From Planctomycetota bacterium (GTDB taxonomy: Bacteria > Planctomycetota > JAJSAM01 > JAJVHW01): 64,000 nt of DNA. Positions 1 to 64,000 of the stretch are shown in pieces. Numbering within the stretch: position 1 is the stretch's first letter; each line of letters begins with the position of its first letter. Location: NCBI GenBank assembly GCA_021414065.1, contig JAIOPE010000037.1, positions 119,887 through 183,886 of the forward strand. The letters are read 5' to 3'. Under the pieces are notes generated by a model, which saw nothing but the letters and a program-made list of their open reading frames with translations, searched no databases and had not been told where the DNA came from. Both the position numbers and the translations under genes were made by a program.

Positions 1-2827
1 AGTCGGACTGCTCGGGCGGCAGATCCACGAGGAGTTGCTGCGCTCTGTCCGGGCGGCCGGCGGCGAAAGCTGCGGCGACTGCGCTCCAGCGCATGCGGAT
101 CGCCCAGTCGTCGCCAACCGCCGAGTTCGCGAGGAACGCCTCGGCGGCGGACTCCGCTTCATCGAACGCGCCACGCCGGAAGAGCACCACGATCCACGCA
201 TCCGCAGCGCGCGGGTTGGTCCGGTCCAGCTTCATCGCACCGAGCACCGTGCCTTCGCGCTCATCGACGGTGCCCGCGGCAGCGGCGTCCACGAGGCGGT
301 CGGACACGCGACGGCGGATCGGGCTGTCCGGGTCCGTACGGGCCGCCGCAACGCGCATGTCTTCGAGTCCGAGGCGCACGTCGCCCGACCGGAAGAGCGC
401 CTCACCGAGCAGGTAGCGCGCGACCGGCTCGTCGGGGGCAGACGCTGTCGCGCGCCGCAGTGCATCGACCGCCTCGGCCGACCGGCCTTCGGCGAGCAGG
501 ATTCGGCCATCCACGAGGTCGGTCACCCCCGCGACGCGCGACGCGGTCATGGCTGCGCGAATACGGCGCGCGTCGGCGAACCGCTCGGCGTCGGTCTCGC
601 GCCCTTCGAGGATCGCGAAGATCGCGACCAGCGATGCGGCGGGGTCGCCGGGCTTTGACGTCAGGATGGCGCGAGACATCCCAACCGCGCCATCGACATT
701 CCCCGCGTCGAAGAGTTGCCGTGCACGTTCTACGGAAACTGCGTCCGTGGATCGGCCCGGCATGTGCCCAGCCAGGACCGCATCCACTTCGGCCTGGTGC
801 TCCGGCGCGAGACGCCCGCGAAAGCGGTCCGCGACTGCGTCGGCGCCTGCGGCATCGGACGAGAGCAGCAGTGCCTCGATGAGGAACACGAGCGTGGCGG
901 GATCGGGCTTGCGGGCCAGATCCAGCAGGCGGCGCAGGTCCGCCGCCGCCGACCGCCAGTCCCCGGTCATGCGGGCGCACCTGGCGCGAACTGCCAGCAG
1001 TTCCTCGTCGTCCGGCTTCTTCTGAAGTGCGGCACTGGCGAGCGCCGACGCACCGATCGGGTCTCCTGCGGCGAAACGAGCGATCACCTGCGTCCGCGCC
1101 TCGACCTGCAGCCTTGGGCGAAGGGCGTTCGCGATCGAGATCGCGCGCGCCGCGTCGGTCCACGCGGCCGGCGTGCCGACCGCCGCCGACGCCGACGCGA
1201 GCAGGCACTGCAGGTCCGCGCGGCCCGGGGCTCCGCGTACCGCTCGTGCCGCCTGCGCAGCGGCGTCCGTAGTCCGTCCCCGAGCGAGCGAGAGCGACGC
1301 GAGGGCCGCCCAGTCGTCGGGCGACGCGTCGTCCCGCGACTCGACGAGCGGGCGGATCTCCGCAAGCGCGGACTCGATCGCCTTCGTGCGCTCCGCGGCG
1401 GGCACGTCGGGTCGGAACTGCAGGAACGCCAGGCGCACCGCGGCGGCGACTTTGGCCCCCTGTGCGGACGCGTGGCGGAGCAGGACCTCGGCCTCGTCGA
1501 TGCGCCCCTCTGCCCGACGGAGGTCGGCCGCGAGGAGGAGCACCGTCGGATCGTCGGGCCGCATCGCGAGCAGCGGAGCCACGTGCGCCGACGCGACGCT
1601 CCACGTGCCGTCTCGCATCGCGACTCCGGCGAGCGCGAGGCGCAGGTCCCCCTGCGGATCGGACTTGGCCGCCGCAGAGGTGACGCACGACATCGTGAGG
1701 CTGGCGCGGTCGCACCGCTCGCCGACGTCCAGAACCTCGGATGCAGTCGCAAGGTCCGGCCGTTCCGCAAGCGCCGCCGCAAAGTGAGACGACGCGCGAG
1801 TCGGCTCGTTCATGAGCAACGCGGCGCGCCCGGCGAGCAGGTGCGTGATCGCCCGGCGCGCCGGCGTGGCCGTGCCGTCCGCCGCCTGTAGCTCGTCTTC
1901 TGCGAGCGCCAGCGCCGTGGCCGGACGGCCGAGCACGATGTGAAGGCGGGCAACGGCGGGACTGAGCAGCGCCGGAAACGGCGCGGAGCCGACACGGGTG
2001 AGCGCCGCGTCCGCGTCTGCGAGCGCGCGGTCGAGTTCGGCTGACCGCAGGTCCGCCGGGATCTCGCCGTACGCCGCCACCGCGGCGACCGCTTGGAGGA
2101 TCACGAGCGCGGGATCGACGTCGCCCGCCGCCCGCGCCGCCGCCAACGCCCGGGCCGCGTCGAGCGGACGCGGGGGCTGAATCGACAGATACGCTTGGCC
2201 GGCGATTCGGAGCAACGTCGCGTCGCCGCCGCGCACCTCGAGCGCTCGCTCCGCGACCTGAGCCGCTGCGGCGGCGCGACCGGTCGCGAGGAGAGTGCTC
2301 GCATAGGCGCGCGCAACCTCCCGGGACGTCGGCTCGAGTTCGAGCGCGCGCTTCATCGAGCCGAGAGCGAGTTCAGGGTCCAGGCCGAGGTCGTGCTCGC
2401 ACAACCCGCGCACGAGCCACGCGCGCGCGTCGCGCGGCGTCGCCTCGGTGACTTCCGACATCAGCCGAAGAGCCGTCCTACGATCGCCGCTGTCGTAGGC
2501 GGATCCGGCCGTTTCTTTCAACCGCCACGGCTCGATCGGCTGCGGTCGCCAAAGCGACGACGTGGCGAACGCGAGTCCGCCGACGGTGGCCACTCCGAGC
2601 ACCCAGCGCGCGATCTTCTTCCGGCGCGACCTGCTCACGTCGAACCGGCGCGGTGTCACCGTGCTGCCGCACCATCCGCACGCCGATTCGTCGAAGAACG
2701 TGGACGATCCGCACGCGCAGAGTTGGAGGAACCCGGCCCCGCACCCGGCGCAGAGATCGGAGGCGCGGTCTGCGGGCCGCCCGCACGAGTAGCAGCGCGG
2801 GCTTCGCGCCGCGGCGACTTCGCTCAT
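1..2827 (-). CDS. Zinc-ribbon, membrane-anchored TPR protein (3' end outside window)
   Basis: This gene is missing from the ORF track because it has no stop inside the window. The minus-strand frame starting with ATG at 2827 stays open to position 1 (at least 942 codons), and no other listed minus ORF uses that frame. The N-terminus has CxxC pairs of a double zinc ribbon (CYSCG, CAGCG, CACG, CGWCG), then a basic stretch and one membrane segment (WVLGVATVGGLAFATSSLW). After that come long Ala/Leu/Arg-rich helical repeats with TPR character (AWLVRGLCEHDLGLDPELAL; the last readable part is AFDEAESAAEAFLANSAVGD). The start overlaps the upstream stop as ATGA, so it is probably translationally coupled to that gene. 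The role is probably a scaffold; the specific function is unknown. Confidence 0.75.
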   Translation of the reverse strand, partial: MSEVAAARSPRCYSCGRPADRASDLCAGCGAGFLQLCACGSSTFFDESACGWCGSTVTPRRFDVSRSRRKKIARWVLGVATVGGLAFATSSLWRPQPIEPWRLKETAGSAYDSGDRRTALRLMSEVTEATPRDARAWLVRGLCEHDLGLDPELALGSMKRALELEPTSREVARAYASTLLATGRAAAAAQVAERALEVRGGDATLLRIAGQAYLSIQPPRPLDAARALAAARAAGDVDPALVILQAVAAVAAYGEIPADLRSAELDRALADADAALTRVGSAPFPALLSPAVARLHIVLGRPATALALAEDELQAADGTATPARRAITHLLAGRAALLMNEPTRASSHFAAALAERPDLATASEVLDVGERCDRASLTMSCVTSAAAKSDPQGDLRLALAGVAMRDGTWSVASAHVAPLLAMRPDDPTVLLLAADLRRAEGRIDEAEVLLRHASAQGAKVAAAVRLAFLQFRPDVPAAERTKAIESALAEIRPLVESRDDASPDDWAALASLSLARGRTTDAAAQAARAVRGAPGRADLQCLLASASAAVGTPAAWTDAARAISIANALRPRLQVEARTQVIARFAAGDPIGASALASAALQKKPDDEELLAVRARCARMTGDWRSAAADLRRLLDLARKPDPATLVFLIEALLLSSDAAGADAVADRFRGRLAPEHQAEVDAVLAGHMPGRSTDAVSVERARQLFDAGNVDGAVGMSRAILTSKPGDPAASLVAIFAILEGRETDAERFADARRIRAAMTASRVAGVTDLVDGRILLAEGRSAEAVDALRRATASAPDEPVARYLLGEALFRSGDVRLGLEDMRVAAARTDPDSPIRRRVSDRLVDAAAAGTVDEREGTVLGAMKLDRTNPRAADAWIVVLFRRGAFDEAESAAEAFLANSAVGDDWAIRMRWSAVAAAFAAGRPDRAQQLLVDLPPEQSD

Positions 2828-3609
2828 TCGATGTCCACGATTGCTGCGACGATTGCGTCGATCACAGGCTCGCGCTTCGCCGCGACGAACTTCGCCGCGA
2901 GGTCCTTGCCGAGCGCGGGCTCCAACTTCTCGCGGAGCGCGTCGGTCGCGTGCACCAGCCGACCGAAGTTCGTCAGCGAGTTGTCGGACATGCGCTGTTC
3001 GAGGGCCGACATCTTCGCGGCGTCGGCCTGTCCCTCGACGACCAGCGCACGCAACTGCTCGATCGACCCTTCGCCGAGGACGAGACGCGCAGTCTCTTCT
3101 TCGTGCGCACGGACCAACTTCGCCACCGCCTCGCGTTGCGTGTCGGTGAGCCCGAGGTCGACACTGATCTGCCCGATCGATCGCCGGGGTGCGTCCGGAG
3201 TCGAGACGACCGAAGCGCGCGGCCGCCGAAGCAGTCGATCCACCGCGTCGGCGGAGATGAACACATTGCCAGCGCCGACCGTCGTCGGCCCGCCCACGCC
3301 GGACGAGCCACTAGCAGCGCTGGGCGCCGGGGTCGCAGGACTGACGACGGGCTGACCCGCCCGTCGCGCCGCGAGTTGCCTCTCTGCGGAAACCAGGCGG
3401 CGCTCAAGTTCGGCGATCCGCCGTCCGGTGCCGTCGGCGCGGTCGGCCTGATCGGCTAGGGATCGAGCGACCGACCCGTTCAGCTCCGGCTCGGCGGAGT
3501 CACCCGACACACCGCCAGGCGCATCACGTGCGACCGCCGCCACCACGAACGACGTGGCGGCGGCCACACAGATCGTCAACACCACTGAAGCCAACCGACT
3601 GGACCCCAT
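2824..3609 (-). CDS. Membrane-anchored protein with helical C-terminal region, unknown function
   Basis: The listed ORF begins at a GTG (3630), but an ATG at 3609 sits 6 nt after GAGGG and directly precedes the hydrophobic segment (RLASVVLTICVAAATSFVVAAVA), so 3609 is preferred. The product is about 261 residues: an N-terminal membrane anchor or signal, a predicted helical stretch (ADRADGTGRRIAELERRLVS), a Pro/Ala/Ser-rich linker, then a helical domain containing LGLTDTQREAVAKLV. That last motif is reminiscent of the LTxxQ motif of Spy/CpxP-type periplasmic proteins, but the match is weak. The gene ends in a 4-nt overlap with the downstream zinc-ribbon TPR gene, so the two form an operon. Confidence 0.65.
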   Translation of the reverse strand: MGSSRLASVVLTICVAAATSFVVAAVARDAPGGVSGDSAEPELNGSVARSLADQADRADGTGRRIAELERRLVSAERQLAARRAGQPVVSPATPAPSAASGSSGVGGPTTVGAGNVFISADAVDRLLRRPRASVVSTPDAPRRSIGQISVDLGLTDTQREAVAKLVRAHEEETARLVLGEGSIEQLRALVVEGQADAAKMSALEQRMSDNSLTNFGRLVHATDALREKLEPALGKDLAAKFVAAKREPVIDAIVAAIVDIE

Positions 3610-3659
3610 AGACATCCCTCGATGCGTCACGGTGCCGGGTCAGAGCCCCGGGAATGCAG

Positions 3660-4280
3660 CTACGACTGAGCGGACTTGCGAGCAGCGCGCGCCTTACGGC
3701 GACGACGGGACCAGCCGGCAAGCCCCGCAGCGCCGAGGCCGAAGAGTGCCCACGTGCCCGGTTCCGGGTTCGAGAACGCGTCGAGCTGAAGGGAGTCGCC
3801 GACGTTGTCGAAGTTGAAGGTCAGCGAAATGACGTTGTACCCGCTGTAGGTGCCGACCTGCGTCAGGCCGTACGCTCCGGCCCCGTTCAGATCGAAGGTG
3901 AAGACGTTCGTCGTGTTCGATGCGAGCGCGCCGGTGACATTCGTCAGCCCCCCGAGCGTGATCGCCGAGTTCACGCCATCCGTGAACGTCACGGACGCCA
4001 GGTAGGCACCCGTCACGAGACCCGTGACCAGTTCGAATCGCGGCGCGTGGTGCGTTGACGAGAATGTCGCGTCGTACACGAGGTAGTCGCCGCCCGTCGT
4101 CGATGCCGCGGTCAGGAAGAAGCTCCCGTCAACCACTGCGATCGTTCCGCCGACGACTCCTGCGTCGGGCGCGGTGAGGTCGACCGTGATCGATCCTCCG
4201 CTCGCGACGTCGGCCTGGGCGATGCCCGCGGCGGTGGCGAGGACGAGCGCCGCGACGCCCGCTTGGATATTCCGAATCAT
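3660..4280 (-). CDS. PEP-CTERM sorting domain protein
   Basis: A secreted protein of about 206 residues. The track ORF starts at 4391, but the ATG at 4280 gives a clean signal peptide (MIRNIQAGVAALVLATAAGIAQA). The body is Thr/Val/Gly-rich and predicted beta. The C-terminus has the tripartite PEP-CTERM signal: NPEPGTW, a hydrophobic helix (ALFGLGAAGLAGW), then SRRRRKARAARK. Such proteins are handled by an exosortase (XrtA type) and usually exported with exopolysaccharide. No exosortase is in the window, but an XrtA-type amidotransferase lies at about 57 kb. The basic tail after the helix is longer than usual. Confidence 0.8.
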   Translation of the reverse strand: MIRNIQAGVAALVLATAAGIAQADVASGGSITVDLTAPDAGVVGGTIAVVDGSFFLTAASTTGGDYLVYDATFSSTHHAPRFELVTGLVTGAYLASVTFTDGVNSAITLGGLTNVTGALASNTTNVFTFDLNGAGAYGLTQVGTYSGYNVISLTFNFDNVGDSLQLDAFSNPEPGTWALFGLGAAGLAGWSRRRRKARAARKSAQS

Positions 4281-4425
4281 GACTTGAGATGCTCCCGCTG
4301 GATGAGGTGGATTCTGTGAACTGAAACCCGGGTCGCGAGCGGACGGAGGCCGCCGCTCATCGACACGTGGACAGCACGGCCCGCCCCACATGGGGGCGGG
4401 CCGGCAGGTTCGGTCGGCGTTGCGA

Positions 4426-5727
4426 CTACGGGTACGGCAGGTAGGGAATGAGCCCCTTTGCGAATGCCTGGAGGAGGATCGTGTCCTTGTTATTCACGAT
4501 CCCGTCGCGGTTCACGTCGGCGGTGTCGAACCCGGGGCTCGGAGTCACGCCGGCGACCACCTTGGCGAGCGCCTTCGCGTCGCCGGTGTTCGGGCGACCG
4601 GCGGATCCGTCCAGACTGCCGAGCGGCGGCTGCCCGCCAACGGAAGCAGCGTGGTTCACGGCAAACTCGTAGGCGTCGAGGATGCCGTCGTTGTCGGCGT
4701 CCTTCTTCGTCGTGTCGTTGTCCACCGAGTCGGGGATGCCGTCTGCGTCCGCGTCGGTCGGCGTGCCGTTCGAGACGAGCGGATCCGTGCCGGTGGCGAG
4801 CTCGATGCCGTCCTCGATCGTGTCGCCGTCCGTGTCCTTCAGACTCGGGTTGGTGTGGTACACGTACGTCTCACGCCAGTTGCTGAGACCGTCGCGGTCG
4901 GTGTCCGTGCCGTTGTCGAACGCGCCCGACCCGCCGTAGACGAGGTTGTCCCAGTAGACGTCGTAGTCCTCGTCGCCGAAGTTGGTGGCGTTGATGATGA
5001 TGTTGCCGAGGGAGACCGTGCTGGTGTCGGCGATCGAGCCGACCAGGACGCCGTCCACGAAGTACGAGGTGCCGACGCCCACCGTGAGCACGAACGAGAG
5101 GCGGTGCGTCGTGTCGAAGGTCGTCGCCGCGACGCTGACCGGGTAGCCGCCAAGGTTGTAGTCCCATCCGTAGAACGCGGCGGACACCGTGCTCCCGCCC
5201 CACAGCGAGCTGTTCCCGGAGTGACGGAACGCGATGATCGGGAAGGCGGACACCGCGCCGCCCACGTCGAACCCGGTGGCCCAAAGCCCGGCGCTGCGAT
5301 CCTCGGTGCCCCAGTTGGCGGGGAGGTGCAGGTCGATCTGGACCGCCTGGACGGCGCCCGTGAGGCCCACGTCGAACTTGCGCCCCTGCGTGTTGTAGAA
5401 GCTCGAGCTGAACGAGGAGTTCCGGTTCGCTGCGCCATCCGCGATCCGGAGGCCGTGGCGCAGCACCGTGCCGCCGCCATAGCTGTACGAATCGAACAGC
5501 GCCGGCGGGAAGCGGTCGATGTACCACGAGCCCGCGACAGCGGCCTGGCCACCGCCGACGTCGGCCTTGGTGCCGGACGTCGGGATCGAGGTCATGTCTC
5601 CGTTGAAGACCGCCGCGGTCGCCAGCGCGACGCCACTGAGCGCAGCCACTCCCACCACGAGCGCAGCCCATCCGGCGCGAACGCGCCCGATCCGCCGCTC
5701 CACCTCACACTTCGCACGTCCGTTCAT
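4426..5727 (-). CDS. Secreted protein with LamG-like domain, TSP3 calcium repeats and dockerin-like tail
   Basis: The start is the ATG at 5727, 7 nt after GGAGG; the track's GTG at 5733 overlaps the ribosome site. The roughly 433-residue product has a signal segment (AGWAALVVGVAALSGVALATA), then a beta-rich region of about 200 residues resembling a LamG/concanavalin-like domain (VYWDNLVYGGSG). Next come thrombospondin type 3-like repeats (DTDRDGLSNWRE, DTDGDTIEDGIE, DADADGIPDSVD, DADNDGILDAYE), which bind calcium. The end resembles one dockerin or EF-hand repeat (DVNRDGIVNNKDTILLQAF). The protein is probably surface or extracellular. A possible sigma70 promoter lies upstream at 5786-5814. Confidence 0.75.
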   Translation of the reverse strand: MNGRAKCEVERRIGRVRAGWAALVVGVAALSGVALATAAVFNGDMTSIPTSGTKADVGGGQAAVAGSWYIDRFPPALFDSYSYGGGTVLRHGLRIADGAANRNSSFSSSFYNTQGRKFDVGLTGAVQAVQIDLHLPANWGTEDRSAGLWATGFDVGGAVSAFPIIAFRHSGNSSLWGGSTVSAAFYGWDYNLGGYPVSVAATTFDTTHRLSFVLTVGVGTSYFVDGVLVGSIADTSTVSLGNIIINATNFGDEDYDVYWDNLVYGGSGAFDNGTDTDRDGLSNWRETYVYHTNPSLKDTDGDTIEDGIELATGTDPLVSNGTPTDADADGIPDSVDNDTTKKDADNDGILDAYEFAVNHAASVGGQPPLGSLDGSAGRPNTGDAKALAKVVAGVTPSPGFDTADVNRDGIVNNKDTILLQAFAKGLIPYLPYP

Positions 5728-5785
5728 CGTCACACCTCCGTTGGTTTCCCGCTCGGCGCAGACGCTGCCGCGCCATCAGGGGCAG

Positions 5786-5814
5786 ATCTTCGGCTGTGAC
5801 ATGGCACCTGTCAA
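5786..5814 (-). promoter_or_regulatory. Candidate sigma70 promoter for the TSP3/dockerin gene
   Basis: On the minus strand a perfect TTGACA (-35) is followed after 17 nt by a poor -10 (GAAGAT), about 60 nt before the ATG at 5727. The -35 is convincing and the -10 is weak. Confidence 0.3.
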
Positions 5815-6020
5815 TGGCAAATTTGTCTGGCAGAAAAATTACATGTTCGCATCGCACATCGGACAGATGGTGTCCGGTCGCGCTCCCGACCATGGGGCAT
5901 GCGTCGGTGGCGCGGTCGCGCGGACCGGCAACCAGGCTTGAGGGAGGGTGCGCACGACAACCAGCACGGGCACGGGCGGGCGAGACAGGAGGGGCTGCGT
6001 TTGCCAGATTTTTTTGCCAA
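5815..6020. repeat. Inverted pair of TGGCAAA-N4-TCTGGCA motifs
   Basis: The motif TGGCAAA-N4-TCTGGCA occurs near 5815-5833 on the plus strand and again, inverted, near 6002-6020 (TGCCAGA-N4-TTTGCCA). Each copy is itself a direct repeat of TGGCA. The pair brackets the gap between divergent genes beside two XRE regulators, so it could be an operator set. That role is inference from position only. Confidence 0.35.
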
Positions 6021-6027
6021 ACTCCGG

Positions 6028-6056
6028 TTGCGCTGATCGACCCCCTTCGGTAGAGT
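6028..6056 (+). promoter_or_regulatory. Candidate sigma70 promoter for the XRE regulators
   Basis: TTGCGC and TAGAGT are separated by 17 nt, directly after the rightward TGGCA-type motif and upstream of the XRE genes. Confidence 0.35.
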
Positions 6057-6165
6057 GTTTTGACGGTCGCAGGAGGCGGAAGTGAGCTAGGGTGGCGCCC
6101 ATTAGGCCCATTGAATGCGCAAGTCCACCCAACCGAAGGCCGTGAACTCTTGAGCGAGCGACAGC

Positions 6166-6411
6166 GTGTGGGACGCGAGTCGCTTTCGGAAGAGAGTCGT
6201 CGAGGCGAAGGTCCGGCCGGAAGGTCTGGCAGTCGCCGCAGGGGTCAGCGCGGCAACGGTGGTCCGATGGATGACGGGACGGACGTGCCCCTCCCTCGTG
6301 GAGGCTCAACTGATGGCCGACGCGCTCGGCGTGACGGTGATCGATCTGCTGCCGCAGCAGTCGGCTACCGATTCCGCGGCCGGTGGCTCCGCCAAGCGCG
6401 CGAAGCACTAG
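6166..6411 (+). CDS. XRE-family helix-turn-helix regulator
   Basis: A small DNA-binding protein (81 residues) that is almost entirely one Cro/C1-type HTH (residues about 7-62): KVRPEGLAVAAGVSAATVVRW, then CPSLVEAQLMADALGVTVIDLL. The GTG start at 6166 is the first possible start after an in-frame TGA; no strong ribosome site is visible. Its 3' part overlaps a second XRE reading frame by more than 100 nt. It probably regulates itself or the divergent secreted-protein gene through the TGGCA motifs upstream, which is inference. Confidence 0.6.
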   Translation: MWDASRFRKRVVEAKVRPEGLAVAAGVSAATVVRWMTGRTCPSLVEAQLMADALGVTVIDLLPQQSATDSAAGGSAKRAKH

Positions 6412-6620
6412 GCGTCTCTGCCGAGGATGTCGCTGCGTTGCTCGGTGTCGAACTGGCCGTGGTGAATGCGTGGGAAAGTGAGACCTTGGTTCCACTTCTT
6501 GTCCACGTTCCCGCGCTGTGCGAAGCGTATCGCGTCTCGGCACACGAACTCCTGGAGCGCGTGACCACGCCGATCGGGTCACCGCCCGATGGCGACGGTT
6601 CTCTGCCCCCGACTCACTGA
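6267..6620 (+). CDS. Second XRE-family HTH protein, overlapping the first in another frame
   Basis: The frame contains a clear second Cro/C1 HTH: RGRWLRQAREALGVSAEDVA, then LLGVELAVVNAWESE and CEAYRVSAHELLERV. Only the part from about 6366 is protein-like; the track's start at 6060 gives an arginine/glycine-rich N-terminus that is probably not translated. The ATG at 6267 is the nearest ATG, and a GTG at 6285 is also possible. Either requires a long overlap with the 6166-6411 gene. Alternatives are a -1 frameshift producing one protein with two HTH domains, or a recent frameshift mutation splitting such a gene. Confidence 0.5.
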   Translation: MDDGTDVPLPRGGSTDGRRARRDGDRSAAAAVGYRFRGRWLRQAREALGVSAEDVAALLGVELAVVNAWESETLVPLLVHVPALCEAYRVSAHELLERVTTPIGSPPDGDGSLPPTH

Positions 6621-6649
6621 CGGGTCGGGGCGGGCGACACCGCCCTGAG

Positions 6650-6935
6650 TCACCGCGTCGCGGTGACGATCTTCGCGGCCTCGGTGGCCATCGCTGTGCC
6701 CGGCACCGCAGCGACCACGGCGGCGGCCACCTCGCGGGCCTCGTCGGGGCGCAGCTTTGCGACTGCGATCGCTTCGGCGGGCCGCCCCGCCTGCGCGAGC
6801 AGCACGGCCGTCTGGCGCGCGAACGCTTCCGACGAGGGGTTGGCGTCGCGAAGGGCGCGCGCGCGACCGCCGAGGCGATCCGCCCACGCCGGACGCACGC
6901 GCTGGACCGTGGTGTCGCACTCGAAGAGGACGTGC
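6650..6935 (-). pseudogene. Remnant of a TPR-like protein, 5' part lost at a MITE
   Basis: The minus-strand frame ending at 6650 is protein-like (AFARQTAVLLAQAGRPAEAI, then VAKLRPDEAREVAAAVV). It stays protein-like upstream of the track's GTG at 6898 (GHVLFECDTTVQRVRPAWAD), but runs into a TGA within the degenerate MITE that begins at 6938. No good ribosome site precedes the GTG. The simplest reading is the 3' end of a gene whose 5' part was cut off by the element. A short functional ORF from GTG 6898 (82 residues) cannot be excluded. Confidence 0.45.
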
Positions 6936-6937
6936 CC

Positions 6938-7188
6938 AGCCCGGACAACTCACGAAGGTTCGCGACTGACTGAGCCCCGTCGCTGCCAACGGACCGTCCG
7001 CTGCGTTGGGACCCTTGCGTGGCTTGACAACAAAGCTGTCGCTGCGGGGTCCCGACCTGCGGACGACTCCGCGGACATCATCCAGGACGGTGTGTCGCGA
7101 CGCGAACGTGCCCGGAATCGACCTGAAGTGATCGAACTTCCTACGGTGCGTGCCGTTCTCAGTCGACCCTCGTGAATCGTCCGGCCGA
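6938..7188. mobile_element. Degenerate MITE, copy A
   Basis: This 251-bp segment is a diverged copy of the element at 51296-51589, in the same orientation. The two share an exact 33-nt block (6998-7030 = 51357-51389, containing TTGGGACCCTTGCGTGGC) and an exact 17-nt block (TCCAGGACGGTGTGTCG at 7081). The ends are degraded terminal inverted repeats: AGCCCGGAC-AACTCACGAAGG on the left and CCTCGTGAATCGTCCGGCCGA on the right. No transposase is encoded. A minus-strand reading carries KPRKGPNAA in both copies, but nothing indicates it is translated. Confidence 0.6.
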
Positions 7189-7349
7189 GTAGGCCGGGTG
7201 CCCCACCTCCGGTCAGTTCGCCAACAGGCCGATCGGCGTGCGCGGTTTGCGTGCCGGCCGGTCGTCGGAAGCCCGAGGACGGTCGCCCGCAGACCTGCCG
7301 CGCGATCGCCGCACCGGATTCGCGACGATCCCGCACGGGCCCCGGCCGT
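7189..7349. other. Gap before the adenylate cyclase gene
   Basis: Between the MITE end and the cyclase ATG nothing is recognised except the arginine-rich upstream extension of the cyclase ORF, which is probably not translated. Confidence 0.4.
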
Positions 7350-9305
7350 ATGCTGCCGCCCGTGAACGGCGACAAGATCACCATCACCGGCGTCGGGCCC
7401 ATCCCGAAGGTGCTCGCGCTCGACCGCGAGATCATCGTGGGGCGCTCCGTGAAGGCGGACATCCAGATCGACGGCGACCTGGTCTCGCGGCAGCACTGCA
7501 GGATCTGGCAAGAAGACGGGATCTGGCGGTTCCAGGACCTGCAGAGCCGGAACGGAACGCTGCTGAACGGCGACAAAGCCGACACGGGCGAACTGCACAA
7601 CGGCGACGTCCTGATGATCGGCTACGGGAAGATGCTGTTCGAGATCGCGGAGGCGGAGCACGTCCTCTCCGACTCGGACCTCGAGGTCTCGATCGTGGAC
7701 GTGCCGCTGGAACTCGACGCGGCGTCGGCCGTGCTCGCCGACGTAGACGACGACTCGTCGAACAAGACGATGGCGCTCTCGTACCGCGACCTCGTGATGG
7801 TCAACCAAAGGCTCTCGACGATCTCGAAGGTCGGCCAGCAACTCGCCACGATCCTCGACCGCGACGAACTGCTCCGCGCCGTGCTTGACACGCTGTTTGA
7901 GCTCTACCTGCAAGCGGACCGCGGCGCGGTCGTGCTGCGAGACGCTTCGGACATGTTCCGCGTGGCCGCCACGCGGTCCCGCGCGGGGATGGCGGCGACG
8001 ACTTCCGTGATGAACATCTCCTCTGGGCTGATCGGGCTCGTGCGGAAGGAGCGGAAGTCCGTCCTCTCGGCCGACACCGGCAGCGACTCGCGTTTCCAGG
8101 ACCGGCAGAGCATCGTCGGCACGGCGGGACGTTCGGTCATGTGCGCCCCGTTGCTCCGCGAGCAGGAGTTCTTCGGAGTCGTCTACCTCGACACGCAGAG
8201 CCTCGCCCAGCCCTTCACCTCGGTCGACCTGAACCTGCTCCAGGGCGTAGTCGGCCCGGTCGCGGTGGCGCTGAAGAACGCGGAACTCGTCGGGCGCATC
8301 GAAACCGAGACGCGGATGCGCACGAGCCTCGCGCGCTACCTCTCGCCGGACGTCGTCCGCCAGATCGGCGAGGGCGCGATCAAGGCGAGCCTCGGCGGCG
8401 ACCAGGTCGAAGGCACCGTGATGTTCAGCGACATCGTCGGTTTCACCGCGATGTCGGAGCGCCTCCAGCCGACGGAAGTGGTGGCGCGTCTCAACCGCTA
8501 CTTCACGCAGATGCTCGAAGCGATCTTCGGTTGGAACGGCACGGTGGACAAGTTCGGCGGCGACGCCATCATGGCCGTGTGGGGCGCGCCCGTGCCGACC
8601 CCGGAGCATCCGCAACTCGCCGTCGGCGGCGCGCTCGAGATGCACCAGCGGCTCTTCGACCTGAACTGTGCGTTCGAGGACCAGGGCGAGAAGCGGATCG
8701 GGATGGCGCTCGGTCTCAACTCCGGCAAGTTCGTCGCGGGCAACATCGGTGGCGCCGAGCGGATCGAGTGGACGGTGATCGGCGACAACGTGAACCTGGC
8801 GCAGCGCGTCGAGAGCCAGGGCTTCGGCGGGTGCGTGCTCTGCTCCGAGTCCACGTACTCGCAACTCCAGGGCGCCGGCGCGTATCGGTTCCCTCCCGTC
8901 CACGTGAAGAACCGCCAGGAGCCGGTCACCATCTACTCGGTCCGCGCGCTGAAGAGCGGACGCGGCGCCACCTGCTCGATCCCCGGCGAACTGAAGACGA
9001 GAGACGGCGTGCTTCGCGCGCTCGTCGTGAAGTCCCAGCCCCGCACCGGCGGCACGCGCGTGACGATTTACTGCTCCGGTGCGCCGCCGCAGGGCACGAG
9101 CGTCGAGTTCGTGTCGAGTCTCCCCGAGCGTCCCGCCGAGTGTCGTTTCACGGGTCGCGTGGCGGCGCAGAGCCCGCTCATCGAGTCAACGACCGCGCGC
9201 AGCGTGGACGTCGACGTCGAGACAGCGGACGCGGAAATCCAACGCCTTCTCGGCTGCACCGGGGCGGTGGACGCTCCGCTCGCACTGGACCAGATCAAGA
9301 GGTGA
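7350..9305 (+). CDS. FHA-GAF class III adenylate/guanylate cyclase
   Basis: Makes a cyclic nucleotide, probably cAMP, from NTP in the cytoplasm. The ATG at 7350 is chosen because the upstream 33 codons are Arg-rich and precede the domain start; this gives about 651 residues. Domain order: FHA phosphopeptide-binding domain (about 20-100, GRSVKADIQID, SRQHCRIWQED, LQSRNGTLLNG), a GAF domain (about 165-305), the cyclase domain (about 345-515) and a C-terminal region resembling PilZ, which is uncertain. Catalytic features are both metal-binding aspartates (FSDIVGFT; KFGGDAIMAVWG) and the IGDNVNLAQR motif with the transition-state Asn and Arg. The FHA domain suggests control by a Ser/Thr kinase. 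The next gene is a putative cAMP phosphodiesterase. Confidence 0.88.
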   Translation: MLPPVNGDKITITGVGPIPKVLALDREIIVGRSVKADIQIDGDLVSRQHCRIWQEDGIWRFQDLQSRNGTLLNGDKADTGELHNGDVLMIGYGKMLFEIAEAEHVLSDSDLEVSIVDVPLELDAASAVLADVDDDSSNKTMALSYRDLVMVNQRLSTISKVGQQLATILDRDELLRAVLDTLFELYLQADRGAVVLRDASDMFRVAATRSRAGMAATTSVMNISSGLIGLVRKERKSVLSADTGSDSRFQDRQSIVGTAGRSVMCAPLLREQEFFGVVYLDTQSLAQPFTSVDLNLLQGVVGPVAVALKNAELVGRIETETRMRTSLARYLSPDVVRQIGEGAIKASLGGDQVEGTVMFSDIVGFTAMSERLQPTEVVARLNRYFTQMLEAIFGWNGTVDKFGGDAIMAVWGAPVPTPEHPQLAVGGALEMHQRLFDLNCAFEDQGEKRIGMALGLNSGKFVAGNIGGAERIEWTVIGDNVNLAQRVESQGFGGCVLCSESTYSQLQGAGAYRFPPVHVKNRQEPVTIYSVRALKSGRGATCSIPGELKTRDGVLRALVVKSQPRTGGTRVTIYCSGAPPQGTSVEFVSSLPERPAECRFTGRVAAQSPLIESTTARSVDVDVETADAEIQRLLGCTGAVDAPLALDQIKR

Positions 9306-9354
9306 CCGTCGTGGACCATGAGACGGCTCGACCGACCCCAACCGCGGTGACACT

Positions 9355-10113
9355 GTGAAGGTCCGCGTTCTCGGATGCAGCGGCGGCGCCGCGCCGGGTC
9401 GCAACCCGTCCTGCTACCTGCTGGAAGGCGGCGTGGCGATCGACGCCGGCGCCCTCGCCTCAGCGCTGACGCTGGAAGAGCAACAGCTCATCACGGACAT
9501 CTTCTTGACGCACGCCCACTGGGACCACGTCCGCGACCTCCCGCTCACCGTGATCAACCGCACGATCAAGGCGCCGACGCTGCGCCTGCACGGCCTGCCC
9601 GAAACGGTTCAGTCGATCCGCGCGCACTTGATGAACGGCGAGACCTGGTTCAAGGCGTTCGATCTGCCCAGCGTCGAGAGCCCGTTCATCTCGGCATCGC
9701 CGATGACGGCCGGCGAGACGCGGGAGTGCGGACGCTACCGGATCTCCGCGGTTTCGGTCCCGCACACCGTGCCTGCGATCAGCTACGTGATCGACGACGG
9801 TACCTGCAGCGTGATGATGAACGCCGACACAGTCGGCGGCGGGATCTTCGAACGCATGCCGAAGGATCACAGCCCGCTGAAGGCCGTGTTCCTGGAAGCG
9901 TCGTTCCCGAACCGCATGCGCGACTTCGCCGTGATGACGGGCCACCTCACGCCGCAGATGCTCGGCGAGGAGACGAGACACCTCGCGACCGACGTGGACG
10001 TGATCGTCACGCACCTGAAGCCCGGCTTCGAAACCGAGATGGCCCGCGAGATCGCGGATCTCGGTCGCCCCGGCATCCGCCCCTGCAGAGACGGCGACGT
10101 CTTCGAGTGGTAG
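9355..10113 (+). CDS. Class II-type 3',5'-cyclic nucleotide phosphodiesterase (metallo-beta-lactamase fold)
   Basis: Expected to hydrolyse cAMP or cGMP. The 252-residue protein has a metallo-beta-lactamase fold with the dinuclear metal motif THAHWDH, later Asp/His ligands (MMNADTVGGG, GHLTPQML), and LPETVQSIRAHLMNGETWF, a segment characteristic of class II cyclic nucleotide phosphodiesterases rather than general beta-lactamase-fold hydrolases. The start is GTG (9355), 49 nt after the adenylate cyclase stop, so synthesis and degradation of the second messenger are probably co-transcribed. A different MBL-fold hydrolase is the main alternative. Confidence 0.75.
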   Translation: MKVRVLGCSGGAAPGRNPSCYLLEGGVAIDAGALASALTLEEQQLITDIFLTHAHWDHVRDLPLTVINRTIKAPTLRLHGLPETVQSIRAHLMNGETWFKAFDLPSVESPFISASPMTAGETRECGRYRISAVSVPHTVPAISYVIDDGTCSVMMNADTVGGGIFERMPKDHSPLKAVFLEASFPNRMRDFAVMTGHLTPQMLGEETRHLATDVDVIVTHLKPGFETEMAREIADLGRPGIRPCRDGDVFEW

Positions 10114-10201
10114 CGCGCCGCGCCGCCCCCGCGCGGCGCTCGACCGTCCCCGACCGGCCCGATAGCATCCGCGGCCACCGCAAGAGGAGGAGACCCCACG
10201 C

Positions 10202-11125
10202 ATGTCGCTCACGCCCCGAGTCCGCGAGATCCTGAGCTGGTACCCGTCCGACAACCCGGGCGTGAAGGCGAACCTGGCTCGCATGCTGATGACCGGGCGC
10301 CTCGCCGGGACCGGGAAAATGGTCATCCTTCCCGTGGACCAGGGCTTCGAGCACGGTCCCGACCGAACCTTCGGGCCGAACCCGGCCGGGTACGATCCGT
10401 GCTACCACGCGAACCTCGCGGTGGACGCGGGTTGCAACGCGTACGCCGCCCCCCTCGGTCAGCTCGAAGCGGCCGCGGACCGGTTCCCCGGCGTGCTCCC
10501 GCTCATCCTCAAGCTGAACAACTCGGACTCGCTCGGCGGCCCGACGCAGCCCTGGCCCGCGATCACCGGCTCGGTCGGCGACGCACTCCGGCTCGGATGC
10601 TCGGCAGTCGGCTTCACGATCTACCCGGGCTCGGACCATCGCAACGAGGCGTACGGCGAGATCCGCGAGATCGCGGAAGAGGCCAAGGCGAACGGCATTG
10701 CCGTCGTCATCTGGAGCTACCCGCGCGGCGGCGGGCTCACGAAAGAGGGCGAGACGGCCGTGGACGTCGTCGCGTACGCGGCCCACATCGCGGCGCAGCT
10801 CGGCGCGCACATCGTGAAGGTGAAGCCGCCGACGGCCACCGTTGCGAGAGACGAGAACCGCAAGGTGCTCGACAAGGTCGGCGCGAAGTTCGACACCATG
10901 GCCGACCGCATCCGTCACGTCGTCCAGGCCACGTTTGCGGGGCGGCGGATCGTCGTCTTCTCCGGCGGTGAAGCGAAGGACACGGCCGCGGTGCTCGACG
11001 AGGTCCGAGGCATCCACCAGGGCGGCGGGTTCGGGTCGATCGTCGGCCGGAACTCGTTCCAGCGCAAGCACGCCGACGGCGTCCAGCTCCTGCAGCAGAT
11101 CATGGACGTCTACGCCGGCAAGTAA
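10202..11125 (+). CDS. fbaB: Class I fructose-bisphosphate aldolase, DhnA/FbaB type
   Basis: Cleaves fructose 1,6-bisphosphate to the two triose phosphates, or the reverse, through a Schiff-base lysine. The 307-residue length fits the archaeal/DhnA-type class I family. Visible motifs are LPVDQGFEHGP near the N-terminus, KLNNSDSLGG, IVKVKPP carrying the candidate Schiff-base Lys, and the phosphate-binding end IVVFSGGEAK / GGGFGSIVGRNSFQR. A strong AAGAGGAGGAG ribosome site precedes the ATG. An intrinsic terminator-like hairpin follows. Confidence 0.9.
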   Translation: MSLTPRVREILSWYPSDNPGVKANLARMLMTGRLAGTGKMVILPVDQGFEHGPDRTFGPNPAGYDPCYHANLAVDAGCNAYAAPLGQLEAAADRFPGVLPLILKLNNSDSLGGPTQPWPAITGSVGDALRLGCSAVGFTIYPGSDHRNEAYGEIREIAEEAKANGIAVVIWSYPRGGGLTKEGETAVDVVAYAAHIAAQLGAHIVKVKPPTATVARDENRKVLDKVGAKFDTMADRIRHVVQATFAGRRIVVFSGGEAKDTAAVLDEVRGIHQGGGFGSIVGRNSFQRKHADGVQLLQQIMDVYAGK

Positions 11126-11134
11126 GGCGCTCGG

Positions 11135-11171
11135 CGGCCCGGACGGGACCCCGTCCGGGCCGCTTTGATTC
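11135..11171 (+). terminator. Intrinsic terminator-like hairpin after fbaB
   Basis: GGCCCGGACGG pairs with CCGTCCGGGCC around a short loop, 10 nt after the aldolase stop. The U-rich tail is weak (GCTTTGATT). Confidence 0.6.
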
Positions 11172-11319
11172 GACGCAGAGAGTTCGACGCGCCGGGTGCC
11201 CGCATCCCGTCGTGTTGTGTACGCTGCAACTGCGGTCCCTGGCCGTTTCGTGGGGACGAGCCCGGGCGCTCTCTAGGATGGTCGGATTGCGCTCCCCCTT
11301 TGGAGCGGAGGACCTCGCG

Positions 11320-13158
11320 ATGACCCCCGACACCGCCGCCGCCAGTGCCGTCACTGCCACCGCCGTGAACGTCAACGACTTCACGATCCTCGTGGCCACG
11401 GTGAACGGCACCGGCTCCCAGACCGCCAACAGCACGCTGATCCGGACGATCATGGGCATGGGCGTTCCGGTGAGCGGGAAGAACATCTTCCCGTCGAACA
11501 TCCAGGGCCTGACGACCTGGTACTCGATCCGCGTCTGCGAGGCCGGGTGGACGTCGTACAAGAGCCGGCCCGACGTGCTGATCGCGATGAACCCGGCGAC
11601 GGCGCTCGAAGACGTCCAGAAGTGCGTGGCGGGCGCGGCCGTCATCTACGACGCCCCGCTCGGGCTCGACAAGCAGCGGAAGGACGTCCGCTACTACCCG
11701 GTTCCGTTCGGCAAACTCGTCAAGGCCGTGTGCGACAAGCCTGCGCTCTGGAAGCTCGTCCAGAACATGATCTACGTCGGCGTCGCGGCGGAACTGCTCT
11801 CGCTCGACATGGCGTGGATCGAGAAGGCCCTCAAGAAGGCGTTCGCCTCGAAGGCCAAGGCGTTTGCGCTGAACTGGAGCGCCGTACAGGCCGGCGCGAC
11901 GTACGCGAAGGAGACGTTCGCCGAGAAGCCGGCGCTGCGCGTCGAGCACCGGAACCTGACCACCGGGAAGATCCTGATCGACGGCAACTCCGCCACGGCG
12001 CTCGGCGCCACGATGGCCGGGCTGACGGTCCTGATCTGGTATCCGATCACGCCGTCGTCGTCGGTCGCGGAAGCCGCAACCGAGTACCTCAACAAGTACC
12101 GGAAGACACCCGAGGGCAAGTCCACCTTCGCCGTCGTTCAGGCCGAGGACGAACTCGCCGCGATCGGCATGTGCATCGGCGCCGGATGGTCCGGCGCGCG
12201 GACGATGACGGCGACATCGGGCCCCGGCATCTCGCTCATGAGCGAGTTCCTCGGACTCGGCTACTACGCCGAGGTGCCCTGCGTGGTCGTGAACGTGCAG
12301 CGCACGGGCCCGTCCACGGGCCTCCCGACGCGCACGATGCAAGGCGACCTGCTCTCGACGGCGTACGTGTCCCACGGCGACACGAAGCATCCGATGCTGC
12401 TCCCGGCAACGCCCGAGGAGGCGTACGAGTTCACGCAGCAGGCGTTCGACCTGGCCGAGTTCGCGCAGACGCCGGTGTTCGTGATGTCGGACCTCGACCT
12501 CGGCATGAACAACTGGATGTGCGACCCGTTCCCGTACCCGGAGACGCCGATCGCGCGCGGCAAGGTGCTCACGAAGGAAGCCTTCGAGAAGCTCGCGCCC
12601 GGCTCGTGGGGCCGTTACGCAGACGTGGACGGCGACGGCGTGGCGTGGCGCACGCTCCCCGGCACGGAGAAGGACGGCATGGCGTACTTCACGCGCGGCA
12701 CGGGCCACGACGAGAAGGCGCGGTACACGGAGGACGGCGACGTCTACGTGAAGAACCTGGACCGCCTCGGCCGGAAGATGGACACCATCCGGGGCCGCCT
12801 CCCCGCACCCGTGACGGTGACGGCGGCGCGTCCCACGAAGGTCGGCATTCTCGCGTTCGGCACCACGCACTACGCCGTGGTCGAGAGCCTGGATCAACTC
12901 GCTCGGGAACGGGGGCTCGCACTCGACTACCTGCGGATCCGCGCCTTCCCGTTCGCCGACGAGGTGAAGGCGTTCTTTGCGTCGCACGACCACGTGTACG
13001 TCCTCGAGCAGAACCGCGACGCCCAGATGGCCGCGCTGCTTCGCGTCGAGCTTCCCGATGTCTCCGCCAAGATCCGGAGCGTGCTGCGCTACGACGGCTT
13101 CCCCGTCTCCGCGCGCGAGCTGACGGACGAGATCGCTTCGAAGGAGTCCGCCCGATGA
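11320..13158 (+). CDS. korA: 2-oxoacid:ferredoxin oxidoreductase, fused gamma-alpha subunit (2-oxoglutarate type)
   Basis: With the next gene it forms an enzyme that oxidatively decarboxylates a 2-oxoacid (probably 2-oxoglutarate) to the acyl-CoA, reducing ferredoxin; it can run in reverse. The ATG at 11320 has GGAGG 8 nt upstream; the track's earlier start adds a non-homologous extension. The product is about 612 residues. The N-terminal gamma domain (about 15-200, TVNGTGSQTANSTLIRTIMG) is followed by the alpha pyrimidine-binding domain (WYPITPSSSVAEAATEYL, QAEDELAAIGMCIGAGW, TATSGPGISLMSEFLGL). It overlaps the beta gene by 4 nt (ATGA). The exact substrate is uncertain. Confidence 0.88.
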   Translation: MTPDTAAASAVTATAVNVNDFTILVATVNGTGSQTANSTLIRTIMGMGVPVSGKNIFPSNIQGLTTWYSIRVCEAGWTSYKSRPDVLIAMNPATALEDVQKCVAGAAVIYDAPLGLDKQRKDVRYYPVPFGKLVKAVCDKPALWKLVQNMIYVGVAAELLSLDMAWIEKALKKAFASKAKAFALNWSAVQAGATYAKETFAEKPALRVEHRNLTTGKILIDGNSATALGATMAGLTVLIWYPITPSSSVAEAATEYLNKYRKTPEGKSTFAVVQAEDELAAIGMCIGAGWSGARTMTATSGPGISLMSEFLGLGYYAEVPCVVVNVQRTGPSTGLPTRTMQGDLLSTAYVSHGDTKHPMLLPATPEEAYEFTQQAFDLAEFAQTPVFVMSDLDLGMNNWMCDPFPYPETPIARGKVLTKEAFEKLAPGSWGRYADVDGDGVAWRTLPGTEKDGMAYFTRGTGHDEKARYTEDGDVYVKNLDRLGRKMDTIRGRLPAPVTVTAARPTKVGILAFGTTHYAVVESLDQLARERGLALDYLRIRAFPFADEVKAFFASHDHVYVLEQNRDAQMAALLRVELPDVSAKIRSVLRYDGFPVSARELTDEIASKESAR

Positions 13159-14225
13159 CCGCGCCCGCACTCCCGAGCCTGCCGAGCGGCAGTTCGCAGC
13201 CCGCGAAACTGGCGACGAACCACCTCGGCCTCACGCTGAAGGACTACGGCGGCGCCCCCTCGACGCTCTGCAACGGCTGCGGCCACGACGCGATCACGGC
13301 CGCGCTCATCCAGGCGGCGTGGGAAGACGGGCTGAACCCCTACAAGCTCGCGAAGATGTCGGGCATCGGCTGCTCGTCGAAGACGACCGCGTACTTCGTG
13401 AGCAAGGCGTGGGGCTTCAACGCCGTGCACGGCCGCATGCCGTCCGTCGCGACGGGCGCGGCGCTCGGCAACCACACGCTGCAGATGGTCGGCGTTTCGG
13501 GCGACGGCGACACGGCGTCGATCGGCATCGGGCAGTTCGTCCACGCGATCCGGCGGAACCTGCCGATGGTGTACGTGGTCGAGAACAACGGCGTCTACGG
13601 CCTCACGAAAGGTCAGTTCTCCGCCACGGCGGAGAAGGGCGCGAAGTCGCGCTGGGGCGACGAGAACTTCGCGGAGGGCATCGACCTCTGCGGCCTGGCG
13701 CTCGAGCTCGGCGCCACGTTCGTCGCGCGCAGCTTCTCGGCCGACAAGAAGCAGCTCGTCCCGCTCATCCGCTCCGCGCTGAACCACCGTGGAATCGCCG
13801 TCCTCGACGTCATCTCGCCGTGCGTGACGTTCAACAACCACGAGGCTTCCACGAAGTCGTACGACTGGGGCCGCGAGCACGAGAAGGCCCTTCACGAGAT
13901 CGGCTTCGTCAACCCGTGGGACGCGCCCGACGTGGCCTACGGCGACGGCGACCGCATCGAAGTTCCGATGCCCGACGGCGGTCGCATCACGCTCCGCAAG
14001 ATGAGCGAGGACCACGACCCGCGCAACAAGGACTCCGCGCTCCGCCTCGTCAACCAGGCCCGCCGCAACCACGAGTTCCTGACGGGACTGTTCTACGTCA
14101 ACGGGGACCAGCCGAACTTCGTCGAGGGCATGAACCTCGTGGACGAGCCCCTCGCGACGCTCCCCGCGTCGGTCACGCGCCCGCCGAAGTCGGTCCTCGA
14201 CGAAGTGATGGAGTCCTTCCGCTGA
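13155..14225 (+). CDS. korB: 2-oxoacid:ferredoxin oxidoreductase, beta (TPP-binding) subunit
   Basis: The thiamine diphosphate-binding half of the enzyme (356 residues). The long 892-residue track ORF upstream of 13155 is a shadow inside korA; the real start is the ATG overlapping the korA stop. It shows CNGCGHDA near the N-terminus, GIGCSSK (cluster/TPP region), the TPP motif GDGDTASIG and VVENNGVYGLTKGQ. No fused ferredoxin domain is present, so a separate ferredoxin must accept electrons; the 7Fe ferredoxin at 17458 is a candidate. Confidence 0.88.
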   Translation: MTAPALPSLPSGSSQPAKLATNHLGLTLKDYGGAPSTLCNGCGHDAITAALIQAAWEDGLNPYKLAKMSGIGCSSKTTAYFVSKAWGFNAVHGRMPSVATGAALGNHTLQMVGVSGDGDTASIGIGQFVHAIRRNLPMVYVVENNGVYGLTKGQFSATAEKGAKSRWGDENFAEGIDLCGLALELGATFVARSFSADKKQLVPLIRSALNHRGIAVLDVISPCVTFNNHEASTKSYDWGREHEKALHEIGFVNPWDAPDVAYGDGDRIEVPMPDGGRITLRKMSEDHDPRNKDSALRLVNQARRNHEFLTGLFYVNGDQPNFVEGMNLVDEPLATLPASVTRPPKSVLDEVMESFR

Positions 14226-15379
14226 CAAGCCCGCGCTCCCGCGATCGCCGGAGCTGCCTCGCGGCGGCTTTGCTCGCGGGAGCGCTGTCGCTCGTCCCCG
14301 GGAGCGCCTCCCCCGCCCGCGCCGCGGGCACGGTGGTGGTCCGCCGCACGTTCGTCGGTCGCGATGCCATCGGATGGGAGATCCTCGGCGACGCGTCAGC
14401 GAACGTCCTCAGCGTCGCAACGACCGCAGAGTCGGGCGGCGCCGTCACGATCGGGATCACGGCGGGCGTCGCGACCGCGCTCGACGGCCCGTCGTCGATC
14501 GAGCTCGGCGTCCACGAGAGTCTCCGCATCGTTCTCGGCGCCGGCGACGACGTGCTCAGCCTGGGCGACGCCGGAACGTCGGCCACGCTGCACGTTCCCG
14601 GTGCGCTCCGCATCGAGATGGGCGCCGGGAACGACCGCGTGGTCGGAGCGAACGTCACCGCCACCGACGGTCCGCTGCTCGTTGCGGGGGGAATCGGCAA
14701 CGACACGATCGACCTGGCCGTGTGTTCGTCGGGCGGACGCATCCAGGCCCGCGGACTCGCCGGCAACGACACCATCTCGCTCACATCCGCGACGGCCGCG
14801 CGCGGCGTGCTGATCGAGGGCGGCGCGGGCAACGACGCGCTCACCGCGACCGACGTGACGTCTCCGCGCGGCCTCGTCCTGGTCGGCGGCTTCGGGTTCG
14901 ACACCCTTCGCCTCGCGGGAACGCTCGACGCCGGTCCGCGCCCGGTCGTCCTCGACGGGGGCACGGAGAGCGATCAGTTCCCGTCGTCCGGCGCGCAGGT
15001 GCGCGGGCCGCTCGTCGTCCGCTGCGGCGCGGGCGACGACACGGTTTCGTTCACGGGCGTCGTCGTCACGCAGGGAGGCGCGCGTCTGCTCGGCGAAGTC
15101 GGCACGGACCGGATCACACTCGGAATCGACGTCCAGGCGGGGCCGCTCGACGTCGCGGGCGGCATCGGGGACGACACGGTGACGTTCGCGGCGGCGCGCG
15201 CGTCGAAGGCGGTTTTCGTCGATCTGGGCATTGGCAACGACCGCCTCGTCACCGGCACGTCGGTCTGGGGTGCCGACGTGCGATTCGTCGGCGGGCCCGG
15301 CACAGACACGCTGACGCCCGGCGCGGGCGACGTCATCGACGGGAAGCTGCACACGCGAGGGTTCGAGGCGCAGAACTGA
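14222..15379 (+). CDS. Secreted beta-helix protein with GGxGND-type repeats, possible CTG start
   Basis: A signal peptide (SCLAAALLAGALSLVPGSASPARA) is followed by about 330 residues of repeats such as GAGDDVLSL, GAGNDRVVG, GGIGNDTIDL, GLAGNDTISL, GAGNDALTA and GAGDDTVSF, resembling RTX/hemolysin-type calcium-binding or parallel beta-helix repeats. The frame is open far upstream within korB, but the first sensible start is a CTG at 14222 overlapping the korB stop (CTGA), in the style of the ATGA overlaps nearby. A TTG within the signal peptide is the other option; no ATG or GTG fits. Probably exported; target and partner unknown. Confidence 0.7.
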   Translation: MTSPRSRDRRSCLAAALLAGALSLVPGSASPARAAGTVVVRRTFVGRDAIGWEILGDASANVLSVATTAESGGAVTIGITAGVATALDGPSSIELGVHESLRIVLGAGDDVLSLGDAGTSATLHVPGALRIEMGAGNDRVVGANVTATDGPLLVAGGIGNDTIDLAVCSSGGRIQARGLAGNDTISLTSATAARGVLIEGGAGNDALTATDVTSPRGLVLVGGFGFDTLRLAGTLDAGPRPVVLDGGTESDQFPSSGAQVRGPLVVRCGAGDDTVSFTGVVVTQGGARLLGEVGTDRITLGIDVQAGPLDVAGGIGDDTVTFAAARASKAVFVDLGIGNDRLVTGTSVWGADVRFVGGPGTDTLTPGAGDVIDGKLHTRGFEAQN

Positions 15380-15405
15380 CGACGTCGCAGACCGACGCGA
15401 TCGGT

Positions 15406-15864
15406 TTACGAATTGCGCGGGACAAAAAACTGTCCCGCCTCGGTACTCAACCTGGCGAGGAAGGCCGCGTCCACCGGATGCGAAAGTCGTTCAACCGCCT
15501 GCTGCGGCGGGAGCCAGATGGCCACGGGGTTGTCCGGGTCCTCGGGAGCGAGCCGGGTCTCGGTCGTGTGGAAGAGGAAGAGCACCATGCGTTTGATCAC
15601 GTGGGGCTTCTGCATCGCGGTCCGCTCGTAATGCGGTAGGTCGGCGACGCGCGTGAGCGCGGTCAGGCCGGTCTCCTCGCGGATCTCGCGGAGCGCGGCG
15701 GCGAACAGATCCTCGCCTTCCTGCACTCCGCCCTTCGGGAGCGACCAGGTCACGCCCTTCTGGCTGACGACGACAACGCACCCATCGGCGCCGACGATCA
15801 CACCGCCGGCGCTGGTCGTGCGTACGATCGAAGGTCCCACGCTATCGCGGGAACGGCCGGGCAC
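15406..15864 (-). CDS. Nudix hydrolase
   Basis: Hydrolyses a nucleoside diphosphate linked to another moiety; the substrate cannot be told from sequence. The 152-residue protein has a complete Nudix box (GGVQEGEDLFAAALREIREE followed by TGL) within a small Nudix fold starting at about residue 17 (SAGGVIVGADG). The GTG start at 15864 overlaps the citrate synthase 3' end by 23 nt; a second GTG at 15840 would leave no overlap. It is probably co-transcribed with citrate synthase. Confidence 0.85.
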   Translation of the reverse strand: MPGRSRDSVGPSIVRTTSAGGVIVGADGCVVVVSQKGVTWSLPKGGVQEGEDLFAAALREIREETGLTALTRVADLPHYERTAMQKPHVIKRMVLFLFHTTETRLAPEDPDNPVAIWLPPQQAVERLSHPVDAAFLARLSTEAGQFFVPRNS

Positions 15865-17104
15865 GGTGACCGGTGTAGATCTGGCGCGGCCGCGCGATCT
15901 TCTGCTCCGGATCGCGGATCAGCTCGTCCCACTGCGACAGCCAACCCGGCGCGCGGCCCACGGCGAAGAGCACGGTGAAGTACGAGGGGTCGAAGCCCAT
16001 CGACTGGTAGATGAGGCCGGAGTAGAAATCGACGTTCGGGTACAGGTTGCGCTCGATGAAGTACGGCTCCGAAAGGGCGATCCGCTCGAGCTCGACCGCG
16101 ATTTCGAGGAGCGGGTTCTTCCCCGTGACCTCGAAGACCTCTTTCGCGATGCGGGCGATGATCTTCGCGCGGGGGTCGTAGCTCTTGTAGACGCGGTGGC
16201 CGAAGCCCATGAGCTTCGCCTTCTTGTCCTTCACCTTCGCGAGGAACGAGGGAATGTGCTCCACGCTGCCGATCTCGGCCAGCATCCGGAGGACCTCCTC
16301 GTTCGCGCCGCCGTGGAGCGGGCCGGAGAGAGCTGCGATCGCCGCGCCGGAGCACGAGTACGGGTCGCACTCGGAGCTTCCGACGCCACGCATCGCCGCG
16401 GTCGAGCAGTTCTGCTCGTGGTCGGCGTGGAGAGTGAGGAGCACGTCCATGGCGCGGATGAGCACGGGGTTGACGTCGTCGCGACCGTAGATCATGCGAA
16501 GGAAGTTCTCGACGTAGCCGACGCCCGGCTTCGGCGCGATCTGCGCGTGCCCCCGGCGGTGGCGCCACGCGGCGGCGGCGAGGAGCGGCATCTGCGCGAG
16601 AATGCGGCGGATGTGCTCCGCGCGGACCTTCGCGTCGCGGACATTGCGAGAGTCGGCGCTGTATCCGCCGAGTGCCGCCATCAGCACCATGAGCACCGAC
16701 ATCGGGTGCGCGTCCTTCGGGAGGCCCTGGAGGACGTCGAGCAGGCCGGCCGGGAGGTGCGCGCGCGACGCGAGGTCGGACTTCCACGACGCGAGCTGCG
16801 CCGCGTCGGGCAACTCACCGTTCAGGAGGAGCCACTGCACCTCGAGGAACGACGCCTTCTCGGCGAGGTCGGCGATCGAGTACCCGCGGTACTCGAGGAT
16901 GCCGCGGTCGCCGTCGATGTACGTGATCGCGCTGCGGCAGGAGGTCGTGTTCGTGAACGCGGGGTCGTGGGCGAGGAGGCCGAAGTCCTCCGGATCCGTC
17001 TGCATCTGACGCAGGTCCATCGCCTTGATCGAGCCGTCGGTGATCGGCAGGTCGTAGGTCTTGCCGGTGCGGCCGTCGGTCACGTGCAGCTTCTGGTCGG
17101 ACAT
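15842..17104 (-). CDS. gltA: Citrate synthase
   Basis: Condenses acetyl-CoA and oxaloacetate to citrate, the entry to the TCA cycle. At 420 residues it has the usual bacterial length, with an N-terminal beta domain (LPITDGSIKAMDL) as in the hexameric, NADH-regulated type. Catalytic landmarks are LHADHEQNCST, SGPLHGGANEEVL (active-site His), FGHRVYK and NVDFYSG (active-site Asp). It is transcribed with the downstream Nudix gene and divergently from the ferredoxin gene. Confidence 0.95.
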   Translation of the reverse strand: MSDQKLHVTDGRTGKTYDLPITDGSIKAMDLRQMQTDPEDFGLLAHDPAFTNTTSCRSAITYIDGDRGILEYRGYSIADLAEKASFLEVQWLLLNGELPDAAQLASWKSDLASRAHLPAGLLDVLQGLPKDAHPMSVLMVLMAALGGYSADSRNVRDAKVRAEHIRRILAQMPLLAAAAWRHRRGHAQIAPKPGVGYVENFLRMIYGRDDVNPVLIRAMDVLLTLHADHEQNCSTAAMRGVGSSECDPYSCSGAAIAALSGPLHGGANEEVLRMLAEIGSVEHIPSFLAKVKDKKAKLMGFGHRVYKSYDPRAKIIARIAKEVFEVTGKNPLLEIAVELERIALSEPYFIERNLYPNVDFYSGLIYQSMGFDPSYFTVLFAVGRAPGWLSQWDELIRDPEQKIARPRQIYTGHRARPFPR

Positions 17105-17457
17105 GGAGCGTTCCCCTTGTGGGTTCTGGCCTGGTGGGGCACGCGGCGACTCGCGTGGAGCGTGCTCACCCTCGTTCCGCGTCTTGTTTCCGGCGGACCG
17201 TAGTCACAAAGTGTACAGCTCGGCGACGCGGCCGAGGAACCTTCGGTGCGCGTAGGGAACATCGACGGCTCCGACACTTCCGCCAGCCGTTTCCGCGTGT
17301 CGCACGCCCCGGCCCACCGATCGAGCTGCCTCCCGCCGTGCGCGCGGAACCGAACGAAAAGTGGGGACGCCCTGCGCGACCGCGGTACCCTTTTCGGCTC
17401 GCGAGGGCGAGGCCCGCGCAGTACCGCAGAACACCCCCCGACGGAGGAGCTCTCCCC
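17105..17457. other. Intergenic region between divergent gltA and ferredoxin genes (353 bp)
   Basis: No gene is supported here; the track ORFs are extensions of the ferredoxin frame or shadows. The region must carry promoters for both genes, but no clear -35/-10 pair or operator was recognised. Confidence 0.4.
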
Positions 17458-17781
17458 ATGGCGTACGTGATCATCGGCAAGTGCCTCGGCGAGCGCTACG
17501 GCGCGTGTGTGGACGTCTGCCCGGTCGAAGCGATGCACTTCGGCGACCACGAGGGTCAGCCGATGATGGTCATCAATCCGGACACGTGCATCGACTGCGG
17601 CGCCTGCCTCCCGGAGTGCCCGATCGCCGCGATCGTGGACTCGGTCGACCAGGCTCCCGAGTGGGCCGAGTACAACAAGGCCGCGGCCGCGATGTGGCCG
17701 AACGCCACCCAGCAGAAGGACGGCTGGGAGCACCGCGACGCGTCCGAGCCGCCGCACAACCCCGACAACGCCAAGTCGTAG
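17458..17781 (+). CDS. fdxA: 7Fe ferredoxin (3Fe-4S/4Fe-4S)
   Basis: A small electron carrier of 107 residues starting at ATG 17458, with GGAGGAG upstream; the track extension to 17119 is not conserved-looking. Cysteines 9, 17 and 21 (Cx7CxxxCP) lack one Cys of a standard 4Fe-4S site and so fit a 3Fe-4S cluster. Cysteines 44, 47, 50 and 54 (CIDCGACLPECP) form a 4Fe-4S site. This matches the FdxA-type 7Fe ferredoxins, which have a C-terminal extension as here. It could serve KorAB, though it is not in the same operon. Confidence 0.88.
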   Translation: MAYVIIGKCLGERYGACVDVCPVEAMHFGDHEGQPMMVINPDTCIDCGACLPECPIAAIVDSVDQAPEWAEYNKAAAAMWPNATQQKDGWEHRDASEPPHNPDNAKS

Positions 17782-17806
17782 CCGCCGCGTCCCCCAGGGG
17801 ACACCG

Positions 17807-17838
17807 CGAGCCCGCTGCGCACCCGCGCGGCGGGCTCG
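17807..17838 (+). terminator. Terminator-like hairpin after the ferredoxin gene
   Basis: CGAGCCCGC pairs with GCGGGCTCG, followed by TTCGATTC, 25 nt after the stop. The tail is only mildly T-rich. Confidence 0.5.
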
Positions 17839-18017
17839 TTCGATTCCCGTCGCGGGAGCGTTCGCGGGTCGTGCCTACGTCGTCGGGAACGTCGCCACGA
17901 GCGCCGTGTCGCGAACTCCTCGGTCCGGCCCGGCCGCTGGGAAGCGTTCGCACCTCGTGCCTACCTCGCCGGGAACGCGCGACCGAGTTCTGCGTCCAAC
18001 AGTGTGAGGAGACCCCC

Positions 18018-19694
18018 ATGCACCCGACCCACCGCGTTTCTCGAATCCCCTTCGCGCTGACCGCTGCCGCCCTCGCCGGGGCCGTGTTCGCCGCCTCCCC
18101 CGCCCGCGCCGACACCGTCGCCGAGTCCCGGATCACCGGCGTGACGGTGTACGAGGACCGCGCGATCGTCGAGCGCACGGCCACGGTCACCGTCGGCAGC
18201 GGCACGACCCGCATCGTCCTGCCGGGGTTCCCGTCGGGCTTCGATCCCAACTCGCTGCGCGCCCGCTCCGGCCAGGTCCGCGTGATGGGCGTGGACACGG
18301 AACGCGTCCACCTCGCGAAGGAGTCGCTCCCCGACGCAGACGCCGCGCGCAAGGCCTGGGACGCCGCCAAGCGCGCCGTCCTCATCGCCACGATGGACGC
18401 CGACGACGCCAAGGACGCATGGGACCGCCTGAAGTCGATCCGCGCCGCCGCCGCTGCGAAGGGCGCCGAGGCGCTCGCTGGCCACTCGACCGATGTGAAG
18501 GCGATCGACGCCATGCTCGACCTCGTGGACGAGAAGGGCCGCGCCTCCCGGCGCCGGATCGTCGAGACGCAGACCGCCGTCGAGACCGCGACGTCCGCCG
18601 AGGACGCCGCCCGCCGCACGTTCGAGGACTACGCCGCCTCGGCCCAGCGTGAGGAGACCCGCGTCGTCGTCACCGTCACCGCGCAGGAAGCCGGCCAGGC
18701 CACGCTCGCGGTGAAGTACATGGTCGGCAACGCGCGGTGGGAGCCCGTCTACGACGTCCGCGTCTCCGACGACTTCTCCGCAACGTCGCTCGAGATGACC
18801 GCGGTCGTCTCGCAGCAGACCGGCGAGGACTGGAGCGGCGTCCCGCTGGAGGTGACGACTGCCCAGCCCGCCGCCGGCGCGTCGCCGCCCGAGCCGAACC
18901 CGTGGATCGTCGACTTGCAGTCGAACGAACCGCGCGGCGCCGAACGCGAGATGGCCCGCCGCGCCGTGCCGGCCGCGCCTGCGCTGAAGGTCCTCTACGA
19001 CTCGAAGGACAAGGACGACGCGGGCTTCATCGCGCCCGTCCGCCGATCCGGCGTGGTCGTCGCGTTCTCCGCGCCGCTCCCCGCGAACGTGAAGAGCGAC
19101 GGTCAGGCGTCGCGCGTGGCCCTCGGCCGCTTCGACCTCCCGCCGGACGTCCGCTGGACGGCCTTCCCGAAGGCGACCGACAAGGTCTACGTCACAACCA
19201 AGCTGAAGAACACCACGGGCCAGGCGCTCCCCGGAGGCAACGCACGCGTGTTCGTCGGCCCGGACTTCGTCGGTCCCATGTCGGTCGCCGACTGGGGCAT
19301 GGACAAGGAGATCGACGTCGGTCTCGGCGTGGACCGCGAGGTCGAGGTCACGCGCGAGTCGTTGAAGAACGAGCGCTCCACCGAAGGCGTGTTCAGCAAA
19401 GACACTGTGTTCGAGCGCGAGTACCGCATCACCTTCAAGAACCACCGCGATCGCGCGATCGACGTGCGCCTTCTCGATCAGGTCCCCGTCTCTCAGGACG
19501 AGGAGTTGAAGGTCGAGACGACCACCATGTCCACCCCGCCCGCGAAGCTCCCCGACCGCGACGCCGAGACCAACCGCGCCCGCGGCGTGATCGAGTGGCG
19601 CTTCAACGTCGCCGCCAAGCAGGAGTTCGACCTCCGCTTCGGCTTCCGCGTGAACCACCCGAAGGGCCGCGTGATCATCGGCTACGACGAGTGA
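18018..19694 (+). CDS. Mucoidy inhibitor MuiA-like protein (DUF4140/DUF4139)
   Basis: An exported protein of about 558 residues. The ATG at 18018 follows GAGGAGACCCCC and starts a signal peptide (IPFALTAAALAGAVFAASPARA). An N-terminal DUF4140-type beta domain (SRITGVTVYEDRAIVERTA) leads into a long Ala-rich helical region (about 95-215), then a DUF4139-type beta domain (YMVGNARWEPVYDVRVSDD; QQTGEDWSGVPLEVTTAQP). The family includes the protein whose loss or overexpression alters mucoidy in enterics; its molecular role is not established. It appears monocistronic. Confidence 0.8.
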   Translation: MHPTHRVSRIPFALTAAALAGAVFAASPARADTVAESRITGVTVYEDRAIVERTATVTVGSGTTRIVLPGFPSGFDPNSLRARSGQVRVMGVDTERVHLAKESLPDADAARKAWDAAKRAVLIATMDADDAKDAWDRLKSIRAAAAAKGAEALAGHSTDVKAIDAMLDLVDEKGRASRRRIVETQTAVETATSAEDAARRTFEDYAASAQREETRVVVTVTAQEAGQATLAVKYMVGNARWEPVYDVRVSDDFSATSLEMTAVVSQQTGEDWSGVPLEVTTAQPAAGASPPEPNPWIVDLQSNEPRGAEREMARRAVPAAPALKVLYDSKDKDDAGFIAPVRRSGVVVAFSAPLPANVKSDGQASRVALGRFDLPPDVRWTAFPKATDKVYVTTKLKNTTGQALPGGNARVFVGPDFVGPMSVADWGMDKEIDVGLGVDREVEVTRESLKNERSTEGVFSKDTVFEREYRITFKNHRDRAIDVRLLDQVPVSQDEELKVETTTMSTPPAKLPDRDAETNRARGVIEWRFNVAAKQEFDLRFGFRVNHPKGRVIIGYDE

Positions 19695-19927
19695 GGGGCC
19701 GGGCGCGGCGTCCGCTTGGCGCCGGCAATTGGGCCAATCCAAAGACCCCAGGGGACTGGGCTAAGCTGAGCAGTTGAGCTGCGACCACCCCTCGGATTCC
19801 CAGAGAAGTGCTGGCGCAACTGCTCAGGTTTGCCCTGTCCCCGCGCCCTCGCCCGCGACGTTCGCGGGACCGTGCCCGCGCGACTCCCGGGGCCGGGGCC
19901 GCCGCTGATCCGGGGTACACTCCTGGC

Positions 19928-21352
19928 ATGACGCGCCTACTCGTCGCGTGGGGTCTCCTGCTGCTCGCGGCTGCGACGGCGTTCGCGGACGGCGGCGTCT
20001 TCCCGTCCGCACCGAAGGTGCAGCAGGCAGCACTCGCCGATGTGCGCACGCCGGACCAGCGTGCAGCGCTCGCCTGGGACGCGGCCGCCGGCATTGAGAC
20101 GCTCGTCATCGAGACCACCGTGCGCGGCGAGGGCACCGACTTCGCCTGGATCCTCCCGCTCCCCGCCGCGCCGACGATCGAGACGTCCGCTCGGGACCTG
20201 TTCCCCGTCCTCCGGGACCACTCCCCCATCGACGTGTGGACGGACGTCACGCCCCACTGGCTCGGCCTGCTTGCTCTCGCAGCAGCGGTGCTCCTTGTGC
20301 CCCTCGCGCCGAGCCGTGGTGCCGCTCTCGTCGTCCTCGGTGTCGCCTCGCTCTTGATGCTCACGCTGCTCGCGATTGGGGGATTCGGTCCCGGGAGCGA
20401 CGGACTCTCCATGACATACGGCGACGGGGCAGGCCTATCGCTCTCGCTGCCCGAGCCGAAGCGGACGACGGTCCGCGTCCTCGACCGCCGGACGGTGGGC
20501 GCCTTCGACGCCGCCGTCGTGACGGCGCAGGAGCCCGCGGATCTGCGGCACTGGCTCGACGAGAACGGCTACGTCGCACCGGCGTCGATCGACCCCGTCG
20601 TGGCGGAGTACGTCCGCGAGGGCTGGGTCTTCGTCGCGACGAAGCTCCGCGCCGACGCCACGGCGGAGGACGTCCGCAACGTGGCGCCGCTCTCGTTCCG
20701 CTTCCCGGCGAAGGAGCCCGTCTACCCGATGCGGCTGACCGGCGCGGTGAACCCGTCGCTCGAACTGGAGATGTACGTCTTCGGCGACCGTGGAGTGGAG
20801 GCGGACGGCCTTGAGGTCACGCACAGCACCGAGTTCGACCTGTGGGGGCCCGATGCTCCAGTCGCGCGCTGGACGAGCCACTCGGAGGTCGTCCGGCTCG
20901 CCGGAGAGGCGAAGGGCGTCACGCGACTCGTGGGCTCCTTCGATGCCGGGGCCATGTCGCGAGACATCGCGTTTCGGTGGACCGACTTCACCGACGTCCG
21001 TCCGTTCCGCTTCACGTCGGCGTCCGCGTGGACGCTCGCGCTCGACGCCGCAGCGGCGATCCTGTTCGCTGGAGCGATCGCCGTCGCGCGCCGCACCACG
21101 GTGAGGTGGAGTTCCGGTCGGTTCCGCGCGCCCGTTGTTGGCCTGGAGGTTGGCCGTGAGGTTGGCCGTGACACTGCCACGGCGGCGCAGTTCCGCGTCG
21201 CGATCCGGTTCGTCGCCGCAGCAGCGCTCGCCGGAGGCGCGATTCGCATGTCGCTACCCACCATCGACTACGCGCCGCCCCACACCGACGAGGAGCCGGT
21301 GGATATCCTGCCGTGGCAGCCCGATCCGGACGACGACGCCCGGGATCGCTGA
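19928..21352 (+). CDS. DUF2330-like exported membrane protein
   Basis: About 474 residues. The ATG at 19928 begins a signal peptide (LLVAWGLLLLAAATAFA), followed by the typical DUF2330 beginning (DGGVFPSAPKVQQ ... TDFAWILPLPAAPTIE). Two hydrophobic helices near residues 115-165 (HWLGLLALAAAVLLVPLAP; VVLGVASLLMLTLLAIGG) interrupt the domain, and two more lie toward the C-terminus, so it is probably an inner-membrane protein with large external parts. Function unknown. It ends 86 nt before the next secreted-protein gene. Confidence 0.65.
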   Translation: MTRLLVAWGLLLLAAATAFADGGVFPSAPKVQQAALADVRTPDQRAALAWDAAAGIETLVIETTVRGEGTDFAWILPLPAAPTIETSARDLFPVLRDHSPIDVWTDVTPHWLGLLALAAAVLLVPLAPSRGAALVVLGVASLLMLTLLAIGGFGPGSDGLSMTYGDGAGLSLSLPEPKRTTVRVLDRRTVGAFDAAVVTAQEPADLRHWLDENGYVAPASIDPVVAEYVREGWVFVATKLRADATAEDVRNVAPLSFRFPAKEPVYPMRLTGAVNPSLELEMYVFGDRGVEADGLEVTHSTEFDLWGPDAPVARWTSHSEVVRLAGEAKGVTRLVGSFDAGAMSRDIAFRWTDFTDVRPFRFTSASAWTLALDAAAAILFAGAIAVARRTTVRWSSGRFRAPVVGLEVGREVGRDTATAAQFRVAIRFVAAAALAGGAIRMSLPTIDYAPPHTDEEPVDILPWQPDPDDDARDR

Positions 21353-21438
21353 CCCATGCTCGACGCCGACGCCGGCAGGACGCAGCGCCACGCGGGGGAC
21401 ACGCGCCCGTAGCATCGGCGCTTCCACGGAGGTGACGG

Positions 21439-22914
21439 ATGCGGCGACCTGCGATCTGGACGGCGGCTGTGGTGCTGCTCGCGGCGACGAGCGGCACGGC
21501 GACGGCGATGTTTCTGCGGTACCCGGAAGCGCCCGTGACGCGCCTCATCGCGAACGTCGCGAAAGCCCTGGAGAAGACCCCCGACGACCCGCACCTTCTC
21601 TACCTGAAGGGCCGCACGCACGCGATCGCCTACGCGCAGGGCGAGACAGCCGACGGTCACTATGAGAAGGCCTCCAGTCACGGTCGGACGGCCGAGCCGG
21701 ATCTGCCCGTGTTCGGGACGCGCGACTACGACCTGCTGAAGTTCAACGGCGAGGCCGGCGAGACACGGCTCGGGCACCTGCGTGACGGCATCCGCTGCCT
21801 GCGTCGCGCGTCGGAGCTCTCGAAGGCGCCGGTGAAGGCCACGTCGGACGTCGATGACCGGCCGCTCCTCTTCCTCGGGCTCGCGTGGCTCCTCGACGAT
21901 GGGAGCCGCTTCGCGCCGCGGCTCGGACACCCCGAGGGCACCGAACCGAAGGACGCTCTCCCGGAGGCGGAGCGCGCCGAGATCGACGCGCGCATCGCGA
22001 AGCTCGGTGCGGAGAAGGAGGACGAACGGAGGGCGGCGCACGACGCGCTGCGCCGGTCGCTCCCCCGGTGCTGGTCACGGCTGATCGCGCAGAAGGACGC
22101 GAAAGACGAAAGGGTGCGGCAGGCCGTGGGCGCGCTCCTCGCTCGTTGGTGGCAGGACCAGGCGGTCGCGGCGTACCGCAGGGCGCTGGCCCTGACGCGC
22201 GCGGAGGACGCGATGTTCGCAGACATCTGGGACACGTACACGATCTCGCGCGAGGCCGGGAATGCCATCCTGCGTCTGCTCGATGACAAGGACGACTCCA
22301 AGGCTGCGGCGAAGGAGCGAGCCGACATTGAGGAGCATCTGAAGACCCTCGACAAGCGCGAAATGGCGATCACGCCGGTCATCTTCCCGATCACACACCC
22401 CGCGCCTCTCGCCGACCTGCTCCCGGCGGGCCGCACCACGCGCTTCGACGTTGCGGGCGACGGGATCGACCGCACGTGGCCGTGGCCGTCCGCCGACGCC
22501 GGGTTCCTGGTGTGGGCGCCGGACCTGACGAAGCCGATCACGTCGGGCCGCCAACTGTTCGGCGCGCGCACCTGGTGGATCTTCTGGCGCGACGGCTACG
22601 AGCCGCTGTCGATGCTCGACGACGACGCCGACGGCCGCCTCTCCGGCGCGGAACTCGACGGCATCGGCGTGTGGCGCGACCTGGACGGCAACGGCACGAG
22701 CGACGCTGGAGAGGTCGTGTCCGCCGCGGCGCACGGCATCGCCTGGATCGCCGTCCGCGCCACGCGCACCGAAGACGGCGTCCCCGCCGCCGACCGCGGC
22801 ATCGGCCTCACCGACGGCACGACCCGCCCGACCTACGACTGGACCCCGCACCCGATCGCGCACGCCGACGACGCGACGTCGATGACGTTCCACATGGACG
22901 CCGTCGATCGGTAG
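21439..22914 (+). CDS. Exported protein with TPR-like region and EF-hand, unknown function
   Basis: A 491-residue protein with GGAGG 6 nt before the ATG and a signal peptide (IWTAAVVLLAATSGTATA). The first 300 residues are helical with a TPR-like opening (LEKTPDDPHLLYLKGRTHAI). The C-terminal third carries paired calcium-binding loops (DDDADGRLSGAELDG; DLDGNGTSDAGEV). It may form a unit with the DUF2330 gene upstream. Confidence 0.7.
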   Translation: MRRPAIWTAAVVLLAATSGTATAMFLRYPEAPVTRLIANVAKALEKTPDDPHLLYLKGRTHAIAYAQGETADGHYEKASSHGRTAEPDLPVFGTRDYDLLKFNGEAGETRLGHLRDGIRCLRRASELSKAPVKATSDVDDRPLLFLGLAWLLDDGSRFAPRLGHPEGTEPKDALPEAERAEIDARIAKLGAEKEDERRAAHDALRRSLPRCWSRLIAQKDAKDERVRQAVGALLARWWQDQAVAAYRRALALTRAEDAMFADIWDTYTISREAGNAILRLLDDKDDSKAAAKERADIEEHLKTLDKREMAITPVIFPITHPAPLADLLPAGRTTRFDVAGDGIDRTWPWPSADAGFLVWAPDLTKPITSGRQLFGARTWWIFWRDGYEPLSMLDDDADGRLSGAELDGIGVWRDLDGNGTSDAGEVVSAAAHGIAWIAVRATRTEDGVPAADRGIGLTDGTTRPTYDWTPHPIAHADDATSMTFHMDAVDR

Positions 22915-23015
22915 CACCATGTGACGTCCATCTCGATGCGCCGCCCTCACCCCACGCGCCGTCGGGGGTTCGTTGCCGCGCGGCTCGCCGCGCGTTGTAG
23001 TTGCCCGGCAACGCC

Positions 23016-23450
23016 ATGACGAACCAGCACCCCGCCGCACCCCCCGCCCCCGACCTCGAGACCTTCGAGAACCCTGCCCCGCACCGCGACTACGAGATCG
23101 AGATCGTCCAGCCCGAGTTCACTTCGGTCTGTCCGAAGACGGGGCAGCCGGACTTCGGGACGATCCGGATCGTGTACGTGCCGGAGCGGACGTGCGTCGA
23201 ATTGAAGAGCCTGAAACTCTGGCTCCAGACGTATCGCAACCGCGGGATCTTCTACGAGTCGGCCACGAACGAGATCCTCGACACGCTCGTCGCCGCGGTG
23301 CTGCCGCGGCGGATGGTCGTCTCGGGTGAGTTCACGGCGCGGGGCGGCGTGCTGACGACCGTGCGCTGCCGCTACGAGGCGGGCGTGGATGCCGCGCCGG
23401 CCGGTGCGCCGAAGCGGTCTCCGAAGAAGCGCGCCCGCAACGCGAAGTGA
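23016..23450 (+). CDS. queF: NADPH-dependent 7-cyano-7-deazaguanine reductase QueF
   Basis: Reduces preQ0 to preQ1 in queuosine synthesis. The protein is about 144 residues, the size of short (unimodular) QueF. The catalytic Cys is in [16 protein letters not shown] with the conserved Asp of QPDF, and the QueF NADPH motif region is [20 protein letters not shown]. The ATG at 23016 is preferred to the TTG at 23001; no strong ribosome site is visible for either. The Lys/Arg-rich C-terminal tail is an extension. It overlaps gluQ by 4 nt (GTGA). No preQ1 riboswitch was recognised upstream. Confidence 0.9.
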
Positions 23451-24385
23451 CGCGGAGCCGCCTCGCTCCGAGCCCCACCGGCGCGCTCCATCTCGGCAAC
23501 GCGCGCACCTTCCTCCTCACCTGGCTGCACGTCCGCGCCGTCAGCGGCACGCTTCTGCTCCGGATCGACGACCTCGACGGTCCGCGCGTGAAAACGGGCG
23601 CCGCGGTGCAGGCGCTGGACGACCTGCGTCGGCTCGGCCTCGACTGGGACGAAGCGCCGGGCGTGCTCGTACAGAGCGAGCGGGCGGCGGTGTACGACGC
23701 CGCGGCGCAGCGACTCGTCGATTCCGGACTGGCGTATCCGTGCGTGTGTACGCGGACCGAAGTCGAGTCGGCCGCGAGCGCGCCGCACGGCGCCGAAGGC
23801 CCGCGGTATCCCGGAACGTGTCGCGGCCGATGGTCGTCGCTCGACGACGCGAAGCGCGACACCGCCCGCCCTGCCGCGCTGCGGTTCGCGACCACGCCCG
23901 GCGCGGTCCCCTTCGACGACGCGCTCTTCGGCGCGCAGGCGTTCGACCCCGCCGCCGAGACGGGCGACTTCGTGATCCGGAAGTCGAACGGGACCGCCGC
24001 GTACCAACTCGCGACGGTCGTGGACGACGCAGCGTCGGGCGTGGACCTCGTCATCCGCGGCGCGGACCTGCTGCCGAGTACGTCGCGGCAGATCCTGCTC
24101 CAGCGCGCGCTCGGGCTCCCGACGCCGGCGCACCTGCACCTTCCGCTCGTCGTCGGACCCGACGGACGCCGCCTCGCCAAGCGTCACGGCGACACGTCGA
24201 TCCGCACGCTCCTCGCCTCGGGATGGACGCCTGACGCACTCGTCGGATGGCTCGCGTGGTCGGCGGGACTCGCGGAGCCGGGGGCGCGCATCCAGCCGCG
24301 TGACCTGATCCCGCGGTACAATCCTGCCAACTTGTCGCGCGACGCCGTCGTCGTGGATGCGTCGGCGCTCGGGCCGCGCGGTTAG
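23447..24385 (+). CDS. gluQ: Glutamyl-Q tRNA(Asp) synthetase
   Basis: Attaches glutamate to the queuosine base of tRNA(Asp). It is a truncated glutamyl-tRNA synthetase paralogue (312 residues) lacking the anticodon-binding half. It has the class I signature [19 protein letters not shown] (HLGN in place of HIGH), a zinc site (CVC ... YPGTC) and a KMSKS-like loop RLAKRHGD. The GTG start overlaps the queF stop (GTGA), so two enzymes of queuosine metabolism are translationally coupled. Confidence 0.92.
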
Positions 24386-24402
24386 GATCTCTCGCCCCAC
24401 CC

Positions 24403-25785
24403 ATGGACCCCGAATTCGGAAACCCTAGCCTCCCCGGCCTCGTCGCCGGGATTCCCACGCTCCTCGCGGCCCAGGGTCCGCTCGACGGCATCGTGCCGCT
24501 CGTGCTCGGAACGATCGCACTGCTCGTGGTGTCGTTCCTCGCATCGCTCACCGAAGCCGCGTACATGTCGCTCTCCCGGATGCGGGCCGAGACGCTTGCG
24601 GAAGAAGGTGCGACGAATGCGGAACGCCTCGCCGGCCGACTCCGCCTCGACTTCGCCCGGCCGCTCGCGACGCTCGTCATCTTCAACAACATCGCGAACT
24701 CCGGCGGCCCGCTTCTCGCGGGTGCGGCCGCGCAGCACTACGCCGAGGTGCAGGGATGGAACCCGGCCACGGTGGTCGGCGTCTACGGCGCGATCCTCGT
24801 CGTGCTCGTGATCCTGTTCGGCGAGATCCTTCCAAAGACGATCGGCGAGCACCACCCCGAGCCGGTCGCGCGGACTGCCGCGTGGCCGCTTCAGGTGATC
24901 AAGATCGCACTCACGCCGCTCACCGCGATCATCGGCCGGTTGCAGCGTCCGTTCGCGCGAATCGGCGGGCACCAGACCTCGGAGGAGGAGATCGGTCGCC
25001 TCGCGGAACTCGGCCAGGAGCAGGGCGCGATCGAGAAGCACGAGGGCGAGATGATCGGCCGCGTGCTGAAGCTCGACGAGATCACCGCCGGCGACATCAT
25101 GACGCCGCGCGTGGACATGACGATGCTCTCCGCCGACGCAAAACTCGCGGACGTGAAGGAAGAGCTCGGCAACCTGAAACGCTCGCTTGTCCCCCTCTTC
25201 CGCAAAAACCGCGACGACGTGGTCGCCGTGCTCGACCGCATGGACGCGTTGCTGCTGCTTGCGCGCGGCAAGGGCGACATGCTGCTCAACGATCCGCTCA
25301 TCACCGTGAAACCGTACTTCGTGCCGCACACGATGCCGGCGAACCGTCTCCTCGTGCAGCTCCAGCGGCGCACGGATCACCTGGCGGTCGTGGTCGGCGA
25401 GTACGGCGAAACCGTGGGGCTCGTGACCCTCGAAGACGTGATCGAGGAGATCGTCGGCGAGATCTACGACGAGAACGACATCGGCGTCGGCACGGGCGTG
25501 CAGCGTGTTTCGCGCGACGTGGTCGTGGCCCTCGGCGCGTCGGAAGTGAAGGACGTGAACGACTCGCTCGGCACGGAGATCCCGAACCACCGCACGGTGG
25601 CCGGTCTCCTCCTCGACGAGTTGGGCGACATCCCGTCGCAGGGCGCCACGCACGCGGCGTTCGGCGTGACGTTCGAGATCGTGGAGCGCTCGGAGCGCGC
25701 GATCGTGAAGGTCCGCATCCGCCGCGACCGCCCGCCCATCGAAGACGGCGAGTCCCCGTCGGCCAGCGTCAACGAAGACGCATAG
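24403..25785 (+). CDS. HlyC/CorC (CNNM) family membrane transporter-like protein
   Basis: 460 residues: a CNNM/DUF21 membrane domain (about 1-195; VPLVLGTIALLVVSFLASLT; IFNNIANSGGPLLAGA; ILFGEILPKTIGE), then a CBS pair (about 220-350; DIMTPRVDMTML; DHLAVVVGEYGETVGLVTLED) and a C-terminal CorC_HlyC domain (to about 445). The family is linked to Mg2+/Co2+ efflux or homeostasis; the ion cannot be told here. It starts 17 nt after gluQ and is probably in the same transcript. Confidence 0.88.
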   Translation: MDPEFGNPSLPGLVAGIPTLLAAQGPLDGIVPLVLGTIALLVVSFLASLTEAAYMSLSRMRAETLAEEGATNAERLAGRLRLDFARPLATLVIFNNIANSGGPLLAGAAAQHYAEVQGWNPATVVGVYGAILVVLVILFGEILPKTIGEHHPEPVARTAAWPLQVIKIALTPLTAIIGRLQRPFARIGGHQTSEEEIGRLAELGQEQGAIEKHEGEMIGRVLKLDEITAGDIMTPRVDMTMLSADAKLADVKEELGNLKRSLVPLFRKNRDDVVAVLDRMDALLLLARGKGDMLLNDPLITVKPYFVPHTMPANRLLVQLQRRTDHLAVVVGEYGETVGLVTLEDVIEEIVGEIYDENDIGVGTGVQRVSRDVVVALGASEVKDVNDSLGTEIPNHRTVAGLLLDELGDIPSQGATHAAFGVTFEIVERSERAIVKVRIRRDRPPIEDGESPSASVNEDA

Positions 25786-25795
25786 GGTCCGTCAG

Positions 25796-27652
25796 TCACT
25801 CCGTCCTGAACTGCCACGCGAACTCGACCGGGCCTTCCTTGCCCGTCGCCCGAAATCGCACGACGTACGCGGTGTCGGCATCCAGTGGGGACGACGCGCA
25901 GAAGATCGCGCTGTCTTCCGGGAAGCCGGACGCGAAGTCCTCCTTGTACCGGTGCTCCTTGCACCAGAGCGTGCCGGAGATCGGGACGGGGCCGGCGGCG
26001 GTCGGAACCGACTCGCCCTCGTCCGCCGGATCGACCGCCTTCGGCGTCGCCCGGAACAACTCGACGCTCAGGTCCTTCAGGTCGGCGAACCGATCGCCGG
26101 CGCGGGTCCATGTGATGCAGATCGGCGTGCCGCGCGGCGTGTCGTAGTACTTCGGGTCCGGGTCGGGAACGGGGATCTCCGGCTCGCACTTGACGGGCAC
26201 GCCCGTCTGACCCGGGCCCGGGATGAGCAGCGGGAACCCGCGCTGCGACGCGTCGATCGGCGGGCCCCAGAGCAGCGATCCCACGGGCCCCGGGAACGCG
26301 CCGACGCCTCCCTCCGGCGTGCCGAGACAGCTTCCGCGATGCAGGATCGTCCAGAAGATGTCCCGTGCGAACCGAGCGCCGTCCGGTGACGTGCCGACGC
26401 TGCTCCGTTTGCCCGCCTCGGCGCCGCGCGGCGTGATCGCCGGCTTGCCCTTGTACTCGTCGTGGCCGGAGAAGCCGTTCGCGACCCAATACGCGTGATG
26501 GAGTCCGCACGCCTCGCTCCACATGCGGTCGATGCGCTGCGGCGGGAGTCCGGCCGCCTGTCGCCACGTGTTGAGCGACTTCATCTCCGCCGCCTGCTCG
26601 GGCGTCCGCCACGACGGCTCGGGTTCGGTCTCGACCTGGAGCGTCCAGATCACCGTGTCCTTCCCCTCGTCGCGCGTCGTGAAGCGGATCAACTTCCACG
26701 AGACGAGGCCCTGTTCGGTCCAAGCCGTCGGCTCCTCGCCGACATGTCGAAACGCGCCGCCCGCGAACCGAACGAGGTCCTTCTCGCCGTCGAATGCGCC
26801 GTCCTGGTCCGCGTCGAGGAACTCGACAGCGACGCCATCCACCTCGCCCGAGAGCGTGGTCGCAGGTGCCGCGATCCACCGCCCGAGACGCTGGAAGACG
26901 AGCACCTTCCGCGGCGTCTTCTTCGGGCCGACGTCGATCACGCGTCCGAAGTCGATCCCGACCGCCGCGGCGAACTTGCCGTCCTTCCCCGTGTCGATTT
27001 CGAGTTTCATGGCCGACTCGCGCACCGCGATCGACTCGCCGACGAGCGACTCGGGGAGCTTCTTCACCGGAGACGCCAGCAACTGCTCGATCCACGGCGG
27101 AATGAACGACGCGTCCCAGAGCGCACCGGGCTCGAGCGTCACGGTCCGCCGCACGGAGTCGGCTCGGTGCGTCCGCAGTCGATCGAGGACTGCGTCGATC
27201 CAGCGCTGGCCACGCGGCGCGTCGGGCGGCGCGGTGTCGCGCGGGCGGCCGCGGCCTCGGCCCGGCTCGGGGTCCTTCTCCTTCGGCGCGGGCTTCTCCG
27301 TTGCGGCGCGGCGCCAGCCCTTCGCGCGCCACTCGCTGCGGCAGGTTTCGATCGCCGCGACGGCGCCGTCGGCGTCGAGTCCGCCGATGCCGTCCACGAC
27401 CCCCTGGAATCGCTTCGACGAGACGTCGTCCGGGATGCGGTCGATCAGCAGGGGAACGGCGGCCGGCCCGAGTTGCTTCAACGCCTTCGCGCCGCGCGCA
27501 CGGATCGACGCGTCGGGCTCGCCGAGGTCCGCGACGATTGCATCGACTCGCTTCTCCAGATCGGCGTCTGCTGCGCGGACGGACGTCGCCGACGAGCCCG
27601 CGACCGCCAGCGCCAGGATCGCCGCCGCGCCGCGGGCGGCGCGCCGCGTCAC
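25796..27652 (-). CDS. Secreted HEAT/CAP-domain-like protein
   Basis: 618 residues with a GTG start and signal peptide (GAAAILALAVAGSSATSVRA). Residues about 30-110 look like HEAT-type repeats (DASIRARGAKALKQLGPAAV). The middle carries a DADQDGAFDG calcium-type loop. From about residue 360 a CAP/SCP-like region is seen (SLNTWRQAAGLPPQRIDRMW; ACGLHHAYWVANG with HDEY; DIFWTILHRGSCLG), typical of PR-1/allergen V5-like secreted proteins. The C-terminus is beta-rich (DADTAYVVRFRATGKEG). The start overlaps the stop of the PH-domain gene (GTGA), so the two are coupled. Confidence 0.65.
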   Translation of the reverse strand: MTRRAARGAAAILALAVAGSSATSVRAADADLEKRVDAIVADLGEPDASIRARGAKALKQLGPAAVPLLIDRIPDDVSSKRFQGVVDGIGGLDADGAVAAIETCRSEWRAKGWRRAATEKPAPKEKDPEPGRGRGRPRDTAPPDAPRGQRWIDAVLDRLRTHRADSVRRTVTLEPGALWDASFIPPWIEQLLASPVKKLPESLVGESIAVRESAMKLEIDTGKDGKFAAAVGIDFGRVIDVGPKKTPRKVLVFQRLGRWIAAPATTLSGEVDGVAVEFLDADQDGAFDGEKDLVRFAGGAFRHVGEEPTAWTEQGLVSWKLIRFTTRDEGKDTVIWTLQVETEPEPSWRTPEQAAEMKSLNTWRQAAGLPPQRIDRMWSEACGLHHAYWVANGFSGHDEYKGKPAITPRGAEAGKRSSVGTSPDGARFARDIFWTILHRGSCLGTPEGGVGAFPGPVGSLLWGPPIDASQRGFPLLIPGPGQTGVPVKCEPEIPVPDPDPKYYDTPRGTPICITWTRAGDRFADLKDLSVELFRATPKAVDPADEGESVPTAAGPVPISGTLWCKEHRYKEDFASGFPEDSAIFCASSPLDADTAYVVRFRATGKEGPVEFAWQFRTE

Positions 27653-28203
27653 CGGCTCTCCTCGACGATCTTCACGTGAAGCCGACGCCGCTCGGCAGCC
27701 ATGAGCGACCGGATCGTCTCGTGGAGCGCACGCACGCCGGGCACGGCCCGTAGCACGACCTCCGGCTCCCCGGCGTCCTGCGACCGGATCACGAGGTGAC
27801 CCGCGCCTCGCAACCGCAGGAAGAACGGCTCCTGGATCTCGAGATCCTGCACGCGGAAGAGGTCCACCGTGCGACTCGTGTGTGTGAATCGGCCGGTGCG
27901 GATCTCAAGGCGCTCGCTCGTGAGCCGGTAACGCGTGTGGGATCGGGACGCCCAGAGACAGACCCAGGCGATCCCTGCCGTCAGCACGCAGACGAGCAGT
28001 TCGCCGACGCTCTGGAGCACGACCGGCCCGAACGCAGCGACTTCGCGCTCGCCGCCGACGCCACCTGCGGTCGCCGCAACCTGCTTGTCGGAAGCCGTTT
28101 CCGACGGGTCAGCCCCGTCGAACGGGCGGCCGCACCCGGCGCAGAACCGCGCATCGGGACCGACCTTCCGGCCGCAGGACTCGCAGAAGGTGACGGGGGA
28201 CAT
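27649..28203 (-). CDS. Zinc-ribbon plus bacterial PH (DUF304-type) membrane protein
   Basis: The track ORF starts far upstream in an arginine-rich stretch; the ATG at 28203 (MSPVTFCESCGRKVGPDARF) starts exactly at a double-CxxC zinc ribbon (CESCG ... CAGCG). The product is about 184 residues. A hydrophobic segment (GELLVCVLTAGIAWVCLW) precedes a bacterial PH domain of DUF304 type (YRLTSERLEIRTGRFTHTSR; VDLFRVQDLEIQEPF). Membrane-associated; function unknown. It lies 104 nt from the divergent E1alpha gene. Confidence 0.75.
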   Translation of the reverse strand: MSPVTFCESCGRKVGPDARFCAGCGRPFDGADPSETASDKQVAATAGGVGGEREVAAFGPVVLQSVGELLVCVLTAGIAWVCLWASRSHTRYRLTSERLEIRTGRFTHTSRTVDLFRVQDLEIQEPFFLRLRGAGHLVIRSQDAGEPEVVLRAVPGVRALHETIRSLMAAERRRLHVKIVEESR

Positions 28204-28307
28204 CGGAGCCACGATCTTCGACGCCTGCGGCCCCCCCAGCAAGGGCTTGTCCGGCGGCATCCGACCCCGGTACTCTCCCCCGTTCCCCACCCCTCGGAGC
28301 ATCCGGA

Positions 28308-29477
28308 ATGGACGACACCCCCGCCGCGAGCGTCCCACTCGACTCGTCCACCCTTGATTCGAGCGACCTCGACATCGTGTCGGTGCTGCCGACCTGCGCC
28401 GACGACAAGCGCCCGGTGCTTCACGACATCCCGGAGAACGACCTCCTGCGGATGCACCGCACGATGACGCTGACGCGCGCGCTCGACCAGCGCGGGATGC
28501 TCTACCAGCGGCAGGGCCGCCTCGGCTTCTACCTGCCGTCGACGGGCGAGGAAGCGTTGCAGGCCGGTAGCGCGTGGGCGCTCCGCGCCGACGACTGGAT
28601 CTTCCCGAGCTACCGCGTGGCCGGTATCGCGCTCTGGCGCGGCGCATCCATCGACAAGCTCGTCGCGAACTGCTTCGGCAACGCCGACGACAACTCGCTG
28701 GGCCGCCAGATGCCCGTCCACTACTCGCTCGCCGAGATCAACTGGCTCTCGATCAGCTCCCCGCTCGGCACACAGATCGTCCAGTGCGCCGGCGCCGCGC
28801 GGGCCATGCAGATCAAGGGCGAGAAGAACATCGCCGTCACCTACTTCGGCGACGGTTCGACGTCCACCAACGACTTCCACACGGGCCTCAACTTCGCAGG
28901 CGTGTGGAAGGCACCGGCCATCTTCTTCTGTCAGAACAACCAGTGGGCGATCTCCACGCCGCTCTCGCAGCAGTGCGCGGCCGCGCGCCTCGTGGACAAG
29001 GCGATCGGCTACGGGATGCCCGGCGTGCGCGTGGACGGCAACGACGTCCTCGCCGTCGCGCAGGTCGTCCGCGAGGCGGTCGAGCGCGCGCGGTCCGGCG
29101 GCGGACCGACGTTCATCGAGGCGCTGAGCTATCGCATGGGACCGCACTCGTCGTCCGACGACCCGACGCGCTACCGCCCGTCGGACGAGGTGGACGAGTG
29201 GGCGCGACGCGATCCGATCGCTCGGTTCCGCAACTGGCTGCTCGCCGAAGGGCACCTCCGCGAAGAAGAGATCCCGGCGCTCGAGGAAGAGTGCGCCGCC
29301 GAGATCTCGGCTTCGTTCAAGCGCAACGAACAAGTGCCGAAGCCGGAGCTGGCGTCGCTCTTCGACGACGTCTACGGCGAGATGCCCGAGCATCTGCGCG
29401 AGCAGCGCGACTTCCTGGTCGCCATCGAAGGCGGCAAGGTGCGAGAAGACACGAGCGGCGCGGCGTTCCCGCTGTAG
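28308..29477 (+). CDS. 2-oxoacid dehydrogenase E1 component, alpha subunit (first copy)
   Basis: The TPP-dependent decarboxylase subunit of a pyruvate or branched-chain 2-oxoacid dehydrogenase complex (389 residues). It has RGMLYQRQGRLGFYLPSTGE, typical of branched-chain-type E1alpha, and the TPP/Mg motif GDGSTSTNDFHTGLNFAGVW ending in FCQNNQWAIS. The phosphorylation-loop equivalent reads YRMGPHSSSDDPTRYR. It is the first gene of the E1alpha-E1beta-E2-E1alpha operon. Pyruvate and branched-chain substrates cannot be separated from sequence alone. Confidence 0.9.
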   Translation: MDDTPAASVPLDSSTLDSSDLDIVSVLPTCADDKRPVLHDIPENDLLRMHRTMTLTRALDQRGMLYQRQGRLGFYLPSTGEEALQAGSAWALRADDWIFPSYRVAGIALWRGASIDKLVANCFGNADDNSLGRQMPVHYSLAEINWLSISSPLGTQIVQCAGAARAMQIKGEKNIAVTYFGDGSTSTNDFHTGLNFAGVWKAPAIFFCQNNQWAISTPLSQQCAAARLVDKAIGYGMPGVRVDGNDVLAVAQVVREAVERARSGGGPTFIEALSYRMGPHSSSDDPTRYRPSDEVDEWARRDPIARFRNWLLAEGHLREEEIPALEEECAAEISASFKRNEQVPKPELASLFDDVYGEMPEHLREQRDFLVAIEGGKVREDTSGAAFPL

Positions 29478-29567
29478 CCGTTCGCGACACGAACGACCAG
29501 CACGACAAGACGACTCGACGAAACGACACGTGGGATGCCGCTCTGCGGCGCGAACGAGGTGGTTCAG

Positions 29568-30545
29568 ATGGCGCAGATGACGGTCCTGCAGGCAGTGAAC
29601 TCGGCCTTGCATCTCGAAATGGGCCGAGACGATCGCACTGTCGTCCTCGGAGAGGATATCGCCCGCCTCGGCGGCGTGTTCCGGGCCACGGAGGGCCTGC
29701 TCGACAAGTACGGCGAGATGCGCGTGATGAACACGCCGCTCGCGGAGAGCGGGGTCATCGGCACCGCGATCGGCATGGCCATGTACGGCCTGCGTCCGAT
29801 CGCGGAGATCCAGTTCCTCGACTTCATCTACCCCGCGTTCGACCAGATCGTCTCCGAGGCCGCGAAGATGCGGTACCGCTCGGGCGGTCAGTTCACGGTT
29901 CCGATGGTGATCCGTACCCCCTACGGCGGCGGCATCCGCGGCGGCCACTATCACAGCCAGTCGAGCGAGGCGTACTTCGCGCACACGCCCGGCCTCACGG
30001 TCGTCATGCCCTCGACCCCGGAAGACACGAAGGGCCTGCTCCTCGCGTCGATCCGTCTCGGCGACCCGGTCCTCTTCCTCGAGCCGAAGGCGATCTACCG
30101 CACGGTGAAGGGCGAGGTTCCCGAGGGTGACTACGTCGTCCCGATCGGCAAGGCGAAGGTCGCCCGCGAGGGCGCCGACATCACGCTCGTCGCCTGGGGC
30201 GCGATGACCCACGTGGCCCTCAAAGCTGCGGAGGCCGCCGCCCAGAAGGACATGAGCGTCGAGGTGATCGACCTGCGGACGATCGTCCCGTGGGACCGCG
30301 AGTGCGTGCTCGCGTCGGTGCGGAAGACCGGCCGCGCGGTGATCCTGCACGAAGCCCCGCGCACCGGCGGGTTCGGCGGCGAGATCTCGGCGACGATCGC
30401 CGAGCGCGTGCTCGACTCGCTCCGCGCGCCGATCCTGCGCGTGACCGGCTTCGACACGCCGTTCCCCTACACGCTCGAGCACGTCTACATGCCCGACGTC
30501 AAGCGGGTGATGAGCGCCCTCGAACGCGTCTTCAACTACCGCTAG
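29568..30545 (+). CDS. 2-oxoacid dehydrogenase E1 component, beta subunit
   Basis: Forms the alpha2beta2 E1 heterotetramer. The ATG at 29568 (MAQMTVLQAVNSAL) has GAGG 8 nt upstream and matches the usual family start; the track's 29535 start adds eleven unlikely residues. About 325 residues. Landmarks are VVLGEDIARLGGVFRATEGL, NTPLAESGVIGTAIG and EIQFLDFIYPAFDQI, with HYHSQSSEAYFAHTPGL in the catalytic region. It is the only E1beta in the window, although two E1alpha genes flank it. Confidence 0.92.
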   Translation: MAQMTVLQAVNSALHLEMGRDDRTVVLGEDIARLGGVFRATEGLLDKYGEMRVMNTPLAESGVIGTAIGMAMYGLRPIAEIQFLDFIYPAFDQIVSEAAKMRYRSGGQFTVPMVIRTPYGGGIRGGHYHSQSSEAYFAHTPGLTVVMPSTPEDTKGLLLASIRLGDPVLFLEPKAIYRTVKGEVPEGDYVVPIGKAKVAREGADITLVAWGAMTHVALKAAEAAAQKDMSVEVIDLRTIVPWDRECVLASVRKTGRAVILHEAPRTGGFGGEISATIAERVLDSLRAPILRVTGFDTPFPYTLEHVYMPDVKRVMSALERVFNYR

Positions 30546-30615
30546 TCGTCCGTCTCCCGCCGCACTGCGGCCCGTCCCCGACACACCCCCAAGCGCGTCC
30601 CCGAAGGAGATCCCC

Positions 30616-32049
30616 GTGCAACTCTTCGAATTCCGTCTGCCCGACATCGGCGAAGGCGTGGCCGAGGGCGAGATCGTCGAGTGGAAGGTCAAGGAGGGCG
30701 ACCAGGTCAGCGAGGACCAGGAGCTCGTCGAGGTGATGACCGACAAGGCGACGGTGCCCATCACCTGCCCCGTCGCGGGGACGATCCGCAAGGTCGTCGC
30801 GGCGGCCGGCACGGTGGTGCCCGTCGGCGCGATCCTCGTCGCGATTGAGCCCGCCGCCGGCGCGCACGTCCCGACGATCGCAGCCCACGGTGAGCACGGC
30901 GCGCACGAGGAGAAGGTCGCGAAGGAGGCTGCCGCAGCCGCGGCCGCAGCGGTGCCGGTCGCAGCGGCCCCCGCCGCCGAGCCCGTGTTCAAGCGCGCCC
31001 CCGGCGAGCGCGCTCTCGCCACGCCGTACACCCGGAAGATGGCCCGCGAACTCGGCCTCGACATCGAGACGATCAAGGGCGCCGGCGAAGTCGGCCGCGT
31101 GACGCCCGAGGACGTCGAGCGCATCGCTGCGGCGAAGAAGGCCCCGGCTGCCCCGGTCGCGGTCGCAAAGCCCGCGGCCGCACCTGTCGCTGCGCCTGCC
31201 GCTGCGCCTGCTGCCACGCCCTCGCTCTCCGAGCAGATCGCCGCCCAGCCCGTCGCGACCCCCGCACCGGTTGCGGTCGCGGCTCCCGCACCGGTCGCCG
31301 CCCCGGCCCCGGCCCCGGCGCCCGCGCCGATCGCGATCCAGCCCGGCGCTCGCGAGACGCGCATCCCGATCCGCGGACTCCGCAAGAAGATCAGCGAGCG
31401 GATGCACCAGTCGAAGTCCACGGCCGCGCACTTCACGTACGTGGACGAAGTGGACGTCACCGACCTCGTCAAGCTCCGCGGCGAGCTGAAGGAGTCGGCC
31501 GCCAAACGTGGCGCGAAGCTCACCTACATGCCCTTCATCATGAAGGCCATCGTGAGCGGCCTGAAGCTGTACCCCAACCTGAACGGCCTCACCGACGACG
31601 CCCGCCAGGAGTACGTAGTCAAGCACTACTACAACTTCGGCGTCGCGGTGGACACCGACGACGGTCTCATCGTTCCCGTCGTGAAGGACGTGGACCGCCG
31701 CTCGATGATCGAGATCGCGCTCGAGATCGACCGTCTCGCGACCGACGCGAGGAACGGCAAGTCGAAGCTCGACGACCTGCGCGACGGCACGTTCACGATC
31801 ACGAATGCCGGCAACATCGGCGGCCTCTTCGCGACGCCCGTCATCAACTACCCCGAGGCGGCGATCGTCGGCGTCCACGCGATCAAGCAGAAGCCGTGGG
31901 TCGTGAACGGCGAGATCAAGATCCGCGACATCATGTACCTCTCCATCTCGATCGATCACCGCATGAACGACGGCGCGACCGGCGCCCGCTTCATGAACCA
32001 GGTCGTCGCGCTCCTCCAGGACCCGCGGCGCCTGCTCCTGGAGATCTGA
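30616..32049 (+). CDS. 2-oxoacid dehydrogenase E2 component, dihydrolipoamide acyltransferase
   Basis: The core acyltransferase (477 residues, GTG start). One N-terminal lipoyl domain has its lipoylated Lys44 in VEVMTDKATVP. Alanine/proline-rich linkers (AAPAAAPAATP and similar) separate it from a peripheral subunit-binding domain (TPYTRKMARELGLDIETIKG). The catalytic domain (about 245-477) ends with SISIDHRMNDGATGARFMNQ, where the usual HRxxDG active site reads HRMNDG. A single lipoyl domain favours the branched-chain type or Gram-positive-style pyruvate complex. Confidence 0.93.
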   Translation: MQLFEFRLPDIGEGVAEGEIVEWKVKEGDQVSEDQELVEVMTDKATVPITCPVAGTIRKVVAAAGTVVPVGAILVAIEPAAGAHVPTIAAHGEHGAHEEKVAKEAAAAAAAAVPVAAAPAAEPVFKRAPGERALATPYTRKMARELGLDIETIKGAGEVGRVTPEDVERIAAAKKAPAAPVAVAKPAAAPVAAPAAAPAATPSLSEQIAAQPVATPAPVAVAAPAPVAAPAPAPAPAPIAIQPGARETRIPIRGLRKKISERMHQSKSTAAHFTYVDEVDVTDLVKLRGELKESAAKRGAKLTYMPFIMKAIVSGLKLYPNLNGLTDDARQEYVVKHYYNFGVAVDTDDGLIVPVVKDVDRRSMIEIALEIDRLATDARNGKSKLDDLRDGTFTITNAGNIGGLFATPVINYPEAAIVGVHAIKQKPWVVNGEIKIRDIMYLSISIDHRMNDGATGARFMNQVVALLQDPRRLLLEI

Positions 32050-33200
32050 TGACCGCCACGACGACCGCAGCCGTGCGTTCGGGCGGCGCCCCGGACCTCG
32101 GCCTGTTCCGCGTCCTCCGGGACGACGGCACGGCCGACCCTGCGACGGACCCGTGTCTCTCCGACGCGGACCTCATTCGTCTCCACACGCAGATGCTCCT
32201 CATCCGCACGCTGGACGAGCGGTGCCTGCGTCTCCAGCGCCAGGGCCGCATCGCGTTCTACGGCACGTCCACCGGCCAGGAGGCGGCGACCGTCGGCAGC
32301 GCCTTCTGCCTCGAGGCCGAGGACTGGTGCTTCCCGGCGCTCCGCGAGGGCGGCGCCGCGCTCATGCGCGGCATGCCCGTTTCCCGCTACATCGCGCAGT
32401 TGATGGGCAACGCGCACGACGAGGAGAAGGGCCACCAGCAGCCGATGCACTTCTCGTGGCGCGGGGCGAACCATGTGTCGCTGTCGTCGCCGATCGGCAC
32501 GCAGATCCCGCAGGCGGTCGGCTGCGCCCGGGCGATGCAGGTCGCCGGCGCGACGGGCCGCGTCGTCCTCGGCTTCATCGGCGACGGCGGCACGAGCGAG
32601 CCCGACTTCCACGTCGGCCTCACCTTCGCCGGCGTGTGGAAGTGCCCGGTGGTCGTCGTCTGCCAGAACAACGGGTGGGCGATCTCCGTGCCGACGTCCG
32701 CGCAGACCGCGTCGCCGACGATCGCCGTGAAGGGCCGCGGCTACGGCATCCCGTCGGTCCGCGTGGACGGGAACGACATCCTCGCCGTCGTGAAGGTCAC
32801 CCGCGACGCGATCTCCCGCGCCCGCCGCGGCGAGGGCCCGACGTTCATCGAGGCCGTCACGTACCGCCGCCACGGCCACAGCTCGTCCGACGACCCGACG
32901 CGCTACCGCGACCCCGCCGAGGTCGAGCGCTGGGAGAAGAACGACCCCGTCGAGCGCTTCCGCGCCCACCTCGTCGCCCGCGGCCTCTGGTCCGCCGAGG
33001 CCGAGACCGCCGAGATCGACCGCCAGAACGAGATGGTCACCCGCGAGATCCAGGAGGCCGAGAAGGCCGCCCCGCCCTCGCTCGACACGATCATCGAGGA
33101 CGTCACCGAGTTCGTCCGCCCGGAACTCCGCGAGCAGCTCGCCGAGGTCCGCCCGTTCTTCGAAGAGGGCAAGACCGCCGAGGGCGCCTTTCCCCTCTGA
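32049..33200 (+). CDS. 2-oxoacid dehydrogenase E1 component, alpha subunit (second copy)
   Basis: A second complete E1alpha (383 residues), sharing one base with the E2 stop (TGATG). It carries RCLRLQRQGRIAFYGTSTGQE, the TPP motif GDGGTSEPDFHVGLTFAGVW with CQNNGWAIS, and YRRHGHSSSDDPTRYRDP. It is clearly divergent from the first copy rather than a recent duplicate. There is no second E1beta nearby, so it either shares E1beta with the first copy to give alternative specificity or replaces it. It is the last operon gene before the accessory island; lpdA follows 10.6 kb later. Confidence 0.92.
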   Translation: MTATTTAAVRSGGAPDLGLFRVLRDDGTADPATDPCLSDADLIRLHTQMLLIRTLDERCLRLQRQGRIAFYGTSTGQEAATVGSAFCLEAEDWCFPALREGGAALMRGMPVSRYIAQLMGNAHDEEKGHQQPMHFSWRGANHVSLSSPIGTQIPQAVGCARAMQVAGATGRVVLGFIGDGGTSEPDFHVGLTFAGVWKCPVVVVCQNNGWAISVPTSAQTASPTIAVKGRGYGIPSVRVDGNDILAVVKVTRDAISRARRGEGPTFIEAVTYRRHGHSSSDDPTRYRDPAEVERWEKNDPVERFRAHLVARGLWSAEAETAEIDRQNEMVTREIQEAEKAAPPSLDTIIEDVTEFVRPELREQLAEVRPFFEEGKTAEGAFPL

Positions 33201-33486
33201 ATGTCTCGCGCGAGACACCGCTCGCGCGCGTCGTTCGCACTGCGTCCCAACCGTCCGAACGGAACTTCCGTTGCAAAGCCCTCGCCCCCGTCGCTTGAGC
33301 TCATCATCCACACGCGAAAACCACAACATCTCGTACTCTTTGCTCCTTTACAACCGTACATCTCGTGCCCTACACTCCTCGCCGGACAGGCAGCTGTCCC
33401 CACCCCCGACGAGACTCCAACGACCCCAGCGACCGAACCGCATGGCGCGGCGAGGTCTATCAGGTAGATTTCGACCGAGGGCTGGC
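33201..33486. other. Left junction of the accessory island
   Basis: No convincing gene. From about 33300 base composition becomes less GC-rich (AAAACCACAACATCTCG). A 16-bp perfect palindrome lies right after the E1alpha stop, and the last 45 bases contain a MazF-like reading (see the entries for both). The 88-residue track ORF here has no domain character. Confidence 0.45.
33202..33217. repeat. 16-bp perfect palindrome
   Basis: TGTCTCGCGCGAGACA lies immediately after the second E1alpha stop at the island boundary. It could be an operator, a terminator stem without loop, or a target site; no U-tract follows. Confidence 0.4.
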
Positions 33487-33490
33487 ATGA
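33446..33490 (+). pseudogene. Possible N-terminal remnant of a MazF-type toxin
   Basis: One frame ending in the TGA at 33488 reads TAWRGEVYQVDFDRGLA, close to the conserved MazF N-terminus (RGEVYWVDFDP). Only about 14 residues match, so chance is possible. The TGA overlaps the ATG of the next gene. Confidence 0.2.
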
Positions 33491-33957
33491 CAAATCACTC
33501 AACGATCCCCCTTTTGGCCACTCACGCCCGGCGGATGGAGCTCCCCTTCCTGGCGGCGCAAGCGTCCTTGGACCTGGATGCCGCCTCGCGTGGGGTGCTT
33601 CCTGCGCCGGACGCGCTTCAGGCGCTCACCGACTATCTCGGCGCGATTGCGTCGCGCGATTGCGACTCGGTCGCTGCAACTTGGTCCAACGCAGTGTTCG
33701 TCGTGCATCACGCGATCTCGGCCTTGGGGGACCCGGCCCCTTCAATGGCCACGATCCCGGACCTAGTCAGCAGGGCGAACGTCATCCATGAGTCGCTTTC
33801 GAGCATACTAGCCGCGATCCGATCCGCGCAGGCTCCTAGCGCGTCTGACGCGGCTAGCATGCGCGACTTCTGCGTCGCGCTGTCCCAAGCTGCGTTGGAG
33901 CGCGACGATCCTATGGTCGATGACGACTCGGTGCGCGTGCTATGTCTAGCGCACTAG
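33487..33957 (+). CDS. Unknown protein, first gene of the metallopeptidase-dCTP deaminase cassette
   Basis: The ATG at 33487 has GAGGG 5 nt upstream; the track start at 33271 is not supported. The 156-residue product has no family I recognise: predicted mostly helical, no signal peptide or membrane segment, with acidic stretches near the end (LERDDPMVDDDSVRV). Its 3' end overlaps the next gene by 16 nt, so it is probably translated with it. Base composition and codon use (CTA, TTG, AAT) differ from the neighbouring dehydrogenase genes, consistent with acquired DNA. Confidence 0.6.
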   Translation: MTNHSTIPLLATHARRMELPFLAAQASLDLDAASRGVLPAPDALQALTDYLGAIASRDCDSVAATWSNAVFVVHHAISALGDPAPSMATIPDLVSRANVIHESLSSILAAIRSAQAPSASDAASMRDFCVALSQAALERDDPMVDDDSVRVLCLAH

Positions 33958-35210
33958 CACCCGCGCTTTCCTACGCGCAGAGTCGCGTACGAGCACTGCT
34001 AGCAGAGATTACTCGCCTGCGTCATTTGGAATTCCCGTACCGGGACTCAGAGTTGGCACTGATTGCCCTCGAGGAACACATCAGAAAACGACAGGCGCTC
34101 CTCAGTCGTGCTGCCGGTGACCCGCAGGCGAATCCCGCATCCGTCCGGCAGATTTGCGCTGTCGCCATTGCGGACGTTGACTCACACCTTCCGATTGCGG
34201 GGTTCATACTCCGGTCCACGAACGTCCGAAACGCATTCGAGGCGTACGCCCCCATCCTGCGGCTTGCATCCGCGATACTCGAACCGCGCACCCCGCGCGC
34301 CAGCTGGCGAACGCGACTGCTCATGTCATCAGAGTGGCAGTTCTCTCCGCACATTCGCATGGCCGTCCCGGCACTTCCAGAGTTTCTTCTCCTTGGACTG
34401 CCCGCATCCGAGTCGGGGAACTCCCTCCTCATCCCGCTCGCAGGACACGAACTTGGACACGCTGTCCTAAACCGGCTTCGGATTGGCGACCAGATCGCGA
34501 ATCAAGTTGCGGCTACTACAAAGGACATCGCGCACAGGCGCTTTGGCACGTATCAAGGTGCCTTTCACCCGTCCGTCCTAGAGACCGACCTAGATCGGAA
34601 TCTACTTGCGCAGCGCGCAATAGCTGTCGTGTTGACGTGGGCGACGGCGCAGTCCGAGGAAGTGTTCTGCGACTTCATCGGATTGCGACTGTTCGGGACA
34701 GCATTTCTCAATGCCTTTGCCTATCTTCTTACCCCCGGCGACACGCACAAAAGGAGCCGTGATTACCCGATCACATCGGCTCGCGTGGCTCATTTGCTCC
34801 GCGCTGCCGCTGCGTACCAGATTCCCGTCCCGAGTGGCTATGCGGCAATGTTCTCTGATCCTGCCGCACCGAACCTGCTGACGGAAGAGAGAGAGCGACT
34901 GCACCTCGCGGATGACGTAACGAACGAGATGGTGCCGAAACTCATCGATCACGCGAACCAAGTGGTCACCGAGTCTGGTGTGGCCCTCGGCTCGGAAGAG
35001 GGTCGAGAGAAAGTACTCGGTGCGTTTCGCCGATCCACACCGGCCGAGGACGTAGACTGCCTCGCTGATATCCTATGCGCGGCGTGGGACGCGCAACCGG
35101 CGGGGTGCACCGACTGCGACTGGCGCCAAACAGCCGTTATCAACGAACTCGCACTCAAGACGATCGAAATATTTGAGATTCAGACGACGCTGCGCGAGGT
35201 CAACACCTAA
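33942..35210 (+). CDS. HELGH metallopeptidase-like protein, unknown family
   Basis: 422 residues. A zinc-protease motif GHELGHAVLN (His169, Glu170, His173) is followed at 239-244 by EEVFCD, giving the HExxH...ExxxD arrangement of gluzincin-type metallopeptidases. No membrane segments or signal peptide are visible, so it probably acts in the cytoplasm. The remaining regions are helical and unrecognised; CTDCDW near 386 has two Cys. It overlaps the preceding gene by 16 nt and the following dCTP deaminase-like gene by 1 nt (TAATG), making a compact three-gene unit. Base composition is lower in GC than the flanks. Substrate unknown. Confidence 0.65.
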   Translation: MSSALAPALSYAQSRVRALLAEITRLRHLEFPYRDSELALIALEEHIRKRQALLSRAAGDPQANPASVRQICAVAIADVDSHLPIAGFILRSTNVRNAFEAYAPILRLASAILEPRTPRASWRTRLLMSSEWQFSPHIRMAVPALPEFLLLGLPASESGNSLLIPLAGHELGHAVLNRLRIGDQIANQVAATTKDIAHRRFGTYQGAFHPSVLETDLDRNLLAQRAIAVVLTWATAQSEEVFCDFIGLRLFGTAFLNAFAYLLTPGDTHKRSRDYPITSARVAHLLRAAAAYQIPVPSGYAAMFSDPAAPNLLTEERERLHLADDVTNEMVPKLIDHANQVVTESGVALGSEEGREKVLGAFRRSTPAEDVDCLADILCAAWDAQPAGCTDCDWRQTAVINELALKTIEIFEIQTTLREVNT

Positions 35211-35833
35211 TGCTGAAAGCGGACTTCATCGCGTCTTTGCTCGTCGCTGGCGATAGCCCCGACGCGTCGGACCCGCTAGTCATTAGTCCGCGCCCGAATC
35301 TGGTAGATCTGGCGGATGGAGGAGCCGCCTCCGTCGACCTGCGACTAGGCTCGTGGTTCGTACTCCACCGTCAGTCCCGCGTGTCCCATGTGGATACACG
35401 CCCAGGATCTGCAGACGTAGGAGCTACCAAGTCCCAGTATGTTCCCATCGGATCCGAAATCAACCTCCACCCCGGCGGATTCATTCTTGGCGCGACCCTG
35501 GAGTGGGTTCGTTTGCCCGGGAATCTCGCGGCCTATGTGATAGGCAAGTCGAGCCTTGGACGTCGCGGCCTGATCATAGCAACGGCAACTGGTGTCCATC
35601 CAGGATTCAATGGTTGCCTCACTTTGGAACTGGCAAATGTCGGCGAGTTGCCCGTACTGATGCGTCCAGGAATGAAGATCTGTCAGATCTGTTTTCACTC
35701 CGTTCAGACTGGCCAGCCAAGCGTGATCGCGAGGAGTTCGTTTGCCGGCTCCAGGAAGCCGAGGCTCGGGACAATTGCGCGAGACTCATTTGCCGAGTCG
35801 CTAGCTGATGCGTGGTCATCGCGCAAGCGATAG
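35210..35833 (+). CDS. dCTP deaminase-like protein
   Basis: 207 residues of the dCTP deaminase/dUTPase superfamily. Typical motifs are SVDLRLGSWF near the N-terminus, GKSSLGRRGL (112-121, GRSSLAR in the housekeeping enzyme) and VHPGFNGCLTLELANVG with the catalytic-type Glu140, then MRPGMKICQICF. The residues expected for deamination are present, so it may convert dCTP to dUTP. Housekeeping dcd genes are usually elsewhere; position in a defence-type island with a metallopeptidase suggests a dNTP-depleting antiviral role, known for some dCTP deaminases, but that is inference. It overlaps the convergent mod gene by 18 nt. Confidence 0.75.
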   Translation: MLKADFIASLLVAGDSPDASDPLVISPRPNLVDLADGGAASVDLRLGSWFVLHRQSRVSHVDTRPGSADVGATKSQYVPIGSEINLHPGGFILGATLEWVRLPGNLAAYVIGKSSLGRRGLIIATATGVHPGFNGCLTLELANVGELPVLMRPGMKICQICFHSVQTGQPSVIARSSFAGSRKPRLGTIARDSFAESLADAWSSRKR

Positions 35834-38494
35834 CACCTTCATCACCTCGTCGCCGTAGTGGTTGATCACCTTCACCGCGATTCGGCCCGTTGAAGGCGGG
35901 GTGAACGGGCGGCTCTCGGTTGAGTAAAGCGCCTGCCACGCAGACTCATCCACCTCCGCGCGGAGAGCGCGCTGGAGTTTCTCGTAGGGCTCGTCGGCGC
36001 CCGTGAAGTATGCGTGGCGGACGAAGAACGACTCGCCGTCATAGTCGGTGTCGATGAACCAGCACGCGATGTCGTGCTCGCCCGCGCCCGTCGCCGGGTC
36101 GATGCTGCTGCTGCGGACTTGGCCAGTCGTCGGGTCGTAGACGTCGAGGCCGCGGATCCGGACGACGATCTTGCCGTCCTTCGCTCGACGGACCTCGATG
36201 TCGGGCTCGCCGAAGACCATGAACAGGTTCCCGGCCCCGGTCTTCTTCAGGAGTTCCTCGCCCATCGTCAGGTCGGGGTTCATTCGGGCGGTCAGCACAG
36301 TCAGCTTCCCGTATTGCCGGGTCTCCTCGGACACATGCGGGTCGAAGGCAAACCCGCACACGATCAGGAGGTCGAAGCCGACGCCGCGCACAGCCTCCTT
36401 GGCCGCCTCCTTCACCTGTTGCGGTGCAACCGTGCCGTGCTCTGGGCCGATCGACACGGCGACCCTGCGCACCTTCCCGTCCTTGTCCGTGTAATCGCCT
36501 GCGCCCTGGAGCCACGCCCCGGCGAACGGCTCAAGCGAGTCGAAGACGAGGCGCTCCTTCTTCACTGTGTTCTGAACGCCCGCCTTCCGCAGGTTGTCGA
36601 GGATCATCGACTCGAACGGGATGGCGGGCCCCGCGGGTCGTTCCGCCACCGACTCGTCCGTCGCCTGCACCCGGTGCGGCGACAGGCTCTCGACAGTGAA
36701 CGGCCCGGTCACCCGCACGCGCTTCGCGTCCTCGTACGGCTGGTCGTGGAGGATCTCGGTGTCGGCGTGCCGGGCGATCGCCGCGTCGATCTCGGGACGG
36801 GACATACCCTCGCGGATCTCGGGGTTTCGCGCGATGTGTTCGAGTTTGACGTGAGTCACCCGGCGGCACACGAGTCCGCGCCTCACGTCACCCGATGGCT
36901 GGTCCTTCGGGAGTGACTGGCTCGCAACTTCGCGCAACTTCTCACGTCCCTCCACGGAGTCGGCGAGAAGGTAGTACGGGTACCGTGCTGTCATTAGGCG
37001 GGCTCGCGCCAAAGTCAACGCGACTCGGCTCGTGTCGATCGCAATCCAGCGTCGCCCACGCTCTTCCGCGACGAACGCCGTCGTTCCGCTTCCGCACGTC
37101 GGATCCAACACGATGTCTCCCGGGTCCGTCGTCATGCAGATGCACCGATCCACCACCTTCGTGGACGTCTCAACAACGTACTTCTTGTCGGAGGAGAACC
37201 CCGCGACCACGGTGTCGGTCCACTGATCGCCGATTGGCACCGCGCGGAAGTCATCGAAGTACCGGACGTAATAGAGTCCGCCGTCGGTGGCCTCCACTCG
37301 TCCGGCCGCCAGCAACCGAGCCATCCCCTCCTCATTCGTCTTCCAGCGACTGCGAGCGCCGGGTCGCCAATCCCGCCTTCGGAATCGTACCGGAAAGCAG
37401 CATGCGGCGCCCTCGCCCTTCTCACGCCCCATGGCCTGACTCTGCAGGTTGTCGAGCCGGAACACACGCGCCCCTGCGGGAATCTGCGAGACATCACCAC
37501 GCTCCTGAGCGGTCAGGCGTCGGCGCGAACCGTCAGGCAGTTCCAGGAGTGAGTATGGCCCCTCCGTACTCCGGCTCAAGTCCTTCGAAGCGTAGGGACG
37601 CCGGAACTTGAAGCGCGCCTTCGTCTTGGCATAGAGCAACACGAAGTCGCACGTCCCGGCCAGGTACTCGCCGGTCGATCCCGATGTCTTGGCGAACGTG
37701 ATTTGCGAGACAAGATTTGCGCTTCCGAATACTTCATCGAGAACACAGCGCACGAGATGTACGTTGTCAGCCCCGATTTGCACGAATACGGAGCCACTTT
37801 CGCTCAGCAGTTCGCGCGCGACAACCAGCCGATCTCGCAAGTACGAGAGATAGGAGTGGACGCCGAGTTGCCACGTATCTCTGAACGCACGGATCTGCTC
37901 CGGCTGGCGGGTCGCGTCCTCCACTCGCCCATCCATGATATCGCGACGGCGCGTCGTCACCTGCCAGTTGGAACCGAACTTGATTCCGTACGGCGGGTCC
38001 ATGAACACTGTCTGGACCTTCCCCTTGAAACCCTCCTTCTCGGCGAGGGACGTCATCACCAGGAGCGAGTCGCCCAGGATCATCCGGTTCGACCAGTGCT
38101 GGTCGTGGTGGTAGAAGTCCACCTTCTTGTCGAAGTCGGAGAGCCCGTTGAAGTCCCCGAACAGGTCCATCTGGTCGCCGGATGACCGCCGCGCGGCGCT
38201 CCGCCGCACGTCCTCCACGATCGCCTGAGGGTGGATCTTCTCCTGGATGTAGATCGGTACCGCCGGCACCTCCAGCGGGTGCCGGTCCTGCTCGTCCTTG
38301 CCCTTCCAGACGAGTTGCGGGTCGAGCGAGGGGTCGCGGGGATAGAGAACGGTCGCCGGGCTCGCCTCGTCCTCGCGAACGAAGTCGCGAAGTTCGCCCG
38401 TTGGGATGTTCGGACGCCGGTCCTGGTGCTTGATTGCATCCACGGGCGCGGGATTCGCACCCTTCGCCGCGTCCTTCTTGCTTCGGCTAGCCAT
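35816..38494 (-). CDS. Type III-like site-specific DNA methyltransferase (Mod)
   Basis: 892 residues. N6-adenine/N4-cytosine methyltransferase with the catalytic motif DPPYG (TVFMDPPYGIKFGSNWQ) before the SAM-binding FxGxG-type motif (DPTCGSGTTAFVAEERG), the order of beta-class Mod enzymes. The roughly 350-residue C-terminal region (from VTHVKLEHIARNPEIREGM) is larger than in short Mods and may hold target recognition or a nuclease-related fold. The ATG at 38494 has GGAGG 9 nt upstream and overlaps the end of the DUF5615 gene by 8 nt. It is last in the res-DUF5615-mod operon. Expected to protect the host from the Res subunit. Confidence 0.88.
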   Translation of the reverse strand: MASRSKKDAAKGANPAPVDAIKHQDRRPNIPTGELRDFVREDEASPATVLYPRDPSLDPQLVWKGKDEQDRHPLEVPAVPIYIQEKIHPQAIVEDVRRSAARRSSGDQMDLFGDFNGLSDFDKKVDFYHHDQHWSNRMILGDSLLVMTSLAEKEGFKGKVQTVFMDPPYGIKFGSNWQVTTRRRDIMDGRVEDATRQPEQIRAFRDTWQLGVHSYLSYLRDRLVVARELLSESGSVFVQIGADNVHLVRCVLDEVFGSANLVSQITFAKTSGSTGEYLAGTCDFVLLYAKTKARFKFRRPYASKDLSRSTEGPYSLLELPDGSRRRLTAQERGDVSQIPAGARVFRLDNLQSQAMGREKGEGAACCFPVRFRRRDWRPGARSRWKTNEEGMARLLAAGRVEATDGGLYYVRYFDDFRAVPIGDQWTDTVVAGFSSDKKYVVETSTKVVDRCICMTTDPGDIVLDPTCGSGTTAFVAEERGRRWIAIDTSRVALTLARARLMTARYPYYLLADSVEGREKLREVASQSLPKDQPSGDVRRGLVCRRVTHVKLEHIARNPEIREGMSRPEIDAAIARHADTEILHDQPYEDAKRVRVTGPFTVESLSPHRVQATDESVAERPAGPAIPFESMILDNLRKAGVQNTVKKERLVFDSLEPFAGAWLQGAGDYTDKDGKVRRVAVSIGPEHGTVAPQQVKEAAKEAVRGVGFDLLIVCGFAFDPHVSEETRQYGKLTVLTARMNPDLTMGEELLKKTGAGNLFMVFGEPDIEVRRAKDGKIVVRIRGLDVYDPTTGQVRSSSIDPATGAGEHDIACWFIDTDYDGESFFVRHAYFTGADEPYEKLQRALRAEVDESAWQALYSTESRPFTPPSTGRIAVKVINHYGDEVMKVLSLAR

Positions 38495-38864
38495 GGTCGT
38501 ACACCTCCGGGCTCGGTCCTTCCATGGTCGATCCGCCCTTCGTCACCCGCACCAGCCGCCCGGCGATCGTGCCCGCGGAAGCGAGCGCTGCGTCGATCCG
38601 CTCCGCCAGCCCGCTCGTGTCGTCGTCGCAGGTACAGACCACGATTCCAGCATGGCGGCCACCCCGTCGGTGCAGCGCGATGAAGTCCCGCCGGTTGAAG
38701 GTGAGGACAGCACGCCCCGCCGCGGTGGCGTCCTTGAGCACCTGATCGTCGGGCACGCGCTGCCGCGACTGGCCGGCCTCGTGCGTCGTCAGGACGTCGT
38801 GACCGAGCGAGCGCAGGCGCTCCACGGCTTCGGCGGCGAAGTTCTCGTTCCCGTAGAGGAGCAT
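38487..38864 (-). CDS. DUF5615 (PIN-like) toxin-type protein
   Basis: 125 residues from ATG 38864, 2 nt after the res stop; the track's longer start overlaps res and is not needed. It resembles DUF5615 PIN-like proteins, usually paired with DUF433 antitoxins: an N-terminal LLYGNENFAAEAVERLRSLG, then HDVLTTHEAG, DDQVLKDATAAGRAVLTFNR and RDFIALHRR. The usual first acidic residue (x-D-E-N) reads N-E-N here. The partner-type DUF433 domain is at the C-terminus of the upstream Res protein. A predicted RNase-like toxin; activity unproven. Confidence 0.75.
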   Translation of the reverse strand: MLLYGNENFAAEAVERLRSLGHDVLTTHEAGQSRQRVPDDQVLKDATAAGRAVLTFNRRDFIALHRRGGRHAGIVVCTCDDDTSGLAERIDAALASAGTIAGRLVRVTKGGSTMEGPSPEVYDHG

Positions 38865-38866
38865 CG

Positions 38867-41800
38867 TCACGCCTCGTCGTGTTCCCGCGCGGCGCGCGCG
38901 ATCTCGTCGGCATGGGAACCCGCGTACGCCCACGCGGCCTCGAGGTCACCCGCCGTGAGTCCAGGGTAGTTCCGGAGTATCCAGGCGTAGTCCCTGCCGA
39001 GGTCACGCCACGACACGAGCAGCCAGACCGGTATCCGGGTGGACCGGACGCATGCGTCCCCTCCGCACACACCGGGTGTCCGCTGGATCGCGGCAGGAGC
39101 AAGGCCCGACTTTCGGCGCTCCACCAGGAGTCCGCGAATCAGGGACTGCACGTTCCACGGGTCCGCGACTTCGAGGAACGCCCAGCGGCCGAAGTCGCCC
39201 TGGTTGTTGACAGCCGGCACCCACAGATCCCGTGCGGTCGCGACCTTCTCCGCCTTGTCGCGCCGCGCCTCTCCGGAGACCTCGACGAGGAGCCGCAACG
39301 GGTCCTGCGGACCGGCGCCGTCGTCGATGTGGACGACGAAGTCCGGCGTGTACTGCCGCTCTGCGCCGTCGATCGTGTACGGGATCGTGAAGCCGAGATT
39401 GTGGTTCTTCACGTAGCGGACTACCTCTGGCATGTCCTCGATCGACTGGGCCGTCTTCTGCTCCCAGGAATCTGTGTCCGCGACGACATGGCTCACGTGG
39501 CACTTGTCCGCCCGCGTGCGCCAGGTCGGCCGCGTGGTGTCGAAGTCCACGAACTCGGTGGAGCCGACGGTGTCGTATGGCCGGAGGATCGGGCGCAGGC
39601 GCGGCCGCGTGTCGTGGTGGCGGGCGACGGCCAGGTGGATCTTCTTCGCGGCCTCGTCCCGGTGCCGGTGGAGGCGGAGCATCTGCGGATAGGCGTTGTC
39701 GTGGAGGACGAGGCACTCCCGCATCCAGCGACGCGTGATCGCGAGGACCTGCGGGAACAGCCACGGCCGCGGCGCGCCCGCCGGGTCGCTGAAGTACTGC
39801 TCCAGCGTGTGCTTCGCCAGGTCGAACTCGACGCTCGCGGCGCGGGTGTCCCGCCAGTCTGTGTAGTGCTCCGCGGCCTCGCCCACGATGGGCGCGACCT
39901 CCGTCCGCGTCGGGACGTCCCGGGTGGACAGCACGAGCTTCGAGGACGCGTCGAACGTCGCCGCCAGCCGATCCTCGGGAAGTTCGAACCGGTAGCCCGT
40001 CACGCGCGGGAAGGTGATGGCGCACGCCGCGCGGGCGGGAAGCGCCCGGACCCGGGTCGGCGGGTCGCGCGGCTCGGGCTCCTTCTCGGAGCCCGCAGAA
40101 GGGATAAACGAGAACGGCACGCCGTAGACCTCGGCGTACTCGGGCGTGAACATGCCTTCCGCGTCTGGCACGTACGAGCGGCGCCGGAGCGCGCGGCCGA
40201 CGACCTGCTCACAGAGGATCTGGGTGCCGAACGCCCGGACGCCGAGCACGTGCGTCACTGTGTTCGCGTCCCATCCCTCGGTGAGCATCGAGACGGAGAC
40301 CACGCAGCGCACGTGTTCGCCGAGCTTTCCCGGCTTCCCGACGGTGTTCATCACCTCGCGGAGGATCTCCTCGTCGGTGATCTCCGAGACGTCGCGCCCC
40401 GGGAACCGCCGCCGCATCTCGTTCCGGAACTCCTCGATTTCAGCCGCCGCGATCTTCTTGAAGTCGGCGCTCATCCCCTCGCCGGACTCGAGCTGGCCGC
40501 TGTCCACGAGGATGGTGTTCGGCCGCGCGGCCCACTTCCGGTCCCGTTCGTTGCTGAAGAGAGCGAGGCTCCCCGGCACCACCACGGTCGAGCCGTCGTC
40601 GAGCGTCCGCTCCCACCCGGCGACGTGGTCGTACACCAGCTTCGACACGTTCGTGTTGTTGCAGACGATGATGAACACCGGCGGCGTGTGGGCCTTGTCG
40701 GGTTCGCTCGCCGCGCGCTCCTGCCACTTCGCAAAGTACTTCTCGTAGTTGGAGTAGAGGCTCTTCAGCGCCCCCTGGAGTTCCGGGGGAAGGACGGGCT
40801 CGCCGGTCAGCGGACCGGTCTTCCGTCCCTTGCGAGGGAGCGCCTCGCGGATCCGCGGCCAGATGTCCCGGTACGTCGGGGCGTCGCCGGTCATCGAGTC
40901 GTCGGCCACCGGCACGCGAGGCACCTTCACGATCCCGCTCTCGATCGCGTCGATGAGCGAGAAGTCAGACACGACCCAGGGGAACAACTTCGTCTCGCCC
41001 CAGCCCGACCCCCGGAGAAAGAACGGGGTCGCCGACAGGTCGTAGACCGCCCGGATCCCGAGCTTCCGCTGCACCGCCTCGACCCCGCTGATCCAGACAC
41101 GGGCCTCATCATCGCGCTTCTTGGCCTCGCGCCGGTCGTCCGCGGAGAGCTCCGCGTCCTCGCCCCCCGCCCTGCGCCGGTAGCAGTGGTGCGCCTCGTC
41201 GTTGAGGACGACGATCCCCTTCTTCGCGCCGAAGGCCCGGCAGACGCGTCGGACCATCTGGTCGGGCGTCTCCGTGAACGCACCGGTCTGCGCGCCGCCG
41301 AGGATCGACTTCGTCAGCTTCGCCGCGTCGCCGGTCTCGCGTTGGAGGAACGCATGGAAGTTCGTGATCACGAACTTCGCGGAGAGAAGGCGGCGGGCGT
41401 CGTCCTCCCCCACAACGTCCCGTTCCCGGTAGTAGTTGTCCGGCTCGTTCGGAAGCAGCACGCGGAGGCGGTCCCGGATGGTGACCCCGGGCGTGATGAC
41501 GAGGAACGCGTCCGAGAACCGGCGGTCGTGGGGGTTCTCGATGCGGTTGAGCGTCTGCCACGCGATCAGCATGGCCATGACGACAGTCTTCCCCGTCCCG
41601 GTCGCCATCTTGAGGGCGATGCGGAAGAGGCCGGGGTTCGCGTCGTCGTTCAGCCGGCGCAGCTCCGTCTCGATCCACGCCTCGCCGGAGCGCGAGGCCG
41701 CCTCGGCGAGGAACATGACCGTCTCGAGGGCCTCGATCTGGCAGAAGAACAGCGGGCGCCCGCGGTCCGGCCGGGTCCAGTACTCCAGCAGCCGCCGCGA

Positions 41801-42082
41801 CGTCCGCGTCAGGTACGGACGCCCCTTCGCCCGCCAGACATCCACCCGGCTGCGGATCGAGTTGATGAGCTCGTTCGGCTGGATCCGGTCCTCGGTCCAC
41901 TCCGTGAACAGGTCCGCCTGCTTCGTCTTCTTCCGGGCGGCCGGGATCGGGACGAAGTAGCACGAGGTCCGCCGCCCCTCCACCACCTCGTTCGTGATCC
42001 CCGTCTCGTCGAATCGGAAGTGCCTTGACGGCTCGCGGAAGGGCGAGTTGAGGATCGGGTTCTCGATGACAACTTGGGGCAT
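38867..42082 (-). CDS. Type III-like restriction helicase-nuclease with C-terminal DUF433 antitoxin domain
   Basis: About 1071 residues; ATG 42082 has GGAG 9 nt upstream (track start is TTG 42097). The N-terminus (MPQVVIENPILNSPFREP) resembles the BPTD_3080-type restriction endonuclease family. SF2 helicase motifs: Walker A (KMATGTGKTVVMAM), Walker B (VVLNDEAHHCY) and motif VI (EQVVGRALRRR). A PD-ExK-like nuclease region follows (YTPDFVVHIDDG ... LLVEVSGEARRDK). The last 70 residues (TPGVCGGDACVRSTRIPVWL ... YPGLTAGDLEAAWAY) are a DUF433 domain, normally a free antitoxin to DUF5615 proteins. The next gene encodes DUF5615, so restriction and toxin-antitoxin functions appear fused. Confidence 0.85.
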   Translation of the reverse strand: MPQVVIENPILNSPFREPSRHFRFDETGITNEVVEGRRTSCYFVPIPAARKKTKQADLFTEWTEDRIQPNELINSIRSRVDVWRAKGRPYLTRTSRRLLEYWTRPDRGRPLFFCQIEALETVMFLAEAASRSGEAWIETELRRLNDDANPGLFRIALKMATGTGKTVVMAMLIAWQTLNRIENPHDRRFSDAFLVITPGVTIRDRLRVLLPNEPDNYYRERDVVGEDDARRLLSAKFVITNFHAFLQRETGDAAKLTKSILGGAQTGAFTETPDQMVRRVCRAFGAKKGIVVLNDEAHHCYRRRAGGEDAELSADDRREAKKRDDEARVWISGVEAVQRKLGIRAVYDLSATPFFLRGSGWGETKLFPWVVSDFSLIDAIESGIVKVPRVPVADDSMTGDAPTYRDIWPRIREALPRKGRKTGPLTGEPVLPPELQGALKSLYSNYEKYFAKWQERAASEPDKAHTPPVFIIVCNNTNVSKLVYDHVAGWERTLDDGSTVVVPGSLALFSNERDRKWAARPNTILVDSGQLESGEGMSADFKKIAAAEIEEFRNEMRRRFPGRDVSEITDEEILREVMNTVGKPGKLGEHVRCVVSVSMLTEGWDANTVTHVLGVRAFGTQILCEQVVGRALRRRSYVPDAEGMFTPEYAEVYGVPFSFIPSAGSEKEPEPRDPPTRVRALPARAACAITFPRVTGYRFELPEDRLAATFDASSKLVLSTRDVPTRTEVAPIVGEAAEHYTDWRDTRAASVEFDLAKHTLEQYFSDPAGAPRPWLFPQVLAITRRWMRECLVLHDNAYPQMLRLHRHRDEAAKKIHLAVARHHDTRPRLRPILRPYDTVGSTEFVDFDTTRPTWRTRADKCHVSHVVADTDSWEQKTAQSIEDMPEVVRYVKNHNLGFTIPYTIDGAERQYTPDFVVHIDDGAGPQDPLRLLVEVSGEARRDKAEKVATARDLWVPAVNNQGDFGRWAFLEVADPWNVQSLIRGLLVERRKSGLAPAAIQRTPGVCGGDACVRSTRIPVWLLVSWRDLGRDYAWILRNYPGLTAGDLEAAWAYAGSHADEIARAAREHDEA

Positions 42083-42272
42083 TGGGCCCAACTCCAAGAT
42101 GCACTACGTCTCTCACCGCGAACTGCCCGTGGTAGCGCGGCTGGTTTCGCCCCCGTGCCACGCCCGGAGCGAACGACGCGGACGCAAGAGTAGCAGGCAA
42201 CCTGCGGAAGTCGCGATCGTTCGCCCGCGCTGTCGGACCCGTCGGATAGGCTGCCCGGTTACCGAGAGGACC
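42083..42272. promoter_or_regulatory. Divergent promoter region of the restriction operon and the serine protease gene
   Basis: A 190-bp gap that must hold promoters for both directions. No clear -35/-10 pair or operator was recognised. Confidence 0.3.
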
Positions 42273-43289
42273 ATGGTCAACAAGCCCGAACCGCCCCCCG
42301 AATCTGACCCTCGCGCGATCGCGCGCCGCGTGGCGACTGCGACCGACTGCGACGTCATCCTGTACTGCGGCGGGATCAACGGGTCTGGCGAGGAGGCCGT
42401 GCGCACCGCGGTCCCCAAAGACGGGGCCCGCCGCCCGAACGTCCATCTGCTACTGACGACGTACGGGGGCAGCGCTGAGTCGGCGTTCCGAATCGCGCGG
42501 TCGCTGAGGCGGAAGTACGCCAAGGGGAAGCTCACGGTCGTCGTCGACTCGTACTGCAAGAGCGCCGGGACTCTCCTCGCGGTTGGCGCGAACGAGATCG
42601 TAATGTCCGACCTCGCGGAACTCGGCCCGCTTGATGTGCAGCTTCGCAAGCCGGACGAGATCGCTGAGCGACAGTCGGGTCTGACGTCGTTTGAGGCTCT
42701 GCGCACGCTCCAGGACCGCGCATACGCGGACTTCCAGGAGTTCATGCTTCGACTTCGGCTAGGCACGAAGGGGCAGATCAGCACGAAGACTGCGGCCGAC
42801 GTCGCTTCAAAGCTGGTGACAGGTCTCTACCAACCGGTCTACGCGCAGATCGACCCAATTCGCGTAGCGGAGGACGCCCGAGCGATGGCTGTCGCCGAGC
42901 AGTACGGACGCCTGCTACAGACGAGCAACGTGAAGCCAGGTACTTTGGACCGACTCCTTCGCGAGTACCCGGACCATGGGTTCGTGCTGGATCGGGAGCA
43001 GGCGACGAAGCTCTTTGAGTCCGTGCGTGTGCCATCGCCCGACGAAGCCGCACTGCTGGACCACATCCACGAACTCGTAGAGAGCCGGGCCGGCAGCGAG
43101 GAGCCGTTTGTCTCGAACCTGTCGGCCCCGCCAAGCGGTGACGGCAGCACGAAAGTCCACCCCGTTCCTAGCGAATCGACGAACGGCACGTCCCGAGTTG
43201 GGACGCAGCCAAGCCCTGATGCGGCCGCGGACGCACCACCTCGCGGGCACGCCATCGTTCCCGCACCGGAGGCTGCGTGCGGACACTGA
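42273..43289 (+). CDS. SDH/SppA-like (ClpP-fold) serine protease
   Basis: About 338 residues from ATG 42273 (GAGAGGACC upstream); the track start at 41994 lies in the res promoter region. The core (about 20-180) matches the serine dehydrogenase proteinase/SppA group of ClpP-fold proteases: LLTTYGGSAESAFRIARSL, then VVDSYCKSAGTLLAVGANEI with the nucleophile-type Ser in KSAGT, then LAELGPLDVQL. No signal peptide or membrane helix, so probably cytoplasmic. The C-terminal 60 residues are Pro/Ser-rich and look disordered. The stop overlaps the HigA-like gene. Its location beside a restriction operon suggests a defence role, which is inference. Confidence 0.78.
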   Translation: MVNKPEPPPESDPRAIARRVATATDCDVILYCGGINGSGEEAVRTAVPKDGARRPNVHLLLTTYGGSAESAFRIARSLRRKYAKGKLTVVVDSYCKSAGTLLAVGANEIVMSDLAELGPLDVQLRKPDEIAERQSGLTSFEALRTLQDRAYADFQEFMLRLRLGTKGQISTKTAADVASKLVTGLYQPVYAQIDPIRVAEDARAMAVAEQYGRLLQTSNVKPGTLDRLLREYPDHGFVLDREQATKLFESVRVPSPDEAALLDHIHELVESRAGSEEPFVSNLSAPPSGDGSTKVHPVPSESTNGTSRVGTQPSPDAAADAPPRGHAIVPAPEAACGH

Positions 43290-43609
43290 GGCGGCAGTCA
43301 GCGACGCCTCGGCGCCCCCGCCGCGACCTGCCGCCGACGCACCCGGGCGTCATCCTCCACGAGGAGTTCCTCGTGCCGCTGGCGATCTCGCAGTACGCGC
43401 TCGCGAAGGCGATTCATGTTCCGCCCCGCCGCATCAACGAGATCGTCCACGGGCTCCGCGGCATCTCCGCCGACACCGCCCTTCGCCTCGGCCGCCACTT
43501 CGGGATGGACCCCCGCTTCTGGATGAACCTCCAGTCTCACTTCGAGATGGAGACCGCCCGCGACGCCCTCGGATCTCGCCTGGAGCGCGAAGTCGCCGTC
43601 CGCGCCTGA
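43277..43609 (+). CDS. HigA-like XRE antitoxin or regulator without visible HigB
   Basis: 110 residues with a GTG start at 43277 overlapping the protease gene by 13 nt. The HigA-type HTH is clear: THPGVILHEEFLVPLAISQY, then IHVPPRRINEIVHGLRGIS and ADTALRLGRHFGMDPRFWMN. HigA antitoxins normally follow a small RelE-like HigB toxin gene. No such gene is seen on either side; the upstream neighbour is the ClpP-fold protease. It may regulate that protease gene or be an orphan antitoxin. The N-terminal 20 basic residues may not be real; later starts are possible. Confidence 0.78.
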   Translation: MRTLRRQSATPRRPRRDLPPTHPGVILHEEFLVPLAISQYALAKAIHVPPRRINEIVHGLRGISADTALRLGRHFGMDPRFWMNLQSHFEMETARDALGSRLEREVAVRA

Positions 43610-43774
43610 GCACCGAGGCCGGGAAGTCGCTCGCATCGCCCCCGGCATCGCCCCCGCCTCGGTCCTCGCTGGACGCCCGCGCCTTCGTGCCGGAGATTCG
43701 TCCCCCGGACGATCCGTCTGGCCGCGTGACATCGAGTCGCGACGGCCGGGCCCGTCCCCACAGGAGACACTCCC

Positions 43775-45171
<1,397 letters not shown>

Positions 45172-45172
<1 letters not shown>

Positions 45173-45504
45173 TGCGTTCACGTGCCGTCGCCGGGTTCCT
45201 CGCAGCAGGGCTTCTCGCCACGGGGTGCGGCAGTCCGCAGAGAGCGCAGGAGACCACCAGCCTCCGGTTCGTCGGGACCGTGACGTCGATCGGCATGCGG
45301 CGCACGCCCGACCCGTGGTTCCGATGGGTCGTCACGATGCATGTGGACGAAGTCCTGAGCGGGACCTACGACGGCAGCACGTTCGCGTTCGTCGTCCACA
45401 GCCCGTCACAGGAGCACCTCCGCGAGGGCGGGCGCTACGAGATCGACGCCGAACGGACCACCGGGCCGGACTACCGGTTCATCGCGGCCACGGCGCGGAA
45501 GTAG
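45172..45504 (+). CDS. Putative lipoprotein
   Basis: 110 residues; the ATG at 45172 shares one base with the lpdA stop (TGATG), although a GTG at 45169 is also possible. A lipoprotein signal peptide ends in the lipobox LLATGC. The mature part is a small beta-rich domain (SLRFVGTVTSIGMRRTPDPW ... VDEVLSGTYDGSTFAFVV) with no family I recognise; an OB-like fold is possible. Coupled to lpdA only by position. Confidence 0.65.
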
Positions 45505-45568
45505 TCTTCCCGCCTGGGGACCGTCCCCGGAGGGCTGCCGCCGCGCGCATCGGTGGTAGACTCCGGGC

Positions 45569-47359
45569 ATGCGTGGCCGATGGGGACTCGCGTTCGTCCT
45601 GTGGATCGCGAGCGCGGCCCATGCGCAGGACAAGCCGGACGCACCTCCGGGCGGTCCAAGTCGCCCGAGCGCGACCTCGCGTCCGGCACCGACGATCGGC
45701 GCCGACGGGCGGATCGTGCGGGACCCCGCCGAAGAACAGCGGATTGCAGCGGCGGTCGCGCGCGGCGTCGCCCGGCTGAAGCGGGCACTGGCCGCCGACG
45801 CGAGTTCGCCCGAACGGCCGCAGCTCGACGGCAGCACCTCGGCGCTCGCGTACGTCACGCTCCGCGCGTGCGACGTCCCGCGTGGCGACGAGGCGATCTC
45901 CCGCGCTTGGCGCCGGACCGCGGAGCGCTACGACCGCGGCAGACTGACGACCGACGCCGCTTCGCTCCACCTCCTGGCGATCGCCGAGCACGGAGTCGAA
46001 GTCGCAGGGGCATCGAACGGCCGCGACGTTTCGCTCGCCCCGCCGGACCGGGCGCGTGCGGAGGAGATCGCCGGGGACCTCGTCGCCGCGCAGTGCGCCT
46101 GCGGCGGATGGCGCTCCGCCTGGCTGGGAGCGCGCGCGCCGAGCACAGACGCCGCAGACGACGACCACTGCGACCCGAGCAGCACGCACTCCGCGCTGCT
46201 CGGCCTGGCGACGGCCGCCCGCGCGGGAGTCGCCGTGGATCCGCTCGTCTGGAGCCGGGCTCTGCGTCGTCTCCTCACCACGCAGGAGCCGTTCGGGCCG
46301 CTCGTGCGGCGGCATCCGATCGACCTCCCGCGCCGACGTCCGGGAAACGGAGCCGCGAGCGACACGCCGGGCACGCAAGTGGACTCGGCCCGCGGCTGGG
46401 GGCCCGGCGCCGCGCCCGCGACGCCGAACGACTACGCGAACGTCACCATGACCGCCGACGGAGCGAGTTCGGTCCTGATCTGCCGGAGCCAGCTCGCCGG
46501 CTCGACCGCGGTCGGCGCCGTGCTCGTCGCCGAGGCCGAGCCGTCCGCACGCGACGGACTCGCGTGGATCGGGTCGCACTGGGGGCCCGCCGTCGCATCG
46601 CGGTGGACCGTTCTCACGAGAGGCCACGGCGCAGCGGGCCCGGAAGGACCGCGGCAGCTCGCGACACCGACAGCGCCCGATCTGGCGTTCCGCCGATCCG
46701 GAGCCGTGTACACGCCCGCCGAATACCTCGCCGTCGCGCGTGCCGCAGTGCTCGCGGACGTCGAGTGGCTGGCCGAGACCGATTGGTTCGGAGAGGCCGC
46801 CGAACACCTCGTCGAGACGCAGGATGCCGACGGATCCTGGTCCTTGACCGGCTGGACGTGGGTCCTCCCGGCGGAGGGCGCGACGGATCGGTGGACAGCC
46901 CGGAACGTCGCCGAAACCTGCCTCGCGCTGCTGTTCCTGAGGAAGGGCACGACGCCGGTGCGCCGCGGGGCGGTCACCGAATTGGGAGACACATCGGACA
47001 TCCGCTTCGACCAGGCCGCCGCGCTCTCCGACGGTGACTTCGGCGACCTGCTCGACCTGGTCCTGCTGCGCTGGAACCGGACGCCGTCCGAGGACGCGCG
47101 GCGGCGCCTCTTCGACGAGGCCACGTCGCTCGGTCCGCGGATCGTCCCGCCGCTGCTGACACGGATGGACGCGCCGAGCCTCGCGGTCCGAACGGCGGCG
47201 GGCGCACTGCTCGCGCGCGCGACCGGCCTCGAGTTCGGGTACGACCCGCGCGCGGACGCACAGGTGCGGGAGTCCGTGGTCTGGAAGTGGCAGGCGTGGT
47301 GGCTCGAGGCGAAGGCGACGCTGCGGTACGACGCCGAGCGGAAGCGGCTCGTCCGGTAG
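45569..47359 (+). CDS. Exported alpha-toroid and HEAT-like repeat protein
   Basis: 596 residues with a signal peptide (WGLAFVLWIASAAHA). The middle resembles the alpha/alpha-toroid fold of terpenoid cyclase/prenyltransferase-like proteins: repeated helical hairpins with motifs such as QCACGGWRSAWLG and ETQDADGSWSLTGW, and RNVAETCLALLFLRKGT at the end. The C-terminal 120 residues look like HEAT repeats (LGPRIVPPLLTRMDAPSLAV, then RTAAGALLARATG). No catalytic DxDD or DCTAE motif is seen, so enzymatic cyclase activity is unlikely. Function unknown. Confidence 0.65.
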   Translation: MRGRWGLAFVLWIASAAHAQDKPDAPPGGPSRPSATSRPAPTIGADGRIVRDPAEEQRIAAAVARGVARLKRALAADASSPERPQLDGSTSALAYVTLRACDVPRGDEAISRAWRRTAERYDRGRLTTDAASLHLLAIAEHGVEVAGASNGRDVSLAPPDRARAEEIAGDLVAAQCACGGWRSAWLGARAPSTDAADDDHCDPSSTHSALLGLATAARAGVAVDPLVWSRALRRLLTTQEPFGPLVRRHPIDLPRRRPGNGAASDTPGTQVDSARGWGPGAAPATPNDYANVTMTADGASSVLICRSQLAGSTAVGAVLVAEAEPSARDGLAWIGSHWGPAVASRWTVLTRGHGAAGPEGPRQLATPTAPDLAFRRSGAVYTPAEYLAVARAAVLADVEWLAETDWFGEAAEHLVETQDADGSWSLTGWTWVLPAEGATDRWTARNVAETCLALLFLRKGTTPVRRGAVTELGDTSDIRFDQAAALSDGDFGDLLDLVLLRWNRTPSEDARRRLFDEATSLGPRIVPPLLTRMDAPSLAVRTAAGALLARATGLEFGYDPRADAQVRESVVWKWQAWWLEAKATLRYDAERKRLVR

Positions 47360-47402
47360 CCGCGAGAGCGACCGCCGCCGCGCCGACCATTCGACGGTGC
47401 AT

Positions 47403-47428
47403 CGTAAAATGGTCGCGACCAGTTTACG
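47403..47428. repeat. 26-bp near-perfect palindrome
   Basis: A 12-bp perfect core (TGGTCGCGACCA) is flanked by CGTAAAA on the left and GTTTACG on the right, one mismatched pair in 13. It looks like a dimeric regulator operator, but the only nearby starts are weak small ORFs. The short ORF 47397-47633 that covers it has no domain features. Confidence 0.45.
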
Positions 47429-47484
47429 ACGGCCCGTGAGCTGGTCGGCCCCAGGTCCGTTCCAACGGACCTCACCACAGCAAT

Positions 47485-47519
47485 GGCAAAACCCGTCTGC
47501 CGGGCACCGGCAGACGGGC
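47485..47519 (-). terminator. Intrinsic terminator for the M16 protease gene
   Basis: A 12-bp perfect stem (CCCGTCTGCCGG / CCGGCAGACGGG, 3-nt loop) is followed on the minus strand by TTTTGCC. It lies about 124 nt after the protease stop and may also act on the plus strand as a bidirectional stem between convergent genes. Confidence 0.65.
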
Positions 47520-47642
47520 GCGGCCCACGCGTTCCAGGTCGTCGTGGACGCCCCGTTCGTCGCGGTGGACGCATTCAGCCGCGCCGACCCGTGCATCGTC
47601 CCGGCGCGCACGCTGCTGTCGCAGTTGCCGTAACGAGACGCG

Positions 47643-50387
47643 CTACTCCACCACGCGCCCGTCGGCGTCGATCACCGTCACCTCGCCGACGCCCAGGTCG
47701 CGGACGCCCTTCTCGATCTTCTTCCGGTCGCCGATCACGAGCCACGTGAGCGACTCGGGGCGGACGAGCCGCCCGGCCGCGGCGATCTGCTCCGGCGTGA
47801 CGGCGCGGATGCGCGTCGCGTAGCCGTCGAAGTACGTGTCCGGCAGGCCGAACGAGACCATCTCCAGGACCGACTCCGCAACGGCGCGCGCGGCCTCCCA
47901 GCGGCCCGGAAGCGTGAGCGTCATCCCGGACTTCGCGGCGGCGATCTCCGCGGCGGTCGCGGGCCGCTCACCGGCGATCCCGCGGAACTCCTTCACCATC
48001 TCGGCGAGCGACTCGGCGGTCTTGTCCGTCTGCACGGGCGCGTTCGCGGCGAACACGCGCTGGCCGGCGGCGTCGCGGACGTCGGTGCGGGCGCCGTAGG
48101 ACCAGTGCTTGTCCTCGCGCAGGTTCATGTTGAGCCGCGAGACGAACCCGCCGCCCAGGATCGAGTTCGTGACGGCGAGCGGCAGGTCGTCGTCCGCGCG
48201 GCGCGGCGGCATGAGCTGGGCTGCGACGATCACCGACTGCGGCGCGCCGGGGCGGTCGATGAGGAACACGCGCGGCTTCGGCGGCAGGGCGGCCTCGGGG
48301 AGCGCGACCGCCGCGGCGGCGCCCGGCGCCCACGCGCCGAAACCCCGCTCCAGCAGCGGCCGGAGCGCGTCCGGAGCGACGTCGCCCGTGACGACGAGCG
48401 TCGCGCTGCCGGGGCGGAACGCGGCGGCGTGGAACCGCAGCAGGTCGTCGCGGGTGAGCTTCGCGACGGCGTCGGCGCTCCCCGTGCCCGAGCCGGGCGC
48501 GGCGTGTGGGTGCCCGTCGCCGAAGAGGAGCCGGGGCAGGACGCGCTGGACGATCCCGCGGCCCTCCGCGTGCTCCTGCTCGATCGCGGCGAGCTGCCCG
48601 CGCCGCTGCACCTCGATTTCGTCCGGTGCGAACGCCGGATGGAGTGCGACGTCGGCGAGCAGGTCCACCGCGGCCGCCAGGGCGTCGCGCGGCGCCGAGA
48701 GCGTGATCCGCGCGGCGTCCGTCTGCGTGTCCACCTCGATTTCGGCCCCGAGGCGGTCGATCTCGCGGCGCAGCGCCGACGCGGGACGCGTCTGCGTGCC
48801 CGACGTGAGCAGCGACCCGACGAGCCGGGCGGTGCCGCTCCCGCCGTCGGCAGCGAAGCCGCCGCGCACGAGGAGGTCGAGGCGCACGATCTCGCTCGCG
48901 CGCCGCGCGACGAGCACGCCGAGGCCGTTCGGGAGGGCCGAGCGCTCGAGCGCGGGGAAGCGCGCCTCCGCCGCCTCGGCGACGGCCGGCATCTTCGCCC
49001 GGTCGGCTCCGTCCTTTGCCGCGGCGTACTTCGGGAACGGGCGCGTCGTCACGACGAGCGCTCCGTCGGTGATCCAGCGACTCGCTGCGATGCGAACTGC
49101 CGCGGGAATCGCGCCGGCGATCGTCGTGAGTCGGTCCTTCCAAGCGTCCGGCCGGCCACCGAACAGTTCACTCGACGCGAGCACGCCCGACTTGCCGCCG
49201 AACCCGCCGACGCGCTCGATGCGCCTCAGGAACTGCGCGCGCATCTGCGCCTTCTCCGTCGCGAGTTCGTCCTCGGTCGGCCCCTCGGCGAGGAAGCGCG
49301 CGAGTTCCTCGTTGACGGCGGCCTCGAGCTTCGCGAGGTCCGCGCCGCGCGCGGCCGTGGCGGAGACGTGGAACTGACCGCCGATCTCGGAGTCCTCCTG
49401 AGAGACCCAGACGTCGGTGGCGAGCGCGTCCTTCCGCACGAGACGCTCGTAGAGGCGCGAGCCGTCGCCGCGCCCGAGCACTGCCGCCGCGAGTTCGAGC
49501 AGGTGCGAGTCGGCCGAGCCCCACTGCGGCGAGTTCCACACCTGGTGGACGCGGCCCGCGGGCACGCGCTCGTCGATCGTCACCCGCTTCGTCTCGTTCC
49601 GCTTCGCGATCCACACTTCCGGCCGCGCGACCGGAGGCCCAGCGGGGATGTCGCCGAAGTAGCGCTCGACCTTCTCGACGACCTCCTCGGTCTTGACGTC
49701 GCCGCAGATGACGACGAGCGCGTTCGCCGCGCCGTAGTACGACCGGAACCACTCCTTCACGTCGTCGAGCGACGCCGCGTCGAGGTCCTCCATCGAGCCG
49801 ATCACGGACCACGAGTACGGATGGCCGGCCGGGTAGAGGAGCGACGGCAGCAGGCGCTCGGTCGCGCTGTACGGCTGGTTCTCGCCCTGCCGCTTCTCGT
49901 TCTGGACGACGCCCCGCTGCTCGTCGAGCTTCGCCTGGTCGATCGCGCCGAGCAGGTGGCCCATGCGGTCGGACTCGAGCCAGAGCGTCGCGTCGAGCGC
50001 GCCCGTCGGCACCGTCTCGAAGTAGTTCGTGCGGTCCTCGTTCGTGGTCCCGTTCACCGACGTCGCGCCCATCGCGTTGATCGGACGGAACCAGTCGTCG
50101 TTCGCGTGTTCGCTCCCGTTGAACATCAGGTGCTCGAAGAGGTGCGCGAAGCCGGTACGTCCCGCCCGCTCGTTCTTCGAGCCCACGTGGTACCAGACGT
50201 TCACGGCGACGACCGGGGCGTTGTGATCCTCGTGGACGACGAGGCGGAGCCCGTTCTTCAGCACGCGCTTCGTGCAGGGGATGTCGGGGAGGCCGCCGTC
50301 GTCAGCACGAGCGTGCATCGACGCGCCGAGAACGAGCGTCGCAATCGACAGTGAGACGGCGAGCGCGCGTGAAGTGAGACGATGCAT
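47643..50387 (-). CDS. Tandem-domain M16 family zinc metallopeptidase
   Basis: About 914 residues; ATG 50387 follows AAGGGAAG and starts a signal peptide (ALAVSLSIATLVLGASMHARA), so it is exported to the periplasm. The first half carries the inverted zinc motif HLFEH (GFAHLFEHLMFNGSEH) with the downstream Glu region (VVQNEKRQGENQ), so it is the catalytic half. The second half (from about 470, LPNGLGVLVARRASEIVRL) is an M16 domain lacking HxxEH, as in pitrilysin-like pairs. It degrades peptides; the substrate is unknown. Transcribed alone. Confidence 0.92.
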   Translation of the reverse strand: MHRLTSRALAVSLSIATLVLGASMHARADDGGLPDIPCTKRVLKNGLRLVVHEDHNAPVVAVNVWYHVGSKNERAGRTGFAHLFEHLMFNGSEHANDDWFRPINAMGATSVNGTTNEDRTNYFETVPTGALDATLWLESDRMGHLLGAIDQAKLDEQRGVVQNEKRQGENQPYSATERLLPSLLYPAGHPYSWSVIGSMEDLDAASLDDVKEWFRSYYGAANALVVICGDVKTEEVVEKVERYFGDIPAGPPVARPEVWIAKRNETKRVTIDERVPAGRVHQVWNSPQWGSADSHLLELAAAVLGRGDGSRLYERLVRKDALATDVWVSQEDSEIGGQFHVSATAARGADLAKLEAAVNEELARFLAEGPTEDELATEKAQMRAQFLRRIERVGGFGGKSGVLASSELFGGRPDAWKDRLTTIAGAIPAAVRIAASRWITDGALVVTTRPFPKYAAAKDGADRAKMPAVAEAAEARFPALERSALPNGLGVLVARRASEIVRLDLLVRGGFAADGGSGTARLVGSLLTSGTQTRPASALRREIDRLGAEIEVDTQTDAARITLSAPRDALAAAVDLLADVALHPAFAPDEIEVQRRGQLAAIEQEHAEGRGIVQRVLPRLLFGDGHPHAAPGSGTGSADAVAKLTRDDLLRFHAAAFRPGSATLVVTGDVAPDALRPLLERGFGAWAPGAAAAVALPEAALPPKPRVFLIDRPGAPQSVIVAAQLMPPRRADDDLPLAVTNSILGGGFVSRLNMNLREDKHWSYGARTDVRDAAGQRVFAANAPVQTDKTAESLAEMVKEFRGIAGERPATAAEIAAAKSGMTLTLPGRWEAARAVAESVLEMVSFGLPDTYFDGYATRIRAVTPEQIAAAGRLVRPESLTWLVIGDRKKIEKGVRDLGVGEVTVIDADGRVVE

Positions 50388-50584
50388 GACGGCTTCCCTT
50401 CGTGGACTCGCAGGGCGCTGGAACCGCGCCGTGCGGGCGCCAATCGTAGCCGCACTGGGCGACTGAACCGCGAGCCCGTTCCGGGGACGTGCCGGGCAGG
50501 GTCGCTGCCGCACGTCCACCGAAGCCGTCTCCGCGCGGCCTGGATCGCTCACCGAAGAGCAACGCCGACGCGTAGCCTGTCGGT

Positions 50585-51004
50585 GTGCGCAGCGGCGTGC
50601 GACTGGCGATCCTCGTCGCGGCGGGCTCCCTCCTCGTCGCGGGGGCCGTCTTCGTCGCCGCGATGTCGGGCCCGCCGGAGCGCGTGTGGGCGTTCGTGCC
50701 GTCGCCGCCGTGGAGCGAGGACCCGCCGCCGCACGCGGCCGAGACGGAAGGCGGTGCTCCTTTGCCGAGCGCGTCGTGGACGGCGGTCATCGCCACGAGC
50801 GGCGGCGGCGCGTCCCCCGTGTTCGTGGTGCGCGAACCGTCGCGGTTCTTCCGACGGCTCATGGCTGCGTTCGGGCGCACCGCGAACGGAGACCGCTACT
50901 CCGCGATCGACGCCGGTCACCCTGTCGCCGGCGGCCGCTGGCACGAGTGCGTTCTCGTGGACGCTGACGCGCCGGATCGAGCGGCGACGGTCGGCGTCCG
51001 GTGA
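50585..51004 (+). CDS. Small membrane-anchored or secreted protein, unknown
   Basis: 139 residues with a GTG start. One N-terminal hydrophobic segment (LAILVAAGSLLVAGAVFVAA) is followed by a Pro/Gly-rich stretch and a short domain (SPVFVVREPSRFFRRLMAAF). No family recognised. The stop overlaps the MarC-like gene start (GTGA), which supports both being translated. Confidence 0.5.
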   Translation: MRSGVRLAILVAAGSLLVAGAVFVAAMSGPPERVWAFVPSPPWSEDPPPHAAETEGGAPLPSASWTAVIATSGGGASPVFVVREPSRFFRRLMAAFGRTANGDRYSAIDAGHPVAGGRWHECVLVDADAPDRAATVGVR

Positions 51005-51297
51005 CCGAACCGATCGAGTCGCCGGGCGTCGTGCCGATCGGTATCCCGCTCATCATGGGTCCGGCCGCGCTCACGACGATCCTGATCACCGTCGAGTCGC
51101 ACGGTCACCTGCTCGCGATCGTCTCGGTCCTGTTGAACCTCGTCGTCATGTGGATGGTCTTCCGCCACGCCGACCTGATCCTGCGTGTGATGGGCCGCGC
51201 CGGTTCACGCGCGGTGGCGAAGGTCGCCGCGCTCTTCATGGCCGCGATCGCGGTGATGATGATCCGCGTGGGGCTCACGGGAATGCTGGCCAGGTAG
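51001..51297 (+). CDS. Half-length MarC-family membrane protein, stop codon at a MITE boundary
   Basis: 98 residues matching only the C-terminal half of MarC-family proteins (which are about 200 residues): VVPIGIPLIMGPAALTTILI, then two more membrane segments and VAALFMAAIAVMMIRVGLTG. It starts with GTG overlapping the previous stop. The stop TAG at 51295-51297 consists of the TA flanking the MITE plus its first G, so the original C-terminus was probably altered slightly by the insertion. The missing N-terminal half is not seen in any upstream frame; either a natural half-size form or a decaying gene. Confidence 0.6.
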   Translation: MTEPIESPGVVPIGIPLIMGPAALTTILITVESHGHLLAIVSVLLNLVVMWMVFRHADLILRVMGRAGSRAVAKVAALFMAAIAVMMIRVGLTGMLAR

Positions 51298-51589
51298 CCC
51301 GGATCATTCACGAAGCTCCGCGCCTGGACGAGCCCGTCTCATCGACGACTGGCCGACCGCTGCGTTGGGACCCTTGCGTGGCTTGACAAAGCCGACGCTG
51401 CGGCGCGTCGGCGAGACCGGCCCCCGGACGGTCTCGTACGGCCCCGACGCGAATGCCTTGCGGTCAGCTCCGCAGATCTCGTCCAGGACGGTGTGTCGTC
51501 GTGCGAACGAGCTTCGGATCGACGTGCATCGCAAGCCGTTCCGACGTTGCACGCCGTTCTCCCGCGGAGCTTCGTGGATGATCCGGGCT
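51296..51589. mobile_element. Intact MITE with 27-bp terminal inverted repeats, copy B
   Basis: 294 bp, no transposase. The left end (AGCCCGGATCATTCACGAAG, continuing CTCCGCG) and right end (CGCGGAGCTTCGTGGATGAT, continuing CCGGGCT) are inverted repeats with one mismatch in 27. TA flanks both ends (GGTA-GCCC and GGGC-TAAC), suggesting TA target duplication as made by IS630/Tc1-type transposases. Both ends encode ARIIHEAPR in one reading. The interior shares exact 33-nt and 17-nt blocks with copy A at 6938-7188. Confidence 0.75.
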
Positions 51590-51604
51590 AACCCTCGGCG
51601 GGGG

Positions 51605-52891
51605 CTACCTCCAGCGCACGTCCACGTCCAGCCCCCGCGCCCAGAACTCAGCGGCAGCATCGCGCACGAACTGGTGATTTGCGCCGGCGTCATACTCGCC
51701 GAGCACTCGCCCGCCCTTGCCGACGACCGCGATCTTCGTCGCGCTCCCAAATCGCCCCAGCCCGCAGAGCTGCAATCGTGCGTCAAGCACCGACACAGCG
51801 GCGTTGTCGCTCCGTCCACCGGCGGCCGTCGCTGCCACGTGGACCACAGCTCCGGTCAGTCGCACGGCAGCGCCTGCAGCAAGTCCTGCGATCGCACCTG
51901 CGGCTCCCGCACCAATCCCCGTCAGCGGCCGCCGCTGGTCGAGGATGCGCACGCGGAGCCCCCGCGCGTCGGACCACTTCACGCTCACGTCGCCACCCGC
52001 CCGCTCGAGCACGATTCCAACGACCTCCACGCGGAAGCCGTGCACGCGACTCCGCCAGCCCATGAAGAGCAGCGTGCCGAGCACGGCCCACAGCGCGCAG
52101 AACCCTGCGACTGCCCAGCGCCCGCCGTCAATGCTCGCCACCCAAGTGACGCCGGCGGCGATGGCCGCAAACCCGACGGTCACCAGCACCCAGAGCCCGA
52201 GTTCGCGCACGGTCGTCGGGGCGACGAGCGGAAGGCGCGGGCGCTTCGTCGCACGCAACTGCGCGACCGTCGGTCCGCGGGCGGCGACGGGAATCGACTC
52301 CTGCGCGGTCGCGAGAATCGCGTCGATGCCTGCGAGATCCAAGTCGAACGGCAACCCGCGATCCGTGAGCGGGAACTCGTCGAACGAGCCCGGCTCGGAC
52401 GCGCCCGGCGCCGCGCGGGGACCGACTACGACCATGAGTCGAGAATCGATGTCGGCGAACAGCGGAAGCCCATCGTGCGCGGCGACGTCAGCCCAACCGC
52501 GCGCGCCACACAGTCCCACACCTCGACAACGGAGCACGCCGCCGAGCATGACTTCGATCCCCGAGACCTCCACGAGGCGCACGCTCGGTGCTACGACGAT
52601 GCGGCGAATCGCGGCGGACGCACGCTGGCGCGTGACGTACTGAACTGCGAAGTACACCGCTGCGCCGGCGGCGGCCAGCGAGAGCATCGTGTCGCGCACG
52701 ACGAGTTTCATGACGACCGCTGCGACCGCGCTGAGTGCAGCTCCCGTCTGCAGCGCCCACAGAGACTGTCCGGAATGCGGATGCAGGGCGAGCGTCGCGA
52801 TGGGGCGCGGGGCCGTCGCGCCGTCGATGGGACGCGCGCCGCCAGATCCAGTCACGTCGTCAGAACCGCCGCCGCCCGGTGCGCTCGTCAT
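51605..52891 (-). CDS. Multi-pass membrane protein, unknown function
   Basis: 428 residues. A Gly/Asp/Pro-rich N-terminus precedes two membrane segments (LQTGAALSAVAAVVMKLVV; LSLAAAGAAVYFAVQYVT), a soluble beta-type region, two more membrane segments (WVLVTVGFAAIAAGVTWVA; WAVAGFCALWAVLGTLLFMG), then a PH-like beta region (FRVEVVGIVLERAGGDVSV) containing a Gly/Ala-rich hydrophobic hairpin. No family recognised. It ends 16 nt before the MITE, which may have replaced sequence downstream. Confidence 0.6.
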   Translation of the reverse strand: MTSAPGGGGSDDVTGSGGARPIDGATAPRPIATLALHPHSGQSLWALQTGAALSAVAAVVMKLVVRDTMLSLAAAGAAVYFAVQYVTRQRASAAIRRIVVAPSVRLVEVSGIEVMLGGVLRCRGVGLCGARGWADVAAHDGLPLFADIDSRLMVVVGPRAAPGASEPGSFDEFPLTDRGLPFDLDLAGIDAILATAQESIPVAARGPTVAQLRATKRPRLPLVAPTTVRELGLWVLVTVGFAAIAAGVTWVASIDGGRWAVAGFCALWAVLGTLLFMGWRSRVHGFRVEVVGIVLERAGGDVSVKWSDARGLRVRILDQRRPLTGIGAGAAGAIAGLAAGAAVRLTGAVVHVAATAAGGRSDNAAVSVLDARLQLCGLGRFGSATKIAVVGKGGRVLGEYDAGANHQFVRDAAAEFWARGLDVDVRWR

Positions 52892-53089
52892 GACAGGCCA
52901 CGAACAGCGGCAGAACGCGCCCGATGCCGCCGACGTATCGTCTCCATCGACGCCAACGTAGCGCAGTCAGCTGCACCGGTCAACGCGCAGATTCCCGAGT
53001 ATCGCGGCGACCGGGATCAGCTCGTGCGAGGCCGCTCGGTCCTCCGGAGTCGGCGCGTCCTTGGCGCGACGAGTGCGTGACCGTCGCCG

Positions 53090-54940
53090 TCAGGCCCTGG
53101 CCGGTACCGCCGCGCGAGCCGCCGCGACGGCGCGGGCGGCGAGTTCGAGGGTCGCCACTCGGCCAAGCGTTGCCGCGGGCGCGGCGCGGGTGGCGCGGGT
53201 GGTCTCGATGAGAGTGCGGAGAGCCTCCGGGTCGTAGAAGTCGCGGGTGAGCATCGACTCGGGTTGGAGGAGATCCGACAACTCCGGGAGGCGCCAGACG
53301 TCGCCGGCGCGCCAGACGGCCGGGGCGGCGGGCGCTGCGACGGGGACGCGGAGCGCCCGGCGGGCGACGCGCGCGGCGCGGCCGGCGAGTTCGGCGTAGT
53401 GAGCGCTGTGGCGATACGCATTCCACGGACGGATGGGCGTCGCGGGGGCGCCGTTCGCCAAGGGGAGCGCGGCGAGTTTCGGGTCGAGACGGACGAGAAT
53501 CTCGCGCGGAACACGACCGCCCCACCGGGTGGCGGGAGTCATCGACAGCGCGGCCTCAAGCGGGCCGCAGAGGGCGAACGGCGCGGCGTTGAAACGCATA
53601 CGGGCGATGAGACTCGCGATGCGACCGTGCCAGCGCTGCATGCGAACACGAATGTAGACGGCGTCCACTTTCGCGACGTCGGGGAGCCCCCCGAGATCGG
53701 CGACCGTGCGTTCGACGACGCCCTCGAAGTGGTCAGAAACCGTACCGTCGAAGCGCCCGCGCGAGATCCTGTCAACCCACGTCTCGTTCGCGAAGCGCGC
53801 AATGGCGACCTTCCGCGAGTCGAACCGCGAGCGCGACCACAGATGCGCGCCCAGTACGTCCCACCAGTAGCCGCGGCAAACCTCGCCGTAGGACCCGTTC
53901 ACCGCGAGATCGAAGGTCTTCGAGAGGTTCGTGTGCGCCAGCAACGTCGGCGCGTAGTCGAACACATTCGACTCGCCGTCGCCGAGCGCGCAGACGTCCT
54001 TGAAGTGGTTGAACTCGGGGAACGGGAAGTCGCGGCCGGGGACCTGGTTCCTGTGATCGAGACCGAACGCAGCGGCGATCCGATTCGCCGAGATCACGTT
54101 CGCGTCGTCGGGGACGCCGTTCACGACGGTGGAGAATGGCAACCCGCTGCGAAGCGCAGCGCCGACGAGGATGCGCGAGTCAAACCCGCCGGTCAGATCG
54201 AACACCGCTCGCGGGTGAGACGCGAGCAGCGACTCCACAGAGCCGACGAGCGCGTCACAGAGATCCTGTGGAGTTGCGGAGTGCGGGGCGCGACCCCAGC
54301 AGGCATCGCCGAGGGACCACCACCGACGGCGGGCGACGATCTGGCCGTCGCGCAGGCGGAGGACCGACGCGGCCGGGAGCTTCTCGACGCCCTTCCAAAG
54401 GGATCGCAACTCGAAGACGGAGTGCGCTGCGAGCAACTCGCGGACGGCGACCGGGTCCATCTCGGCGCCGGTGACGGCAGCGAGGACCAGCGCCGACGTC
54501 GAAACGAGGATGCACCCGGACATCGACGAGTGATACGCGTGCAGCGCGCCGGTGCGGTCCGTCAGCAGCGCAACGTCGCCCGTGCGGTCGGAACCCGCAG
54601 CGATCACGAAGTACCCGTCGAGTCCGCGCGCCGCAGCGGCGAGCGGCGCGCCGTCGTCCACCAGTGCCGTGGTCATGCGTCGCAGCACCGCGCCACCGGT
54701 TCCGCCGTCGCTGCAGATCCATGTACCGACGGCCAGACCCCACTCGGGGATACCCTCGTCGCGGACGAGTCCCGTGCCCGGAACGAGCCGCCGCGCGAAC
54801 TTCGCGACGCGGGACCCGGCGGCCTGCCCAGTGGACTCGGGCTTCACGCCGTGGATCGTCGAGAACGCAGCCAGGCCGCGCGCGTAGAGCTCGCGGACGA
54901 CTTCCGGGTCGCGTCCCTGGACGATGAGGAACTGGCCCAC
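53090..54940 (-). CDS. Asparagine synthase-like protein lacking the N-terminal catalytic Cys
   Basis: About 616 residues from GTG 54940, 2 nt after the glycosyltransferase stop, with GGGAG 10 nt upstream. The N-terminal region is shaped like a class II glutamine amidotransferase domain but begins VGQFLIVQ, with no Cys2, so it cannot use glutamine in the usual way. The C-terminal half is an AsnB-type ATP-pyrophosphatase with the loop FDLTGGFDSRIL (SGGxDS variant). It is part of the EPS-type cluster with XrtA amidotransferase and GT4. Probably an amide-forming or adenylating modifier of a polysaccharide or peptide; substrate unknown. Confidence 0.7.
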   Translation of the reverse strand: MGQFLIVQGRDPEVVRELYARGLAAFSTIHGVKPESTGQAAGSRVAKFARRLVPGTGLVRDEGIPEWGLAVGTWICSDGGTGGAVLRRMTTALVDDGAPLAAAARGLDGYFVIAAGSDRTGDVALLTDRTGALHAYHSSMSGCILVSTSALVLAAVTGAEMDPVAVRELLAAHSVFELRSLWKGVEKLPAASVLRLRDGQIVARRRWWSLGDACWGRAPHSATPQDLCDALVGSVESLLASHPRAVFDLTGGFDSRILVGAALRSGLPFSTVVNGVPDDANVISANRIAAAFGLDHRNQVPGRDFPFPEFNHFKDVCALGDGESNVFDYAPTLLAHTNLSKTFDLAVNGSYGEVCRGYWWDVLGAHLWSRSRFDSRKVAIARFANETWVDRISRGRFDGTVSDHFEGVVERTVADLGGLPDVAKVDAVYIRVRMQRWHGRIASLIARMRFNAAPFALCGPLEAALSMTPATRWGGRVPREILVRLDPKLAALPLANGAPATPIRPWNAYRHSAHYAELAGRAARVARRALRVPVAAPAAPAVWRAGDVWRLPELSDLLQPESMLTRDFYDPEALRTLIETTRATRAAPAATLGRVATLELAARAVAAARAAVPARA

Positions 54941-54942
54941 GG

Positions 54943-56097
54943 TTACCGAGCTCCCACGGCGGTGCGCGTCCGACGCGCGATCGCTTCGGCGTAGGCGCCC
55001 TCGAGCGCCCGGGCCGTGTCGCCCCACGTGCGGGAGAGTCCGCGGCGGGACACGGCGGTCGCATCGAATGGAGCCGCGAGCGCGGCTTCGATCCTCGCCG
55101 TCAACGCCGCTGCGTCGCACGGTGGGACGAGGAACCCGGTGGCTCCGTCGTCAACGATCTCACTCGTACCGCCAACGTCCGTCGCCACGGCCGCGAGGCC
55201 GCAGGCCTGCGCCTCGAGGACTGCGTTCGGACGCCCTTCGGAGTGCGACGGATGGACGAAGAGGTCGGCCGCACGCATGAAGTCGGCGACGCGATCGTGC
55301 GGCTGTATCCCCGGCCAAATCACGCGATCGGCGACGCCGTGGCGCGCCGCAGCAGCGCGCAGCGCGACGTCCTCAGGTCCCGCTCCGACGAGCACCAGCC
55401 GCAGGTCCGCGTGTGCCTTCGCGAGACACGCGAACGCGTCGATCGCCTCCGCGTATCCCTTCGCTGGCAGGAAGTGCCCCACCCCGAGGAGCAAGCGCCC
55501 ATCGGCCGGCAGGCCGAGCGCAGCGCGGGCCGCCGCAGCGTCGCCGGGGTGGAATACCTTCGTGTCGATCCCGTTCTCGACGACGTGGATGCGGTCGGCG
55601 GTCACACCGAGCGAGTGCGCGAGTGCCCCGAGCGTCCGTGACACCGGGAGCACGACGTCGGCCGCCAGGAGCGCCGCGCTCATGCGCGCCCGACGCACCG
55701 GAGACTTCGCGAGGATCTGCTCGGTGCCGCGCAGCACGATCGCCGACGCGCATCCGAGTTCTCGCGCGACGACCACCGCGGCCTCGCCGTCGGGGTACCC
55801 GAATTGCGCCTCGACGATGTCCGGCCGCGCCGACGCCACTTCATCGCGGACACAGCGCGCGAGCAAGCGCCCGTCGAACCGTTTGCCGATCCCGGGAACG
55901 TACAGGAACCTCGCGCGCCGCACCTTCACCGGCTCGTCGGCATCCTCGGGGAGGCCCTGCATCCACGGCACTGCGTGGACAACCGTGACGTCGAGCCGCT
56001 TCGCCAGTGCGTGCGCGCGCTCGACGACGAACGGCGCCTTCCAATCGCCCTCGCGGAGCGGCCAGTGATGCGAGAGCAGGCAGACCCGAAGACTCAC
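54943..56097 (-). CDS. GT4-family glycosyltransferase
   Basis: 384 residues from GTG 56097, overlapping the amidotransferase stop (GTGA); the longer track ORF starts inside that gene. GT-B fold: N-terminal acceptor domain (VCLLSHHWPLREGDWKAPFV; GYPDGEAAVVVARELG) and C-terminal nucleotide-sugar domain (LLLGVGHFLPAKGYAEAIDA; LFVHPSHSEGRPNAVLEAQA, the E-x7-E region). Transfers a sugar from an activated donor, probably in exopolysaccharide assembly at the inner membrane. Donor and acceptor unknown. Confidence 0.88.
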   Translation of the reverse strand: MSLRVCLLSHHWPLREGDWKAPFVVERAHALAKRLDVTVVHAVPWMQGLPEDADEPVKVRRARFLYVPGIGKRFDGRLLARCVRDEVASARPDIVEAQFGYPDGEAAVVVARELGCASAIVLRGTEQILAKSPVRRARMSAALLAADVVLPVSRTLGALAHSLGVTADRIHVVENGIDTKVFHPGDAAAARAALGLPADGRLLLGVGHFLPAKGYAEAIDAFACLAKAHADLRLVLVGAGPEDVALRAAAARHGVADRVIWPGIQPHDRVADFMRAADLFVHPSHSEGRPNAVLEAQACGLAAVATDVGGTSEIVDDGATGFLVPPCDAAALTARIEAALAAPFDATAVSRRGLSRTWGDTARALEGAYAEAIARRTRTAVGAR

Positions 56098-58022
56098 CGC
56101 ACCGGCTCCGGAGTCGGACGCGGCGCCGCGTGCTCCACGAGGTGCTGCTGCGCGAAGCCCTCGAACGACATCAGCAGCCAGAGCAGGTCCGACGCGTCGC
56201 GCGTGCCGGCCTGGTGCTCGTCCCAGAGCGAGCGCACGGTGCGCATCTCGAACCAGTCGCTCAGCCGCGCGTCCTTCGAGAAGAGGAGCGACTCTGCGTA
56301 CTCGCGCAGATCGGCACGCAGCCACTCGCGGACCGGGACGGCGAAGCCCTGCTTCTTCCGCCAGAGGATGTCGTGCGGCAGGCGCGGCTCCATCGCCTTC
56401 TTGAAGATCCACTTGCCCTCGCCCCCGTGGAGTTTCAGGTCCGACGGGATCTTCGCCGCGAGTTCGAGCAGCACGTGATCGAGGAGCGGCACGCGCACCT
56501 CGAGCGAGCACGCCATCGCGGCGCGGTCGGCCTTGACGAGGATGTCCTCGGGGAGATACGTGCGGTAGTCGCAGGACTGCGCGCGGGAGACGGCGTCGGT
56601 GGTGCCCGCCGTGCGAAACGCCTCGGAGATCAGGTCGGCCGGGTCGTGGCCGCCCGCGTCATCGATCGTCTCCTGTCGCAGCAGCGACGCGCGGTCGAAG
56701 CCTGCCATCGAACCGACGGATCGGTACCACGAGCGCGACGGATCGCGCTCCGCCAGGTTGAGGAGCGTCGTCTTCGCGCGGAGCGGGCGCGGCAACCAGT
56801 CGGCCTTCGGATAGATGCGGCCGAGGGCGCCGCACAGCACAGCGCGCAGGCCGGCCGGAAGCATGCGGCGCACGCGATCTTCGGCCGCCTCGAACTTGTA
56901 GCGGCGGTAGCCGGCGAACGTCTCGTCGCCGCCGTCGCCCGAGAGCGCCACGGTGACGTGCTCACGCGCCATTTTCGAAACGTAGTACGTCGGCACCGAC
57001 GACGAGTCGCCGAACGGCTCGTCGTAGTGCCATGCGAGCTTCCTCACGACGTCGAGAGCCTGCGGTTCGACGAGGAACTCGCGGAGGTCCACGCCGACGT
57101 GCTTCGCCACTGTGCGGGCGTACTGCCGCTCGTCGTACGCGCCCTCGCTGAACCCGATCGAGCACGCAACCACGGGATGCGCCGACGCCTCGGCCATGTA
57201 CGAGATCACGGTGGACGAGTCCACGCCGCCCGAGAGGAACCCGCCGACGGGAACGTCCGCCACCATCTGGATCTTCACGGCCTCAGCGATCGCGTCGCGG
57301 AGTCGCTCGCACCAGGTCTCGACCGACACGTCCGGTTCCGGCTCGAACTTCAGGTCCCAGTAGCGGCGTTCCGTCGCGCGCCCGTCGGACTCGACCACGA
57401 GCGTGTGCGCCGGCGGCAGCTTCCGCATCCCCGGGTAAATCGTCCGCGGCGACGGCACGTAGCGGAACGCCAGATAGTCGAGGAGCGCGGAGGAATCCAC
57501 GCGGCGTGGCGTCGAGCCCTCGGCGAGGACGGCCTTCGCCTCGGAACCGAAGACGAGGCGCCGGTGATCGAGCGCGTAGTAGAGCGGCTTCACGCCGAGG
57601 CGGTCGCGTGCGAGCAGCATCCGGCGGCGCTTGTGGTCCGCGATCGCGAACGCGAACTCGCCGCGCAGGTGTTCCGCGACGCGGTCGCCTTCCTCCTCGT
57701 AGAGGTGAACGATCACCTCGGTGTCGGACCGCGTGCGGAAGACGTGGCCCTTCGCGAGAAGGCGTTCGCGGAGGGACTCGAAGTTGTAGATCTCGCCGTT
57801 GAACGTGACCTCGATCGAGCCGTCTTCGTTGCCCATCGGCTGACGGCCGCCCGACAGGTCGATGATCGCAAGACGCCGGTGCGCGAGGCCGATCGGTCCG
57901 CGCACGGAGTAGCCGTCGCCGTCGGGACCGCGGTGGAACAGCGTGTCGGCCATGCGGCGGAGCGTGGGCTCGTCGGGCGGCGGCCCCTCGCCGAAGCGGA
58001 ACAGCCCCGCGATGCCGCACAT
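56094..58022 (-). CDS. XrtA/PEP-CTERM system amidotransferase (asparagine synthase type)
   Basis: 642 residues. Starts MCGIAGLF with the catalytic Cys2 of the glutaminase domain (about 1-215; LAHRRLAIIDLSGGRQPMGN, FNGEIYNF, RSDTEVIVHLYEE), then the ATP-pyrophosphatase domain (VGGFLSGGVDSSTVISYMA; SGDGGDETFAGYRRY). Overall it matches the amidotransferase subgroup linked to exosortase A/EPS loci better than plain AsnB. AGGGG lies 7 nt before the ATG. First gene of the amidotransferase-GT4-AsnB-like operon. No exosortase is in the window; a PEP-CTERM protein is at 3.7-4.3 kb. Confidence 0.85.
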   Translation of the reverse strand: MCGIAGLFRFGEGPPPDEPTLRRMADTLFHRGPDGDGYSVRGPIGLAHRRLAIIDLSGGRQPMGNEDGSIEVTFNGEIYNFESLRERLLAKGHVFRTRSDTEVIVHLYEEEGDRVAEHLRGEFAFAIADHKRRRMLLARDRLGVKPLYYALDHRRLVFGSEAKAVLAEGSTPRRVDSSALLDYLAFRYVPSPRTIYPGMRKLPPAHTLVVESDGRATERRYWDLKFEPEPDVSVETWCERLRDAIAEAVKIQMVADVPVGGFLSGGVDSSTVISYMAEASAHPVVACSIGFSEGAYDERQYARTVAKHVGVDLREFLVEPQALDVVRKLAWHYDEPFGDSSSVPTYYVSKMAREHVTVALSGDGGDETFAGYRRYKFEAAEDRVRRMLPAGLRAVLCGALGRIYPKADWLPRPLRAKTTLLNLAERDPSRSWYRSVGSMAGFDRASLLRQETIDDAGGHDPADLISEAFRTAGTTDAVSRAQSCDYRTYLPEDILVKADRAAMACSLEVRVPLLDHVLLELAAKIPSDLKLHGGEGKWIFKKAMEPRLPHDILWRKKQGFAVPVREWLRADLREYAESLLFSKDARLSDWFEMRTVRSLWDEHQAGTRDASDLLWLLMSFEGFAQQHLVEHAAPRPTPEPVR

Positions 58023-58199
58023 CAGCGCACCCCTGCGGAGCGCGCCGTTCGGGCGACGGCGGCGCGGGGCCGCGGGCGCGTCGTGATGGTCGGGTCGGTC
58101 ACGGGAATCCGGTCACCTCTGGCCCCAAGGGTACGGTCCGGGCCACCTCCTGGATCGGCGCGGAGGCGGTTCCGGCTGAACCACCGCCTGCAAACGAGA

Positions 58200-58227
58200 G
58201 AGCCCGGCGGCCGAGGCCACCGGGCTC
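58200..58227 (-). terminator. Intrinsic terminator after the thioredoxin-like selenoprotein gene
   Basis: GAGCCCGG and CCGGGCTC form the outer stem, continuing inward through GGCC-type pairs, followed on the minus strand by TCTCGTTTGC, 26 nt after the stop. Confidence 0.6.
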
Positions 58228-58252
58228 CAGGAGTCATGGGGTCGAACCTGTA

Positions 58253-59197
58253 CTACTTCGCCGGCGCCGCGGCGGCCTTGGCCTTCGCGACGAGTTCCTG
58301 TACGCGAGCTTCGAGATCGGTGCCCTTCAGCACCGGCGCGAGCTTGTCGAGGAGCTTCTTCGCCCCGGGAACGTCGGCCGAGTCGAGCTTCGCCGCCGCC
58401 TCGTCGAGATCCTTCGTCGCCGCCTCGATGAGCACGGCCAGGACCTTGTCGGTGCGCGCCTTGATCGACGTGGCGTCCTTGCCCATCGCCTTGACGAGCT
58501 TGTTGAAGTCGGCGAGCGACTTCGCCGCGCCGGCCTTCTCCAGGCCGTCCGTGATCTTCTTCGCCTCGCCGTCGAACTTCTTGATGACGGAGCGCGAGAT
58601 GCTCGGGCCGAACTTCGTGTTCAGCGTGGCCTTATGCACGGTGACGGCCTCGATGAGGCCCTTCGCCGACTGGCCGCCGGAGAACCGCTGCATCTCCGCT
58701 TCGTCGTGCGGATCGACGATGCAGGTGAAGGGGATCTTGCCGGTGTTGTTGTACGAGCCGGCCTTCGACGAGTTGAGCTTGAGCATCTCGTCCTTCGTCA
58801 GGCTCGGGTACTCCAGCATCCGCTTGACGGGCTTGCCGTCCTCGTCCTTGGTGTCGAACTCAGCGGCTTTCGGATCGTTCTTCGAGATGCCTTCGTCGAG
58901 GCGTCCGAGCGCGATCACGTCCACGCCGTTGTCGTTCATGAACTCGATGTACTTGTCGTTTTGCAGCACAGAACTGTGCATGCCCCAGCAAGGCCCTCAA
59001 TAGAAGCCGTGCGAGTGCACCACGATCGGGACGTTGAGATCCTTGGCCTCGGCGACCGCGGCCTCCCACGTCTTGGCGAACACCGCGGTGGGCTTCGGCT
59101 CGGGCTTCCCGCCCGCCGCCGCCGTCGTCTCGACGGCCACCGTCGCGAACGCCGCCACAACTGCGGCAGCCGTCGCGATCAGAAACGAACGCATCAT
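58253..59197 (-). CDS. Exported thioredoxin-like protein, probable selenoprotein (UGPC redox motif read through UGA)
   Basis: The track gives two ORFs in one frame, ending at 58997 and starting at 58981, split only by TGA (58997-58999). Reading through gives about 314 residues: a signal peptide (SFLIATAAAVVAAFATVAV), then IVVHSHGFY-U-GPCWGMHSSV, so the UGA falls exactly on the first Cys of the thioredoxin CGPC motif (residue 67). The downstream part fits the fold (YIEFMNDNGVDVIALGRLDE; IPFTCIVDPHD with a candidate cis-Pro), then a helical C-terminal region of about 150 residues. GGAGG precedes the start. A hairpin follows the UGA. A nonsense mutation is the alternative. Predicted periplasmic thiol/selenol oxidoreductase. 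Confidence 0.75.
58963..58983 (-). promoter_or_regulatory. Candidate bacterial SECIS hairpin
   Basis: Downstream of the UGA the transcript folds as GCA-U-GCACA-GUUC-UGUGC-UGC: eight base pairs, one bulged U and a 4-nt loop starting with G. The loop lies 22 nt after the UGA, within the spacing used by bacterial SECIS elements read by SelB. Confidence 0.55.
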
Positions 59198-59380
59198 GAG
59201 CACCTCCTGGGTCAAGTCAGCCGTGGATGATAGCCCGGCACCGCCCCATCGGACGGAGGGAGAACCGCGCGGGTTCCCTTCGGGAGTCGTATCGCGCACG
59301 ATACAGCTCCACACCGACGGCCTCCGCGGACACGGACGATGTTGCGTGCTGTCTCCGCGGCTCCGCCTGACGATGCACGC

Positions 59381-60604
59381 ATGCTTCGGCGCCACGTCCC
59401 GGTCCTCGCGTTGGCGGTGCTCACGGTTGCGGCCCCAGTGATCGCGGTCACCGCGAGGGCGGGCGACGCACCCCGTGTCGTCACGGTGCGGAACATCGCC
59501 GAGCTCCGCGCGGCGGTCGCCGCAGCGAAGCCGGGCACGCGCATCGAGCTCGCGCCGGGGACCTACGAGGGAAGCGTCTACGCGACCGACCTCCATGGGA
59601 CGGCGGCCGCTCCGATCGTGATCGCGGGCGCCGACGCGAAGGACCCGCCTCTGATCCGCGGCGGCGGGAACGGCCTGCAGTTGGTGGACCCGGCGTACGT
59701 GGAGTTGCGCGACCTCGCGTTCGCCGGTCAGACCGGCAACGGGATCGCGATCGACGACGGCGGAACGTTCGACACGCCCGCGCACCACATCACGCTGCTC
59801 CGCGTGTCGGTGAAGGACGTCGGCTCCGTCACCGTGGGCAACGCCATCAAGCTCTCGGGCGTTGACGACTTCGTCGTGTCGGACTGCACCGCCGAGCGCT
59901 GGGGTGTCGGCGGATGCGGCGTGGACATGGTCGGGTGCCGCCGCGGCACGATCGACCGGTGCACGTTCCGTCACAGTCCGGACGCCGCGACGCAGGTCGG
60001 CGTGCAGGCGAAGGGCGGCAGCCGCGACGTCACGATCCGCCGTTGCCGATTCGACGAGGTGGGCGACCGCGGGGTGAACATCGGCGGGAACACGGGTCCG
60101 CCGTACTTCCGTCCGCAGCTCGCGAACTGGGTCGGCCCGAAGTTCGAGGCGAAGGACATTCGCGTCGAGGGCAACACGTTCATCGGTTCGAAGTCCCCGA
60201 TCGTGTTCGCCGGGACCGACGGCGCGATCGTCCGGTGGAACACCTTCTACGTGCCGTCGGTGTGGGTCGTCCGCATCCTCCAGGAGACACGCGAACCCGG
60301 CTTCGTCGCATGCCGCAACGGCGCGTTCACCGACAACATCGTGGCGTTCCGCTCGGACCGCTGGCGCGAGGGCGGCGTGAACGTGGGCCCCGGCACCGAG
60401 CCCGCGTCGTTCGAGTTCGCGCGCAACGTGTGGTTCTGCACCGACGCTCCGTCGCGCACCCGCGAACTCGTGCGGACGCCCGCCCCTGAGTCCGACGGCG
60501 TCTACGGCAAGGACCCGAAGTTCACTGCACCCGAGAAGGGCGACTTCACCCTGCGCTCCAGCAGCCCCGCCGCGAAGGCCGGCGCCGGCGCCTTCCGCGA
60601 GTGA
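59381..60604 (+). CDS. Exported right-handed beta-helix protein
   Basis: About 407 residues from ATG 59381 (59339 is also possible), with a signal peptide (VPVLALAVLTVAAPVIAVTARA). The opening VRNIAELRAAVAAAKPGTRI followed by ELAPGTYEG is the classic start of pectate-lyase-like parallel beta-helix domains, and Cys-containing turns follow (VVSDCTAERWG, IDRCTFRHS, IRRCRFDEVG). It may be a polysaccharide lyase or a carbohydrate-binding surface protein. Divergent from the selenoprotein gene. Confidence 0.75.
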   Translation: MLRRHVPVLALAVLTVAAPVIAVTARAGDAPRVVTVRNIAELRAAVAAAKPGTRIELAPGTYEGSVYATDLHGTAAAPIVIAGADAKDPPLIRGGGNGLQLVDPAYVELRDLAFAGQTGNGIAIDDGGTFDTPAHHITLLRVSVKDVGSVTVGNAIKLSGVDDFVVSDCTAERWGVGGCGVDMVGCRRGTIDRCTFRHSPDAATQVGVQAKGGSRDVTIRRCRFDEVGDRGVNIGGNTGPPYFRPQLANWVGPKFEAKDIRVEGNTFIGSKSPIVFAGTDGAIVRWNTFYVPSVWVVRILQETREPGFVACRNGAFTDNIVAFRSDRWREGGVNVGPGTEPASFEFARNVWFCTDAPSRTRELVRTPAPESDGVYGKDPKFTAPEKGDFTLRSSSPAAKAGAGAFRE

Positions 60605-60619
60605 GGCCCGGCCGTCCGA

Positions 60620-60673
60620 CCGGGGCGGTGGACTGCGTCGAGCGCGAGGGCGTCCGTCGTGTCACCGCCCCGG
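60620..60673. terminator. Terminator-like stem between convergent genes
   Basis: CCGGGGCGGTG and CACCGCCCCGG pair perfectly over 11 bp around a 32-nt loop, between the beta-helix gene and cydB, followed on the plus strand by CGCGTTTGTG. Confidence 0.4.
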
Positions 60674-60713
60674 CGCGTTTGTGAGTTCGTGGGGACTGTC
60701 GCCGCTTCAGATG

Positions 60714-61697
60714 TCACGCCTTCGGCATCGACTTGAACAGTCGGAAGAGGAACGCAAGCGACGGCAGGAGGACGACCGCCCCTGCGGCCGTCGCCCAGAG
60801 CAGCGCGCGCAGCACGCGGTCCGGAGCGTGGTCTGCCGTGGACGCGATCGGCGGCAGCAGGTACGGATGCTGCGCGATGCCCCAGGCGGCTGTGATCGAG
60901 CCGACAGCGACGGCGGCGGCGCCGGCCGCGAGGGTGAACCTGCGGCGCCAGAGTGCGACGATGGACGTCGCAGCGCCGGCAGCCGAGACGAGCGCGATCG
61001 GCCACGCCCGATCGCGGAAGCCCGGCCAGATCGGCGACTCGCCGGCGCTCATCGCAACGACGCCGGCCACCGCCAGCACACCCGCAACGATCCCCGCGGC
61101 GAGCGCACGTCGTCGCCACGCGCCGACGAGATCCTCGGAGTGGTGCGTCGCGCCCTCCCGCGTCAGGTAGACCGCGGCGAGATACGCGCACGCGGTCGCG
61201 GCCAGGAGTGCGCCGATCACGGGCAGCGGCTTCGCGAAGTCGAGCGTCGCGCCGGACGCCGCGGAGCGTGCGCCGCCACCGATCGCTCCGGCGGCCGCGC
61301 CGAAGCAGAGCGGCGTCGCAAACGACGCGAGACCGAATGCGGCGCTCCAACGGTGGCCGTCGCGCGTGGCCTCGGGGCCGTACGCGCGGAACACGAACGC
61401 GGCGCCGCGGAAGACGATGCCTGCGAGCGCAATCAGGAGCGGAACCCAGAGCGCCGTCGCAAGCGCCGCGAACCCGGCGGGGAACGCGGAGAACGTCAGC
61501 ACGATCGCGAAGATGAGCCACACGTGGTTGGCTTCCCACACGGGGCCGATCGCACCGTAGAGCGACGCCCGCTCCGACGGTTTCAGCCGCATCCACGTCA
61601 CGGCGTCCCAGATTCCCGCGCCGAAGTCGGCGCCGCCGAGCACCGCGTACAGCGTGATCGCGGCCCAGAGCGCCGCGTAGGCGATGTCAGGCGCCAC
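60714..61697 (-). CDS. cydB: Cytochrome bd ubiquinol oxidase subunit II
   Basis: 327 residues, multi-pass inner-membrane subunit of the high-oxygen-affinity terminal oxidase. Typical start region (YAALWAAITLYAVLGGADFG; AGIWDAVTW) and IGPVWEANHVWLIFAIVLTF. The GTG start overlaps the cydA end by 11 nt. No CydX-like small ORF was recognised downstream. Confidence 0.92.
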   Translation of the reverse strand: MAPDIAYAALWAAITLYAVLGGADFGAGIWDAVTWMRLKPSERASLYGAIGPVWEANHVWLIFAIVLTFSAFPAGFAALATALWVPLLIALAGIVFRGAAFVFRAYGPEATRDGHRWSAAFGLASFATPLCFGAAAGAIGGGARSAASGATLDFAKPLPVIGALLAATACAYLAAVYLTREGATHHSEDLVGAWRRRALAAGIVAGVLAVAGVVAMSAGESPIWPGFRDRAWPIALVSAAGAATSIVALWRRRFTLAAGAAAVAVGSITAAWGIAQHPYLLPPIASTADHAPDRVLRALLWATAAGAVVLLPSLAFLFRLFKSMPKA

Positions 61698-63000
61698 GCG
61701 CTTCCTCCGGGAGCGGGCTGCGAGCGAGGTGCCGCAGCACGGAGACCGTTGCGACGCCGAGCAGCGTGTAGATCCCGATCGTCGCGACGAGCACCCAGTG
61801 GACTCCGGGCGACGTCGTCGCTGCGTCGCGCGTGAGCATCACTCCCTGCACGATCCACGGTTGGCGGCCCACCTCTGTAACGATCCACCCCGTCTCGAGT
61901 GCGAGGATCGACGCCGGGCCCGCGGCGACCGCCGCGCGGAGGAACCACCGCGAGTCCGCGAGGGGTTGCCGCCGCGCGAGTCGCACCGCCGCCCAAGCGG
62001 CGAGGCCGAGCAAGGCGCTGCCCGCGGCGAGCATCAGTTGGAACGCCACGTGGGTGATCGCGACGGGCGGACGCAGTTCGGGGGGGACGGAGTCGAGCCC
62101 TGCGACGCGCGCGTCCGCGTCGCCGTACGCCAGCCACGACAGCGCGCCGGGAATCTCGATTGCCCACGGCGTCGTCTCGGAGACCTCGTCTGGAAGTCCT
62201 CCGATCCGGAGCGGGGCGCGCGTTTGCGTCCGGAACTGGCCCTCCATGGCCGCGAGCTTCACGGGCTGCGTCGCGGCGACCATCATCGCGGCGCGGTCGC
62301 CCGAGAACGCCTGGAACGGAACGACCGCCGCGCCGAGGACGAGCGCGAGCGTCATCGCCCGTCGCTCGTAGCGACCCCCGCGTCCCCGGAGCAGCTTCGC
62401 GGCGTAGACGGCGGCGACGAGGAAGCCTGTGACGACGTACGCCGCGAGAATCATGTGCGTCGTCTGCACGCCGGTCGCGGGACCGAGCATCGCGCCGATC
62501 GGGTCCACATCGACGACGCGGCCGCCCTCCTCGCGGAAGCCGCCGGGCACGTTCATCCACGCGTTCACGGTGACGACGAACCACGCCGACGCCGCGCCGC
62601 TCACCGCGATCGGCACGCCGGACCACCAGTGCGCCCACGGCGACAGCCGGTCCCAGCCGTACAGGTAGATGCCCACGAAGATCGCCTCGAGGAAGAACGC
62701 GAATCCCTCGAGCGTGAAGGGCAGGCCGATCACCGACCCGTAGCGTCCCATGAACCCCGGCCACAGGAGTCCGAGCTCGAACGAGAGCACGGTTCCCGAG
62801 ACTGCACCGACGGCGAAGAGCACCGCGAACACCTTCGACCAGCGCCGCGCGAGGGCGCGCCACGCCGGGTCGTTGCGCCGGATCGCAAGTCCTTCGGCCA
62901 CGAGCAGCAGGACCGGCATGCCGACGCCGAGGCACGCGAGCACGATGTGGAATCCCAGGGTCACGGCCATCTGCGTGCGAGCGGCAAGGAGGTCCGACAT
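61687..63000 (-). CDS. cydA: Cytochrome bd ubiquinol oxidase subunit I
   Basis: About 437 residues; ATG 63000 or GTG 63006. Binds the three haems and oxidises quinol. It has the N-terminal ARTQMAVTLGFHIVLACLG with the haem-ligand His, SFELGLLWPGFMGRYG, PFTLEGFAFFLEAIFVGIYL with conserved Glu residues, and ETGWIVTEVGRQPWIVQGVM (GRQPW motif). The quinol-binding Q-loop is short, as in CIO-type oxidases. In an operon with cydB. Confidence 0.93.
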   Translation of the reverse strand: MSDLLAARTQMAVTLGFHIVLACLGVGMPVLLLVAEGLAIRRNDPAWRALARRWSKVFAVLFAVGAVSGTVLSFELGLLWPGFMGRYGSVIGLPFTLEGFAFFLEAIFVGIYLYGWDRLSPWAHWWSGVPIAVSGAASAWFVVTVNAWMNVPGGFREEGGRVVDVDPIGAMLGPATGVQTTHMILAAYVVTGFLVAAVYAAKLLRGRGGRYERRAMTLALVLGAAVVPFQAFSGDRAAMMVAATQPVKLAAMEGQFRTQTRAPLRIGGLPDEVSETTPWAIEIPGALSWLAYGDADARVAGLDSVPPELRPPVAITHVAFQLMLAAGSALLGLAAWAAVRLARRQPLADSRWFLRAAVAAGPASILALETGWIVTEVGRQPWIVQGVMLTRDAATTSPGVHWVLVATIGIYTLLGVATVSVLRHLARSPLPEEARGA

Positions 63001-63403
63001 CGGCACCCGGACGCTACGGGACGGCGGGGATGCGGCCTCGCTTCCACGGGTCCCGCGGGGTGCTGCGTCGGCCGGTGGTCGAGGGAGCGGGCCATGGCGA
63101 CGAAGCGCGCAACGTCCTGGCCGCTCGCGCCCAACGGCGCGCCGCGCGTCTACGCGGCAGCGTGGCGGCTACCGGTCGAAGTCCATGAGGTCGTGCGCTC
63201 GACGGCAGGCGGCGCCTCTGGGTCGCCCTCCGCCGTGTCCGCGCCGGGGTCGTTCACGTTGTGGTGGACCTCGGTGAGGAGGTTGCAGGTGGGGAAGTTC
63301 TTCACTTTCAACCTCCCGTCCACCGGCTCTCGCTCAACGCACACTCCGTTGCGGGAAGTTCAAAGTGAAGAGCGTCCCGCTCGGCGGTTTGCGCTTGGAC
63401 CGC
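63001..63403. other. Gap upstream of cydA with an inverted repeat and possible small ORFs
   Basis: No gene is clearly supported. A plus-strand frame from ATG 63093 (MATKRATSWPLAPNG) has GGAG 6 nt upstream, and a minus-strand 64-residue ORF (63150-63344) overlaps it; neither has domain features. An imperfect inverted repeat (AAGTTCTTCACTTTCAACCT near 63296 and GGGAAGTTCAAAGTGAAGAG near 63353) could form a stem of about 20 bp with a few mismatches. Confidence 0.3.
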
Positions 63404-63820
63404 TCAATGGAAGGGCACGGCAAACCGGAGAAGAAAGATGCCCAGGCAGCCGACGACTCCGATCGCTGTGAACATCATGATCCCGATCGCTTGATCCCTC
63501 CGGCCGACACGCCGGAGCCAGATCCACCCGGCGAACTCGGCGGATAGTGGGAGCGCGACAGCGACTACTTCTTGCGCGAGCGTAGGAGAGTGTCCGTACT
63601 CGAGCGCCTCGGAGAGCAAGACCTGGACACACCCGGCGCTCGCCACGAGTAGCGCGAAGCCGAGCGCGAATCCGCCGAATACGCGCAGCAGGCGCCGCCC
63701 CACGTCGCCCGGCCTCCTCGGGTCGGGAACGGGCGGAGCGTCGCCGCCGCTCTCGGAGTGTACGTGCTTGCCGCACGGCCTCCGCGACGCGACGGCAGAC
63801 GGCCTCGTGGAAGACCTCAC
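63404..63820 (-). CDS. Small multi-pass membrane protein, unknown
   Basis: Up to 138 residues. The N-terminal 35 residues are basic and Pro-rich; the true start may be internal. Three likely membrane segments: LRVFGGFALGFALLVASAGC, AQEVVAVALPLSAEFAGWIW and IGIMMFTAIGVVGCLGIFLL. No family recognised. Confidence 0.5.
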   Translation of the reverse strand: MRSSTRPSAVASRRPCGKHVHSESGGDAPPVPDPRRPGDVGRRLLRVFGGFALGFALLVASAGCVQVLLSEALEYGHSPTLAQEVVAVALPLSAEFAGWIWLRRVGRRDQAIGIMMFTAIGVVGCLGIFLLRFAVPFH

Positions 63821-63912
63821 GTTGGACCGCAGTGTACCGCGGGCAGGGCAGCGTGGCGGCTAACCCGCTTCTCTCACGAAAGTTGAAACGAAATCGGGCT
63901 GCGGCGCGTCTA

Positions 63913-63940
63913 AGTGTTTGTACGACCAAGTACTTACACT
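63913..63940. repeat. 28-bp imperfect palindrome upstream of the last gene
   Basis: The pattern AGTGT-N2-GTAC-N6-GTAC-N2-ACACT is symmetric over 18 of 28 positions and lies about 20 nt before the ATG at 63961, a typical operator or transposon-end position. Confidence 0.45.
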
Positions 63941-63960
63941 GACGGAGGCACACAGCCCGA

Positions 63961-64000
63961 TGCGTGCAGAGTGTATCTCGAAGGGGACCCTGTTCACGGA
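63961..64000 (+). CDS. Start of a gene leaving the window (MRAECISKGTLFT...)
   Basis: ATG 63961 has GGAGG about 11 nt upstream; 13 codons are visible and cannot identify it. The preceding AT-richer palindrome and CTCACGAAAGTTGAAACG stretch differ from the local composition, so a mobile-element gene is possible. Confidence 0.35.

Follow-up and report, generated by a model that had tools for sequence, protein, structure and literature searches.

Operons in which a DUF433 antitoxin gene stands directly upstream of a gene for a PIN-like toxin are among the described systems closest to the locus analysed here. One of them, vapBC10 (a PIN-COG2442 pair), was shown to function as a toxin-antitoxin system; its antitoxin undergoes cleavage by ClpXP2s and is an activator of its own promoter (PMC3834315). 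The DUF433 fold is known to be a winged-helix, 3-helical-bundle one (PMC2701414, PMC3834315). In VapBC10-type pairs such as ssr2962/slr1767 and sll7033/sll7034 of Synechocystis the antitoxin is small and free, and that of the second pair, sll7034, has an N-terminal helical extension. Toxins have also been described in the context of restriction-modification (RM). In PrrC-PrrI (EcoprrI) the gene of a toxic RNase lies in a type Ic RM operon, and the anticodon nuclease PrrC, an ABC-HEPN protein, is held inactive by the RM enzyme, the Hsd complex, in place of a standard antitoxin (PMC3506569, PMC3710099). Independent fusions have joined HEPN domains to the REase or helicase subunits of RM systems, and not to the methylases (PMC3710099), and in proteins of the CapRel-SJ46 type an antitoxin domain that is covalently part of a larger defence protein acts as a sensor (PMC10865869). 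Makarova and colleagues observed that immunity loci hold toxins while seeming to be devoid of typical antitoxins, and proposed the immunity proteins themselves as the inhibitors (PMC3506569).

The window (the whole analysed stretch, 64,000 nucleotides from a Planctomycetota bacterium) contains an RM operon in which a DUF433 domain forms the C-terminus of the restriction endonuclease, Res. Several genomes of the same phylum encode Res proteins identical to ones in named Planctomycetota records, which places the source genome in the Planctomycetota. The order of DUF433 and PIN-like toxin is that of the VapBC10-type pairs, but the antitoxin domain is not a small free-standing protein, as it lies inside a frame of 1078 codons, and Res takes the place of the N-terminal extension. 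As in PrrC-PrrI, the gene of a putative toxic RNase is part of an RM operon; here, however, a standard antitoxin domain is present, and it resides in the nuclease. The architecture allows a guard role like that of PrrC, where the toxin would be held by the RM enzyme and freed upon anti-restriction. It differs from the HEPN fusions, in which the toxin domain is joined to the restriction subunit, and from CapRel-SJ46-type proteins, which carry antitoxin and toxin in one chain, whereas the present locus has the antitoxin on the nuclease and the toxin separate. A literature search returned no paper that combines DUF433 and DUF5615 (the family of the neighbouring toxin gene) and none naming BPTD_3080 (the family of the Res protein). 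With a typical antitoxin domain found on a restriction nuclease twice, the toxin being the next gene, the proposal of Makarova and colleagues becomes directly testable.

The genes res, DUF5615 and mod form a compact three-gene operon on the minus strand (Table 1). For res, the ATG at 42082 has a better ribosome-binding site than the TTG at 42097, as judged from the ribosome-binding-site energy. With GTG 38870 as its start codon, the DUF5615 gene overlaps the res stop (GTGA at 38867–38870); with ATG 38864, the two genes are 2 nt apart. At its 3' end, the DUF5615 gene shares 8 nt with the beginning of mod. The PADLOC model matched by Mod, PDLC03632, is one for type III methyltransferases.

Table 1. 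Features of the fused RM operon and of the surrounding island (positions within the window)
Feature	Position	Strand	Basis or remarks
Res-DUF433 fusion gene	38867..42082	-	1071 aa; ATG 42082, in-frame TTG 42097; open frame
BPTD_3080 restriction endonuclease part (helicase + TnsA-like nuclease)	39137..42067	-	NF046055 match, alignment, TnsA fold
Junction/linker, residues 988–1003	39089..39136	-	usual Res end-point and low pLDDT at residues 1001–1014
DUF433 antitoxin domain core (PF04255, full length)	38921..39088	-	profile, sequence and fold matches
C-terminal helix of the antitoxin domain	38870..38920	-	alignment with 17 stand-alone DUF433s
DUF5615 PIN-like toxin gene	38487..38864	-	ATG 38864 or GTG 38870; PF18480 match
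Mod, N6/N4 DNA methyltransferase of the same RM system	35816..38494	-	PF01555 99 bits; PADLOC PDLC03632 939 bits
dCTP-deaminase-like gene of the island	35210..35833		
422-aa protein of unknown function with HELGH motif, island	33942..35210		
ClpP-like SDH protease, island	41994..43289		
HigA-type antitoxin gene, island	43277..43609		TIGR02607, 99.9 bits

The original prediction had described the large protein as a type III-like helicase-nuclease. Helicase and nuclease are both present, while the relationship to EcoP15I-like type III enzymes does not hold: residues 11–987 match the BPTD_3080 model NF046055 with 1178.3 bits (cut-off 800, profile positions 1–966 of 970), the type III Res model NF012027 yields 18.8 bits against a cut-off of 564, and among the type III-type Res models only the broad helicase model PF04851 is passed. 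A full-length Res and a Mod encoded downstream on the same strand are what BPTD_3080 systems have in common with the window. The nuclease part resembles TnsA in a fold comparison of the predicted structure (Z 8.1), its other fold matches having middling Z values, and the nuclease residues D919/E939/K951 (numbering of P0001) fall in invariant columns of an alignment of 60 sequences. A dead nuclease, considered for the VEVSG found in place of the expected ExK, was ruled out, as the close family regularly has S/T at this place.

The C-terminus had been proposed to be a DUF433 domain of 70 residues, and it is indeed DUF433, although the full domain with its C-terminal helix comprises about 76 residues. 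Pfam DUF433 (PF04255) covers Res residues 1004–1059 over its entire length (positions 1–56 of 56; E 5e-18, 65 bits, cut-off 23.6), and a genome-wide family search places the domain at the same spot (window 38921–39088). The tail matches a solved DUF433 protein, PDB 2GA1, in its sequence (E 1.4e-19) as well as in its predicted fold (Z 9.9, rmsd 2.0 Å over 65 residues). In a structure model of Res residues 840–1076, built with 60 natural sequences, the nuclease domain is confidently predicted, residues 1001–1014 are disordered, and the tail is folded (mean pLDDT about 77–89 per ten-residue block); the model thus shows the tail as a separately folded domain on a disordered linker. Most stand-alone DUF433s of the subfamily begin with an N-terminal helical extension (EKAxLLxx...ELGDxFPGIE), which is variable and sometimes different. 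In both fusions (the second, in locus L065, is described below) it is this extension that Res replaces, and the tail ends approximately where most of its stand-alone relatives end.

DUF433 had further been taken to be, as a rule, an antitoxin encoded apart from its DUF5615 toxin-like partner. That it usually is a free antitoxin paired with a PIN-like toxin agrees with the literature cited above and with the nearest stand-alone DUF433s in the phylum (about 43–57% identical), which are followed by a DUF5615 gene of the NENF type in 12 of the best 14 loci. The same kind of gene follows the tail in the window: it is a DUF5615 gene (PF18480, 69.7 bits, cut-off 23.8) of the PIN-like toxin type usual behind this DUF433 subfamily. 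Its product is 48.6% identical over 107 aa to a relative on the Synechocystis plasmid pSYSA, which adjoins a DUF433 gene, the coordinates of the two matching sll7033/sll7034. According to PMC4963859, an earlier study demonstrated growth inhibition and rescue for five pairs of pSYSA, and the table of that paper tags exactly five Type II pairs with the study in question, sll7033/sll7034 among them; it is from this table that the link to the pair is read. A structure model of the DUF5615 protein, computed with no alignment and with some 11 residues missing, was poor (pLDDT 51).

One could suppose that toxin and tail are inactive and drifting, the remnant of a decaying pair. The first acid of DUF5615 relatives, an Asp, is replaced by Asn in the toxin, and the codon-position G+C pattern is weaker in the tail than in res (0.72/0.60/0.80). 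However, Asn at this position is common in the subfamily, being found in the window and in most NENF-type members (window 38487–38864; L211–L224), the frames are intact and overlapping, and of the positions conserved in at least 85% of the stand-alone relatives the window retains 32 of 34 in the toxin and 18 of 19 in the antitoxin. We consider such decay decidedly unlikely, and the toxin was not concluded to be dead on account of the Asn, since that residue is so common in the subfamily. The reported toxin sll7033 has Asp where most members of the NENF subfamily have Asn.

A fusion seen in a single draft genome calls for caution, as it might stem from a frameshift or from the joining of two genes during assembly, and the species is represented by only one genome, a draft of 184 contigs. 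We think that this is extremely unlikely. The tail is in the res frame, which runs without an internal stop from 42097 or 42082 down to the stop at 38867, and there is no homopolymer of five or more nucleotides near the junction. Moreover, an independent assembly, the Planctomycetota MAG JA3.bin7 (locus L065), has the identical architecture, a BPTD_3080 Res (1167 bits) with a DUF433 tail and a DUF5615 gene directly behind it. Because this locus repeats the arrangement independently, an artefact is ruled out.

Among the Res proteins sampled, the fusion is rare. Of 126 Res C-termini besides that of the window (drawn from genomes, viral contigs and phylum relatives, with a few duplicates included), only the one in L065 carries DUF433, and the median end of these proteins lies 15 residues beyond position 985. 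Further Res-DUF433 fusions were found neither in 65 plasmid records nor in 31 viral loci nor in 392 Planctomycetota genomes: the Res matches from plasmids and viruses all stop short of the DUF433 domain, and in the Planctomycetota genomes all other tail matches, among the matches listed, are in frames of at most 404 codons. One other Res with an enlarged C-terminus, that of L156 (G137; ORF 1096–4596), is a BPTD_3080 protein with an unrelated 153-residue extension that has no Pfam match.

The two fusions do not appear to descend from one event. In trees of the Res part (quick LG+G4 trees), the window pairs with a Euzebyaceae protein (L081) and L065 pairs with L074, neither of which has a tail, and constraining the two fused proteins to one group lowers lnL by 125.8 units (p-AU 0.0012), so that a single ancestral fusion is rejected. 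Since common descent is rejected, at least two independent origins of the fusion are most likely.

Of 92 loci that contain res as well as mod, 87 have mod downstream in the same orientation, and more than half of these have one or more additional genes in between, among them DUF5131, Fic/Doc, HicA/HicB, nucleotidyltransferase, HepT, AbiEii-like AAA, GmrSD, PD-(D/E)XK and others. The res-mod gap of BPTD_3080 systems thus accommodates toxin, antitoxin and defence genes, and it may serve as a cargo slot in which new systems can be discovered (loci L037–L147). In two acidobacterial loci (L050 and L055) a DUF433 gene of another subfamily lies unfused between res and mod. What is unusual is the fusion to the nuclease, not the association within the gap.

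We favour, with somewhat more confidence than doubt, a process in which the pair was captured at the res end, so that the fused protein would bind and silence the toxin. A mobile type II toxin-antitoxin pair (DUF433 and DUF5615) would have entered the res-mod gap of a BPTD_3080 operon, and the antitoxin frame would have become joined onto the res 3' end. The antitoxin would from then on have been a flexibly attached C-terminal domain of Res, with the toxin translated right after it. As long as the cell is healthy, the toxin is most likely kept bound and silent by Res-DUF433; were the fusion protein to be degraded, sequestered or no longer produced, the toxin would become active. This would stabilise the RM locus and may provide a backup to restriction. 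The features in support are a full DUF433 on a full Res, the adjacent toxin with its stop/start overlap, the usual pairing within the subfamily, the recurrence of the fusion, the conserved positions, the relatives reported as working pairs (sll7033/sll7034 and vapBC10), the disordered linker before a separately folded tail, and the repeat in L065 described below. Judging from these sequence features, the tail most likely still neutralises the toxin, so that antidote and restriction enzyme would be one molecule. There are counterpoints. An antitoxin, which classically must be short-lived, is oddly placed on a large, stable enzyme; the tail of L065 keeps just 14 of the 19 conserved antitoxin positions (its toxin keeps 33 of 34); and the subfamily, window included, mostly has Asn at the first Asp.

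The L065 locus contains a 64-nt direct repeat of the res 3' end (4495–4558 and 5269–5332, 92% identity), the second copy being downstream of the toxin. The repeat brackets the DUF433 tail and the DUF5615 gene. It would fit a pair inserted into the res end and is a possible insertion footprint; the window has no duplicated res end of this kind. A duplicated end is also what is predicted if the fusion is a near-neutral by-product of an insertion at the res 3' end, in which case the tail would neutralise the toxin without any contribution from Res and with no coupling between restriction and toxin control. The frequency of unfused toxin, antitoxin and defence genes in the gap is in keeping with such a by-product, as are the N-termini of stand-alone DUF433s, which are variable and hence replaceable. 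That two fusions share the same junction and the same type of pair speaks against it, although the events are few and both likenesses would follow from insertion at that place. We regard this as unlikely on the whole, but as an alternative to be taken seriously.

The tail might instead be mainly a DNA-binding device, for operon regulation or for engagement of Res with DNA, the link to the toxin being secondary. In favour are the winged-helix, 3-helical-bundle fold of DUF433 and the finding that VapB10 is an activator bound to its own promoter (PMC2701414, PMC3834315). It is quite unlikely, though, that this is its principal role, as the toxin gene has been kept directly behind the tail in both fusions and all other sampled Res proteins work without such a tail. 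A similarly low probability attaches to an internal start that would yield an extra, free and short DUF433, which would make the pair an ordinary toxin-antitoxin system. In L065 an ATG in the right frame coincides exactly with the domain start (MEAIQTTPG...), and its ribosome-binding site is moderate (-5.3 kcal/mol), but at this place the window offers no ATG in frame, just GTG and CTG codons with weak sites near -3 kcal/mol.

The original idea that losing or inhibiting Res could free the toxin describes something possible but not straightforward. The overlapping stop and start suggest coupled translation of res and the toxin gene, and an early nonsense mutation in res would therefore probably silence the toxin as well, while a Res inactivated by a missense mutation would retain its antitoxin tail. 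For the toxin to be released, the fusion protein would have to be proteolysed or blocked, or damaged in its tail alone. A more elaborate version, which we think unlikely, makes Res both antitoxin and sensor: anti-restriction proteins, proteolysis or the engagement of Res would loosen the tail's hold on the DUF5615 toxin, and the toxin would then stop growth as a second line of defence. If true, the coupling between immunity and suicide proposed for RM systems would here take a covalent form, akin in its logic to PrrC-PrrI and to the HEPN fusions on restriction subunits.

The RM genes are located on an insertion of about 10 kb within a 2-oxo acid dehydrogenase operon. This island, between E2/E1 and lpdA (window 33200–43775), comprises the RM operon and four further genes (Table 1). 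No HigB toxin for the HigA-family antitoxin was noticed among the listed neighbouring ORFs. The distance from E2 (30616–32049) to lpdA (43775–45172) is 11.7 kb in the window vs 1.4–1.7 kb in the family relatives G002 and G004.
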